Shown here one piece after another: positions 1 to 64,000 of a DNA stretch of 64,000 bases (position 1 is the first letter of the stretch; every line of letters starts with the position of its first letter). The stretch comes from Magnolia sinica (Eukaryota; Streptophyta; Magnoliopsida; Magnoliales; Magnoliaceae), in contig NC_080582.1 in the NCBI RefSeq assembly GCF_029962835.1, positions 22,452,032 to 22,516,031 of the forward strand, given 5' to 3'. The notes beneath the pieces are model-generated. The model did no database searches. It had not been told where the DNA came from and saw only the letters and a program-made list of their open reading frames with translations. The position numbers and the translations under genes are program-made.

Positions 1-369
1 AGGTCAGCCTTGCTTCTAAATAAGACGTTTCTTCCACCAAGCTACCTAATCTGGCCAAATTGTCTGGAGAAGAGTTCGCTTCCCGGAAGATATGATAAAT
101 TTTATAATTTATCTATAGCTATAGCTTGTTTGTAGAGATATGCTTCATACACAACAGGGCCCACAATTTGGACCATCTTAGTTGCTGTACAGTGACACAT
201 GTCAGAGGATGAGTTGACATGATTTTTTTGATCGTTAAAGGCACAGGAGATTCCAGTGCCATCGCTTCTCAGTGGTCCACATCATTTCCGAATGACTCCA
301 GTTAATAAAATAAGCGGGATTTTTCTCTGACAAATAGCTTGCTTGCTACACAACTTTTTATGGGTGGAA

Positions 370-685
370 CTTTTCTAAATCCTACCGTGACTTTTGTTTT
401 AGATCTACACTGTCATCAATTTTTCCCAATAATTCTAAAGCATGAGCCCAGAAAACAGGTACATGCAAAGCACAAAGTAGATCATGTCACAAAAAGCAGT
501 GGCGATTGAACAAACTACTGATTGAACTTTCCTAGGGCCAACTGTAATGCTTATTTTCTATCTGACTACTTAATAAGATCACACATATCTGGATGAAGTT
601 AAAATACAAATATCAGCTTGATTAGAGAAGCTTTCAACATTAGTATCAATTTTTACTGTTTGCAGTGGTGTGGTCCACTTTAGTT

Positions 686-723
<38 letters not shown>

Positions 724-830
724 GGCATATTCTAAAATAATTGGAAAAAACAGATAATTGGCGTGGATCTAAGAAATACACCATTGAGGGCACTACGTAA
801 ATTTCACACATCAAGAAATTTGGTTGCTTG
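370..830. repeat. Palindromic (foldback) MITE
   Basis: The left arm (from about 400: a block with 'TAGATCTACACTGTCATC' then 'CATGAGCCCAGAAAAC') and the right arm (to about 790: 'TGTGGTCCACTTTAG', then the complement of the same theme) fold back on each other around a centre near 590. No coding sequence is visible. A T tract of about 30 bases (691-720) sits in the right arm. The first 370 bases of the window carry related degenerate blocks ('GTGGTCCACATCATTTC') but no clean arm pair. Confidence 0.5.
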
Positions 831-837
831 CTATGTG

Positions 838-1295
838 GTGCGGGGGAGCAGTTTATGTGAGACCCCAGACGGTGCAGCCCTTGCCATGGAGCCTACTTTG
901 ATGTGTGTATTCTTTATCCACCCTAAAAATTAAGAAGATCCAATTATCAAGTAGACCATACTCCACTACCATTAAAATTAAACTTCTTCGCATGCACCTT
1001 AATGTTTTCATAGTTTTTATTTTCCATCCAATCTCTTGATAAGTTCACATAAGCCCAAATGAATGGAAAAAAAAAAAAAAAAAATGTCAGCTTGATCTAA
1101 ATCTTTTGTGGCCCATTAGCCAATCATCATTGTTTCTTATGGTATGGTCCACGTATTAATTGGATTTGCTTCATTTTTTGAATAATGCCCTAAATTAACA
1201 GGGAAAACGTAAAAATGGAGTACTTACCATGGTAAGTGCGGCACTGTCTTGGGTGAGGCCGGGTCTCACCTAATCCGCCTCTGTGGTGCAGCACA
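838..1295. repeat. Palindromic (foldback) MITE
   Basis: The left end (838-900: 'GTGGTGCGG...GTGAGACCCC...GCCATGG') pairs with the reverse complement of the right end (1225-1295: 'CCATGG...CGGGTCTCAC...GTGGTGCAGC'). The middle carries the 'GTCCAC...GCCCTAAA' theme shared with the other palindromic elements of this window. Non-coding. Confidence 0.5.
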
Positions 1296-1369
1296 CTGGG
1301 AGCCGAGAAAAGAGAAGAAAAAAGAAAGGAAGTGATAGCATGAAAAAAGAAAGGAAGTGATGGCATGTG

Positions 1370-1835
1370 GAGCATTTATAGGCACCATCATAACGTATGT
1401 ATTAGATCCACATCATCAATCTATTTTTTTCATACTATGTTAGGGAAAGACAAAAAACAAGAAAGACCCAAGGCTCAAGTGCCTCACAACAGAAACAGTG
1501 GAAATTCGAAGTCAACTATTGAAAACTTCTTGAGGCCACAGAAGGCTTTGATCAAGCTTATATTTGTGTTTTCCCTTCATCCAAGATTTTGTGACCATAC
1601 CAATAAGTTAGATGGCAAATAAATCTCACAGTGGACCCTAGGGAGGTTTATTAATTTGGTAGTCATTCAACACCGCTGCTTCCTGTGATGTGGTCTACTT
1701 GAGATTTAGATTTCTCATTTTGGGTTCATGCTCTAAAATGATCTGTAAAAATTGATGGGTAGGGTGGATCTTAAACCTAAATAATTGTAGGGCCCAAAAA
1801 AGTTCCACACGTTAAAGTCATGTCGTGTAGCATGC
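1370..1835. repeat. Palindromic (foldback) MITE
   Basis: Arms around a centre near 1600: 'ATTAGATCCACATCATC' and 'CAAGTGCCTCACAAC' on the left pair with 'GATGTGGTCTACTTGAG' and 'GGGTGGATCTTAAACC' on the right. The centre holds the recurrent 'GATCAAGCTTATATTTGTG' block seen in the other palindromic elements. A short open frame across it (1365-1622) has no family resemblance and is taken as chance. Confidence 0.45.
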
Positions 1836-2034
1836 ACTCTATTTGGCAATGACGTGGACCAATGACAAGCAATGACTCTGAATTTTCCAGGTGCCTTCAA
1901 CGCAACAATCCATCCTCATATGGAAGCCGATTCCCTCGGTAGCCTTTCCAAGGAAGTTCCTGCAAAAGCCTTTCGCCACAAGGTTCATGTGCAGAAAGGC
2001 TTTCCTAGGAAATCCGTGTCCCTTGTTTTGTCAT

Positions 2035-2640
2035 ACACTATTCTTCTTACTTTGACTATGTTGATGTGGTAAACTTCCACGGACTCTACCATGAAATATG
2101 TTTTATATTCACGCCCTTCATGTACATTCATTTTTTCAAATCATTTTACGGCAAGAGCCCAATTTAAGAAAATCAACTCAAAATGGATACATATTTCATG
2201 TTTCGTCATTTACCTACGTGTTTCCTTTTTAGTCTCGAATATGCTGACATGGCAAACTTTTGTGAGCTCCCATGAACTTCATGTGTTATATCCACACCGT
2301 TCATTCATTTTTATTTTTTTTTTGGATTGTTTTACGGCATGAGCCCAATTTAAGAAAATCAACTCCAAATGCATACATATTTTGTGTTTCATCACCTACG
2401 TATTTAATCTTTCTAGACTATGTCAATATGGCAAAAATCTACGAGCTTGACCATGAAGTATGTGTGTTTCTTTTTAAGTCCCGACTATTCTAATGTGGCA
2501 AACTTCTGTGGGCTTCCATAATTTTTTCGATCATTGCAGGGCATAAGCCCAATTTAAAAAAATCAGAAAGTATTTATTATCTCTACACTCTCCATTTATT
2601 TTTTCGGATCATTTTAGGACATGAGCTCAAAAATGAGTCA
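2035..2640. repeat. Degenerate ~185-bp tandem repeat, about three copies
   Basis: The phrase 'GAGCCCAATTTAAGAAAATC' occurs near 2156 and again near 2342, with a weaker third copy near 2545. Each is preceded by a 'GGCAAACTT..GTG.GCT.CCATG' block. The spacing is about 186 then about 200 bases. Overlapping open frames here are by-products of the repeat. Confidence 0.55.
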
Positions 2641-3128
2641 AATACAAGCCTCAACTAGACCACACTACAAAAAATAGTGGTGATTGAATGGTCACTAGTA
2701 AAAGCTTTATAGGGCCCACCATGCCATCTAACCTGTTTATAAAGTCACACAGACCTATATTTACCGGGAAAATACAAATATCGTCTTCATTAAAAAATTT
2801 GGTGGCCCCAAGAAGAAATCGTACTATAAGCCTCTAATTTCCACTATTCCCTGTGGTGTGGTCGACTTAGGCATTAGATTTGCTTCATTTTTAAATAACC
2901 TGTTCGTAAAGTTACACAGACCTGTGTGCAGGGAAAACACAAATTTCAGCTTCATTACAAAATTCTGTGGCTCAAGAAGTAATCGTACTATAGGCCTCCA
3001 ATTCTCACTATTTGTTGCGGTGTAGTCCCCTTGAGTATTATATATTCTTCATTTTCTGGACTTATGCCTTAAAACGAGCTAAAAAAATTGTTGGATGGTA
3101 TGGATGTAAAAGACATACATCACAATGA
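2640..3128. repeat. Palindromic element fragments with a ~165-bp duplication
   Basis: 'AACCTGTTTATAAAGTCACA' near 2728 recurs as 'AACCTGTTCGTAAAGTTACA' near 2893, each followed by 'CAGACCTRTRT' and an 'AAATATCG/TTTCAGCTTCATTA' block. This indicates a partial tandem duplication of the inner part of one palindromic element. Non-coding. Confidence 0.45.
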
Positions 3129-3349
3129 GTCCACCATTAGAGCTGGGCACGAGATGACTCGACTCGTTCAACTTGTTCAGACTTGACTCGACTTTAACCG
3201 AATGGGTGAGTTGGCCCGAACTGAGTAGGCTTCGTGCAATCTGAATTCAAACCGAGTTGAGTTCGAGTTACCCAGTAACTTGACCCGACTCGACCCGAAA
3301 CTCGATCCGGTCAGACTTGACTCGATCCGAAACCGACTTGACTCAGATT

Positions 3350-3467
<118 letters not shown>

Positions 3468-3484
3468 CCTATATGTTACACCTA

Positions 3485-3770
3485 ACTCCAACCCCGAACT
3501 AATCCCAAACTCTCTCTCTCTCTCTCCCTCCTACATCCTCCTCTTCCAAGCTTGACAACCACCCACCACCATCACCACCCTCCTCTTCCTCCTCCCCCTC
3601 TCTCTCCTCTCCACTCCCGCCCACCCACGATCATCACCACCCTCCTCCTGTCTCCTCTCCACTCCCTCCCTCCATCCTCTTCCAAACCCAGTAGTCACCC
3701 ACGACCATCACCACCCTTCTCCTCTCTCTCCTCTCCACTACCTCCCTCCTTTTCAAACCTAGTAGCATAT
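3485..3770. repeat. Pyrimidine-rich tandem repeat (CACCATCACCACCCTCCTCC type)
   Basis: Three or more degenerate ~75-bp units built on 'CCATCACCACCCTCCTCCT' followed by 'CTCTCTCCTCTCCACTCCC'. The same repeat resumes at 5944-6010 on the far side of the 3771-5943 LTR, showing that the LTR was inserted into it. Confidence 0.75.
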
Positions 3771-5001
3771 TGAGGGTTAAATATTGTACATTAGACCCCA
3801 ATTATTACCTGATTTTATGAACATAATAATGCTTAATGTCCTATTTTAATCGTATTTTTGTTACAAGGTGAATTTAAAGAGCTTGGACTGAAAAGGGTAT
3901 TAAAAGTATGAATTTAATGCTCTAAAATCACCAAGGCAAGGGACTGACCCCGGGGACCAAGATCGAGGAATTTACATGCCAAAAATTCAACAAGATCAAG
4001 TGATTGGGTTTAAACGGGCCCGAAAATCGCCCAGAATGCAAGATCACAGGGTTTCCACCATATTCTCGGCTCGAAAATTTATATCTGGCCTGAGGACCCC
4101 AAATTAACCGTACACACAAAATTTTAGCAATTGGATCCTTGTGAAAGTGGCTCAACGGATATATCATCCCATAAAACTCTGATCTGGAGCCCACTTGAAA
4201 TCTGGATATATTTAAATTTTGGTCTCAACCCCTTAAATATGGTGGAAAAATGGATGGAAGAAGTGGATTTTACATACACATCACGATGGACCCCAAATGC
4301 TCACGTGCGTGTACATAGCACATGCGCACGCGAGCCACACCGGACATGGGATCTGGTCAAACTGATGGCTGACTGACTATTTCTAAAAAAACTTCAAGAC
4401 ACAACAACGTCTTTGCATACGCCGACCGTTTTTGTGTAGTGGGGCCCACCCATCTCACATTTCAGCAATCTGGAACGTCCATTATGTACAGAGTGGAGAC
4501 GTGACCATCACCTAGCTTTCCTTTTTGGCCCATACACGTATACGCATGTAGATCGTTGGGAAACGCAGGATGGACGGCGGAAGAAAAGTATCAGTGAACC
4601 GCACCAAAACTCGACCAAAACCACCCCTTCCCGGCTGTGTTTTCGCCACGAATTCAATGGACTGGGTGGATTCTTCCAGAAACATCACTGTGGGGCCCAC
4701 TGGACACATCAGCGCACTCTATTACGCAGGAACGTGCGTCCGTAAAACCCGGCTGTTCCAGGCCGTTCTACAATCATGGTTAGGATCGGATCTACGATCT
4801 TGACCGTCCAAATGGAAAAGGAGTCCTAATCGTCCCCAAGAAGTCAGATCAAGTAGATCTGATCACAGATTTCCAAACTATTCACCGCACGCATGACTGT
4901 CTTTGCAGTTTCACAACAAGAAACAGAGCTGCGGTTTCGCGATTTCTCTACGCTGCGTAGAACTCCAGCCCAGACGACCTATTGTTGCCTATAAAAGGAC
5001 G

Positions 5002-5060
<59 letters not shown>

Positions 5061-5943
5061 CATCCTTTGCATGTGGAACGGGCAGCCGTGGAGGCGTGGG
5101 GTAGGCAGAGAGAGGGAGAGAGATCACAATGTGGAGCGTGGCCTGATTTCAGAGTTTTCTCCTTCTTCCTTTTTCTTATTTGTTTGTTTTTAGCTTAATT
5201 ATGTCTGTGATAAGCTAAGCCTCTTAGCTAGGGCTAAGAGGTGAAGCTTGAAGCGTGATTAGGAAGGTGGCTTTGCTTTGATTTATGGTTATTGAACTCT
5301 CATGGATTCTAGTTTGATTAGAAGGAATGTTTTTAGTTTTAACGGTTTGTTTTGACTCAAATTACAATAGATCTGCAATAGCTTGAGATATTCTCTTTTC
5401 ATGTATTGAGATTGTGAACTTGGAAACCCTATTGTTCACCATCGTCTCATGGGCATGGTTGGGTGATGGAGCCTTTCCTAACTTTCACAATTCTCTCATG
5501 ATTGGTTGTGAGATTGGTAAATTGTTGTTGTTTGCCATAGTCTCCTGGGCATGGTTAGGTGACGGAATCACTTCCAAATCTTTGTCATTCTTATCTATTG
5601 ATGATTAAACCCATGAGAAGTTCAGAGATCTGACAAATCTCTTCCTACCAATTGGATAGAATAGGACTCTGATTCCAGTTGTGTTCTTGAATCAATGCAA
5701 GATAATTTCATAATTGCTACAAGTGGATCCTTGGCACCATAGTTTCCTACCTTTGAATTTCACTAGTCTTAGTTAAATAAATTCACAATTATATCCTTCC
5801 TTTTACCTGATTTAGATTTCATCTTACCCTAGTTCTAATTTAAGTTATTTTCATGTTACGTACAAGATTCAGTCTCTGTGGATTCGACCTTGGTCTTACC
5901 GAGTTTATTACTACATCACAACCTTATACTTGGCGTGTGAACA
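3771..5943 (+). mobile_element. Solo LTR (fossil), LTR retrotransposon, probably Gypsy-like
   Basis: The unit starts TGAGGGTTAAATATTG. It ends in a block reading 'GTGGATTCGACCTTGG' and 'CTTACCGAGTTTATTA' just before GTGTGAACA, a layout known from 3' ends of plant LTRs. A TATA-like box (4992) and a GA tract (5007-5059) lie about two thirds of the way along, where an LTR promoter and leader would be. A ~97-bp tandem duplication lies at 5436-5570. The flanks are the two halves of one pyrimidine-rich repeat, and 'CATA' occurs at both edges, so insertion was clean, but the exact edges are uncertain by 1-3 bases. No internal region or second LTR is seen, consistent with a solo LTR. Family assignment is inference. 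Confidence 0.6.
4992..5059 (+). promoter_or_regulatory. TATA box plus GA tract, probably LTR promoter
   Basis: TATAAAAGG at about 4992 is followed by a long GA run. The placement fits an LTR U3/R boundary rather than a host gene: no coding exon follows before the LTR end. Confidence 0.4.
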
Positions 5944-6889
5944 TAGCCACCTACCACCATCACCACCCTCCTCCTCCTCTCTCTCTCCTCTCCACTCCCT
6001 CCCTCCCTTATCTCTTGATCCGAATCGATGACAACTCGAACCGACTCCGTACTTTTTGTAAGACCCGTATCCTAAACCATACCGTTCTGTAGGTCTCCGC
6101 GGTCCTCCCGGTCGAATTCCGGCGACCCGCGATCTATTATCAGCAGTTGCGCACGACCCTGAGTCGTATTCCGTGGATCTGATTTGGCTTGATCCGAGAC
6201 CTGTACCCTAGCGACCGCACCATTGCCGCGGTTTCAATGCCGCATCTCGCACGCCGAAGCAATTCCTGGGAAAGGAGATGGGGGGCCGCGTTCAGTTCGA
6301 GGAAAAATACCGCGCATTTGCAAACCCGAGAAAGATTTCAAATCATGTCCCATCAATCCTACCAATCACACCTTATGTCAAGTACACATCACCCAATCCC
6401 CAAGTAACCCTCAAAGTCAACATTCTCTTACATAAAGTACACCCATCACTCACTTCACCCATCACCCCATCACTCACCCATCCCTCTCTCTCTTACAACC
6501 ACTCTCTCTCATCTCTCTCTCCCTCGTTCTCCAAGCAACCCACGTCCAAACTTCCATGGGAGAGAGCTTGTGTGGCCCACTTCCTACCTCCCATCTCCAC
6601 CATCCAAAGAACATCTTGACCGTTGAAATCATCTCCCTGAAGCTCTATATCGTGTTGGCGGAAGAAGGAAGAAGAGATCAAATGTGGGTATTCTTGGATC
6701 TTCATTTCTTTATCATTTTGTGATGTAAAGGACCACTTATGGTGGGACCCACCTTGATGTAGGCTTTGTATCAAAGAGGGCCCATAGTGGCGGGGCCCCT
6801 CTGTCCTCGCCGATGTCTCTCTCCTCTCTCTCTCTCTCTTTCTCTCTTTCTCTATGATGAATGGCCCACTTATGATGGGTGTATTTTAC

Positions 6890-8060
6890 CCATGCCGACC
6901 AACTAGTGGGCCACTTGATCCCGATTCGGGGTCCGCATGACCGGGTCATCACACAACCCGCATGAATGGGAAAATACATATCACCTTGATCCATATATGA
7001 TGGCCCAATACGTGGGACCACCGTGAAGTTTGAGTGCCATCCAGCACCGTCCAGCTTGCTGGATGGTGGGCTGGACACGTTGGAGATGGGACCTACCATG
7101 GGAATCGGATTGGCTGGTGTACATCCCTACTGGAGTCACCAGGTTCTGTGGACCCACTTGTATGGATTTCACCCACACCGTCCATCTGTTTTCATACAGA
7201 CAGACCGTCTGATGGACGGTAGCCAGCATGCAGCTGGCAGCTGCAGCGTCAGCAGGCCAGGTGAGCCCTGGCCATGGGGTGTGGTTTGCATCCACACCGT
7301 TCATAATACAGTGGGCCTTCCCATGGCTGCACGTGTGGATCCTCACCGTCCATGGCTCGGACGGTGGGCCACATTGATGAATGTATTTCATCCAGCGTCC
7401 ATCTGCCTGGACGCTGGGTAGTTTAAAAAAATAAATAACAATTATAATAATAATACTAATAATAAAATAACTTTTATATATATATATATATATATGGTGG
7501 GCCCCACGTGGGACCCACCTGCGTGAGAAAAATGGTGTGGCTGGTGAGTACGTCACCAGTTTCTGTGGACCCACCGCATATGTATGGGTCTTATCCACCG
7601 TACATCTGTCCAGACGGTGGGACCCACTTCAACTCGTGTATCCTCCATCACCACCGTCCAGAATGTCTGGACGGTGCAGTGGGCTCCAGCAAGATGCATG
7701 TGCCTCAAATCCACACCGTCCAGACCTCTGGACGGTGGGCTGGTCACCAGGTATGTATTATATCTAACTGTCCATCCATCATGACGGTGGGACCACCTGG
7801 ATGAGGCGCTGCATCCACCGTCCAGCCCATGGACAGTGGATCCCAGCCATGATGTATGTGTTTTACACATGCCGTCCATCTGTTTTTGATGGTGGGACCC
7901 ACTACCATCTGTCGACTGCAAGTTCTGTGGGTTCCACTACCAGGGACGTAAGCAAGGGGGTTTGGGACCCCACCATGATGTATGCTTTGTATCACACCAT
8001 CCAGATGGCTGGACGATGGGCCCGTGCTTAATGTATGTGTTACATCCAAACCGTCTATCC
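6890..8060. repeat. CCGTCCA / TGGACGG dyad array (array 1, copy A)
   Basis: Irregular units of about 60-90 bases, each with 'CACACCGTCCA' facing 'TGGACGGTGGG' across a short spacer and separated by 'GGGACCCAC..TGATGTATG'. More than ten half-sites are visible. The same array lies on the opposite strand in the second LTR copy (about 31040-32760). Many overlapping open frames here are repeat artefacts. Confidence 0.75.
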
Positions 8061-8279
8061 ATAGGGTGAGCTCAGTCTAAGGCTTGAGACCAAAATAAGA
8101 CAGATCTAGTTATCGAGTGGACCACACTGCCAAAAATAGTGGAGATTGGACGTCTACCATTGAAACCCTTTTGGGTCACAAGATTTTTAGACCAATATGA
8201 TATTTGTTCATCAGGTTGGTTCAAGTCCTTATGACTTATGAATAGACTGGAGGGAAAACACGTGTTATGTATATGAGGT

Positions 8280-8580
8280 CCATGTGCAGGGCACACCTGT
8301 GATGTGTATTAGGCCCATTGTGGTATATTTGAGGCCTATGGGCGAGGCCTATTGTGATGTGTTCAAGGCCCATGGGCAAGGCCCGATGTGATGTATTTTC
8401 GGCCCATGTGACATGGTCCATTGTGAAGTATTCAAGGCCTATGGGCGTAGCCTATTATGATACACTTGAGGCCCTTGTATGAAGCCCAATGCGATGTATG
8501 TGAGGCCTATGATTAAGGCCCAATGCGATGTATGTGTGGCCGCTACGTTACATATAAATCCCTTATGTGGGCCACTCCTC
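8280..8580. repeat. ~38-bp array, GGCCCAT..GTGATGTAT (array 2, left part of copy A)
   Basis: Repeats of 'AGGCCCATTGTGATGTATT' and variants with a period of about 38-40 bases. The same array reappears at 9770-10200, so the CGATTGCC array is embedded within it. Confidence 0.75.
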
Positions 8581-8819
8581 GGGAGCCATGTTGGTTAGAT
8601 GTCTACATTGAGGGGCAATGATGGTTAGACGTCCTCATTGTGACCTTCCCTTAGGCTTTGTTAGACCTATTATCTTCGTGGGTTAACCCAAATAAGTGGA
8701 CCCCATTTACCGTAGACGAATGACTCCGTGCTATCAAGTTTGATATAACCACGGTTGAGTGCCGATATTTATACTATGGTTGATTGGCTGATCATCTATG
8801 GACCCCACTTTGTTTATCT

Positions 8820-9770
8820 ACTGATTATCAGTGTCGATTATCGAGGCTGACGCCGATTATCGACTCGATTGCTAATACCAATTGACGTGACCGATTTGCC
8901 GATTCTGATTATCGATCGATTCCGATTGTCGTGGCCGATTGTCGATTAGCGATCGAGGCCGTTTGTCGTGACCGATTGCCGATTCCGATTGACTTGACCG
9001 ATTGTTGATTAGCGATCGAGGCCGTTTACCATGACCGATTGTCGATTTTGATTATCGTGATCGATTTGCCGTTTCTCATTATTGATCGATTCCAACTGTC
9101 ACGACCGATTGTCGATACCGATTAACGTGACCGATTTGCTGATTCTGATTATCTGTTGATTCCGATTATCGTGGCCGATTGTCGATTAGCGATCGAGGCC
9201 GTTTGTCGTGACCGATTGCCGATTCCGATTGACTTGACCGATTGCTGATTAACGATCGAGGCCGTTTACCATGACCGATTGCCGATTTTGATTGTCGTGA
9301 TCGATTTGCCGTTTCTGATTATCGATCAATTCCAACTGTCACGACCGATTGCCTATACCAATTGACGTGACCGATTTGCCGATTCTGATTATCGATTGAT
9401 TCCGATTGTCAATACCGATTGACGTGACTGATTTGTCGATTTTGATTATCGATCGATTTCGATTGTCGTGACCGATTGCCGATTCTGATTGACGTAATCA
9501 ATTTGTCGATTCTGATTATCGATCGATCCCGATCGTCGTGGCCGATTCCGATTGACGTGATCGATTTACCGATTCTAATTATCGATCGATCCCGATCATC
9601 CTGGCCGATTGCCGATTTCGATTGACGTGACCGATTTGTCGATTCTGATTATCGATCAATTCTGATTGTCGTGACCGATTGCTAATTCCGATTGACGTGA
9701 TCGATTTGCCGATTCTGATTATCAATCGATCATCGAGGCCAATTGTTGAGGCCGATTCCGATTGTCGAGG
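8820..9770. repeat. 60-bp satellite with 240-bp higher-order period (array 3, copy A)
   Basis: The basic unit is about 60 bases built from 'ACGTGACCGATTTGCCGATT', 'CTGATTATCGATCGATT' and 'CCGATTGTCGTGGCCGATTG'. The blocks 8881-9120 and 9121-9360 align without gaps. I count 16 differences in 240 positions by eye, with 8941-9000 and 9181-9240 identical. The family recurs reverse-complemented at 29765-30405 in LTR copy B. Confidence 0.85.
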
Positions 9771-10200
9771 CCCAATGAGATGCATATACGACCTGTATTT
9801 GAGGCCCATTGTGATGTGCATTCGGCCCGTGTTTGAGGCCCAATGTGATGTATATATGGCCCGTATTTGAGATCGTTGTGATGTGTATTCAGCCCATGTT
9901 TAAGGCCCAATGTGATGTATATAAGGCTTATGTGATGAGGCCCATTGTGATGCATTTGAAGGCTAGGCGATAGAGCCCATTATGATGTATGTTAGGCCCA
10001 TGAGAAAGGCCCATTGTGATGTATTCATGGCCCATGATGCATGGCCTATTTGATGTATTTGAGACCCATGTGTAGGGCCCACATGTCGTGTATTTGAGGC
10101 CCATGAGCAGGGCCCGCCTGTTGTGTATATGTGGCCCTTGAGTAAGACCCACTGTGTTGTATATCAGGCCTTTGTGTGAGGCCATGGGATCATTATATGT
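9770..10200. repeat. ~38-bp array, GGCCCAT..GTGATGTAT (array 2, right part of copy A)
   Basis: Continuation of the array seen at 8280-8580: 'GAGGCCCATTGTGATGTGCA', 'GAGGCCCAATGTGATGTATA' and similar. The corresponding region of copy B is at about 30640-30960. Confidence 0.75.
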
Positions 10201-12551
10201 TTGACTCTATGTGGGCCATTCCTTGGGGGTAATGTTGGTTAAATGTCCACATTGTCGAGATCGATTGTCGATGCCGGTTGTTAATACCGATTATGAGTAT
10301 GTGATAACTTAGCATCGTGATACATGCCCATACGCATGTTTGTCATGAGATGTGGTTGATCATTGCATATGTCATTGAGCATGTTATTATGAGACTCCCT
10401 GATAGGCGGAGGTTATCTCACATGAGCACGCGGTATGCATAGGATTGATGCATGACTGGATCGTATGACTCATACATCTCGCATTATGATTACTGTACAC
10501 CCTAGCGACACCAAGGTCGTAGCCTCCACATGCATATCATGGATGGCCAAATGGGACACCGGAAATATTTAGTTCTAGCATACGGGCACCATATATGTCC
10601 CTGGGTGAAAATTCCTAAACCTCCGTGGTCAGGAGACGCCCCAACGTCGAGACCGAGTAGATACATGAGCGCCCGAGTGCCGAATACCACGAGGTTATGT
10701 CTCCCACTGTGTCGTGGTCGATTGGGAGGGGGTGTGGCCTTACCCGCCCGAGGATAGGGGGCAATACTAGGCTGAGTTTGACCAGCTCGTGAATGGGTCC
10801 GCTATCGACGTGCCGGATAGGTATTGACAGACTATTAGTCAGGTGGATAGTGAGGTTTCTTACGCTCACTTGGATTGTGCGGCTGTGAGAGCGACAGTGC
10901 CATTTGGAGTGTACTAAACCCCGGTAATGATCCCAGAGATGAACTGTACTGATATGTGGATTTAGTGAGCAGGAGTTACATACTCACTCATGCATTCATT
11001 CATTCACTATCCACTCGGGTTGGTGGTGTGCAACTATTTATTACATGTGCCTTCGCAATGACCAGGATTTCGGTTGGGGCGCACGACTAACTTGAGATCA
11101 GGAGTTTACCACATTGAATCTGCCTATCCAAATTTAGGTATGGGACTGGTTTGGATAGAAGTCCCTTGTGATGGACCCCATAGCCTGCGATACTACGTAC
11201 TATCATCCCGACTTCACACTCCAGTATGGTCATTCCATTCGCACCGCATATTGCATAACATCCGCAGCATACAGCATTTTGGGTTATTGTGTCTCTGCAT
11301 TTATATGGCCTAGGTACGGCTGACGCTATTTGTGTTACTCATCAGGAATGTATGTTGTATTGCATCTGATATTTGGCTATCTATGATTCTCCATTTGCAT
11401 AGTTGTTCTACATTACATATTCTAACATTAATTGACTCATGGACTTGTCCATATTTTCGCTTACTCTGTTATCGTATGATTTATGATCTTATTAATATTC
11501 TGTTTACTATGATAATTCATGCTCTTGTCAGTACTTCCGCTTAATCTGATTACTCTGATATTGAATACTCGACACTTACCTTGTACACACACTTACACCA
11601 CCCTCTAAGCTTTCTATAAGCTTATGCACGATAGATGCGTGCGAGTGGCGTTAAGTCATGACAGCATTGAGCTTGGAGCGTGCAGCGGTCTTCTGGTGCT
11701 TGATTTTCGATTTATTTATTTCCCTTTCAGCATTGTACTCAAATGATTATATTAATGGATATGTGATGATGATGTTGCCTTTGTGAATTGGGTAATTTTG
11801 TGGTTATGCTTATTATGAGTTAAATGTACAAAAAAAAAACCCCTCCTTGTAGGACCCTAGGATCAGAATCTGGCGTATGGACACTAGGAGCCAAGAATGG
11901 GGTACAACGGAGGCTGTCAGCATCGGATTCGGCAATTGGGATTCCTGTGAATCTGATTTCCGGGTTTGGGGCGTAACACTTTTGACTAGGTTGGACTTGG
12001 TCCCTCAAGTCCAGGCCAGACCCGGACTCGGATCGGTTCACGCATGTTGGACTCAGTACTAAGTCGAGTTGAGTTCGGGTTAGGCCTATTTCAAAACTAG
12101 ATCAAGTCGAGTTAGCCCTAAGTTGATCCGACTCACTCCTCAATCCCCCACCTGCTTGTAGCTGACAATAGTCCACCAACATCCCCTGCTCCAACAGATT
12201 TAGCTATCCTCACCCCTGACCAAGGCGGATGATGCTTAGAAGTGGACCTCTCACCCTACTTCTCCCTGGTAATAAGACCTCCCAGTGATCAGGATGAAAG
12301 CTTAGATGAACACACTATGGCAAGGCTAGCAACAAAATCTAACATCACCCTAGGAATGGGTGGATAACTCAAGTCGATTCAGGGCCATGTTTTACCTATC
12401 TCTATGACAACAGTATCCCAGGAGTAGTCCACCTTGCCAAAGGAACCCGATCGTACGCACAGAAGAAGACTAAAGATCCAATATTCAAAAGGTTCATGGA
12501 AATGTAGATTAAGGAGATTAAACAGAAGGGCCGTTAACACAAGATGTGGGA

Positions 12552-13110
12552 CTGATGGATAAAATACTAGTGTGGAATGCTCGAGGGATAGGCAATGCTT
12601 GCATTATCAGAACCACAAAGAGACTGATAAAGAAGTACAACCCCCTTATCATTGCCATCTTAGAACCGATGATAGGAGAAGATAAGAGAGTGGGAACTGG
12701 CCTCTCTCTTGGCTTCCACTGCTCCTTCTCCAATGGCGCAAATGGAGGGAAATTTTGGGTCTTTCAAGGACCTTCTTTCCCTCTCAGTTTCTATTTCAAC
12801 TAACCAATTAATCTCTTTTGCAGCTACTATCCCAAACTTTCAGCAGATGATTTATCTGACAGTGGTGTACTCTAGCTGCGATAGGATCCAAAGGAGATCT
12901 CTATGGAACTCTTTGGCCAACATCTCTGCTTCAATTCAAGGTCCCTGGGTAGCTTGTGGTGACTTCAATGCGATGACAACTGCTGAGGAAAGAAGAAGCT
13001 GCAGAATGGCAGACAGGGCTAGCATGAGAGAATTCTCGGATGCTATAAATGTTGTCGGTCTAATTGATGCAAGTTTTTCAAGGAATCGTTTCATATGGTA
13101 CAACAACTAA
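12552..13110 (+). pseudogene. LINE endonuclease domain, broken
   Basis: Residues reading 'ILVWNARGIGN' open the domain and 'WVACGDFNAMTTAEER' marks the conserved GDFN catalytic motif. The two parts lie in different frames (break near 12710-12800), and a stop at about 13110 precedes the expected C-terminal 'RLDR...N' motif. In L1-type elements this domain nicks target DNA. Confidence 0.85.
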
Positions 13111-14162
13111 GGAGGGCAGGCCCATTATGGGCTAGGCTTAACAGGGTGCTTAACAATGCGGACTGGTCTTTTGCATTTCCTAGTTTCCACGTAAGCCACC
13201 TTCCCCATGTGAACTCGAACCACGTGCCCCTCCTGCTGGATTTCCCTTCCACGCTGCGTAGTGGTCTAAAGCCATTCCACTTTCAATGTATGTGGCTGCT
13301 ACATGGCTCGTTCCAACAGGTGGTTCAGGATGCCTGGAAAGCAAAGACCTCAGCCCACCCGTTATTTAATGTTCTCCTCAAACTTAAGAGAGTTAAGGAG
13401 GCCCTGAAAAAGTGGAACAAGGAGGTGTTTGGCGATTGCACCTTGCAGGTAGCTCGGGCTGAAAGGGAGCTGGCAGAGATAGAAAACAGAATGTAGGGCC
13501 AGCAAGATGACGCTGCGATGCAGAGTGAATTGCAATCGAATCTCAGGACTATCTCTTCCAAGCTTAGCCAATTAGAGATCATGGAAGAGACTTTCTGGAA
13601 GCAAAAATCCAGGGTCAGTTGGTTGGATGTGGGAGACAGGAACATGCGCTTTTTTCATGCTGTCGCTACGGAGAAGCAGAGAAGGGCTGAAATCAGAAGT
13701 AATAGGCTACAATCAGGGGACCCTATAACCAATCCAAAGAACATCAAATGTTTTGCAGTGGAGCATTTTGTTGAGCAGTTTTCAGTGGTTTCCTGTGGTG
13801 ATCAGCCCTTGCTGATGGAGGTCATACCGCATTTGATTTCTCAGCAGCAAAATGCCAAGTTGTTGGTCGTTCCTACCATGCAGGAAGTTCACCAAGTTGT
13901 GCTTTCCATCCCCATAGATGGGGCAGCAGGGCTAGACGGTTTCTCCAGCGCTTTTTACTCGGGGTGCTGGAATATCATCGCCTAAGACATCCTCCAAGCA
14001 GTAATCTATGTCTTCCAAGGTGGGGCAATTCCGCGTGTAATAAATGCATCTCTCATTTGCCTCATTCTCAAGTCTGCTACGCTTAAAAGTTTCTCAGACT
14101 TTAGACCGATTAGTCTGTGCAACTGTCTCTATAAGATCATCGCTAAGATCATAACAATCAGG

Positions 14163-14690
14163 TTGAGCACTATTCTACCTTCCCTGATTTTCCTAGAACA
14201 AGGGGCCTTCATCCAAGGCCGTCCCATAGCAGAGCATATTGCGCTAGCCCAGGAGCTATTCAGTGACATTAATCGAAAGATCCGAAGAGGAAATCTAGTG
14301 ATGAAAGTAGATATGGAAAAAACATACGACAAGGTGGATTGGGGATTTCTTAAAATGTGTTGCTTCGGTTCGGTTTCAGTTAAGAGTGGGTAGGCTTGGT
14401 GGAAAACTGCTGGGCCAGCATCTAGTTCTCGGTCCTGATTAATGGAGAGGTGACTGGATTCTTTAAGTCTTCCAGGGGCCTTTGGCAAGGAGACCCGCTC
14501 TCCCTTGCCCTCTTCATTTAGCTGCTAAAGTCCTGAGCCGCGAGCTAAAAGCGTTGATCGCCCAAGTGATTGTCCTTCCTTTCAAGTTGAGAAGAGGATG
14601 ACCAATTATCACTCATCTTCTCTACGCAAATGACACGCTGCTTTTCCTCAATGGCAGCTTAGCATCGATTAGGGCCATGAAGGCTTTCCT
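14163..14690 (+). pseudogene. LINE reverse transcriptase core, broken
   Basis: 'GAFIQGRPIAEHIALAQE' and 'MKVDMEKTYDKVDWGFL' are the conserved RT blocks 1-2a of plant L1 elements. '[12 protein letters not shown]' near 14480 is block B. At about 14617 the catalytic YADD box reads YAND ('LYANDTLLFLNG'), so the first catalytic Asp is replaced. Several stops separate the blocks. Confidence 0.85.
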
Positions 14691-16309
14691 AGACGACTAC
14701 CAGGTGGCCTCCGGTTAAACCATCAACTTTAAAAAAAGCTCCTTTGTCTATGTAAACTCACTCTCACCAGCTAGAATTAGAACTATCGAAAGAGCCAACG
14801 GAATCGCTAAAAGAGCCAGCTGAATCCCCCCCATTCACTTATCTCGGAGTTCTCCTTGCGATCGGTAGGCTAAAAGCCTCAGCCTTTCAGCCTCTCATTG
14901 ATAAAGTCGATGACAGAATTTCGGGATGGCAGGCCAGGTTTCTCTCTCAAGCTGGTAGAACGGTGCTGATTCAAAATGTCCTAGGCAGTATTCTAGTCCA
15001 CTCTCTTACAGCAACGTATCTCCCTTTGCAGGTGTTATCCTCCCTGGAAAAGTGATTGGTGAATTTTCTATGGGGATGGTCTGACGACAGACACAAACTC
15101 CATTGGCGGAGTTGGAAGATGATATCACATCCCAAAGAGGAAGGTAGCCTGGGAGTTAGGAAGCTAATAGATATAATGAAGGCTTTTAGGCTCAAGATGG
15201 CCTGGGCCATCAAGATCAAAAACAGTCACAGCCTGTGGAGTACTTTCATTGTGGCTAAATACGACCACAACCACAATTCTTGTGGCCAGCTACATACGTT
15301 AGCCTTCGCCTCTCCTATCTGGAAAAAAAATCTAGCAACTTGTCCCTTTGTTGGAAGCGTCCACACAACAGCAAATAGGCTTTGGTGAGAGCAATTTATG
15401 GAGCTCAAATTGGATAGGGCTCGGTCCCCTTCTCCAGATAAAAGGCATTCAAATCCCTCCTGACCTGCGTAGGCTAAAAATCAACCGGTTCCAAAGCAAG
15501 ATCGGCCTTCTGCCTCCATCGACAGTTCTCAAAATCCTCCCCCAAGAAGTGATTGACTTCATTTTTCAAGCAGGTTTTTACCTAACTTCTGACCCTGACC
15601 ATCCATTTTGGCCATTCACTCCCTCTAGGGAGTTCTCAGTTCATTTGGCTTGGGATCTTTGTAGAGCGGACCAGTCGCGCAAGTAGTGGGCCAGGTGGGT
15701 CTGGCACTCATCCCTTCCCCCAAAAATCTCCATTCTGGTTTGGAAACTCTTAATGAAGGCGATTTTGGTCGAGGTTGAGATTTAAGTTAAAGGCATCCAG
15801 ATGGCCCTCAGATGTATTTGTTGTGATTGCAATTCGCCGCAAGGCCGAGCTGACTTAGACAGCAAGTTCATCCCCCACCTATTCCTCGATGTTAGCCTGG
15901 CAAGAGCGGCATGGGAATTCATCAGGACTAGTTTCATAATCTCCATCTAGGGAGCCACTTCGGTGGGCCAACGGCTATCCCAATGGTGGTCAGTGTTGGC
16001 TGTAGTCAGGCCCAACTTTGGGGCGCACAAGCTAGCCCCTTGCGTCCTTCTTTGAGAGGTATAGAATGCAAGGAATGCAACGATGTTCTCCGAGATCAAG
16101 CCCTCCAAACACAGGCTGATAACATGTATAGGCTAGTGGATCCGTTTCATCAGGGACAGAATTGATGCACGCGCTACATCAGTGACCCTTCCCCCCCATC
16201 TCTATTTAGCTAGGGGGCCATTCCATCAGAGAGATGCACAGTTGCAAGGTCTAGCTCAATCCGCATCCCCTGCTCGTTCCTGTCCCCCAATCTCGATTGT
16301 GAAATGGAA

Positions 16310-16800
16310 GCGGCCTCCCAATGGATGGGTCAAGATCAACGTGGACGAGTCGTCCCTTGGGAACCCAGGATTGTCAAGTGGTGGGGGAATATGCAAAGGA
16401 GACTCAAGAGATTTTCTGTTTGCTTTTGCTGACGGCTATGGAGTGTGATCCAACATTCACACAAAACTCAGGGCCATCCATGACAGATTACATTTAGGAC
16501 TGAGCATGGGTCTAAAACAGATTATTGTTGAATCTAACTCTGAGTTGGTCGTTGACTTCCTCACTGGAACAGCTTCCCCTAGCTAGAAATGGAACTCCTG
16601 GCTCTCAAGAATTCGCGGCATGCTTTCTTCTGATTAGATGATCTTCTCCCACACTCTGAGGGAAGGAAATGCCCTTACGGACTCCATGGCAAGGATGGGC
16701 AGTGGGACCCAAATTTCCTTCTTCTCTAGCAGCATAGCGGATGCTCCTACTCACATCAGAGGCCTCATCTTCTTGGACAAGGTCGGTCTAGGATCGATTA
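16310..16800 (+). pseudogene. LINE-encoded RNase H domain, broken
   Basis: 'WVKINVDESSLGNPGLSSG' is the start of an RNase H fold with its first catalytic Asp. Downstream frames carry 'IIVESNSELVVDFLTG' (the later ESDS-like block) and 'EGNALTDSMARMGS' (the HxxNxxAD-like end, with H replaced). A stop follows 'GYGV' at about 16447. Confidence 0.75.
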
Positions 16801-17014
16801 AAAGCATGTAGTTCCTTTCCCTTTGTTTTGCGGCCCTGCCCCCTGGGGTATGACACCGTCCCCTTTTTTGTTTTTTCCTTCATGATAGGTTGCCCCAAAT
16901 TCTTTTCATTCTAGGCAACCCGAAAAATTATAAAGTTTGATCATCTGATCGTTATATATGAAGATCGTTCGTTTTGAAAAAAAAAAAACTCGATGCCCAG
17001 CTCTATCCACTAGT

Positions 17015-17968
17015 GCTTGCACGGATATCCAAAAATCCCCTTCGATTTTATAGATGCCTTGCCTCACATGTCAGGCCAGCCAAATCCATACAAGAATGAA
17101 TTACTGATATATTGACGGATGGTCTCCACATTCTTTATGCAAGTGTGCTCATCTCGTTATTAGATGGGCTTGATTTCTTAAGGCAAGGAATCTACACCAT
17201 CAGGATTACCAACAAGCAACTCTAATCCCACATCTACCTATTATTCATGTGTAAGATGAGTGCCCAAGTGAAGGGCATGGGTACTTTCCTTAACGTGTTG
17301 ACTCGTTGAAATGCACTAATGCAATCAGATATGATCCACAACAAGTCATCCACTTGTAACTCACCTCATGAAATTAATTACCCAATTTTTTAGCATAGTA
17401 TATGTGCATGCTTACCTATTTGAATATCGGTTGGCTCTGATTTTTGTAGGAAACTCATCAACAGCATCAAGATTGTCTAATGAACGGCTCAGATTAGTGT
17501 AACAAAGATGAAAGTTAAGGCAATCGGCACTTTGTTTACCAAATCAGGCTTAAATGTGTAGCAAGATGTGAATGATCTAATATGTCACCCATAGCCCTTA
17601 TCATCTCCACCTTTATTAGTAGCTTTTCAAGTCTTCTCCTTCATTATTAACTTTTCAAGTCGTTAATTTACCTCTCTATGAGGGAGAAGTGGGTCATGGT
17701 AGCGTGAAAAGTTATTTATTTAGGAATTAATCAATCACCCCATAAGCGCTACCCTCCAATATGGACTCTTTTAGTTACTATTTTGCTCTCTTGTAAGGAA
17801 AAAGGTTAGTCATAAGGTTGTATAAAATCTATTTAGGTAAGGAGCATGAAAAGGTACCCGATATCCATCCATCATACCACAAGCCCCACTTTTTCTGTGT
17901 TGCTAGGTGTTTCATACTCTTATTTTCGATCCAAACTCAGGATAAATGAGGATCGCATAAACCTCCTT
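17015..17968. other. No feature recognised
   Basis: AT-rich sequence between TIR elements I and II. I see no exon-like frame, repeat array or transposon end. Confidence 0.4.
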
Positions 17969-17977
17969 AACTTCTAT

Positions 17978-19860
17978 TAGAGGTGGGCATCGGACCAAGT
18001 TGGATCGGATTGGGTCCGACTTGACTCGGACTGAAATTTACGTGGCTTGACTCGAACTCGATCTGATCCGGGACCGAGTCCGGGTCATCTAACTCGAACC
18101 GATCTGAACTACTGCTGGCCTGATCTGATCCGAGTCCGACTCGGTCAGGAAAACCGAGTTGGATCGGACTAGTAAAGGTTCGGATTCATTTTCGGTAAAA
18201 ATCATTATCCTCGCTGCTATTTTCGGTGTGGTCCATTTGAGCTTTAGATATGATTTTTTTTTCAAATGCTCTAAAATGATCACGAAAAATGGATAAATGG
18301 TGTGGATATAATAAATACATCATTGTGGGGCCCATGTAATTGATCTCATTTGAGGCGTTCGTATTACCCGAAGCTCGCGGCGCGTCTATCTACATGTTAC
18401 TGTGTTGACATGCACAACACGAAACTGTCACTTGCGTGTAGGCGCGGATTAGATACTGACAAGGTCAACACCAAATTGCTACGAAGTGACGCCACGAAGC
18501 TCTATGGACCCCACCATGATGCGTATGTTGTATCCATACCATCCAACCATTTGTAGAGATGGTTTTATGGCATGAGAAAAAGAATGAGATAGATCTAAAG
18601 TTCAAGTGGACCCACCACAGAAAACCGTGAGATCAGTCACACCCACCGTTGAAACATTTATAGGTTCCACCATCATGTATTTTTTTTAGATCCAACCTAT
18701 TCATAATTTAACATAGAGATAGATGAAGTGAAAACAAAAATATAAGCTTGATTGGAAACTTCTATGGCACCTAAGAAGTTTTGAACGATGGATGTCACTG
18801 TCCCCACTATTTTCTATGGTGGGGTCCACTTGAAATTTAGATCTATCTCATTATTTTTCTCATGCCATAAAACAATCTCTCCAAATGGATGGATGGTATG
18901 GATACAACACATGCATCATCGTGGGTCCACAAAGCTTGGTGACGTCACTATTGCAGGTTAGAGGCTACAACATCGGTGCTCGCCTTCGCACGACACGTAC
19001 CTACAAGCTACGGGCTACATCGTCAGGCAGCTATAGGCTAAAAGGTTTGAAATATCTAGCTTTGGAGAGTGTTGTTTGTATCTAGACACGTGCATTCTAA
19101 ACACAATCACTTCAAAAGTGCCTATGTGCCATGCATGTGAAAGATCCATACCGTTCATTAATTAGATCCAACAACAAATAATATTATCCCAACAAACAAG
19201 GGATGGAAATTGAACATATAGGAATATGACACAAATACATGTGAAGAAAATAGTCAGAAAAGAAAACTAATAGTCAATATTCAAGAAGGACATTTGTCAA
19301 CCCCCTGGTGAGTTGCACCAGCCTGATTTATTAAGCAAGGACACATTCACCAATCGGCCTACATGGCTGAATCTAAGTCCACCTGGCTGACTTGTGTGTG
19401 GCCCACCTGCATGCGCTGATGTATACGATTCATCTTTTTTTTTAATGATATGACATGGTTTGCTTCCAAGAAGCTTCCTTCAATGGGCGCTGTCATTCAT
19501 TTTAAAAAAACCTCACCTTTTCAAAATAAACCATGGTTGAGAATACATGGTTATATAGTTTCAGAGAAATGATACAGTAAGTGTATGGAAACCTGACTAT
19601 ATACCTACTTTTATTTGATTTAGTTATCATCCCCTCACTCCAGATCGGTTTGGATCGGGTCAGTCCAGATTCATTTGGATTGGGTTTTTGGATCTGATCG
19701 GTCCGGATTGACCACAACCCGATCTCGATCTGAAAAACTATCAGATCTGAACGGCCTTACTCGATCCGCACCGATCCAGGCCGTCGGTTCGATTCGGAAC
19801 GGGTCGAATTGGGTCTGATCGGGTCGAATCCACCGGATCGAGTCAGATATGCCCAACTCT
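17978..19860. mobile_element. TIR element II (AGAGxTGGGCAT family), Mutator-like, non-coding
   Basis: The left end is TAGAGGTGGGCATCGG; the right end, as reverse complement, is AGAGTTGGGCATATC. The element is flanked by a perfect 9-bp direct repeat AACTTCTAT (17969-17977 and 19861-19869), the hallmark length for Mutator-superfamily insertion. Both subterminal zones are built of degenerate GGATCGGATTGGGTC / GGGTCGAATTGGGTC sequence. The interior contains a palindromic MITE and no transposase, so it is non-autonomous. Confidence 0.75.
18486..18948. repeat. Palindromic MITE nested in TIR element II
   Basis: A nearly complete foldback. The left arm begins GTGACGCCACGAAGC and runs through 'CATGATGCGTATGTTGTATC'. 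The right arm ends with the complement, GCTTGGTGACGTCAC. The arms are about 215 bases and the centre lies near 18715. It is the best-preserved member of the palindromic family in this window. Confidence 0.8.
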
Positions 19861-19875
19861 AACTTCTATCATGAA

Positions 19876-21092
19876 TGATGGGGACATCACGTACACACAC
19901 ACACGCATGCCGCCCCCCTTACTCACGTATGCAAGGAGAAGGAGGAACCCACCATCAATCTGGATTGATGACGACGTCCAGGGATGGCATCCTAGCTAGA
20001 AGACGGAGCTTTGGTTCGTTGAAGTGGGCCCGATAGTCAAGTAAAACTCATCATGGGATCTCATAATCGTGGCCCACTAGTCTGATTAATCTCATATTTT
20101 AGTTTTTGGTTATTAATGTTATTTAGAATATCATGTACGCTTTAGATTTCTTTGATTGATTTTATTTTGGTTTACTTCATCGTCAAGTAACAGGTTGCGC
20201 ACATGGCACGAGTTTTGGGGTATAGGGTTTTCTTATAAATAGGCACCCCTTGTATTTTTTTAGATTATTAAAGTTTAATAAAATTTCTGCATTTTCATAC
20301 TCCTCTGAGTTCTTGAGTTGCCGAAATCCAATTAGGTGCGAAGCCCTCCCTTCATCGAAGGGCTAATTACCGTGGTGTGAAGCCACATCTATCCCAATTC
20401 GCCCCTATCCTCTACCATCTCTACTTCTCATCTCTTACCACCATCCGTGCTTTAAATTTGTCCTTTATTGCAACAGTTTTTCTCTTTACAGCAGAATTCT
20501 AGATTCTCACCCTACAGGAGGGCTAAAACTTCGGCGGAGCACCACGCACAGCCCGTAGCTTAGATCGACCTGAAACTTAGGGGTTTTAGAGCCCACTCCT
20601 GGTTGACAAGACTCAAGGCTTCGGTTTCCAAGTGTACGACCCCCTCGCACGTGCGGCCAGGCCCCTGCACACGTGTGTCAGGCCCGGCCCACTGTCCGCA
20701 CGCGGGGACTGTTTTCCGGTTCAGGTTTTCTTCTTATTTTTCCCTCACATACCTATTTTTCATAACCATAATCCTATATTGCATTATCTTTAATTTGTTT
20801 ACCCCTTTTCTTACCCTAGGGTTCCCTGAATTGAAATTGGTGAATCCCTTGGATTAGGGACTGATTGTTGTGCATGTCTGGATGATTATTACTCACCTTT
20901 GAGTATCGTTTGGTTTATAATTTTTACTAATCCAACCCTTTCCTATGTAGGCCTGGATTCGTGCAGATTCCCCTTATTTGAATGTTTGAGCTTTTGTGTG
21001 GGATGTGGAATTATTATGTGATTGTTTCTAAATTAGTATGATGTAAAGCCTGAGATCTTGCATATCATATTTAATTTTCATGTCCTGCATCA
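19876..21092 (+). mobile_element. 1.2 kb solo LTR, copy 1 (fossil)
   Basis: It begins TGATGGGGACATCACG and ends TGTCCTGCATCA (TGATG/CATCA ends), flanked by a perfect 5-bp duplication ATGAA (19871-19875 and 21093-21097). A TATA box lies at 20234 ('TTATAAATAGGCACCCCT') with a polyadenylation-like AATAAA shortly after, as in an LTR R region. A second copy of about the same length lies on the minus strand at 50232-51362. There is no internal coding region on either side, so it is a solo LTR. Superfamily not assigned. Confidence 0.85.
20234..20243 (+). promoter_or_regulatory. TATA box of the 1.2 kb LTR
   Basis: TATAAATAGG, conserved as TATAAATAAG in the other LTR copy (minus strand, about 51019-51028). 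The surrounding 'GGGTTTTCTTATAAATA' and 'GCACCCCTTGTA' are conserved between the copies. Confidence 0.6.
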
Positions 21093-21097
21093 ATGAA

Positions 21098-21985
21098 TCT
21101 TGAGAATCTCATGGCACTTCTAGTCACTACTTTTGCCTAGGAGAAAAAAGATTGCACCAAGCACAACAGGTGAAATGTACTAAACAACAGGCTGCGTTGT
21201 GTTGTGGCTCCTTAAGTTGAGCATGCATGTGAGAAAGTAATGCACAATTAAAAGAGATTGAAAAATGATTAATTTCACATTCAAATTGTATGGTGATGAG
21301 ACCATAGGCCTGACCTTTTAGCGCAAGTTTAAACTTAGCCACTAAGTGAAAGTCAAGCTCCTATGGACAACATGGACCAAGCTAAAACTTGTTATTTCCA
21401 TGTATTTGAATCGTGTAAGCATGTTGATCGACAATCAAGTTTGATTATTGTATGTATCATGCGTTTGTAATCATGTCTTGTTTATAATAGTATAACCAAC
21501 CACCTTAGGGAGGTCCGCAGGGCACCCATTACTGGCCAACTGAGCTAGACCACTCGCGAACAAATTACCTTCACGAAGGGTGAGAGAAAACTTAAGGTTG
21601 AGGGGACATCGCTTTCTCTGGATGTTCCGCAAACGGTACTAGATGTTCCAAGGGCTTGAGGCTAAAGGGTTTGAGGTCGCTTCCGTTATTACATGAGAGT
21701 CGATCTCCACAATGATATTGGACAGACCTATATGTATTTACAAAAAATTTAAGCCATCTATCAACACCTGTATTTCAACAATTATATTATGAACCCGACC
21801 ATAACAATTATAGAATGCAAGGATCATGCGAAAGGCATTATCTCCCCCCTCCCCATTCGAGTTTCCTCTTTGAGGAGTCGGTTATATTCAATTTTAGCCA
21901 ACCCTTCTATGGTTTATGTCATTTGATAATTGTATCATCTAATGGATTCTACTTGTTGAGGAGTAGATCGTAGACTCTCAGACTT
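21098..21985. other. No gene recognised; possibly the 5' part of the CACTA element
   Basis: Mixed-composition sequence with no exon-like frame. 'GTCACTACTTTTGCC' at about 21122 loosely resembles a CACTA terminus but lacks the usual CACTACAAGAAA continuation, so no end is called. Confidence 0.3.
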
Positions 21986-21989
21986 TACT

Positions 21990-24560
21990 ATGGAGGAATG
22001 CAATGTTTGATTGGGATATGCAACAAATGGATTCAATCATTTTGGTAACAAGAACGATGCACAAAGTTGTTGGCCTGTTATGATTGTTCTGTACAATCTA
22101 CCTCCATCTTTATGTATGCAAAATGAGTTTACGATATTGATACTATTGATTCTCAGAAAAAATGGTCAAGGACATGACATTGGCGTGTCGCTGATTACAG
22201 AATCGAATGATTTGTGGTACTTTGAAAATGAAACATATGACTCTAAATAAGAGTATGTTTACTATGAAAGCGATCCTTTTATAGGCTATTCATGATTAGT
22301 CACAGTACAGACATTTGTTGAGTTGTAGGACTGAAGGAAAGTATGGTAGTCCTGTATATAGAGAAATGACACAGTCAATGTGACTAAATCATGGAGGGAA
22401 GTTTGTATACATAGGACACAAAAAAAATATTTAAAAAAAAAAACCTAATGGAACCAAAGTGTCCTTTTAGAATGTAAAAATCACAATTTAATGAGGAGGA
22501 AGAACAGAGGAAACCGAGTCATCGTTTGAGTGGTGTTGAATTATTATACAAACTAGAAATTATTGAGACTGATTTTGAAAATGTAGCAGGCAAAAAGAGG
22601 AAAAGTTTGGCATATATGATGAAACTCTATGATAAAAGAAATCAATCTTTGACTTGTTATACTAGAAGGTGCATAAGTCAATATTCTATTTGTTATACAT
22701 GATCTTATTTATTACCTGTTTGTTTTTTGGTTTTTAATAATTCTCTAAGACCTATATATCATATCAATCTTATATGATATGTCTATTCGCCACAATCTAA
22801 ATATGATGTACATTGAAAAATAATATGGCAGAAAACCTCATTGCAACAGTCATGAACACAAAGGATAAGACTAAGGATGGTCGTAAAGCCTGCTTAAATC
22901 TAAAAGAAATAAAGACAAAGAGACAATTGTGATTGGTGACTGTTAACGATACTAAGGTTTTACCTAAAGTTCCTTATGAATTGTCTTAGTCAGAGAAAAA
23001 ATTAATTTACAAAACCTTGTATAATTTGAATGTTCCTATTGGGTCTAGTTTGAATTGAAAACATAATATGAGCTTACAAATACTTCAACTGCAAAACTTA
23101 AAGTCACATGATTATCACATCTTGATACAACAATTACCACTAGTATTGTTAATGTATGCTTTGAAGTTACAAAAGCATAAACCATTATTGGCCACTTTTG
23201 ATATTTTTCAATATCTTATACTCGAACGTTATTCACCATAAGGAGCAACAAAAAATGAAAGATCAAATTGCAAAAACTATTTGTATCTTTAAAAAGTATT
23301 TGCTTCTTACATTTTTTTTTTTATTTCATGACACACCTCCTTGTGAACTTTGTGAAGGAGGCGCTCATATGAGGTCCCTTCTAAGGTAATTAAAACTTTG
23401 TGAACATTAGATGTATCCTTTCAAGAGGTAATTAAAAAATGTATCAATGTTTCATGAATAATTTTAAATATAATATGATTGTTATGACTTTAATCAGGAT
23501 GATGAAGAGTTATAAACAATACGTAGAGAATCAAACATTTCCAAAGGGTTCTATAATAGAATGATATCTCATGAAAGAAGTAATGATGTATTCCATGCAT
23601 TATATGATAGATGGTTTATGTAAATTAGGAAGTCACCGGCGAGGACATGGAACATTCATGGATGATGATGGTGAACTTGCATACCATGATGATAAAAATT
23701 GAAAGCCATACGTTCTAACTCCAGTGCAATGCCAGCAAGTGCGCAAATGGATTTTCAGGCAATCTGCTTCAAACACTGAGTAAGAGAAGTATGTTTTCAT
23801 CTAATATTTTTCATTTATATTGAATTTACACGTGCACATATGTATGCTTACATCTCAAAAGCACACTCACATTATGATTTACGAAAAGTATCAAGAATAT
23901 GTTCAAAGTCTTGTGCTTCAAAGATACTCATTAAGGGTTTATAATTGAAAGGTCACTCACAATTGGAGAAGCCAATAAATTATTTTCCATGGGTTAGACA
24001 ATAATTAGAAGATGAATCAAGTACTTCGATCACAAAGTGGCTTGTCGATGGCCCAATGTTAATATCATTTCATACAATGCTTACACGATTAATTGATATG
24101 TTTTCTATATATCGGAATATGAAATGAGCTCGTCGACACAAAACTCTAAGATTTTTATAAAGGTTGTAACTAGTTTCAAGTAAAGTGTTAAGGATACCAA
24201 TTTGATGGATGAAGAAGTCACTTATTACAACATTATCAAACCAATACTTGAATTAGACTACATTGACTTCAAGGAGACGATCATGTATTGTATTGGGTAC
24301 GTATAGATGACTTAAATGGATATTTAGTTGATCTAGAGACGAATTTGATATAAGTTAAACCTAGAGAGATTAATGCAAAATACTAAAGAAGATGACAAGC
24401 CTTTTATTCTTGCATCACAAGAAAATTAGGTCTTCTATTGCAAGGATTGTAGTAGACCTATGGATTCTTGGCATATTGTCTCCGGGATATCTATGTTTAT
24501 GAAGATCGGTTAGCTTTTTATGGTAATGATGAATGCGAATCCTTTAATATAAGCACTACG
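21990..24560 (+). pseudogene. CACTA (En/Spm) tnp2-type transposase, decayed
   Basis: Successive blocks match the order of plant CACTA tnp2 proteins. 'YATNGFNHFGNKNDAQSCWP' with 'VLYNLPPSLCMQNEF' lies near 22020. 'IRHNLNMMYIEK' (family: RHNLDVMHIEKN) is near 22780. 'LKSHDYHILIQQLLP'-like sequence is near 23100. 'YVENQTFPKGSI' is near 23520. 'EEVTYYNIIKPILELDY' is near 24210 and 'KPFILASQEN' near 24390. The frame changes and stops many times between blocks, and AT-rich drift is strong, so it cannot encode an active transposase. The protein would normally cut CACTA elements out by recognising their termini; no matched termini are found around it. Confidence 0.8.
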
Positions 24561-24654
24561 AGAATATGTCACAAAAGACAACGATGAAATTTATTGTATT
24601 ACATCAAACATGTAACTGAATTTACTCAAAAGAGAGATGTGGAAATGGAAATGA

Positions 24655-26420
24655 ACTACAATGACCTAATTTTATCATGATCCATGATAAGTATGTAGGC
24701 AGTTCTCTCATTGTTTACGGAGTTTAGGAAAAAAAAAGAAGAGACAAACCATTACCACTTGAATGATTGGATTAATCCAGGTATTATTGTAATGAATACA
24801 TGTAATATCTACTAGTTCTTATTGTTTTTAAAAAATGATGCTAACAATTTACCTTTTTCATTTCAGGCAATCATTTGGAATGGATAATGTAGGAAAAGCT
24901 CGAAGAAGTCAATTTTCTCATCTTATGTTCACTTCTATTACCACAACAGTCTTGGAAAGTATATTTAATTGTACTTTATTAAATCTTTTTTACAGAAATT
25001 TTTGTAGATTTTTGTTTCATGTTATGATAATCTAAGATACTAATAAAATAATATAGTTGTTCATAGTCAAGGTTGGGATGATCAAAAAATAAGTATAGAA
25101 TTCAGTACTAGTTTGGCTCAAGTAGTCATTGAAGGATTGCATGGTACTACTTGTAACTCCATGAAAGATACTAACACCATGCACATGTACTCCTTGTAAG
25201 TCCGTGAAAGAAAAATAATCTTTTAGAATTTCAATATACTTTAATTGCATTGTATTTTATTTGATTTGAAAAAGAAAAAATAGTGGATTATTGTGATTTT
25301 AGATTATATAAAATGCATTTAACAAGTGTATAGTGGATTATGTATTTATGGATTTGTGATTAGATATTTTGGATTTCTAATTTCTCTTTTTCCGGACGTG
25401 CCTTCTAGTTCTTTATTGTCATTTCAAAGCTGAGTACAATTTATTTTGGTAGTGAGTGTATGGTTTATGAAAAATGTGTGATTAATGGCATGGATCATCT
25501 TCCACTAACGAAATGGATAATAATAGTTCTTATCATTCGTTCCTTCACTGAAACATGGTCGGCATCTTCCACTGCAGATCCGTCATCGCCATCAATGGTA
25601 ACCGGCTTTGAATCGATAGTCAAGAAATACGAAGGCATGTCTGAAAAAAAGAAAGATGAACTACAGTGATTTGATCTTATCACAATGATAAGTATATAGG
25701 CAACTTTCGTTGGTTATAGAGAGTCTAGTCAAAATAAAAAATTAAAACTTAAACCCTCACTATGAACTAGTTGCACTAAAATTGCATGTCTTTTTTGTTG
25801 CATTTGGGTGCACTGTTTAGATTGAATTGTATTAATTAATTTGTGAAAATGACCAAATTGTAAATACTTAAGCATTCTCATTATTGGACCCTTTACTTAA
25901 CATTTAGGGGATGTTTGGTTTTCCACTTACAACCGTAATTGTAAATGGCTCATGATTATTTACTTTTGTTATTTGATTGTCACATCATATGCATTTGACT
26001 ATAATGATGATTTTGTTACATTATTTGTTTTACTTTAAAATTACCCTAAAAATGGTGGTTTTGTAAGGTAAAAAAAATGTAATAATTACATTTTACTTTA
26101 CCTCCGTTTATAAGTGTATTTGACACTTGATCCATGGGTCATAATTCTTTATTAAAAAATGCCTATAAAATGGTAATAATTTCTCATTTACCTTACATTT
26201 TACCGAAAATTGAAAAATTAAACAAGTCCTTAATGTATGAGTTTGTGTCATTTCTGAATGTCTGTGTAAGAAAAAGAAACTTTCAAAATTTGGATATACT
26301 TTAATTGCACTATATTTTGTTTGATTTGATAATGAAAAAGCAATGTAATATAATTATTTTAGATTGTATAAAATGTGTTTATCAAGTATATAGTGGATTA
26401 TAGTAATTTTATATAAAGAA
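24655..26420. repeat. ~1 kb tandem duplication downstream of the CACTA remnant
   Basis: A block at 24655-24730 ('CTACAATGACC...ATGATAAGTATGTAGGCA') recurs at 25660-25735. A block at 25200-25365 ('CTTTAATTGCATTGTATTTT', 'AGTGTATAGTGGATTAT') recurs at 26262-26402. The order is kept and the offset is about 1.0 kb. It probably represents duplicated CACTA 3' sequence. A short frame at 25460-25669 within it is not recognised. Confidence 0.55.
25912..26235. repeat. Possible hAT-like MITE
   Basis: It starts TTAGGGGATGTTTGGTTTTC and ends with a related inverted sequence (reverse complement TTAAGGACTTGTTTAATTTT). The interior is AT-rich with alternating 'AATTACATTTTAC' and 'GTAATAATT' motifs. The ends match only partly and no clean 8-bp duplication is seen, so this is tentative. 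It lies inside the second copy of the ~1 kb duplication and accounts for part of that copy's greater length. Confidence 0.4.
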
Positions 26421-26489
26421 AAGTTGTTTATTAGGTATATGGCCATATCGGTGCTTAAACTTCAGCAAATTTTCATCATTTTTTTTTAA

Positions 26490-26870
26490 TATCTAAAAAA
26501 GATTCGACGACCTAGAGCCGTTGACTATAAAAAATAAAAAATAAATAAAAAATCAGCCCAGAACGACAGCTCCTAGTCGTCGAGTAATGAGCCATGAATG
26601 ACGACTTCAGATCGTCAAATTTAGTCCCCACCAACACATCCAATGACTCTAAGCTGCGGAAAAATAATTGGCGGCTTACCAACGTTTCTTAACCGCTGAA
26701 TTATTTCTTTGTCGAGACTTTTATTTGACGGATTGTCCGAACTGACAAAAACAATAAGGTGGTTTTGAGCTGTCGAATTTTGTTTTCAAACTCAAAATTT
26801 TCGACGGCCCTTCTCGATGCCCATATCTATCGAATTTCTACAAATTCAATGGCGGGCCTTTTTCACATAA
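26490..26870. other. CACTA-like subterminal sequence
   Basis: Short CGACG-containing motifs in both orientations ('ATTCGACGACC', 'CGTCGAGTAATG', 'TTTGACGGATTG', 'TTTTCGACGGCCC') are spread over about 380 bases. Such repeats are typical just inside CACTA termini. No TAGTG terminus is found at the outer edge. Confidence 0.35.
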
Positions 26871-26928
26871 TATCTACTTTAGAATGGCATACCAGAATCC
26901 TATGCAACATCAGCCTAGTGCATAGGTT

Positions 26929-27436
26929 TGGCTAGTGATCCAGCACCATCCATCTAGCTAGTGTCAAAACCCTATGGGCCCCATCATGATGTATTGTTTT
27001 ATTCATGATCTCCATCCAATTTTCCAAGCGCATTTTAGGCATGAGCCCAAAAATAGGTAGATCTAAAGTTCAAGTGGACCACACAAGAAATAGTAGGGAT
27101 TGAACGCTTACTGTTGAAAACTTCCCAGGAGTGACAAGTTTTTTAGATCGAGTTGGTATTTGTGTTTTCCTTTCATCCAGCTCCGTGTGACCTTATGAAC
27201 TTATTGAATGACAAATAAACATCACTATAGGCCCTATAAAGATTTCAACGGTGGACATCATTCTCCCATTGTTTCATATGGTGTGGTTCACTTTAGCATT
27301 GGATTGGCCTCATTTTGGCTCATGCCCTAAAATAAGCTAGAAAAATGGATGGAGGGCGAGAATAAACATCTACATCATGGTGGGGCCCACAAAGTTTTGA
27401 CACCAACTAGCTGGTTGGTGTTGGGATCACCAGCCA
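26929..27436. repeat. Palindromic MITE
   Basis: The left arm, 'TGGCTAGTGATCC' ... 'GTGTCAAAACCCTATGGGCC', pairs with the right arm 'GGGCCCACAAAGTTTTGACAC' region ... 'GGGATCACCAGCCA'. The inner blocks ('CATGATGTA', 'GCATGAGCCC', 'CAAGTGGACCACAC') are those of the other palindromic elements. Arms are about 240 bases with the centre near 27170. Confidence 0.7.
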
Positions 27437-27439
27437 TAT

Positions 27440-27970
27440 TGCGTCTTCCTGAACACCTAAGCTTTATGGGTGCAATATGTTGCATATGTAAATTAATCCA
27501 CTTTGCCCATCAAGTGAGCTTCTTGATTTCGGGTGATGGGGCAAACAAAACTTAGCAAAATCCACAACTCAGGTGGGCCACACCACAGAACAATGAGGAT
27601 GGGGTAGAGCCAATTATTTATTTACAGGGCCTCTTACGATTTTTTAAAACACAACATAAGACATAAGTTTTTAAGATTCTAGATTTCAAAATTTCGAGTT
27701 TCTATTAAAATAAAAATAACTCATATTATCTACTTTAATCAAGTCATTGAGAAAACTATTGGATTATCAATTCCAACCCTTCAAAGTCTCTCCCAAATTA
27801 TCTTAGATGAAGGAGAGGTTGAGAGACAACATGTCAACCTTAGACTAAGGCCAGGGAAGACGTAGTGAGCCATCTATGGATGGACCCCACCTCTCTCTCT
27901 CTCTCTAGGTGACGCCCAAGGGGTGACCAAGCCAGGGCTCTCGCTACCCACCATCTTACTCTAGGATAAT
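27440..27970. other. No gene recognised
   Basis: Ordinary AT-rich sequence with a short CT run near 27890. The last bases (about 27950-27975) are the left half of a degenerate repeat that resumes at 33722 on the other side of LTR copy B. Confidence 0.4.
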
Positions 27971-29764
27971 ATTTATGTCACGCCCCAAACTTGAAAACCG
28001 GGCTCACAAAATTTTCGATCGCCAAATCCGGTGTCGACAGCCTCCGTAGTACCCCATTCTCGGCTCCCAGCGCGCAAGCACCAGATTCTGATCTTGGGAT
28101 CCTACAAAGAGGATTTTCCAATGTACATTTATCTCATAAGAAGCATAACCACAAGTTTACCTAAATCATAAAGGCAACATCATCATCACATATCCATTAA
28201 TATAAATATTTGAATACAATGCTGAAAGGAAAATACATATATCGAAAATCAAAGACCGCTGTGAGCCCCATGCTCAGCGCTGCTGCAACCTAATGCCACC
28301 TACACGCATCTATCATGCATAAGCTTATAGAAAGCTTAATGGGTGGTGAAAGTGTGTGTGCAAGATAAGTGTCAAGTAAGCAATATCAAAATAATCAGAG
28401 TAAGCAGAAATACTGATAAGTCCATGAGTCATACAATATCAGAGTACGCAATACAAATCAACTATGTAAATAAGGAGTCATAGAGAGAAAAATATCAGAT
28501 GCCGAGGGTACAATGGAATATTTAAATCCTACTAAGTCCATCTAGGCCATATAAGTACAAAAAATACATCAACCTAAAATGTCATATGCCTGCGGATACA
28601 ATATGCGATGCGAATGAAATGACCAAGCTGGAGTGTGAGGTTGGGATGATAGTACGTAGTATCGTAGGCTACAAGGTCCATCATAAGGGACTTCTATCCA
28701 AACCAGTCCCATATCTAAATTTGGATAGTCAGACTCAATGTGGTAAACCCCTTATCTCAAGTTTGTCGCCCGCCCAACCGAAATCCTAGCCATGCGAAGG
28801 TACACGTAACAACTGGTTACGCACCATCAGCCCAAGTGGATAATGAATTAATGAATGAATGAGTATGCAATTCCTACTCAATAAGTCCACATATCAGTAC
28901 GGTTCCTTTCTAAAAAATCACCGGGTTCTATTACACTCCAAACCAGATTGCCGCCCTATTACACGCAACAAGGTGAGTGGAAGAGACCTCACTATCCGCT
29001 TGCCAATATCGGGCCTGACTCGTTAATAACGGACCTATTCCTCGAGCTAGTCAGACTCAGCCTAGCATTACCCCCTTCTCTCGGGCAGGTAAGGTCGTAC
29101 CCCCTTCCAACCGACCACGACACAGTGGAAGATGAGGCTTAATGGTATACAGCTCTCATGCGCTCATGTATCCACTCAGTCTAGACGTTGGAGCAACCTC
29201 TGGAATCAAAAGGGTTTAGGGACTTTCACCCAGGGATATCTATAACACCCCATGTAAAACAGATTTTCGGTGTCCCATCTGGCCATCCATGAAATACCTG
29301 TAGAGGCCACGACCCTGATGTTGCTAGGGTGTATAATAATCACAACACACAATGCAAGATGCATGAGTCATACAATCCAGTCATGCATCAATCCTGCGCA
29401 TACCGTGTACTCATGTGAGACAATCTCCACCTATCAAAGAGTCTCATAACAACATGTCCAATGACATATGCAATTGTTAACCACATCTCATAATAAACAT
29501 ACAGATGATGCGTATGGGCATGTATCGTGATGCTATGCTGTCACATACTCATAATCGGTATCAATAACCGGTCTCGACAATCGGCCTCGACAATGTGGAC
29601 AATTAAACAACATTGCTCCCAAGGAGTGGCCCACATAGAGCCTAACATATAGTGGACCCATAGCCTCACATAAGAGCCTACTACACATCACGATGGGTTC
29701 CAAATACGGGCTACATATACATCACATTGGGCCTTAAACACAAGTCGCATATACATCATATAGG

Positions 29765-30405
29765 TCTCGACAATCGAAATCCGCCTCAACAATCGGAATT
29801 GACACTTGGAATCGGTCTCGACAATCGGAATGGGCCTATACAATCGGCCTCGACAATCGGAATCGGCCTCGATACTCAGCATTGACAATCGGAATCGGCT
29901 TATACAATCGATTTCGACAAATCGAAATCGGCCTCGACAATCGGAACTGGCTTATACAATCGGCCTTAACAAATCAGAATCGGCCTCGATACTCGGCCTC
30001 GACAATCGGAATTAGCCTATACAATTGGCCTCGACAAATCGGAATTGGCCTCGATACTCGGCCTCGACAATCGGAATCGGCCTTGATACTCGGCCTTGAC
30101 AATCGGAATCGGTCTATACAATTGGCCTTGACAAACCGGAATTGGCCTCGATACTCGACCTCGATATTTGGCCTCGATAATCGGAATCGGCCTCGACAAA
30201 TCGGAATCGGCCTATACAATCAGCCTCGACAAATCGGAATCAGCCTCGATACTCAGCCTTGACAATCGGAATCGGCCTATACAAATCGAAATCAGCCTCG
30301 ATACTCGGCCTCAACAAATCAGAATCAGCCTCGATACTCAGCCTTGACAATCGGAATCGGCCTATACAATCGGCCTCGACAATCGAAATCGGCCTCGACG
30401 CAAGG
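29765..30405. repeat. CGATTGCC-type satellite (array 3, copy B, reverse complement)
   Basis: Tandem 'CAATCGGAATCGGCCTCGA', 'ATACTCGGCCTCGACAATCG' and 'CCTATACAATCGGCCTCGAC' units. It is the reverse complement of the array at 8820-9770 but shorter and with a less regular period. It is flanked by short GGCCCAT-type stretches as in copy A. Confidence 0.75.
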
Positions 30406-30639
30406 CAAGGTCCATAAATGGACGGCCAATGATAGATCAAACAATATCAATGGGGCCCAATAATTTGGGTTAACCCACTAGAGAATGATGAGAATGAGTC
30501 TAAACAGGCCTAAGGAAAGGTCACAATGTGGACTTTTAACCATCACTGCCCATCAATGTGGATATTTAACTAACATTGCTCCCAAGGAGTGGTCCACATA
30601 GGGCCAAACATATAGTGGGCCCATAGCCTCACACAAGGG

Positions 30640-30960
30640 CCTAATACACGTCACAATGGGTCGCATTCATGAGCCGAAAATACATCACAATGGGCCTCAT
30701 CACATGGCTTAATATACATCAAGTCGGCTACATCAATGGGCCGCACTAATGGGCCTCATACACATCAAGTGGGCTACATCAATAGGCCACACTAATGGGC
30801 CTCATACACATCAAGTGGGCTACATCAATGGGCCATAAATATACAACAGGTGGGCCCTGCACATGGGCCTTATACATAATAATGGGCCCCATCACTTGTA
30901 CACCACATTAGACCTCATATATAAGCCTCAAATATACATCATAGGTGGGCCCTATCACAT
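30640..30960. repeat. ~38-bp array, CATCACAATGGGCC (array 2, copy B)
   Basis: Repeats such as 'ATACATCACAATGGGCCTC' and 'CACATCAAGTGGGCTACATC'. The reverse complement is the GGCCCATTGTGATGTAT array of copy A. Confidence 0.65.
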
Positions 30961-31039
30961 AGCCAGGCGGTGTGGATGAATCACATCCATCAAGGTGGGA
31001 TCGGTAGAAAGACGGCGTGGACATAAAATACAAACATCA

Positions 31040-32760
31040 TGGTGGAGTCCTCATCACCGTCCAAACACGTCCAGCACCGTCCAGATCATCTGAACGGTGT
31101 GGATGAACAACTGCATCACGGTGAGGCAACACGGCACCATCCAAACTGCTTAGCACAGATGGACAGAGTAAATATAATACATACATCAAGTCAGGGCCCC
31201 ACCATCCTTGTGGATGGTGGTGGATGGAGCATGTACATTGTGCGCCCAGCACAGATGGACGGTGTGATGGACGGTGTGAATGCGATACATGCATAAAGTT
31301 GGGGTCCTACAGTGGGACGGCTTGGATAAAACCCATACCTCATGGTGGGGTCCACGCATGTGGATAGTGTAGATCAACAACACATACATCATGCATGGGA
31401 CCCACAGAACTTACTGACATCACAGCAGCTGCCAACTGCGTGGGTCCCATTGTTTCGTGGTGTGGACGGTAAAGATGAAACTCAACCAGCAGCGTCCCAC
31501 CTGATTGGATGGCTGGATGTAAAATAGATGGACTGCATGAGTGCAGAACAAGTGGACGACGTGGATCCATACGTCCAGGTGGTCCCTACTGTCCAGATCA
31601 TCGGACGGTGTAGATATAAGACACATACAACACGTGTGGGTCCCACACGGAATGGCTGTGTGGATTCAATGCAAGCTCCACGGTCAGACCCACATAACTT
31701 GCTACCGCTTCAATACTGACCCACCGTCCAAGACGGACGGTGTAGATATGCATTCAACAAAGGGTCCCACCCCACACGTGTCACACGTGTGGGCGGGTCC
31801 CACACCACATGAAGAATGGCTGGATGGTATGCATATACATACATCAAGGCTGGAAGCGTCCCACTGTCCAGAGTACTGGATAGTGCGGATGCAGAATATA
31901 TGCATAAGGTGGCCCCACCCTCACATGTGCCACGTGTGTGAGGTGGGCCTGACATCCAAAGAGAGTGGGCGGGTGGTATGTATATAACACATATACCCTG
32001 GGGTCCCACTGTCCTGGCATATGGACGATGAGGATATATAATAAATGCATCAGGGTGGGTCCCACGTGGGGCCCACCAAATATATCTGTATTCATTACAT
32101 ATATATTATATTATATTATAGTATATACCCGATATATATATATATATATATAGATGTATATATATATATATATTATATTATATTATATTATATTATAATA
32201 AACAATAACGTCCAGGCCCTGGACGGCCTGTTTGAAACATCAATATCGGTGGGTCCCACGTCCCATACACGGACGGTGAGCTCAGCAGGTGGGTGTCCAC
32301 GTGGCCCACCAGTAAAGATGGATGGATGGTTTAGATATAACGCAGGCCTCGTGATCAGCCCACCGTCCAGAGGTCTGGACGGTGTGGATTTGAGGCACAT
32401 ACATCACGTTGGAGCCCACTGCACCGTCCTGGACGGTGGGGATACATAGCATGTGTATCAAGGTGGGCCCCACCGTTAGGATAAATGGATGGCTTAGATA
32501 AGGCACATACCCTACGTGGGATCCACACGTGTGAACCAACAAGCCTTAGAGAAAGCCGATATTTATATATATAATTTTTTTCCAATGTCCAGCAGCAACA
32601 ACTACTGGACGGTGTGCATTCAACACATGCAGATGGAGGGGTCCACATCAATGAACGAACGGGATACCACACACCGCATGATGGGGCCCACCACACTGAT
32701 GACATCAATATAGCAGCCAGAGCTGCTGGCTGTCCAGCAAATGGACGGCCCACAGCCACT
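31040..32760. repeat. CCGTCCA / TGGACGG dyad array (array 1, copy B)
   Basis: Units such as 'CACCGTCCAGATCATCTGAA' and 'CCGTCCAGAGGTCTGGACGG' alternate with 'ACATACATCA..GTGGGTCCCAC'. A (TA)n stretch interrupts it at about 32128-32175. Numerous overlapping frames on both strands are repeat artefacts. Confidence 0.7.
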
Positions 32761-33233
32761 CAAATACAAAGGTGGGTCTTACATCAAGCTGATACTTATA
32801 TTTCCCTTCATTCGGGCCTGTCCAGACGGACGGGTAGCAATCACGTCTGCTGGACAGTCCAGCAAGGTGGGCCTCATGATCGGACAGTCAGGATCACCTT
32901 TGAATCGTGGTGGCCACAAGACATCACAAAAAAAAGGAAGAGAGAGAGAGAGATTGGTATTTTAGAGGGACCCTGCCACTATGGGCCCCTCTTGTTACAA
33001 CACAAACATCAAGGTGGGTCCCACCATATGTGGGCCCTTAAAAGAGAAAATGTGGGTTTAAGATCACCCACCTTTGATCTCTTCTTCCTTTTTCCGCCAG
33101 CACGATGTAGAGCTCCAAGGGGACGATTTCAATGGTTGAGATGTTCTTTAGATGGTGGAGATGGGAGGTAGGAAGTGGTGGGCCACACAAAGCTCTCTCA
33201 TGGAGCTCTCATGGACATGGACTGCTTGGGGGG

Positions 33234-33237
<4 letters not shown>

Positions 33238-33285
<48 letters not shown>
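33238..33285. repeat. (GA)n microsatellite
   Basis: About 48 bases of GA inside LTR copy B. The matching position of copy A (about 6485-6525) has a shorter CT run, so the tract expanded after the copies separated. Confidence 0.9.
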
Positions 33286-33288
<3 letters not shown>

Positions 33289-33721
33289 GTGAGTGATGGG
33301 TGAGTGATGGGTGTACTTGGGTGTAAGGGAGAGAGTTGACTTTGGGTTTGCATGGGGATGGGTTGTACTTGACATATGAGGTGATGTGTACTTGATTGAT
33401 GGGATTGATGGGATTTGATGTGATGTTCTCTTGGATTTTGCAACGCGCGGTATTTTCTCGAACTAAACGTAGGTCCACATCTCCTGGCCTGGGTATCGCC
33501 TCAGCGCGCGAGACGCGGCGTCGGAACCAGGGCGACGGTGCGAGACGCGGCGTCGGAACCACGGTCGGAAGGGCACAAGTCTCGGGTCGCCCGACTCTGA
33601 TATATGAGACACGGCTCAGGATCGTGCACAAATAGCGGTAACGGATCACAAGTCACCAGAATTCAACTAGGAGGATAGCGGAAGCCTACAGAACGGTACG
33701 GTCTAGGATATGGGACTTACA

Positions 33722-34409
33722 ATTTATGCATAAGGAGTTATAGTTTCAAGAAGATACCAATTGTGGTACTCTACTACCCTATAATCTTCCTATAACCTCA
33801 TATTTAATCCAATCATTCTACTAACATCACCATCCATCATTGATCCAATACCCATGCAAACCATTGTCTTCCACCCTAAGTGACACTCATGGGGTAGGAC
33901 CTATACATAAGGAGTCGTGGTTTCAAGAAGACACCAATTATGATATTCTGCTATTTTATAGTCTTTCATATGCACACTACCTTAAAAATATAATTTTGCC
34001 TTCCCATATACCTCATATATAATTTAATCTTCTATTGTCATCACCATATACAATTGATTTTGATAGGATTTTATACAGAATGTAGGAGAATTAAATTTTT
34101 ATGGGAACAAAAAATGCACAATCCTATCTACCAGGACCTCCCAATGATATATACATCAAATTTCTAAAGGAATCTAAACGTAAAAGATCTTAACATATTA
34201 GTAAATGTGATTCAATGATGTAGAATACTCTTATTCTAATATCAACCCTCCAACCTAGGAGGATTATCCCTAATCTATCCTAGTACTGGAGAGATTAGGC
34301 AACCCAAAGCAACTCCTTTAGTAGGTACTAAGGAGAGCTCACAGCCATCTACAAAAGTGGCCCACATAGGAGATAAAGAAGTGGGAAGAAGGGAGAGGAA
34401 GATGAAGGT

Positions 34410-34455
<46 letters not shown>

Positions 34456-34600
34456 AGGGGGTGGAACATCCAAGGTTGCTCTAATGTTTTGCTTTAGGAT
34501 AGGATCTATATGTAAAGGAAGAAGTTAGGGTTTCAAGGAATTCCCAATATAGTACTTCACTACCCTACACACAATTTTTTAACCTATCGTGAGAGAAGTG
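33722..34600. repeat. Degenerate repeat, three copies of a CATAAGGAGT..TTTCAAGAA block
   Basis: 'GCATAAGGAGTTATAGTTTC' (33728), 'ACATAAGGAGTCGTGGTTTC' (33906) and 'TAAAGGAAGAAGTTAGGGTT' (34512) each precede 'AAGAAGAYACCAATT.TG' or a similar phrase and an 'ACTACCCTATA' block. The left half of the first copy is at about 27950, displaced by LTR copy B. A (CT)n tract lies at 34410-34455. Confidence 0.5.
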
Positions 34601-37600
34601 TATCCATCAGCCACATCCATACATCCCATTATCATGTCCATCCACTAGAGATCTACACTCTATACTGATCAAATATTAATCATGCTTCATACACATCTTT
34701 TGGCTGAGATGAGAAATCAATGAGAAGAAATTATGAAGTGGATGATATGTCCTTAAGGTTTTTCACCATAGTCACTTGGTAATTTGAAAAATGCAATTTG
34801 TTTAGGTTGGCCTTGGTCCCACCCATTGTCAGGCTCAACTTTTGGGGATGCACTATTGCTCATATAATAAAATATAACATCATGTAATTAGTTTTAGAGT
34901 GTTTATTTGATTCTAGTGCATTGATATGTCAAAGGAAAAGTGATGGCATACATCTTGTTATTCCATAATACCAATCCATGATCAGTGTTTACACTTGATT
35001 GATACAGCCAGATCAAATGGTCCAGAAGCTACAACATGGCAGCCATGTCACATGTGATGAGGATAAACCTTAAAAGTCAAAAGGTGCATTTGTGTTAGGA
35101 AGATTAGACTAGAGTCCAGGTGTAGACAACCCACCTAGTGTTAACCAGCTAACCAGAGCCCAGCTAACTCGGTCAAACCTAGTCAAACCCAGTCTAGTCA
35201 AACCCAATCGATCAAAACCAAGCCCAGTTCAAGCTTATATATAGGTTCATTAGTACTTAGGACCACAATAAAGCAAAACTAGATGAACGGGGGGAATACA
35301 CCACCCCAAATGCCCCTTACAAAAAAATGGGAGCCATCAGTGTTGTGGGCGATGCACAATGTGATGCCCACCACGTGGGCAACCTCCATCTTTTGTAGAG
35401 AGGTTAGGTGGGATGATGACATCACCAAGTTTTCATAGCAAATACTTTAGAAGAGGAAATGACCCTTCTACCTTTACCTTTGGCCAAAATTATGACCTTC
35501 GCCCCTCGATCCAACCACTCAAATTACACCACATGGTAGTAGCCAATCCCAACCCTTGGAGCCTCTTTTACTCCTGGACTTCCCATTAATTTACAAAGTG
35601 CTACCCAAATAACTTATAAATACCCATTCCCATCTCACTCCCAATCGATCTTAAAATCTCATATCTCTTAGATTTTCCACCCATCCACCAATGAGAAAAA
35701 AGAGTAGGAGGAAAAGAGTTCTAGCCCGAGTCAATCCATCCAAGCCTACCCCTTAGCTAGTTGAGCAACCAGAAACCCTTATCCAAGCCACTCAAGTTAA
35801 CCCTTAAGACAAACCTATTCACATGTCCAGTTTTGAACAATTTCATTTATATTTGCATTAGCATCATGCATCATTCTCTCCACTCCAATCGACTTGTTGG
35901 TCTGGTCGGCCCAAGTGTATGCTTTGCATCTTGTCGAGTTATCGGATCATACCCATCAAAAACTTGGATTAACTAGGATTCAACTGCTTCTTCAAGTAGG
36001 TGCGTCAGGGTAGATTTTTTTTGACCTGAGCCATTGTTTGTTATAGGCATTGCATCACCACACTACATTGCACACACCTTTACATCATCAATATGTAAGA
36101 ACCAATCCGATCCTTGATATTTTATTTATTCTTGTGAAGTAGAGATCATATGCTTGTACGGGTAGAGATGATGAATAAAACCTTCCCTCTTTGTATCTCT
36201 GGTCCCTTACCTAGAATTTTCGGCTGCAAATCGAGAGTCATTTTAGGATAGGAAATATAATGATTCCTTCTCTTAAGGTTTTTACAGGGTCTAAGTGATT
36301 GTGGAAATCGGAGTAATTGGTTAATGGCGACTACAATCAAATATAATACCCACTCGCCTCAAATACACTGCGAAAGACTGAAAAAGGCATCCGTGAGTGC
36401 AATCAAGCATCCACACCAAGAAAGTGACTATCTGTAAAGCAAGAATCTTACAAAAACAAGGCAACTCTTTAAAAGGAAAGAATCCAATCATGTGAATATT
36501 CTAATAAAGCTTCTTACAGATGTTGCACAATCAAAATAGCTAAAGGCTTACAGGATCCTTCTTGTACACATGGCCTGATATAATTAACTACACCTACATG
36601 GAAAATCAAGGAGATCTGTACGATGAATCATCCAAATGTCTCATTAATTATATGCAAATTACAATACAACAACCACCTGTCTAAATCTATAAAATAAGCA
36701 CTAGATTGAGAGCTCGAGGCACCAATCAAGTCATCACATACCTCTCACATTGAATGTTGTTTTCTCTTAATTTTAGCCTTAGTTCTTTCACTTTTGTCTA
36801 TCCCCGCTGCAAAACGTAGGAGTTTAGCATAGCTTAGATCACTACGGTCTAGCGTCATCACTGTAATACACCTAGGAGTAGTGTAAATATCCATGACATA
36901 CCATTATTGGATCTCTGATCAGCTGAGTCCTTACTTGGAAGATTACACCCTAGTCATATATCCTGATGGCCATCTGCTTCGATTGTTTGTCCATACAGGC
37001 GATCATGGATATTTATTTTTCATTTTTCTCTACTTATTTTATTTTTTCACTGAACGTACTGAAACTTTATTATAAATCAATAAAATCGGCAATTCAGTTT
37101 GTTGTTTTTTTAACTATTTTCATCCATTACTGCATTACTAAGAAACCTACGGTCCACAATCATCCTTGAAAGAAAAGTTCTTAGCTCAAGACAAAAGAAT
37201 CCATTCAAAAGGATTAACCCTCTCCTTCCAAAGTGCCTGATTACTACAACATTGGTGGCTAGACAATCAGATCAATCTTCACACATCTAATCCTACAACT
37301 AATTTGGCACCTAGGGTCATAAGCATTCAATCGAACTCAAGTCAAGCACAATTATGACATGCTCACACTATCCTAATCGCACATGTTTGACTGAATACAA
37401 ATCGTGTTTGTTAATTAACACATGTGGCCTCGTGTTTGATTGAATAGCAACAATCAAATCGAGGGGTGACGTGCAGACACAATTTCATACCATTTTACGC
37501 AGAAGGAATTGTACAACATACGCTCCCTTCATCTCTAGACAGTATGCACTAATTTTCAATTCTGACAAACGATCCAACAATTCAGATTTCAGACCATTCA

Positions 37601-37730
37601 TTTGTTTTGTCCCACAATATTGATTGACAAATACTCAAAACCTCCTTGATAGGAATTTTTATTCATTATTCATTCATGACAGGGACATTGGATCAATGGC
37701 TTGGATAAAACCAACCATATCCCCACATCT
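34600..37730. other. No gene recognised
   Basis: AT-rich sequence without convincing exons. 35150-35240 has a short degenerate 'AGTCAAACCCAGT' repeat. 36686-37090 has a TATA-like box ('CTATAAAATAAGCACTAG') followed about 390 bases later by 'AATCAATAAAATCGGC', resembling an LTR or leader segment, but no ends could be fixed. Confidence 0.35.
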
Positions 37731-38277
37731 TCTAATATATTGAAATTAAACAAGCCAACACAGCTACAACTACGGATGTAATAGCAAGGGAAGTTGGCAA
37801 GCGACCCTTGTCTTTGCGAAAAAAGAGCCCTTGATAGAAAGGTACATTAATCAAAACCAATGACCCACATAAAAGAAACTGCAACATCAACGTCTCAAGA
37901 ACACTAATCCCACCGTCCATCATGACTCGCGTGGCCCCACCAATCAAGCAAAACAAATTGAGCATTGCAAGAGAAGCTAAGATGGTAAACATGGGTGAAC
38001 TGGATCCAAACTCCATGATCTCTTGCTCGTACCTCTGGGACACGTCATCGTCGGACACCTTGGCTGTGATGATGAATGCTGACTTGGCAATACCTGATAG
38101 GAGGAGGAGGGTGTCCACGAACGCGAAGAGGTAGGAAGTCGTCCTTTTCAGTAGCCACATCCTTTGTTCATTCCACCAGCCCTTGAGTGTCATACCATGC
38201 CAAAGGGACTCGAGGATGTTATATGCGTACTCGGCAATGATCACGTACATGAACGGTAGGAACCATGGGCTGTAGAT

Positions 38278-39019
38278 CTGAAACCATGCAAAACGCCATT
38301 TTATGTTTTGGAGCTTGTTCAACCATGCATATGGTAAATGTAATTTACGTTGAGCTGTAAGTAGAGGTGTATTCATCCACTATCCTAACCATGCAACAAA
38401 TTTCTGTGTGCATTGTAATATTTTCAACGTGATGTATGAAATCTACTCTAACCATCATAATGCCCTCCCTAATCGTTTGGGTGTCGAACCAAAAATCAAG
38501 CCCATCCATGACTCACATGAGCCACACAACAGAAAACAATTGAGGTGGAATGTACACCGTTGATTGCATGCAGAGCCGACCATATGGATTGGACGGCATA
38601 TACGCAAAATGGTGGGGGCCTTTTCACCAATCGTGGATGATCCTATGAACTGTTTCCTGTCATGTGGCCCACCTAAATTTTTCACTAGAGTTCCTGCCAA
38701 TGCATGACTAAATCAACCCAGGGCACATCTGATGGATGGTTGGATGTTATCAGCACATCACCAATAGGCCCCACACAAAAGAACAATTTCACCCAGTGTT
38801 TGGTGAAAATGTTGCCATAGAATCATTTCCGGCCGCCCACTTGTTACGCTTTCGTCGGGAGAATGTTCCGTAGAGCCATTGTTCGGCTTTAGACTCCTCA
38901 GTGTGAATAGTCTCCGCATCGGAAGCCTACTCCTTGGGCTGTTCGGTCTATTCATGGATCAGGCTGTTCGGTAATTTATATGGTCGCCGCGGATAAAGAC
39001 TACTTTCCTATACGCTTGC

Positions 39020-39080
<61 letters not shown>

Positions 39081-39100
39081 TGTGTGTGTGTGTGTTTTAC
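38278..39100 (-). other. Last CSLE intron with GA tract and MITE-like sequence
   Basis: The intron opens at its donor with GTAAAACACACAC and runs straight into a (TG/GA)n tract (39020-39096 on the plus strand). 38455-38700 contains 'GTGGCCCACCTAAATTTTTC'-type sequence related to the palindromic elements. The acceptor is 'TGGTTTCAG'. Confidence 0.6.
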
Positions 39101-39963
39101 CGATGGAAATAAGGAAATCCCTTTATAAAGGCAAAGGGAAGGGAAGATGACATAGAATAGTGTTGGAAAGGAATTCAGAGCCCAAAAACAGTAGATGCCA
39201 TATCCCATTTGAAGTGCCAGCTTTATCTTGCCATGCCCATATATAAAGGGACAGAATTTGGATGTAAGTATCTGAAAGTCACCCTCAGACCATCTCTTGT
39301 GTTGCACCAAAGATTGTGCTAATGAGGTGGGTGCAAGCCCTAAGAAACCCTTCCTCACTGGGTTAAAATATACAGATTTCCATCCCCTGCATTGGATTGA
39401 CAAGCCTGTAATCACATCCTCCACAGGACATCCGTATTTCAGTCCCATCTACATGCAAATCAACATGCATCAAGTTAGTTAATATATAATTCAATGCTAT
39501 TTCAAGATGATGATTTGACTATATATATGTTGGACCTAAGAGATCAGTACGATATATTGAAAGTGATTGTATCAAGATTCCATTAAAACACATGGATAGT
39601 CCATGGATGAATCCAGACTATTCTAACACAATCCACTTCATGGGTTACCCTGCTCTCACCATTTTAGCCATCCAATCAATAACCCATGGAATAGAAGGTT
39701 GAGATAAAAATGGGCGATGTTACTGAGCTAAAAATATGTTGGCCACACCATAAAGTGGGATGGAAATTTCAATCTAAGGATTAGCACAGACTATAGCTTT
39801 TGAAGGCCATAACTTTGTGATCACCGGATATAATATGTCATTAAAAAGCCATATATGAGTTCTACTTGGCAAATATCAAAGGTCATTTGCCCCTAAACCA
39901 TTACATGAACTTCAATCGCATTAGGAGTTAAATCTGTGTTTTGAATTAAAATTTACTACTTTG

Positions 39964-39966
<3 letters not shown>

Positions 39967-40031
<65 letters not shown>

Positions 40032-40403
40032 AAATTTCATTACTTTAGTAATCTTGTTATTATTTTTAGTTGTTTTAGAGTTTTAAGAGTATTATAGTGA
40101 CTTTTAATTTTTTTCTTATAGTCTCTACGAGAGGTTTGATAAGATTAGACATCTTTTCTTAGAATCTTTAGAGAAGTTAGATTTTTTCTTTATCTTGTGG
40201 GTTTGAAGTTCTCTGTAGATTTGACACCTATCATAGATGATGAAGACGATGATCTCTTTATGTCCCTTTCACAATGCACCTGCCAAGCCAAAGATTTGGC
40301 CTGTTATCGCATTTCCTCTGTATACAGGGAACGTGATCACATGGCCACTCCATCGGCCAGTTGGGCATTGCAGTAAGTAACAAATAGATGGTATTAGTTT
40401 TAG

Positions 40404-40472
<69 letters not shown>
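39967..40472. repeat. Two (GA)n tracts within a CSLE intron
   Basis: GA runs at 39970-40028 and 40410-40472. The second touches the exon: on the coding strand the donor reads GAG|GTCTCTCTCT, so the microsatellite starts at the splice site. Confidence 0.9.
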
Positions 40473-40474
<2 letters not shown>

Positions 40475-42123
40475 CATTTCCCCACTGAGTATTCTCCTCA
40501 TATGTACAAGTTGCAAGACCCTTTATTCTCTCTTCCGAGTCATGTGAGCTTTCATCCACCTTCCTCCCAATGGGGATTGATTCCCATTTCTCCTTATTTT
40601 GTTTATTATACTTCTTCCCACTCAGACTCTCTCCTGTGAAAACATCCAGTGCCCACGTACAAAGGTCCTCCATAGCCATCCAATCCAGGAAAATCCACCT
40701 GCATGAGAAACAAAAAAGTAAAAGAAATTAGCATAAAATGAAGGAAAAGGATCCCATGACAAATACAAATACCATAGTTATACAAGCACTAACAATCTAG
40801 GCTTAATCATTGGGTTGGAAATCTAAGAAGCTTTTGACTCGAACCTAGTTTCTCGGTTGACTCATGATTCAGTTGAGTTGAATTGGAAAATGGTTTTTTT
40901 TTTTTTTTCCTAATTTTAGAAAAAAGAAGAGGAAAAAATAAGAAGAAGATGATAATGATGATGATCATGATTATGGACATATAAATCCATTCCAAGCTCA
41001 AAAATCCAAATTAGAGAAGAAACACCCAAAAATTCAAATTGGAGAAGAAGAAGAAGAGCCTGAATCAACTCCATAATGACCAAAAGTTAAATGTTTAGAT
41101 GATCCAACGGCCAATTAGAAGACTTCTGCTAATTGAATGTTGACAGTTGGTTGAACTTTCTCATAACCACCCAATTACAATCATCAAAAGTCATCCAATC
41201 GGAGGCCAGGATTATGTGACCAATTGAACAGAAATTGAGTATTGGTAACTAAAATATCAGTACGCCGATAATAAAATCAATGTAATTAGAGACCAAATTG
41301 CATTTTGATTGTAGCCATCTCAGGAATTATCTTCATGGAAGTTCCATAAAGATTGTTCTTCGTCATGTTATTGTAATTCTGTGGGAATTGCACATAAGCA
41401 ATCTCGTGGCCATTTTCTTCATCCATGAAAAAACACACTGCGTCTCTCACCAATTCCGAATTGTTCGCATACATATCACAATCTACATTCAAGATGATCG
41501 ACCCATTGCTTATCTCCGACGACACCCTTATCTGCATAGAATAGCCATAATGAACGTGGCCATGATGGAAATGATGATGAACACAGGTATTTATACATGT
41601 ATGTTCTTATTATGATAGTATATTCATGTATAAGTAGTTGGACACAAGCATACATCTAGCATATGCGTTTCTAATGGAGCCCACATGCAGCTTTGGTTGT
41701 ATCATTGGAACCGCCTATCTTTTTGGATACCATCATGGATGGGGTGCTGTCCAAAATTGCACTAATTAAGCAGATGATCCTGAATATCAATTGGTTTGCA
41801 TTTAAGGGGATTGTCATAAAGTTTATCCATGTTCCACAGTCAACAGTACAAATCGATGCTTTCGGATCAGCCTGGAAGATGGACGGTTCTGATAAATTGT
41901 CCATGGCTACAAGTGGGTCCCCTCCAGTGATCATGCTGGATGCAAATGTACTTATGGGAAGCATGAATGTCAATGCATGTTAGATTATCAAAGCATTCAT
42001 AGCTCCAGCTTTGAAGTTGTGATGGTGTTGTGGTCTCTTCTGACGTGCTAGGTATACCAGAGTTGGCAATGTCACTCCTTCGGTATCTACAGCATTTGGG
42101 TCTCCTCTTCCATCAATTAATAT

Positions 42124-42930
42124 CTGTAAATGTTAAAATAATAATAATAATAATAATAATAATAACCATTTATAACAAGGAATTTACTCTGATCAGCACA
42201 AGGCATATATATTAGAATAAGTTGCAGAATAAAGAACCGATTTATACATCAATGATATAAATGATAATGACTTTGCTTGAAATCTCATCGGGTTGACTTG
42301 GCTGGCTGACCGAGATTTAGAACCATGTATTAAACTAGGGTGACTCGTCAATCATACAAACGACTTACATGTATATTCCCTTGCTGTGGATGGCATATAT
42401 GTGGCCAAAATCACATTGATTGGACAACCATAACCATGGGTCCTAATCCCAAAATTTGGAAGAAATTATTCAACTGAATTTCTTTATGACTCGGCAATAG
42501 TTTGGCAGTTGTATTGGGTACTTGGCTGGGAAAAAGCAAGTGTCTGATCAAATCAATTAGGAGATAAGGGTTTGGCCAAACATCTTTTTTCTAAGAAAGG
42601 ATTATGATGGCAAGTGACAATTAGCTGAGACAAGTTTCATCATTTAGTTAGGTACAAATAAGCCAATAAAAAATAAGTACACAGAAGGTCGGAGCTCATC
42701 TAATAAGATATTTCGGTACTTAAGGACGAACAATATAACTTTATAGGGTCTTTCTATTCAAGTGCATATAGTTAGCATCTTCACAAACATGTCTATTTTA
42801 CGATCCTCTCTCTGAGACTGCCCAGATCATTATGCCTTTCGTGTGGTTCAAAACTTTATACATTGTATGCGACAGTACTGCTAAATGGTCTTAAAAAGAA
42901 GGAAAAAAAAAAAACCTGAAACAAAGCCTA
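42124..42930. other. Junction between two divergent pseudogenes; no feature
   Basis: Holds no recognisable CSLE 5' exon and no promoter-like element. AT-rich, with an (ATA/AAT)n run near 42137-42164 just inside the CSLE border. Confidence 0.4.
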
Positions 42931-42992
42931 GGTAAAGGTTGGGGCAACCTTCTTGTGCTCCGAAACTAACAATAAAGGATTCTCTAGCCTAT

Positions 42993-43076
42993 CTCAAGAC
43001 GGTGAAGCAGATCTTTCAGGATCGAAGAGAAAAACTCAAGACGGTGAAGCAGATCTTTCAGGATCGAAGAGAAAAA
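42993..43076 (+). repeat. 42-bp in-frame tandem duplication in the SIN3-like first exon
   Basis: Two identical 42-base units (42993-43034 and 43035-43076) each encode LKTVKQIFQDRREK, the first helix of PAH1. The duplication keeps frame but would repeat the helix. After the second unit the expected 'YDEFLEVMKDF' is not found ('YTRNHQGFL'). Confidence 0.9.
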
Positions 43077-44384
43077 TATACTCGAAATCACCAAGGATTT
43101 CTACGCCCAAAGGTTTCATATCATTTGATTGTTTATATTCTTTGGCCTTTGCATTACCTTTTTCCATCACCATCTTCAATTGATTCATCTAATTTTTTCC
43201 CTGGTTCTGTTTGGTTTCAGAATTAACATCACCGGTTACATATAAAGAATTGATGGAGGGGCACCCAGAACTCTTCTTGGGTTTCATTAAGTTCTGGCAC
43301 GAAGAATACAATATCACCTTTAATGACGAGCCTCCAGAGGACAAGATCGCAATAAATTTTGTAGATAAAATAAAGGTGAGAATTTCATCTCAGCTGCATT
43401 GCTTAGGGTGCATTTGTGAATTCCCTAGTTCCCAAGGCGGACAAAATGAGCCATTGTCAAAGCATGGTTGAGGGAGAATGGGACATTCCCATTCATATTT
43501 GAATTGCAATCTGGGCAGGAGAAATAGGAAAACAGAAGCCTGTGTAATGCGTATTCAGATTTCCACACCACCCCAAACATCAAGTCTGAATGTGCTTGGG
43601 AAACCTCGCCAACAACCATGTCTTAGTTGGAACTAAACACTATTGATATTCAAAAGGTCTATTAATTTCAGTGACATTAGTTTTTGCCTAGGGTATTTGT
43701 CTATTAGCCCTGAGAATGTTTTGACTTGATCATAATGTTGTTTTGTTATCGAGCCACAAGCCATATTTCAATCCGATGTCCGAATTTTAAGATATGGCTT
43801 TAAAATTAAATAATCTCAGAAATGACAATTATATCCTTATTTTATCTAGCGGAGCTCCACCATCGAGTTTTCAAAATTAGTTAGGTCCGAGAGCCTAACC
43901 GTTGTGACCGTAGTTGAGTTACGGAGTTACTGGCGAAAACAGCATGTCAATAGGACACTCGGATTGTAAGTTATGAATAGATATGCACATGTATATTTTG
44001 ATAAAATAACTCCAATGACCTCGATGTTTTAAAAATTCTTGGAATACATTTGTTCAAATTACTTAACTAACGTTGTTATATTGTTACTATAAGTTTACAC
44101 TTCTCAAAAACATCACAAAACACCTCCCAAACTTTCTTTTTAGATAAAAAACTAATTTTAAAACCAGTTTTAAGTCCATAAACATAAAAACCCTCTTTCA
44201 ACATCTCATTTCCAGCACTCTCTTTCTTGTTGAGTGTGAAGTTAAGAAGAAGAAGAAGAAGAAAAGGAAATATAAGTTGAGGTTGAGAGCCAATCTTTTG
44301 ACAGTTATAAGTGAGTACATAAATTAGGAGCACGCATATATGTGCGTTGGGATTTCCTTGAAAACCCTATTACTGAATTTTCTG

Positions 44385-44700
44385 AGTTAGGGTTAGGTGA
44401 TTACTGGATTTTTATTTAGGGTTAGGTGATTGCTGAATTTTCTGCTTTAGGGTTACGTTATTGCTGGATTTCATTTAGGGTTAGGTAATTGCTGAATTTT
44501 CTGCTTTAAGGTTAGGTTATTGCTGGATTTTCATTTAGGGTTAGGTGATTACTGAATTTTCTAATTTAGGGTTAGGTTATTGCTAGATTTTCTGTTTTAA
44601 GGTTAGGTTATTACTAGATTTTCTGATTTAGGGTTAGGTGATTGATGAATTTTTCTAATCTACGGTTAGGTTATTGCTGGATTTTCTGAAGATTCTTGCT
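44385..44700. repeat. ~31-bp tandem array containing TTTAGGGTTAGGT
   Basis: About ten degenerate units of 'TTTAGGGTTAGGTGATTGCT' plus 'GAATTTTCTGC'. Each unit has one plant-telomere-like TTTAGGG followed by unrelated sequence, so this is an interstitial minisatellite and not telomeric DNA. Confidence 0.75.
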
Positions 44701-45641
44701 GGATTTTTCTGATTTAGTTAGTGAGATTATTAGTGGAAGGTTGGATGATAGAGATGATTTAGTTTTGTTTAAATTCATACGTATTACCATCGGTTTCTCT
44801 CCGTCCCTTACAAAGTCCGCCCACTACTTGTTTGACAAAACATTTAAAAGAATTATCCTTCCTCCTTTTGATATCTTGAGAAAAAGCATGCTTGTGGCAT
44901 GAAATCTTATAGTGGGTTGTGTTGCGACAGACGATGTGTCTATGATTAGTATGTGAATCGTCTAGATAAAGGATGCATTACATGAGACCCCTATGAGAAA
45001 CTTAAAATTCATGAGGAGACCACATAAGGAAGGTCATCCTATGCTTGTCTTGAAAAACATGCTATATTGTGATTGTGTGTGAACTCATACATACAGCGAT
45101 TATAAAAGCAATGAAACATACTTTGTTACGACTTGAGTTGGACACCACACCGAAAATGTGTAATTCAACAGGATATGATTAGAGGGTCTGTGGGTGAAAG
45201 TCCCTAAACCCCGATTGGTACCATTGGGTGCAACCAATGCCTAAACCGGGTGGAAGACAAAGTGCTAGAATGCCGAAATACTAAAGGAGACAGTGATTCC
45301 CACCGACGCGTGTTGATTGGTTGAGAGGTTTGACCTGACCTGCTTATGGGCAAGTAAAGATAGGTTATATGTGACGAGCTCGTAAATTGTCCGCTATTGT
45401 TTTGTCAGGCGACTTATGATTTCTCGTTGTTAGGCAAATTGTGAAGTTCAACACAAGTGGGTTAGATTAGTTCGGCCCGTGAACTATGTAGTCTCACCTT
45501 TGTAGTTGACTACGGTGGAAAAAGTCTATACAAGTGAGTAGCAATCATATGCAAGTCCCACCTCTGTTTTAGACCTTAGTGATCTAATTGGGAAATGTGA
45601 AAAGTTGTGGAAACATGAAAAGGCCGAGCTACATGTCCTTG

Positions 45642-45660
45642 GGGGGGGGGGGGGGGGGGG
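45642..45660. repeat. Poly-G tract
   Basis: About 19 consecutive G residues before 'AGGTGAATAG'. A second G tract at about 51338-51356 lies in the 1.2 kb LTR copy 2. Confidence 0.9.
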
Positions 45661-46714
45661 AGGTGAATAGAACTATGTCAAATTAAAAAAATAATAGTGG
45701 AATAAAACAATTAAAGGAAAGATAACACTATAAACAATCCACAATACGAAAATGAAAGGCAACCTCAAAATGTACGAGTATTGAGAGATTGATACAGATG
45801 TTATTATAAGGACAACCTTATACCAAAAACCAAAGGTTTATAGTAGGACAACCTAATTCCTAAAAAGGTCTGTGTATCAAAAACTCAAACTTGATATAGA
45901 GGAATAAAAGGAAATAACAAGAAAGGAAATCTAAGCTATTACAACATTCCCCACAATGCTGAAATGTAAAGATTACAACATTTACATCCACAAATACATC
46001 CCATAATCTTGAATGATAAAAGATATAAAAAATAAACCACACATCCATAAAACACAAAGAATTATAGTAGTTTGCCTGTGTGTACACCAATTGTTAAACA
46101 ACAGCCACACAGCTACTCCACTCCTAATATCCTCACACAGTGGATAGTAGTGTTCACTATGAAAATAGGTTTCTCCAGGTTCGCCTAAAACCCTCACAAT
46201 TGTGTCTTTCAAGTGGGCTTACACAATTAAAAAAATCCCACACTTTGAGTTTTCTGGATCTCCTCAGATAACTAATAGAATGAGATTTTTCTGGCTCAAT
46301 CTCGGAAGAAACCAAAACAAAGGAAATTACAATAATGTAAAATACCTGGATTTCTCCTTTTGTTACAGCCCGGAAGAACCAAATCGGAGTGGATTTTCAA
46401 CATAGAAGTTCAATGTCCAAACTCACTTATGAAATAGTTCTAGGTTCTAAATTGATTTTAGAGTTAAGGCACCTTTGGCTAGCTTGATTTGATTTTGATT
46501 CCAAGAAATGGGAATACCTCAATTCCTCTTTTAAATATAATTAGAATGCGGAAATTCAAAATCAAATGCAAAGAAAGTTACTGAAAGAGAATATTAAATG
46601 AGCACAATATAGCTTAAAAAGAACACTAACTTACCTCTCAGAGTGATGTCTTGATTATACTTGAATTGAATGAAATACTCTGAAAATCATTTTCTATTTA
46701 TAGGTGGTCCTGTG

Positions 46715-47045
46715 GACACCACGACTGGTCGTAGGACTAACGGATTTTTTAAATTTTAAGCGCGATTGGATAAAGTCGTTCCACAATTGGTCGTAGGCCA
46801 TCCACGACTGGTCGTGGGACCTCCACAACTGGTCGTGTGGAACTAGAAATAATTGCTAGAGTTTGAGTCATAGTTGCAGGACTGGTTGTGAACGAGTCGT
46901 GCACTATTCACACGATCGGTCGAGCAGTCTCCAGGACTGGTCGTGACTTAACAAAAAATTCTGAAAATTTACAACAAACCTAGGACTGGTATTAGAATTC
47001 CTTAGACTGGTCGAGCCAGTTGTAGGACTAGTCGAACAGAGTCCA
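46715..47045. repeat. CGACTGGTCG dyad cluster
   Basis: About ten or more near-palindromic sites of the form CGACTGGTCG or GGACTGGTCG ('CCACGACTGGTCGTGGGAC', 'CCACAACTGGTCGTGTGG', 'CCAGGACTGGTCGTGAC', 'AGGACTAGTCGAACAG'), spaced irregularly by 15-40 bases. No function can be assigned. Confidence 0.7.
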
Positions 47046-49544
47046 GGACTAGTCGAAGAATAAACTTTTCACTTATAAAAAGAGTAATTGAATTATGTAT
47101 TCAAAAATGACCTAGCCTAAGGTCAATCTAAGGTCTTTCATACCTTAACCATAACATATGAACATTGAATATTCTTTTCTTCAGATAATAGATGATCTTT
47201 AAAGTTCATGAAGCTTGAGATCTCAACACATGATGAAGCTTGTACTTGAGATCTTTTGAAGCTTGAATTTGTAGTACATGAGTTATACTTCACCTTGAGT
47301 CTTGATTATGAGCAGTTCACTTGTCTTTCAATGTCGCTTTAAAACATTGAACTTTGAAGCTTAAAGGAGTGAACAATGTACTTGATCTTGCATTTCTTGA
47401 AGTAGATATTGATTCTTGATTTGGAGCATTGTCCTTGTACATGTGATACATTGCCTTGAACAGATATATCAATGTGCTACACAAGACACGGATTGTGGTT
47501 TTAGCACTACAAAATTTGACAATCAAAGATCAAGAAACCATAGCACTTACAAAACGTTGAAAGAGTATGTATGTTACAAGTGGGTAGAAGTCTCACCTCT
47601 GTATATAAAAATGATTTGGAACATAAAAAGTGACATAATGCATTGTATCTTTATTTTATTGTTATCAATCTAAAAAGCATGTGCATTATATAAGTATGAC
47701 ATGAAACATGCATTTTCACTACACACACGCACTCACTGGGCTTAGTAGCTCAAGCATTCCTTTATATATTTTTTTACAGGTGAGAGTAGGGAACTAAAGG
47801 AGTAGAGGGTTCAGACTCCAGTTGTCCTTTTTGTTTTGTACATATCAATATATATATTTTTTATAATACCCTAAATATGTACATCAGGTATAGTAAATAT
47901 GATATGGTTTATGTTTTGACTTTGCCTTGATATGCTCAGTTGTACATAGTAACATATGTTGAATATGATGAAATTTTGAGAAATGATACGTGTTTGTCGT
48001 CTTTATTTTCAGAAATCCTCCTTGTGTAGCCCCAGTTATGGGACTTAGTATGTGATAGTTGGAAGTTCCAAAATCGGAGTTCTATGGAGGTTGTTAACCA
48101 AAATTTGGTGTATAGTAATCATGAATTACCAATACTAGATTTAGGGTCGTGACACTAGTTATGTATAGAAAGGTGGTCAAGACCATTAATGAGGTCTATC
48201 AAGAGGTATATGCGTGCAACAATGATCTTATCTTTCCTGCTTCATGTTTTTTTAGTCATGGGCTTTGCATGCAGAGTCGGGATCCTTTGGTCAACGGGGA
48301 TTTCCTGTTGCCCTAATCCTCATTGGTCCACGTCATCACTCACTTTAAAAAAAATAATAATAAATAAACAAAATAAAGCTTCGGACGCCAAACCATTAGG
48401 GTAACAGGAAATCCCTGTTGGCCAGACAACAGAGGATCCGGACTCGTTCATGTTTTATTTTCTTGTTATCCAAGATTGAGTTTTGTATGCTTCAACTTTA
48501 CTTTGTAGGTAGCCTTGCTTTTTCGGGAACACCATGATTTGCTCGAGGAATTCACACATTTCCTACCTGATGCCACTGGAATGGCTCATTTGCCACATGC
48601 TCTGCCCACAAGAAACTCATCTGGAAATTTCTTGCGATCTGCAGATGAGAGGAGCTTGGTAATGCCCATGGTGCCGCAAGTGCATGGAGAGAAGGTATTT
48701 GCTTGCTTCTTTTTTCTTTTTTTTTTTGCGTGAATTTCTTTGGAAATATTATTGAATCCAGTTGCTGATCGTCTGTTATGTGCCACTGTTAGAATGAGAG
48801 ATCTGTGATTCGCCATACCGGTTGCTCTCAGCATTGCCCGTCCTGAATCAGATGATAAAGGAACGACGAAAGTTGATAAGAAGCAGAGAAAACGCAAGCG
48901 GGATGATAAAGATTTGGAGCATGACAGCAACAGGGAGTCAAATAATGGGCATTGCTTCTCTCACAAACAAAAATATGCTCAGACTCAGAGGGGTCATGCC
49001 TTTGACCACGATGCTGAGCAGTTGCACCAAGTTGGGGAAGGAGCTAAATACTTTGGACTGCATCCTATTTTAGGTAATTCCTACGATGATAAAATGTCTT
49101 GAGAAGTAGATCATCCATGAAAAAAATAAAAATAAAAAATTAATAAAAAAAATGTTTTGAATAGTGAATTCTTAGTTATGTGACATGATGCTATACATGT
49201 GTGTGTGTTGGTAGTTTGGATCTTATGTTTGTGGGTTACATGTTGTGGTTACATGATACTATACATATTTTCATGTTGTTGAAAATCTCACTCTAACCAC
49301 TAGTCGAACTGCAGACTAATTGTTAGTTTCTGTCTTTTATCATTTTCAATGAAGCACATTTCTTGGCAAAAAGAAGGCCATAGCAAGTCTTGACTGTTTC
49401 GACTGAACTGCAAGATAAATGGGTCATCGTCCAGTCCAAGTTTTAAAACAGTACATAATATTATATCATTTGGTTGATTCTTATTTTTGTATTTAAAATT
49501 TATTTCATTTGTATAAAATTATCTGAGCCTTTTGGCATGTGCAG

Positions 49545-50131
49545 AATTACGTTCGAAGGAAGGACATCTGGCTAGACAAATGAAGGTTGACAAAAGGGAT
49601 AAAGAAAAGGAACATGAAAGAGATAATAGGGAGAAGGATAGAGGCCATGAAAGGGAGAGAAAAACCAAGAGTGGTTTGATAAAAATGGTCCTAAAGATGT
49701 TGCACCTCCCAAGGTTCCTGTGCTCCCAAATAGAGAAAAAGATGTGACCGCACCTATCTTGGGGCTCGACCTTTTGAAGAATGTAAATCCAATACTTGAG
49801 CTTCTTTTTTTCTGTTTATCTAGAAATTTTTTTCTTATTTTTTATTTTTATACTTTTGAATGAATTTTGCTGTTTCCTAACCAGTCTCTCACGTTTTGTC
49901 TTTTGCTTGATAGTGTCGAATACCCCCTGCAAGCCAATGGACAGAACTCGAGGCATCTGTACTGAAGAGAGAGAAAGAGGGGAAGCAGTTTGACAAAAAT
50001 GGTGCTAATGATGTTGCACTTCCCAATGTTCCCGTGCTCCTTAATGAAGACGTATGGCCAAACCAATCTTGGAGCCTAACCTCTCGAACTGTCAAAGCCG
50101 TAACCCTAGTTATTGTTATCATCCAGAGAAA
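49545..50131 (+). repeat. ~300-bp tandem duplication inside the SIN3-like pseudogene
   Basis: The stretch from 'TTTGATAAAAATGGTCCTAA' (about 49674) to 'GAGGCATCTGTACTGAA' (about 49967) is repeated from 'TTTGACAAAAATGGTGCTAA' (about 49989), across the later insertion of TIR element III, to 'GACGCATCTGTACTGAA' (about 51903). One copy has exon, intron and the next exon's start ('FDKNGPKDVAPPK' ... 'TELEASVL'). The second has 'FDKNGANDVALPN' ... 'TELDASVL'. At 49918-49980 the duplicate junction makes a chimeric exon. Confidence 0.75.
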
Positions 50132-50191
50132 GTAATTCAGATTCTGAACTATAGCCTCTTCTGTTTGTCTAGTAAGTTCTTACTTTTGAAT

Positions 50192-51787
50192 AGAGTTGTA
50201 TACGAGTTAAACCAAGTCGAGCTTGGCCTAGTGATGCAGGACATGAAATTCAAATATGATGTGCAAGATTTTCAGGCTTTAGATCACACTAGTTCAAAGA
50301 CAATCACACAAAATTTCACATCTCACATAACGTCAAGCACTCAACAAGGGGAATCTGTGTGGGTCCAGGCATGGTCTAGGCCTACACATGCTAGGGCTGG
50401 ATCAAATAAAATTATAGACCAAACGATACTTAAAGGAGAGTAAATTCATCTACACATGCACATAAATATTTTTCCAATCTAAGGGATTCACAAGTTCAAT
50501 TCGGGGAACCCTAAGGTTAAAGAAAAGGGATAGAAATTGAGAATTTAGGACAATCTAGGGTTACGGTTAGGGAAATCAAGTGAGAGAGGAGTGAAAGAGA
50601 GGGGAGAGAGAACCTGTAACCAACCCGTGCATGTAAACAGCAGGTTGGGCCTGACGCACGTGTGCTGATGGTTGGCCGCACATGTGTGAGGCCCACGAAC
50701 CCAAAAAACGCCCTCTTGGGTCTGATCAACCAGGGTTGAGCTTCAAAACCTCCAAGTTTCAAGTCGATCCGATGTATGGTCTGGACGTGGTGCTTTGCCA
50801 AAGTTTCAGCCCTCTTGCAGGGCCAGATTCTGGAATTCTGCTAAAGAGAGGAAAGTTGCTGCAATAAAGGACAAATTTGTAGTGCAGATGATTGTAAGAG
50901 ATGAGAAGGGTGGATGGTAGAAGATGGGAGCAAATCGGGATAAATGTGGCTTCGCACCACGAAAAAGCAATAATTTTTATTAATCTTCATTTAGAAAAAA
51001 AAAAGCCTACAAGGGGTGCTTATTTATAAGAAAACCCTATACCCCTAAAACTCGCGCTATGTGCACAATCTATTATTTGGCGATAATGTAAACACAAATA
51101 ATAATTAATCAAAGTAATATAAACCGTCTATGATATTCTAAATAACATTAATAAGCAAAACCTAAAATATGAAACTAATCAGACTAGTGGGCCATGATCA
51201 TGAGATCCCATGATGGGCTTTACTTGACTACCGGGCCCACTCCAACAAACCAAAACTCAATATTCTAACTAGGAGGCCCTTCCTGAATGTCTTCATCGAT
51301 CCAGATCGACGGTGGGGCCCTCCTCCTCCTTGCGTACGGGGGGGGGGGGGGGGGGGCCATCACCCAGCTCGGCTCAGATTGGCTAGCAGGCTGCCCCAGC
51401 TCGAACTCAGCTCAGCTCAGTCCTCAAGCCTGGCTGGGCAGCTTGGCTCGGCTCAGTCAGCAGCTCGAGCTGAGTTCGAGCCTACAAGTTTAGGTTTTAT
51501 AATTTTTCATATAAAAATAATATACAATATAAAATTTATTTAAATATATAAATATATACAAAATATTTATACTAAGTGAACCCGATCCGAGTTGAATCGA
51601 TTCGAACTGAGTCAAGTTTTGAGCCGAGTTGAGTTGAGTTCAGACTAGCTCGGACTTGGTTTGAAATTTTTTTGAGCTAAAAAAATCAGCTCGACTCAGC
51701 TCGTACCCAGTTTCAAGCCGAGTTGAGTAGAGCTTTCGGAGTCGAGTCGACAAGTTAACCGAGCTAACTCAGTTCGTGTACAGCTCT
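50192..51787. mobile_element. TIR element III (AGAGTTGTATACGAG), inserted in a SIN3-like intron
   Basis: The left end is AGAGTTGTATACGAG; the right end as reverse complement is AGAGCTGTACACGAAC. It is flanked by a 10-bp duplication ACTTTTGAAT (50182-50191 and 51788-51797). The uninterrupted target is seen in the duplicated gene segment at about 49850 ('TACTTTTGAATGAA'), which confirms the insertion. The subterminal GAGTCGAGTTGAGC-type sequence is like elements I and II. It encloses LTR copy 2. Confidence 0.75.
50232..51362 (-). mobile_element. 1.2 kb solo LTR, copy 2 (fossil)
   Basis: Plus-strand ends are TGATGCAGGACATG and GGGGCCATCA, flanked by CCTAG (50227-50231) and CCCAG (51363-51367), a 5-bp duplication with one difference. 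It is collinear with copy 1 (19876-21092) read on the other strand, including the TATA region and the 'TGCGGCCA..CACACGTGTG'-like GC-rich block. The insertion order is clear: SIN3-like gene, then TIR element III, then this LTR. Confidence 0.8.
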
Positions 51788-52859
51788 ACTTTTGAATGAA
51801 ATTGGCAGTTTCCTAACCAATCTTTCATGTTCTGTATGTTACTTGACAGTATCAAATGTCTCAAGCAAGCGAGGGAACAGAACTTGACGCATCTGTACTG
51901 AATGATGATTGGGTATCAGTGGGATCCTACCCTTCTGAATCCAACCACAAAAACCAATATGAAGAAAATCGATTTAAATGTGAAGATGTTAGGTGAGAGA
52001 CTTGCTTGTTGAAGTTCTCAGCAATATTAGTTTTCCTTATGGTTAATTTTCAAAATGATACTTGTTCATGTTTGTGTAGCCAGCCCTAATTACTGAATTG
52101 CCAATCAGGTTTCACGTAGAGCCAACCCCAATTAGTTGGGCTAATGCATAGATGATGATTATGATAATAACTCAAATTAACTAGAAAAGACAAAAAATAA
52201 TAATAATAATAATAAAATAAAATTGAAAAGTAATGTCGGCTGTGCTACTTTCTTCTCTGTCAAATGAAAAAGACTTTCTCTTTATCTGATGCCATTCTTT
52301 CACTCGCTTCTTTTGTTAGAAATATTGACTTCCTATATTTCTGTGTATAACATGATGTCAGGTTCAAGCTCGACACGTTGTTAAAGTCGGCTAATGAAGC
52401 TGTCAGGTGCGTTGAACAATTGATAGAAAAGATGAATGATAATACAATCAAGCCAAGCAGCCCAATCCATGTCGAGGACCACTTCACTGGTGTGTAATAT
52501 AAATTGATTTTATTCTTTGACATCAAGACAGTTTTATTGGACTCCTTTTAAAATAATAATAATAATAATAATTTGGAGCTTATGTATCTCTCTAGCTTAT
52601 GACCTCTTTACCCCCTATCTTTTGCTTCTTTCTTGTAGGTCCAAGTCTAAGGTGCATTGAAAAATTATATTATGATTCTGGGCTGGATATGTTGAACTTA
52701 CTACAGAATAATGCAAGTGCTGCATCGCCCGTTATATTAGCTCGCTTGAAGCAGAAACAAGAGGAATTGTTAAAATGTCATTCGGATCTTAATAAGGCTT
52801 GGGCTGAAGTTTATGCTAAGAACCATCCCAATCGCTCAACAGTGTAGCTTCCATGTCAA

Positions 52860-53336
52860 GCAACAGGATATAATGAGCTTGAGCACCAAAGTGCTATTAG
52901 AATGAGGACTCGACTGAGCATCTCTTCATCGATTGTTCATTTGCAAGAAAAGAGGAGGGTTTCCTTATCTTTTTGGTATTGAATGGGTTTTGCCGTGCTC
53001 CATTGAGTCTCTATTCTTGTCTTGACAAGGTGGAGGCAAAGGAAAGATAGGGAAGAAAGCTTGTTGTCTTTGTTTACCAGCCGGAATCTGGTTTCTATGG
53101 TTGGAAAGATAGAATCGCTGCTTCAGGAATCGGAAAGAAGAAACATTGGAGGTTTTCAATTTGGCTTGAAGTGTACCTTTGGGGATGGGCAATTGCATCA
53201 AAAGCTATATGCTTTAGCTCATTTTCCTGATTGTTATATAGATGTGTACATTGTATTTTCCTTTGGTTTTATTCTTTGTAATTCTTTAGGCTTTGGCCTC
53301 CTTTCAATAAAATCATCACGGTTCTAAAAAAAAAAA
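52860..53336 (+). mobile_element. 5'-truncated LINE 3' end
   Basis: Residues 'STEHLFIDCSFARK' (about 52914-52955) match the zf-RVT region at the C terminus of plant L1 ORF2. The 3' UTR contains 'CTTTAGGCTTTGGCCTCC' and 'TTTCAATAAAATC' and ends in about 15 A residues at 53322-53336. It begins only about 13 bases after the stop of the last SIN3-like exon. A clear target-site duplication was not found. Confidence 0.7.
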
Positions 53337-53596
53337 AAAACTATTGTGTTGTATTGTTTCTGAAGATGGTCAAATAGTAGGAAGCTGCATTCCTCAACTT
53401 CCTAAAAGAATAAAAACAGGATATTGTCCTGTTTTAAAATTAAAGAAAAATAGTCTTCTTGCATTGAAGCGTGTGTGGGATTTCTGTTATCATCTGGAAT
53501 TTTGAGCATATTGAATAATCTAACATTGGCTTAGTAGTAAAAGAGACTTGTATTAAATGGTTTAGAGTTGGATATAATGTTTTCTTTAGAGTTAGC

Positions 53597-53640
53597 ACTA
53601 CAAGAAAAGGTGGAATAGCCGACAATAGGTGGATCCTTTC
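53597..53640 (+). mobile_element. CACTA-type terminus (left end)
   Basis: CACTACAAGAAAAGGTGG followed by 'AATAGCCGACAATAGG' has the classic CACTACAAGAAA start. No inverted partner (TTTCTTGTAGTG) was found to the right in this window, so the far end is unknown or lost. Confidence 0.6.
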
Positions 53641-53739
53641 CCAGCACTACGTAAAAAAAGGTGCCAGCAAACGATCCATGTAAATAGAAAAAGACACCCT
53701 CGACCATTCTCTCACCGCCCTAACTCTATCCTTCTATCC

Positions 53740-53904
53740 CCACTCCGACTCTCTCTCTCTCTCTCTCACAAATCTCCCAAAACCCTAGCGACCTCTCGAT
53801 TCTCTAGTTTTAAAAAAATGAGTAGTAGAAAGGAAGAGGAGTGGAACGAGACGATCATTGGAGGTCTGATGAAACTGCCTCGAATTGGAGATGCATCAAC
53901 TTAG
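53740..53904 (+). pseudogene. AGD14-like ARF-GAP gene fragment (5' UTR and start of exon 1)
   Basis: The frame from ATG 53818 reads MSSRKEEEWNETIIGGLMKL then 'PRIGDAST' and stops. ARF GTPase-activating proteins of the plant AGD14 type begin with a very similar stretch ('EERNEKIIRGLMKLPPNRRC') leading into the Cys4 zinc finger. Here the similarity ends at 'KLP' and the zinc finger is absent. Upstream is a CT-rich leader with 'AAAACCCTAGCGACC', as in a real 5' UTR. Its position about 220 bases inside a CACTA terminus points to a captured fragment. Identification rests on memory of the family. Confidence 0.65.
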
Positions 53905-54130
53905 TAGGGGTGTTTTTTCCCTAACCTTGTCTCAAATCTTGGGATGTATATACCTTAATAAGGCCTTTTTTAAGGGTTTTTCTTTTGCTGGGTTTTGTTT
54001 TTCCAGTAAAATGAAGTAGATCTGGTTTAATTCGCGTGTTCTTCTACCGTCATAGCTCTGATCTGGTTGAAATGTTAACGTTTTGATTGTTGATTGTAGA
54101 TGTGGTTTATGTTTTTTTTTTCCTTCCAGC

Positions 54131-54200
54131 CAGAAGATCTGATTGTAAGAACTCCTGGCCAGAAACAGAGAATACCTTCATGGGCAGCGACCTCAGGCAA
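54131..54200 (+). pseudogene. Exon-like piece, unidentified
   Basis: After 'TTTTTCCTTCCAG' (a good acceptor) the frame reads 'PEDLIVRTPGQKQRIPSWAA' then 'TSGK', with a possible donor at 'CAG|GCAAGTATG' or 'AAG|TATG'. The composition is coding-like. I do not recognise the protein. It may be another captured exon or part of the same capture as the AGD14-like piece. Confidence 0.3.
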
Positions 54201-54299
54201 GTATGTTGTACCACGCCTTGTGTTATAATCAAGGTCTTTTGCATGGGAACTTCTTCTCTAGTTTTGTTGTAGGCAAGATCACCTTTCTACTAACCCAGA

Positions 54300-56070
54300 G
54301 GTTTACATCAATTTTATAAAATGGGATTGACTTTTTTTTAGTATATATGCATTGGATTAATTGCAAAATAAGGCCATAAAGGCTTCCAAGTTTAAAATTC
54401 AGATGTTGATCTGTTGGAACAATCAGTGAAACAAAATCATAGGTGATGTATCATCCATTGATTACCAGCATTAGACAATTTTCAGATATATCACAAGCAC
54501 ACGTGATACAATCTGGTGATTCTTAAAGCAGTAACCCATGGCAATTTTCAGATAAGTACGACTCTTAGAGCAGTTACCCGTGACATGTTCGACAAAATGC
54601 CACAACCAAACAAGCTTTTGTTTCTTTCTCCAATATTTATAATTTAATACAAACTCTTTCTTTGGAAAAATATGTTTAGGCAACTAAGGGTTAGGTGGCC
54701 AACCCTTCATCTCATTCCAACACATTTGGCATATATAAACTAATCTAATGCAAGTGGGAATGGGATAGTTCAGGCCCATCATGGCCATTTAAATTGCCAT
54801 TTGGGTTGCGTCTAGGTAGTGCTTAGGAACTTTTTTGGACATGATTGACCTTTGTCTAGCCTAAAAGCTTTTGAGATGGGCTTGGGTAGCATGAAACCCT
54901 GCTTAATCCAGCCCCATTAACAACCCTAGAGGCAACATGGATATGCCATAACTCCATGTTGTATCGACGTCATCAAGCAGTAGTTAGATTGACATGCTTT
55001 CTTTGGTCATTGTCGCAGCAGATTCTGACAAGGTTGAGGCCAACTCATTCCTTGGTAAAATAAAAAATAAAAAAATCAAACCACATTTGGGTACACAACA
55101 ACACTGGTTATTGGTGGAATGTTGGCCTTATCCAAACCATTTCTCTCATTTTTTGTGTAAGAATCTGCTTAAACCTCATGGGAGATGCCCCCTAAAAAAG
55201 TTTTTCCCATCTGATAGGGTAGGTATTAGGAATGAATCTAAATTATATATGCTTCCCCTGGGAGGGAGTAAATCTTTTATCAGTAAAAATTATTATTATT
55301 TCCTAATTGAAGCTGAGTCTTGAATGTGATTTGTTGGAATTGAGCCCTTACCTTTCTTCACTTTCTTGTAGATGAATTAACTGCATGATAAGGTTCATTA
55401 TCTATTTTGCATTTTTTCTAGCAACTCACATGTTCTTGGTTGATGAGACTAGAGAGCAGAAAATTCTAAATAGGAGATTTGCAGGAAAACTTTGAAGTAT
55501 GAAGATTAAAAACTGACAGAATCAACGCAGAGAATGGATTCTGAAAGAATACTAGAAGGTGAGCAATTCAATCCATGAAATTTAAAGCATTGACATGACT
55601 CACATCTGATAAATCCATGGCTGCCATGAGTGAAAATGTGTTTTGGAATCATTTTTTTAAATGTTTTACTGCATTCATTTTTTCTGTTTTGGGATTTTGG
55701 AATGCAATGGTTATTCTATCTTATTTATACAAAGATATATAATGTGTGTATCACTGATTCTTCCATTTTGGCCTTTGTTTCCATCTAGACATACATGAAG
55801 GCATGAGCTGACATTTAAGGGGTTCATTTCCTTCCATTTAATCCAATTGATAAGCGAATGACTCTTACTTATTTTGATAGTCAAGGGAAAATGCATCCTT
55901 AACAAAGGTGCGCCATAGCGGGTAATGTTGCAATTGCCTTTGTGGTTTTCTTGTTATGAACAACTCTAATTGTCAGTGGCTAGTCGGTTGCCTATCCTCC
56001 TTGGCCAATGGTTTTACAAATTCTAAATCTTACGCACATTCAGCCACAGAGCAGAGAGTTAACACTGATT
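54300..56070. other. No gene recognised
   Basis: AT-rich. The frame at 54994-55323 gives 'ADSDKVEANSFLGKIK...' with no family resemblance and no splice context. Confidence 0.35.
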
Positions 56071-56090
56071 AACAAAGGACTACCATCACT

Positions 56091-56999
56091 TTATTATTAT
56101 TATTATTATTTTCAAAAGGAGGATCACACCCCTATATCTTTGTTGATATGAACAGAGGATGTACAAAACAGACTTTCAGGTGGGCTCCACAAAAAACACC
56201 GGGCCTCACCTATCATATCACCTAAACAGCAAACAAACAATGGAAATAAAAGGCTATAGCCACCCTGAAGAAACAATGTTTCAGACTTAACTCTCCTACC
56301 AGCAAAGAGATAAATACCTGCTCCACCGCTAATCTGCATACATTCATACCCACAACTAGACACTGCCACCATGATTGGAAATTACTCCACCATAGATTTT
56401 TGGGTACCCCAGCAGGCTATAATGATATAACTCTGAAGCAACCTGACCTTCTTTTTCCTGAAAGATATCCGTACAGTTTTTTTTTTTTTTTGGTTCAGCA
56501 AATAACTAGCCCCCATTCAATCAGATCCAGCAGAAGCCTGAAGGAAACAGCTGCAAAGTATGACAGCATAACTGGAGCAGAGGACTTGATCAAAACAGAG
56601 CAATTACAGGATCCGACCCAGCAGCATCCAAAACTGCCTGCAGGTTGGCCGGAACACAGCTTTGAGAATATCCAAAATCAGCCCTACTTCGACCTGGCCA
56701 CTCTGAGCACAGCCTAACTCTAATTCAGCGACTAAAAAACTTCATCATCCAGTCCCTTCGAAACATTGGCTTGCCATCTTCTAACTGAAATCCACCTGGA
56801 ATTGGGGCTGCAGATGTAAAAGACCAAAAACTCTGGCCCACGACCAAGAATCTGAGCATAGGCCTCCAAGAAGATCACTCAAAACCACTTTATCACCTTG
56901 CCCGAGAAGATCCCCAAGCTGCAAACATGCAAACAAACAAAACAAACATAGACCACCCCTCAACCTGAAAAACCAAAAACTATCCCAGGATACCAAACC
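56091..56999 (-). mobile_element. LINE 3' end (minus strand) with target-site duplication
   Basis: On the minus strand the sequence ends '...CTTTTGAAAATAATAATA', a simple tail in place of poly(A). It is flanked by AAGGACTACCATCACT (56075-56090) and AAGGACTTCCATCACT (57000-57015), a 16-bp duplication with one difference. There is no recognisable ORF, so it is probably 3' UTR sequence of a 5'-truncated LINE. An A tract near 56475 on the coding strand suggests a second tail inside. Confidence 0.7.
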
Positions 57000-57015
57000 A
57001 AGGACTTCCATCACT

Positions 57016-58069
57016 TGCTAGATGTAATACTCTCAATAATTTAAATTCTGAAACCATCTACACAAAGAGGAAGAGGACAACTCGTTGTCTTATATGGTCT
57101 TTGGTCAACCTTTTTGCATGGCTGCATTTAAACTCATGCCAACATCATGGTTTTTGGTCATTGGGCTCATTGACTGAATGCAAATTGTTCTCTTGGTTTG
57201 TCACTTTTGTGCTTGTTTTGTGGGTATTCTCAATATCCATGATCTCCCAAGTATAGTTGCTCATTGAGATCATGGATAAGGCTTAGATGATGGCATTGCT
57301 CAGCAATTTGGCTTAGGTACATTTTTGGGTTTCAATTATCGTTCTTTTTTCATTTGATGTATGGTAAATTCTCTTCCTTGTGGTTCTTTCGCTGGATTTA
57401 GACAATATTTATCAATTCTATTTTTTTAATGGGATTCTAATTCAGGGAAGCCTTTGCTCTTTATAATTTTGTTGAATGACAGTTTGTTATCTGTTTTCTC
57501 AGGAAAGCTCTCTTTACAAATATCACGTGGAGAAACTTACTTGTTCAGGCGAGTATCTATTTCCTCTTATACCTTATGAAAACCTCAGAGAATTAAATGA
57601 ATGTAATTATATTAAAATTGGAGATTGATTGAGACTATTTGAGGGATTATAGGCAAGAGCATTTTTCATTTGAAGCACGATAATTGTGACCATACTAACA
57701 AAGTGAAAAATACAATCATATTTGTCCTATGCCAAGTCTTTTTTTCAAACAAATAAGTGGCATGTATTTACAGGGATTCTTTTCCAATTATTATACCATG
57801 CACAAAAGGAAATTTGAAGTTGAAATCATAAAATTGTTGGAATATGTATATCCAGCCAACCAGTTGAGGTTTTTATTTATTTATTTATTTATTTATTATT
57901 ATTGGAGTGAAGAGCAAACCATCTGCCCAAGCAACTAAAAACAAGTCCTGATTGAGATCACATATGCTTTCATGATGTTCTCCACTATAATTTGATTTGA
58001 AGCCTTTTGTTCTTCGAATCAATGAGATGTCATTTCTTGTTGATGTGTTTGTTGCTGACAACGATAGCC
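57016..58069. other. No gene recognised; one exon-like piece at 57502-57549
   Basis: 'TTTTCTCAG|GAAAGCTCTC' begins a short frame (GKLSLQISRGETYLFR) before 'CAG|GCGAGT'. It is too short to identify. A (TTTA)n run lies near 57872-57898. Confidence 0.3.
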
Positions 58070-58120
58070 ACTACAAGAAAGATGAGAATGGCCGACACAT
58101 TTTTACCGGCAGCCAACACA
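58070..58120 (+). mobile_element. CACTA-type terminus (left end), second copy
   Basis: CACTACAAGAAAGATGAG followed by 'AATGGCCGACACATTTTTAC'. It shares the layout CACTACAAGAAA-..-AATxGCCGACA with the terminus at 53597 and has the same orientation. No right end was found. Confidence 0.6.
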
Positions 58121-58464
58121 AACCCAGGATGTGCACATGAATCAACGGCATTTTTGTGTGGCGGCCAGAGATATATACAACATACTGACGGTGAATATAA
58201 CATTGAGAAAATACTTTTTCTCATGATATTCTCCCAAATTGTTCGACGCTACCAATAACCTCCTCTCCCTTCTCCCAAACCCTCCTCTCCAAACTCCTCC
58301 CAAATCCCCCCTTTCCCAAACCCCTTCTACCAAATCCCTACTCTCCCAATGCTCAACGCTCTCAAACCCTCATCTCCCAAAACCCTTCTCTCCTCCCTGC
58401 AAAAACCAACCAACCCTCTTTCTCTCGCTCTTTGTTTATTGAGGTTTGGTGGTGTTTTCGTAGG

Positions 58465-58661
58465 GTGTATAGCAATGCAAATAGGAAAATAACAAGAGAG
58501 GAAGTGCAAGAGGTGAGGATTTTTCTTCTCTTCTTCCATATGCAGCCATGGTGAGTGCTTCAACGAACAAGCTATTGAAGTTGAAAGAACAAGCAGAAGA
58601 ATACCCCTTTTTGATCATGGAAGACCTCAACCCTAAAAATTTCGGCTACATTGAAACTTGA
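58465..58661 (+). pseudogene. RBOH (NADPH oxidase) EF-hand region fragment
   Basis: Two exon pieces: 58465-58512 ('[16 protein letters not shown]') and 58546-58661 ('[17 protein letters not shown]', then '[18 protein letters not shown]'). Plant respiratory burst oxidase homologues read 'VDKNADGRITEEEVKE' and 'LSASANKLSKIKEQAEEYAA' followed by 'LIMEELDP..LGYIE' at the same place, the first and second EF-hands. The intron between the pieces is only 33 bases (GTGAGG...ATGCAG), far below a working plant intron, so it was probably shortened. The fragment stops after 'YIET'. Upstream 58260-58430 is CT-rich leader-like sequence and, beyond it, the CACTA terminus, so it looks captured. Confidence 0.75.
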
Positions 58662-60308
58662 GTCCCATTTTTTTTTTCCTTTACCCATGAGTCAGCCCGC
58701 ATGATTGTATGGTCGGATGACCTACATTGAAACTTGATGCTGCAGGACATGCCTCAACAATTAAAATTGAGGCTTCTAGAAGAAGTGGGAGAGCACGATA
58801 GAGAACGGATTGTTTGTAAGCATGATATTTTCATGCCTTGGATTGTGGCATGAGTTTCTTAGGTTTGAAACTATTGATATGTGGTTTTTTATTTGATTTT
58901 CTTTGTTGATATATGTGTGGACGTGATTTTTTTATATTTTATTTTTAAGTTTATGACTTCCTAGCTGTTTATATGATGTTTGTGTTTATATGAATGAATA
59001 TTCCTTGACACTGTTTATTGATCTGATAATTTGTGTTAGAAACTAGGAAGTATTCCTTGTGGTTATTTCATTTGATTGTGCTAACTTAAATTTGAATTAT
59101 CCATAGTTTTCTGTGTCAGTTTTGGTCGATTTGTAATTGTTGAGGTCATTTTCTGGGGCCTAGATTATCATAGTTCAACCAGAGTAGGTTTGTTCTTTTT
59201 TCTTTTTCTTTTTTTTTTTTTCTTTTTTTTTACACACACACACACACAGCCACCCACACCACATGGGCACTCAATCCCTAGTCTTAGTGTTGAAACAGAG
59301 TGTCGTCTCAACTAGAGTACGGTCTGCTATGCTACATGATTGTAATTTTCATGAATCTGTCCATCTTGACAGTTCTGACTTATCTCCATACTCAAGATAT
59401 TCATTTTCTTGTGGTCCAGTGGTTAATCTATTGCAGAAATTCAAGTTATGTATATTGGATATTTGATTTTATCATTTCTAAAGAGATTTATTGTTTCATG
59501 ATACTAATGATTTAGCAGATGTGAAGTATTTCAGATTTTTGGTGGATCTGAACATACTCTACGTGAAAAACTCACAAGAATCACATGGTATGACTGAGAT
59601 TCCAACCTATGAGTTTGCAAGAAAATGTATGAGCTGCAAGCTTCTATGACACATGTTGTTTATTTTTCTATTCAGTGTAAACATTGGCCTAATTCTTTGA
59701 ATCTTTTTGTATCGGGAAACATCACAAAGTAAGCTGGACCTGTAAGCATGATTTTCACCATAATAATGTATGATGCTTCAAAGCTTCAGGTGAGTTGGTC
59801 TTTTGACTATAAAGGAGAATTCTACATGCTTCTTTCTTCATTTGTTTCTTTCTTTTTCTTGAGAGGTAGGCTGAGCAAACCATGATCAATGTTGAAAACA
59901 CCATCTACAAAACATTGAGTTACGGTCCTGAATTGTTCTTCCATGTGTCTTTTTATTGAGCAGATTATCTGAATTCAATTCTAACTAAAGCTTCTTCTTC
60001 TTCTTCTTCTTCTTCTTTTTCCCCTTAAACCTCCAATGATTAGATCATGCGTTTGTGGAAATAGTACCATTGGATATTTTATTATTTCCATTTTTAATTG
60101 TCCAAAAAATGGCCACCAATCCACTAGCTAGATAATCGATCAAGCTTATTTTTTGGTTCATGACACATCTACACTAGATACTATAAGTTGTGTTGTTTAA
60201 TTTAACTACTTGTATGCCACATGTGCAATATCTAGGTAATTTCTAAGAGCCTGTATTTCATCCATCACACTGCCAGAGTATCAAAGTTTTTCTCATTTTC
60301 CATGTTCT
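58662..60308. other. No gene recognised
   Basis: 58735-58850 carries a short open frame ('LMLQDMPQQLKLRLLEEVGE') after a repeat of 'CTACATTGAAACTTGA', possibly more captured sequence, not identified. The rest is AT-rich with T-rich runs (59192-59230), a CA run (59232-59248) and a CTT run (59991-60016). Confidence 0.35.
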
Positions 60309-60323
60309 TACTTTGGGTCTTTA

Positions 60324-60523
60324 TCTTCTTTTTTTTTTGGAGAATTGATGATATTATATTGAAAAGGGGGAAACGAAAATACAGCTAAAAGAAAAAAAGA
60401 AACGAGCAAAGACAAAGAAGCAACAAAAAAAAAAAAAAAGCTAAAAAACAAGGAGGCTACGCGGAGATAGTGATGGCCTTCAATAGCAAGAAAAACGAAA
60501 CCCATGCTAAAAAACAAGGAGGC
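60324..60523 (-). mobile_element. Short LINE 3' end (minus strand) with 15-bp target-site duplication
   Basis: It is flanked by TACTTTGGGTCTTTA at 60309-60323 and 60524-60538, identical at all 15 positions. On the minus strand it ends in an A tract (T run at 60329-60338 on plus). 'GCTAAAAAACAAGGAGGCTA' occurs twice inside (about 60440 and 60507), a small internal duplication. This is a severely 5'-truncated copy. Confidence 0.75.
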
Positions 60524-60539
60524 TACTTTGGGTCTTTAC

Positions 60540-61043
60540 TTTATTATGTTATTGTTACAAAACATTAGTTGCCTTTTGATAACTGCAATTTTTTTTTTTT
60601 TTTTTTTCAAGTTACGGAAAATTAGTAAGTGATATTTTCTGAAATTAGGTCCCTCTCTTGTTGAGCATTGCTGTTAGTCATTGTTTTTATTTTATTTTTA
60701 TTACTCTGTGTTTCTATGTACAATATGCAAAAGTGCGTCATAGAAAAGGGCATGGGTTATGATTCATCATGAAACGCAGCTTGCCACTAATGTGACTATT
60801 TTGTCAATCATAGACTTGTTTTTCATGAATTGGGAAAAAAAGAAGAAGAAAAAGAAGAAAAAAACATGGATGGTGATGGTGCACTTTATTGCAATCTTAT
60901 TGCAAATGATATTGGCATGATTCAAGAGGCTGGTATTGGTGTTGGTATCAACCAGTGTTCGCAATATCGATACTATCAGCCGATATTATCGTTATTGCTG
61001 GCCAGCGACACGATATCAGCTGGAAATCCCTTAGAAATTTATT

Positions 61044-61098
<55 letters not shown>
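60540..61098. other. No gene; T tract, (TA)n and (GA)n
   Basis: A T tract at 60591-60608 and adjacent (TA)n and (GA)n at about 61042-61100 directly before the Mutator-like TIR. A short frame from 60865 has no resemblance. Confidence 0.5.
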
Positions 61099-61102
<4 letters not shown>

Positions 61103-61447
61103 CCAGTCTCCTGCGCACTGTGCCGCATGGAGCTTAAATACGAGCTCTCCTAAGAGCCGTTAGATCCCCTTCATCGGCTGGGATTCAGCATTCCTGCACA
61201 GGAGAGTCTCCATAGAGATGACTCGCGCCCCAGTATTTTCGGACGCACGCGAGCTCCTCCTGAAGTGACGTCTCCAAGTTCTTTCCTGCACAAGGCAACT
61301 CAATGTCAATGCACGCAGAGAGTTGTGATGTATTTCCAAATGCATGGATTTCAAATCTGTTTGGCTTCCAGTATATATCCCCTTGGATGATGGGAATGGT
61401 GTTGACCAACTTATTATGCACACTCAAGCTAACAGGAGGAAACTTAC

Positions 61448-61805
61448 ACGACATCATTCTTCTCCATCCCCTTCAAAAGAGAGCTGCTATCATCATCTAT
61501 GCACAATTGCTCGTCGCATCTCATAAGAAAACCATTCAAGCCATCACTACAAGGAAACATCAACGTAAAGTAAATAACACAACCAATATGCAATAAGTGG
61601 GTGTGTGCCTTAGAAAAAGCATAATCATTCTTGGCATGCAGGAAAACCTTTTCTCACTGTCAATGGTAATTTTGTTTATGATCTGCTCATTCCCTGATGC
61701 ATGGACAAATCCATGATAAAGAGAAGTGACTTGTGGTCCTAAATCATGACTGGCCCAAACAAAAATCATTTCGTGCGCAACAGCTTTCGTTCGAACTTCT
61801 TTGTC
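61448..61805 (-). pseudogene. Captured gene fragment, two exons, unidentified
   Basis: On the minus strand, after acceptor 'TCTTCTCCAACCTAG', exon 61648-61805 reads 'AHEMIFVWASHDLGPQVTSL' and continues 'YHGFVHASGNEQIINKIT'. Its donor is AAAAG|GTTTTC. Exon 61448-61546 follows acceptor 'TTTCCTTGTAG' and reads 'SDGLNGFLMRCDEQLC...LLKGMEKNDVV', with donor CGT|GTAAGT. The frame is open across the splice. Another open piece at about 61282-61420 ('IYWKPNRFEIHAFGNTSQLS', 'ACIDIELPCAGK') ends exactly at the left TIR. I do not recognise the protein. Intact splice signals plus position inside a MULE argue for a captured host fragment. Confidence 0.5.
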
Positions 61806-62599
61806 CTAGGTTGGAGAAGATAAAACACAATGCCAGTCTCAAGTACCGACCAAAGGTTTCTGTAGACTAATGTCAAATTCAGAATTGCAGTTAGTCATAC
61901 TTTTAGTTTCTTTTTTCTTTTTTTTCTTTTTTCTTTTTTCAGAAAGGTGGGACCACACCACTTGTAACTTTGTCGATTCTGCAATACAGTTATTGGGGCA
62001 GGCACTACAAAAAAGAATCGGTTCTCGCCTATTGTATAGAACCACCATACAACCAAAAAAGATTATTATTATTATTATTATTATAATTTTAATTTTTAAA
62101 GATGAAAGATTAAAAGAACAACAAGAAAATAGAGCCATGACAAGAATTTCTGGCAATTGGCACATAACGGGGACCTGACAACTGCTTCCATAGCTGCACA
62201 AAGACCGACTCGAACTGGCCCACCTAAAACATCAAGCAGGACTACAAGGACCAGCAAGCATCCCTACCTAGTTCTCCAAATACTGCTCAGGAAACATAGG
62301 CTTCCCACCCAAATCTGCTCTGAACCTGGACTTGGAAATAGACTTCAGGGACTACTACAAATACACCAAGCAAAACGGGCCACATGTTTCATTCGGGCCA
62401 GCACCATCATGAGGAGGAGATGAGAAGGCTAGACGGCAACGATGCAAAGACTGAAAAACAGGGCAGGATGGGGCCCCAACTCACTTCATAGAGTTCAAGA
62501 AAATTAAGTTTGGAAGTTCCTCTGTTAGGTGACAGTCTGGCCACGTTACCAATAATAGGAGATGACCTCGCCAACAGGGATTCCAAAGGAACTTCCTGA

Positions 62600-63054
62600 C
62601 ATGGTAAGTTAGGTGGGGTCCACCGTGATGTTTAGGGAAGATCCACCACGTTCATCAGTTTTGAAAGATCATTTTAGACGATGGGCCAAAAAATGATATA
62701 AATCCAGAGCTTAAGTATGCCGTATGTTGGTAAAATGTGTGTAGGTAAATTCTTACCATTGAAACTTCCCTGGGTCCACCATAATGTTTATATCCCATCC
62801 ATACCGTTCATAATGTCATTCGTACTAAGATAAACTTAAATCACAAATATTTGCCTGAATGAAAACTGTCGTGGCCCTCAGAACTTTTTAACGGTGGGTG
62901 TCACTCTCCCCTCTGTTTTTTGTGGTGGGGTCCTCTCGAGCTTTGGATCTGATTCATTTTTTGGATCATGCCCTAATATGGCCTCTCCAAATGGATGGAC
63001 GGTGTAGATACAAAACACACATCACGGTGTGGCCCACAGAACTTGGAGACGTCA
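62600..63054. repeat. Palindromic MITE-like sequence at the right TIR
   Basis: 'GTGGGGTCCACCGTGATGTT' on the left faces 'ACATCACGGTGTGGCCCAC' on the right. The inner blocks match the palindromic family ('GGATGGACGGTGTAGATAC'). The right end (GAACTTGGAGACGTCAC) overlaps the inner edge of the MULE TIR, and the same 15 bases are kept at the inner edge of the left TIR. Confidence 0.6.
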
Positions 63055-63219
63055 CTTCAGGAGGAGCTCTCGTGCGTCCAAAAATACTGGCGCGCGAGTC
63101 ATCTCTACGGAGACTCTCCCCTGTGCAGGAATGCTGAATCCCAGCCGATGAAGGGGATCTAACGGCTCTTAGGAGAGCTCGTATTTAAGCTCCGTGTGGC
63201 ACGGTGCACAGGAGACTGG

Positions 63220-63222
<3 letters not shown>

Positions 63223-63286
<64 letters not shown>
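63223..63286. repeat. (TA)n microsatellite
   Basis: About 64 bases of TA directly after the right TIR of the Mutator-like element. Confidence 0.9.
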
Positions 63287-63287
<1 letters not shown>

Positions 63288-63289
63288 TG

Positions 63290-63625
63290 CGATATATTGC
63301 ACGTATCGCACCATTTTTTGCTATATTGAAGATATTATCTGTGAATTTATTCCTTTTGGCTTGCATAATTACCAAAAAGAAAAAAAAGGAAAAAAAAAAG
63401 GAAGAAGAAACAGGAAAGAGCTTTGAATTCAACAATCTCGATTTCTTACCTTTTTGCTTCGAATAGAAGAAAGATTCAAATTGCGCACGAGGTTTCGGCG
63501 AGAAATCTGTCAAAAAAACCTATAGATTTGGGTTTGAACGAGGGAATTTGTGGATTTTTGAGAGATTACAGGGTTCCGGACTTCATGTTTCTAAAACAGG
63601 CGTGGATAGCTACTGACAGGTAGAG
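63290..63625. other. No gene recognised
   Basis: AT-rich, with an A-rich stretch near 63377-63415. The short frame at 63423-63623 has no family resemblance. Confidence 0.35.
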
Positions 63626-63634
63626 TGGCGCAAA

Positions 63635-64000
63635 TAAAGTGACATCGTCAAGTTTTGTGGGCCCCCCCATGATGTATGTGTTGTATCCACACCGTCCATC
63701 ATTTTGGAGAGATCATTTTAGGGAATGAGACAAAGAATGAGGTAATAACAAATCTCGAGTGGACCCCACCACATAAAACAGTAGAGACAGTGATGTCCAC
63801 TATTGAAACCTTCCTAGGGCCATTATGCAATTTTTTTGTGATCCAACCTATTAATAAGTTAACACGGACATGAACGAAGGGAAAACATAAATATCAGCTT
63901 GATCGGAAACTTCTGTGGCCCTCAAGAAGTTTTTTAATGGTGGGCGTTCAATCCACATTGTTTTCTGTGGTGGGTCCACTCAAGCTTTGGATCTGCCTCA
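63635..64000. repeat. Palindromic MITE, cut by the window end
   Basis: The left arm begins AAGTGACATCGTCAAG and runs through 'CATGATGTATGTGTTGTATC', 'CACACCGTCCATC' and 'GAGTGGACCCCACCAC'. The centre lies near 63860. The right arm ('GGTGGGTCCACTCAAGC') continues past the end of the window. Confidence 0.75.

Follow-up and report, generated by a model that had tools for sequence, protein, structure and literature searches.

What kind of element left the two long units, copies A and B, that lie in the window, the 64,000-nucleotide stretch of Magnolia sinica DNA analysed here? The original prediction described twin units with TG...CA ends and perfect 5-bp duplications, opposite in orientation and collinear inside, and read them either as very long LTRs left solo or as a non-coding derivative that mobilises satellite DNA. 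The structural description was borne out, and A and B are homologous. Copy A spans 6057..11978 on the plus strand (5922 bp) between CTTTT duplications at 6052..6056 and 11979..11983, and copy B spans 27976..33721 on the minus strand (5746 bp) between ATTTA duplications at 27971..27975 and 33722..33726. Alignment of A with the reverse complement of B gave collinear blocks at 6056-6829, 7582-7801, 8561-8707, 10124-11472 and 11517-11978 (A coordinates) with 72-80% identity, and the tandem arrays between the aligned blocks stand in a common order in both copies.

Copy A is modular along its plus strand. A conserved 5' module (6057..6830), with coverage of 0.95-0.98 and 84-85% identity across its first 600 bp in 20 other LTRs, is followed by a variable module (6831..8250) of short repeated CCGTCCA...GGACGGTGGGACC motifs, where coverage drops to 0.06-0.18 across 6957-8156. 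Beyond this lie a first block of a GGCCCA array with a 34-bp period (8298..8541), a CGATT-rich array (8849..9763), a second GGCCCA block (9767..10170) and a conserved 3' module (10257..11978; coverage 0.97-1.0 and ~77% identity in 20 other LTRs). The CGATT-rich array of B lies at 29763..30399 on the minus strand and reads AATCG on the plus strand. Coding content in the LTR was considered and rejected: A and B have 14 ORFs of 120 aa or longer, and none of the nine tested yielded a Pfam domain. No Rfam family reached the gathering score across window positions 6000-34000, and a search for a primer-binding site (PBS) or polypurine tract (PPT) adjoining A found none beside the unit.

Single units and complete elements across the genome

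Twenty-five genome copies were examined among the best 40 left-end matches, which are the most A-like. Seventeen proved to be single units whose two ends could both be placed, four are paired as LTRs in two complete elements, and the other four are ambiguous; these figures uphold the prediction that A and B are very long LTRs left solo. LTR length was 5.4-6.3 kb in 19 units. Among the 19 units with both ends located, script scoring found an exact 5-bp duplication in 13, and setting the left end by eye in two more (L019 and L031) brought the total to 15. The flanks of three units agree at four of five bases, and one unit (L016) has no matching 5-bp flanks. Chance would give only ~0.02 exact duplications, at 1 in 1024 per unit. 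Since the duplications recur across the family, a chance origin of those at A and B is excluded. One of the 13 (L014) shares the duplication of A and has flanks 96-97% alike to those of A over 3 kb, and is therefore a segmental duplicate of A and not independent of it.

The two complete elements show what a unit looks like when paired. One (C14) has LTRs of 6074 and 6103 bp, a spacer of 396 bp and TTTAT at both outer ends; the other (C6) has LTRs of 5843 and 5733 bp, a spacer of 403 bp and flanks TCGGT/TTGGT, which differ by one base. Each has a PPT and a Met-type PBS, TGGTATCAGAGC, which we take to pair with initiator tRNA-Met. The LTRs make up 97% of each element around a non-coding interior of ~400 bp, the LTR length of complete elements being known from these two only. 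Their spacers are 78% alike. When the C6 spacer with its LTR edges was compared to the genome, all 40 scored places matched, itself included, and 35 of these matches extend at least to the first base of the adjoining LTR; the 40 were the top-scoring among 4007 candidates, which favours full-length matches, and other spacer forms could be missed. All 12 copies that were fetched have the order LTR-PBS-400 to 404 bp-PPT-LTR, with like edges and some substitutions, and spacer length is 396-404 bp across the 14 copies. On the sequence evidence of the 40 best matches and the 12 fetched copies with common edges, the ~400 bp spacer is a copied family.

These copies have the structure of LTR retrotransposons, with paired direct LTRs, TG...CA ends, a 5-bp target site duplication (TSD; exact in C14, one base off in C6), a PBS after the 5' LTR and a PPT before the 3' LTR (in C6, C14 and all 12 fetched copies). 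The positions of PBS and PPT show that the sense strand of the LTR is that of A (TGTAAGACC...GGGGCGTRACA). The predicted TG...CA ends are indeed common to both copies; TGTYACGCCCC, given as one of them, is thus the 3' end read backwards, on the antisense strand. Duplicated host segments, or a DNA transposon mimicking LTRs, can be given almost no weight as an explanation of the units: A and L014 are a genuine segmental pair, but PBS and PPT sit between paired same-strand units and the 5-bp duplications differ between insertion sites.

PBS-side tags occur at 3459 genome places, a number of tags and not of short-form copies, and some exact tags on the same strand are separated by only 2.3-3.3 kb. 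This distance misfits LTRs of 6 kb, and shorter-LTR variants of the family therefore probably exist. The LTR-PBS junction occurs at 1931 places within two mismatches (96 of the 100 listed are exact) and was rejected as a basis for the solo fraction, as it mixes short-spacer elements with the gene-bearing type described below. A 17-mer from the LTR end, found at 2350 places, was likewise rejected as a copy number, because a tandem array (C1) has the motif yet no match to the ends of A and B, and the 17-mer is thus not family-specific. A pair of units 12 kb apart (C8) was rejected as a complete element; their left flanks are nearly alike and the first unit has no right end. Between these two units lie other fragments, and the gene-bearing relative was reached from one of them.

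A gene-bearing relative, the LTR trees and the CGATT-rich array

The relative (L035) has an interior at 48-5009 (4.96 kb, gag-protease-RT-integrase) and a 3' LTR of 3982 bp. Pfam domains were Retrotrans_gag, RVP_2, RVT_1, Integrase_H2C2, a weak rve and SH3_Tf2-1. Tekay/Del chromoviruses carry a chromodomain at the integrase C-terminus, upstream of the PPT; in L035 a Chromo match where a broken ORF ends had E = 0.21, below the Pfam cut-off, and none was listed for a second copy (L034). The best solved-structure match of its RT, 4ol8, is presumably Ty3, and the second best is a chain named Ty3-G Gag-Pol (E 9e-40). The gag-PR-RT-INT order and the Ty3-like RT identify L035 as Ty3/gypsy. Its flanks (ACAGC/CCTTC) show no matching duplication, and its LTR carries an array of the GGCCCA kind.

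The relative and the short-spacer type have the LTR end and the primer site in common. In addition, spacer positions 1-58, 152-213 and 222-403 match L035 positions 48-105, 3973-4036 and 4798-5009 collinearly, the middle match being weak (E 7e-4), and the short spacer resembles a collinear remnant of the L035 interior. A gene-bearing relative in the genome may mobilise the short-spacer elements. Where they match, the LTR of L035 shares only 67-80% identity with A and B, and L035 may therefore not be the real helper.

We then consider on which side A and B fall. In a 3'-end tree of 42 rows, the eight gene-bearing-type rows, of which gag-pol was seen in L035 and the other seven were assigned by primer-side sequence, form one clade (100/100). 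A and B fall on the other side, together with 17 further units and 15 short-spacer rows. In the 5'-end tree B has no clear placement and the short-spacer rows do not form one group. The CGATT-rich array is dense in each of the 22 A/B-side LTRs examined, with varying length, and is absent from all three gene-bearing-type LTRs (one whole, two partial), which contain one to four scattered words. By the 3'-end tree, A and B belong with a non-coding derivative that has no gag-pol in its complete copies.

It could instead be argued that an autonomous long-LTR element left A and B as its solo LTRs, the short-spacer copies being a side branch with a shared LTR. The gene-bearing type is numerous (the tag adjoining its PBS occurs at 1120 places within two mismatches), the last 41-47 bases of B match L034/L035 at 89-95%, and the gene-bearing sample is narrow, drawn from the best 40 matches to one query. 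However, the separate clade, the dense array in A and B that the gene-bearing type lacks, and the length of 3982 bp in the sole complete gene-bearing LTR measured, against 5.7-5.9 kb, all make this origin unlikely.

Taken together, these results indicate that A and B are very probably solo LTRs of a non-autonomous, Ty3/gypsy-derived element with a ~400 bp non-coding spacer. The complete element has the order LTR (5.7-6.1 kb, two measured)-PBS-non-coding remnant-PPT-LTR, and its RNA, one LTR plus the spacer, would be roughly 6.4 kb. Proteins of gene-bearing elements would package, reverse transcribe and integrate this RNA. Very long LTRs around so short a spacer would recombine readily, giving tandem LTR-spacer arrays, such as the C9 array described below, as well as solo LTRs, and recombination between the two LTRs of one element would have left A and B. 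Growth of the LTR in this lineage would have come partly from gain of the CGATT-rich array.

One array word occurs at 2292 places within one mismatch, and among the 100 exact places listed its groups never exceed three within 1 kb; free-satellite seeding is therefore not demonstrated. The predicted non-coding derivative mobilising satellite DNA stands as regards the missing gag-pol, the placement of A and B and the array inside the LTRs, and falls short at this point. For the same reason we regard as very unlikely a separate class of element with active capture and seeding of satellite DNA. An array of varying length in every A/B-side LTR examined would suit it, as would a tandem LTR-spacer array (C9) in which three spacers share an identical stretch of 306 bp and each outer end bears GTTCA, but among the places listed the array word forms small, scattered groups, and ordinary LTR retrotransposon signals suffice for the structure. 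A further proposal, possible though doubtful, is that after loss of gag-pol nearly the whole length moved into an LTR expanded by the new array, and that the family became a distributor of satellite-like seeds. Each insertion would then add two 6 kb blocks with arrays, separated by 0.4 kb, which would be reduced to solo LTRs or extended into tandem arrays, and the array may have been retained for restored packaging length or a role in transcription.

Relation to known families and significance

The family comes closest to LARDs that derive from Ty3/gypsy chromoviruses, and Medicago Mtr77 offers a precedent on a smaller scale. LARDs have long LTRs; those of barley have LTRs of ~4.5 kb and an interior of 3.5 kb. 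The family resembles them in being gene-less, as a uniform short-spacer group with no gag-pol in its complete copies, and differs in its interior of ~0.4 kb, where LARDs have a conserved interior of several kb, and in the 97% LTR share of the two measured elements. The available part of one account presents LARDs as a group of LTR retrotransposons with a core domain and without protein-coding capacity, assumed to rely on the proteins of autonomous elements (PMC7215508). Mtr77, as far as its description was available, is an abundant, non-autonomous LARD with a degenerate interior of ~200 bp, an LTR of 2191 bp and an element length of 4668 bp (PMC2533021). Its long LTRs and tiny degenerate interior make it the nearest layout precedent found, yet its LTR is less than half as long as those here, and the accessible portion mentions no LTR-borne arrays or gene-bearing relative.

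Tekay/Del chromoviruses such as beet Bongo are described, in the sections available, with a tRNA-Met type PBS beside the LTR, a PPT before the 3' LTR and a 5-bp TSD (PMC3605345). The family shares these features, Ty3/gypsy affinity and long LTRs, a likeness of features and not a placement by RT phylogeny; the three beet Tekay elements of that source, in contrast, are gene-bearing with LTRs of at most 3.0 kb. Among TRIMs, Cassandra is stated in the excerpt to build tandem LTR-interior arrays (PMC7215508). TRIMs are gene-less and almost without interior, and the tandem arrays of Cassandra recall C9, but TRIMs have short LTRs and a small total size, whereas the LTRs here reach ~6 kb. No title or abstract opening in the literature seen was recognisable as a short-spacer giant-LTR family.

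The layout is extreme: LTRs account for 97% of the measured copies of this retrotransposon, which nevertheless forms a large family. One reference survey, in the portion available, limited LTRs to at most 6000 bp and to 1000-20,000 bp apart (PMC6317226). Annotation with limits of this type, or one that requires coding domains, would miss the family or list its solo LTRs among unknown repeats. The presence of a gene-bearing relative in this genome allows one to ask how LTR and spacer length relate to the rate of solo LTRs and tandem arrays, and by which route the array entered the LTRs.

Single units and complete elements

A (window 6057-11978, + strand) was homologous to B (27976-33721, - strand). 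The original observation of TG...CA ends, opposite orientation and perfect 5-bp duplications held for both units, with exact duplications of CTTTT around A and ATTTA around B. In A's sense, the LTR starts with TGTAAGACC and finishes with GGGGCGTRACA. We compared the first 344 bases of A with the 1.84 Gb genome, in which the window occupies C10:22452032-22516031, scored the best 40 of 9171 first-look candidates, and examined 25 of these 40 matches. Seventeen were single units with both ends located, and the 36 bases adjoining either end of these units contained neither a primer site (PBS) nor a polypurine tract (PPT). Four were the LTRs of two complete elements, on contigs C6 and C14. Among the remaining four, one (L015) extended past the stretch read, two (L021 and the first C8 unit) were shortened and one (L027) was without a right end. 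The L015 LTR (C4:29332400-29341400) is split by another TG...CA insertion of roughly 3 kb with GTAGG on both sides, as judged by eye.

Together with B and one unit inserted within the C14 element, the single units gave 19 that were tested for duplications. An exact 5-bp duplication was detected by script in 13, and was seen by eye in two more once the left end was shifted; three agreed at 4 of 5 bases, and one (L016) failed the test. L014 (C10:22731900-22740900, ∼275 kb from the A region on the same contig) is a segmental duplicate of A, with flanks 96-97% alike across 3 kb and units sharing 97.1% identity, gaps left out. The window also contains broken LINE-like frames just right of A (12676-14390), which match RVT_1 clearly and an endonuclease weakly, cellulose synthase-like gene fragments (37735-39448, - strand), and a tandem array (44368-44689) with a repeat period of ∼31/60 bp and abundant degenerate telomere-like ATTTAGGGTTAGG.

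LTR length in complete copies was measured in the C6 and C14 elements. The C6 element has same-strand LTRs of 5843 and 5733 bp around a 403 bp spacer that starts with GAAGTTGGTGTCAGAGC and finishes in a purine-rich tract; its outer flanks are TCGGT and TTGGT. We take TGGTATCAGAGC to be a site complementary to initiator tRNA-Met. The C14 element has LTRs of 6074 and 6103 bp, a 396 bp spacer of the same kind and TTTAT at each outer end; a solo LTR bordered by a separate duplication, CTATC, is nested in its first LTR. LTRs make up 96.6% of the C6 element and 96.9% of the C14 element. At ungapped positions, the C6 pair differs by 9.2%, and the C14 pair by 5.6% and 8.8% in its two parts. Beet chromoviruses carry a PBS of the tRNA-Met type, and their PPT immediately precedes the 3' LTR (PMC3605345).

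The short spacer as a copied form

When the C6 spacer was searched together with its LTR edges, all 40 scored places matched, self included; these were the best 40 of 4007 candidates, which biases the list to full-length matches, and 35 of them extended into the next LTR by one base or more. We read 12 of the 39 other matches along with ∼400 bp of the LTR flanking them at either end, and all 12 showed the order LTR-PBS-spacer (400-404 bp)-PPT-LTR. The spacer edges common to these copies indicate that copying multiplied an already short form, which was not re-made by deletion each time. The short-type PBS-side tag occurred 3459 times with up to 2 mismatches (a count of tags, not of short elements) and a gene-bearing-type tag 1120 times, while reversed control tags of both types had no genome occurrence within 2 mismatches. 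A few exact short-type tags lay 2.3-3.3 kb apart on one strand, suggesting variants with shorter LTRs. Three such tags at C1:83981668, 83984951 and 83988213, on one strand and spaced by 3.26-3.28 kb, are perhaps a tandem array of such a variant.

On C9:56713345-56738619, four LTRs, read at their ends, alternate with three of the family's spacers, which are identical over 306 bp. GTTCA was seen by eye at each outer end, and the array fits expansion of a single insertion. On C1:53270500-53296640, LTR ends with the same 17-mer recur every ∼6.35 kb with a similar PPT; compared with the A/B LTR ends they showed no match, and therefore probably represent a different family.

A gene-bearing relative and the grouping of A and B

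Through an isolated PBS fragment on C8 we found a second group that shares the LTR end and the PBS; all 40 of its scored places matched (best 40 of 1788 candidates). The interior was read in two copies. In L035 it is 4962 bp long, contains domains of gag, protease, RT and integrase, and is followed by a 3' LTR of 3982 bp; L034 is similar, with broken reading frames. The best RT match was 4ol8, presumably Ty3 RT, and the second-best a chain named Ty3-G Gag-Pol (E 9e-40). Since the chromodomain match was weak (E 0.21), membership in Tekay/Del is likely rather than established. The outer flanks of L035 were compared and do not match, so this copy may be recombinant. Three collinear pieces of the short spacer matched the gene-bearing interior: the first its PBS side, the second, weakly (E 7e-4), the integrase region, and the third the stretch that starts where the integrase frame ends and runs up to the PPT.

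A tree built from the final 380 bp of 42 LTRs placed eight gene-bearing-type rows in one clade (100/100); on the opposite side lay A and B, together with 17 other units and 15 short-spacer rows. In the corresponding tree for the first 380 bp, which had 37 rows, the three gene-bearing rows again formed one clade; the short-spacer rows were highly diverse and not a single group, and the position of B was not settled. A and B are very probably solo LTRs of a gene-less, short-spacer element derived from Ty3/gypsy. That they came instead from an autonomous long-LTR element, with the short-spacer copies a side branch, is improbable; we grade this alternative somewhat higher than at first, and the gene-less origin slightly lower, because gag-pol was seen in only one of the eight gene-bearing rows (L035), the other seven being placed by primer-side sequence only.

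Arrays within the LTRs and a proposed mechanism for the family

Compared with 20 other LTRs, the first 0.6 kb and last 1.7 kb of A were common to all, whereas the region at 0.9-2.1 kb was mostly replaced from copy to copy; arrays occupy ∼2.2-4.1 kb. A GGCCCA array was present in both groups. A CGATT-rich array was found in all 22 A/B-side LTRs (14-50 word copies in the densest 600 bp, sparsest in the unit C8b), whereas only 1-4 scattered words occurred in three gene-bearing-type LTRs, one complete and two partly read (L034/L067 and L068, the latter typed by its primer side). From this comparison, the CGATT-rich array therefore appears to be a gain of the gene-less lineage; it may account for part of the extra LTR length. 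It had been proposed, as one of two possibilities, that the family spreads satellites. Arrays do lie inside the LTRs, but free satellite blocks were not seen: one array word had 2292 genome matches with up to 1 mismatch, and among the 100 exact matches listed, from C1 to C5, the largest cluster was 3 within 1 kb. This distribution fits arrays confined to LTRs.

The structure, repetition, insertion signature and gene-bearing relative of the family were observed. Gene-bearing elements would supply proteins to the gene-less element, and LTR-LTR recombination would collapse elements to solo LTRs; with LTRs of 6 kb and a gap of 0.4 kb between them, the layout would be extreme. Medicago Mtr77, with LTRs of 2191 bp and an interior of about 200 bp (PMC2533021), is a smaller precedent for this layout, as are LARDs in general. 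What appears to be new in the A/B family is its scale, an identified gene-bearing relative and an array gained by the LTR.
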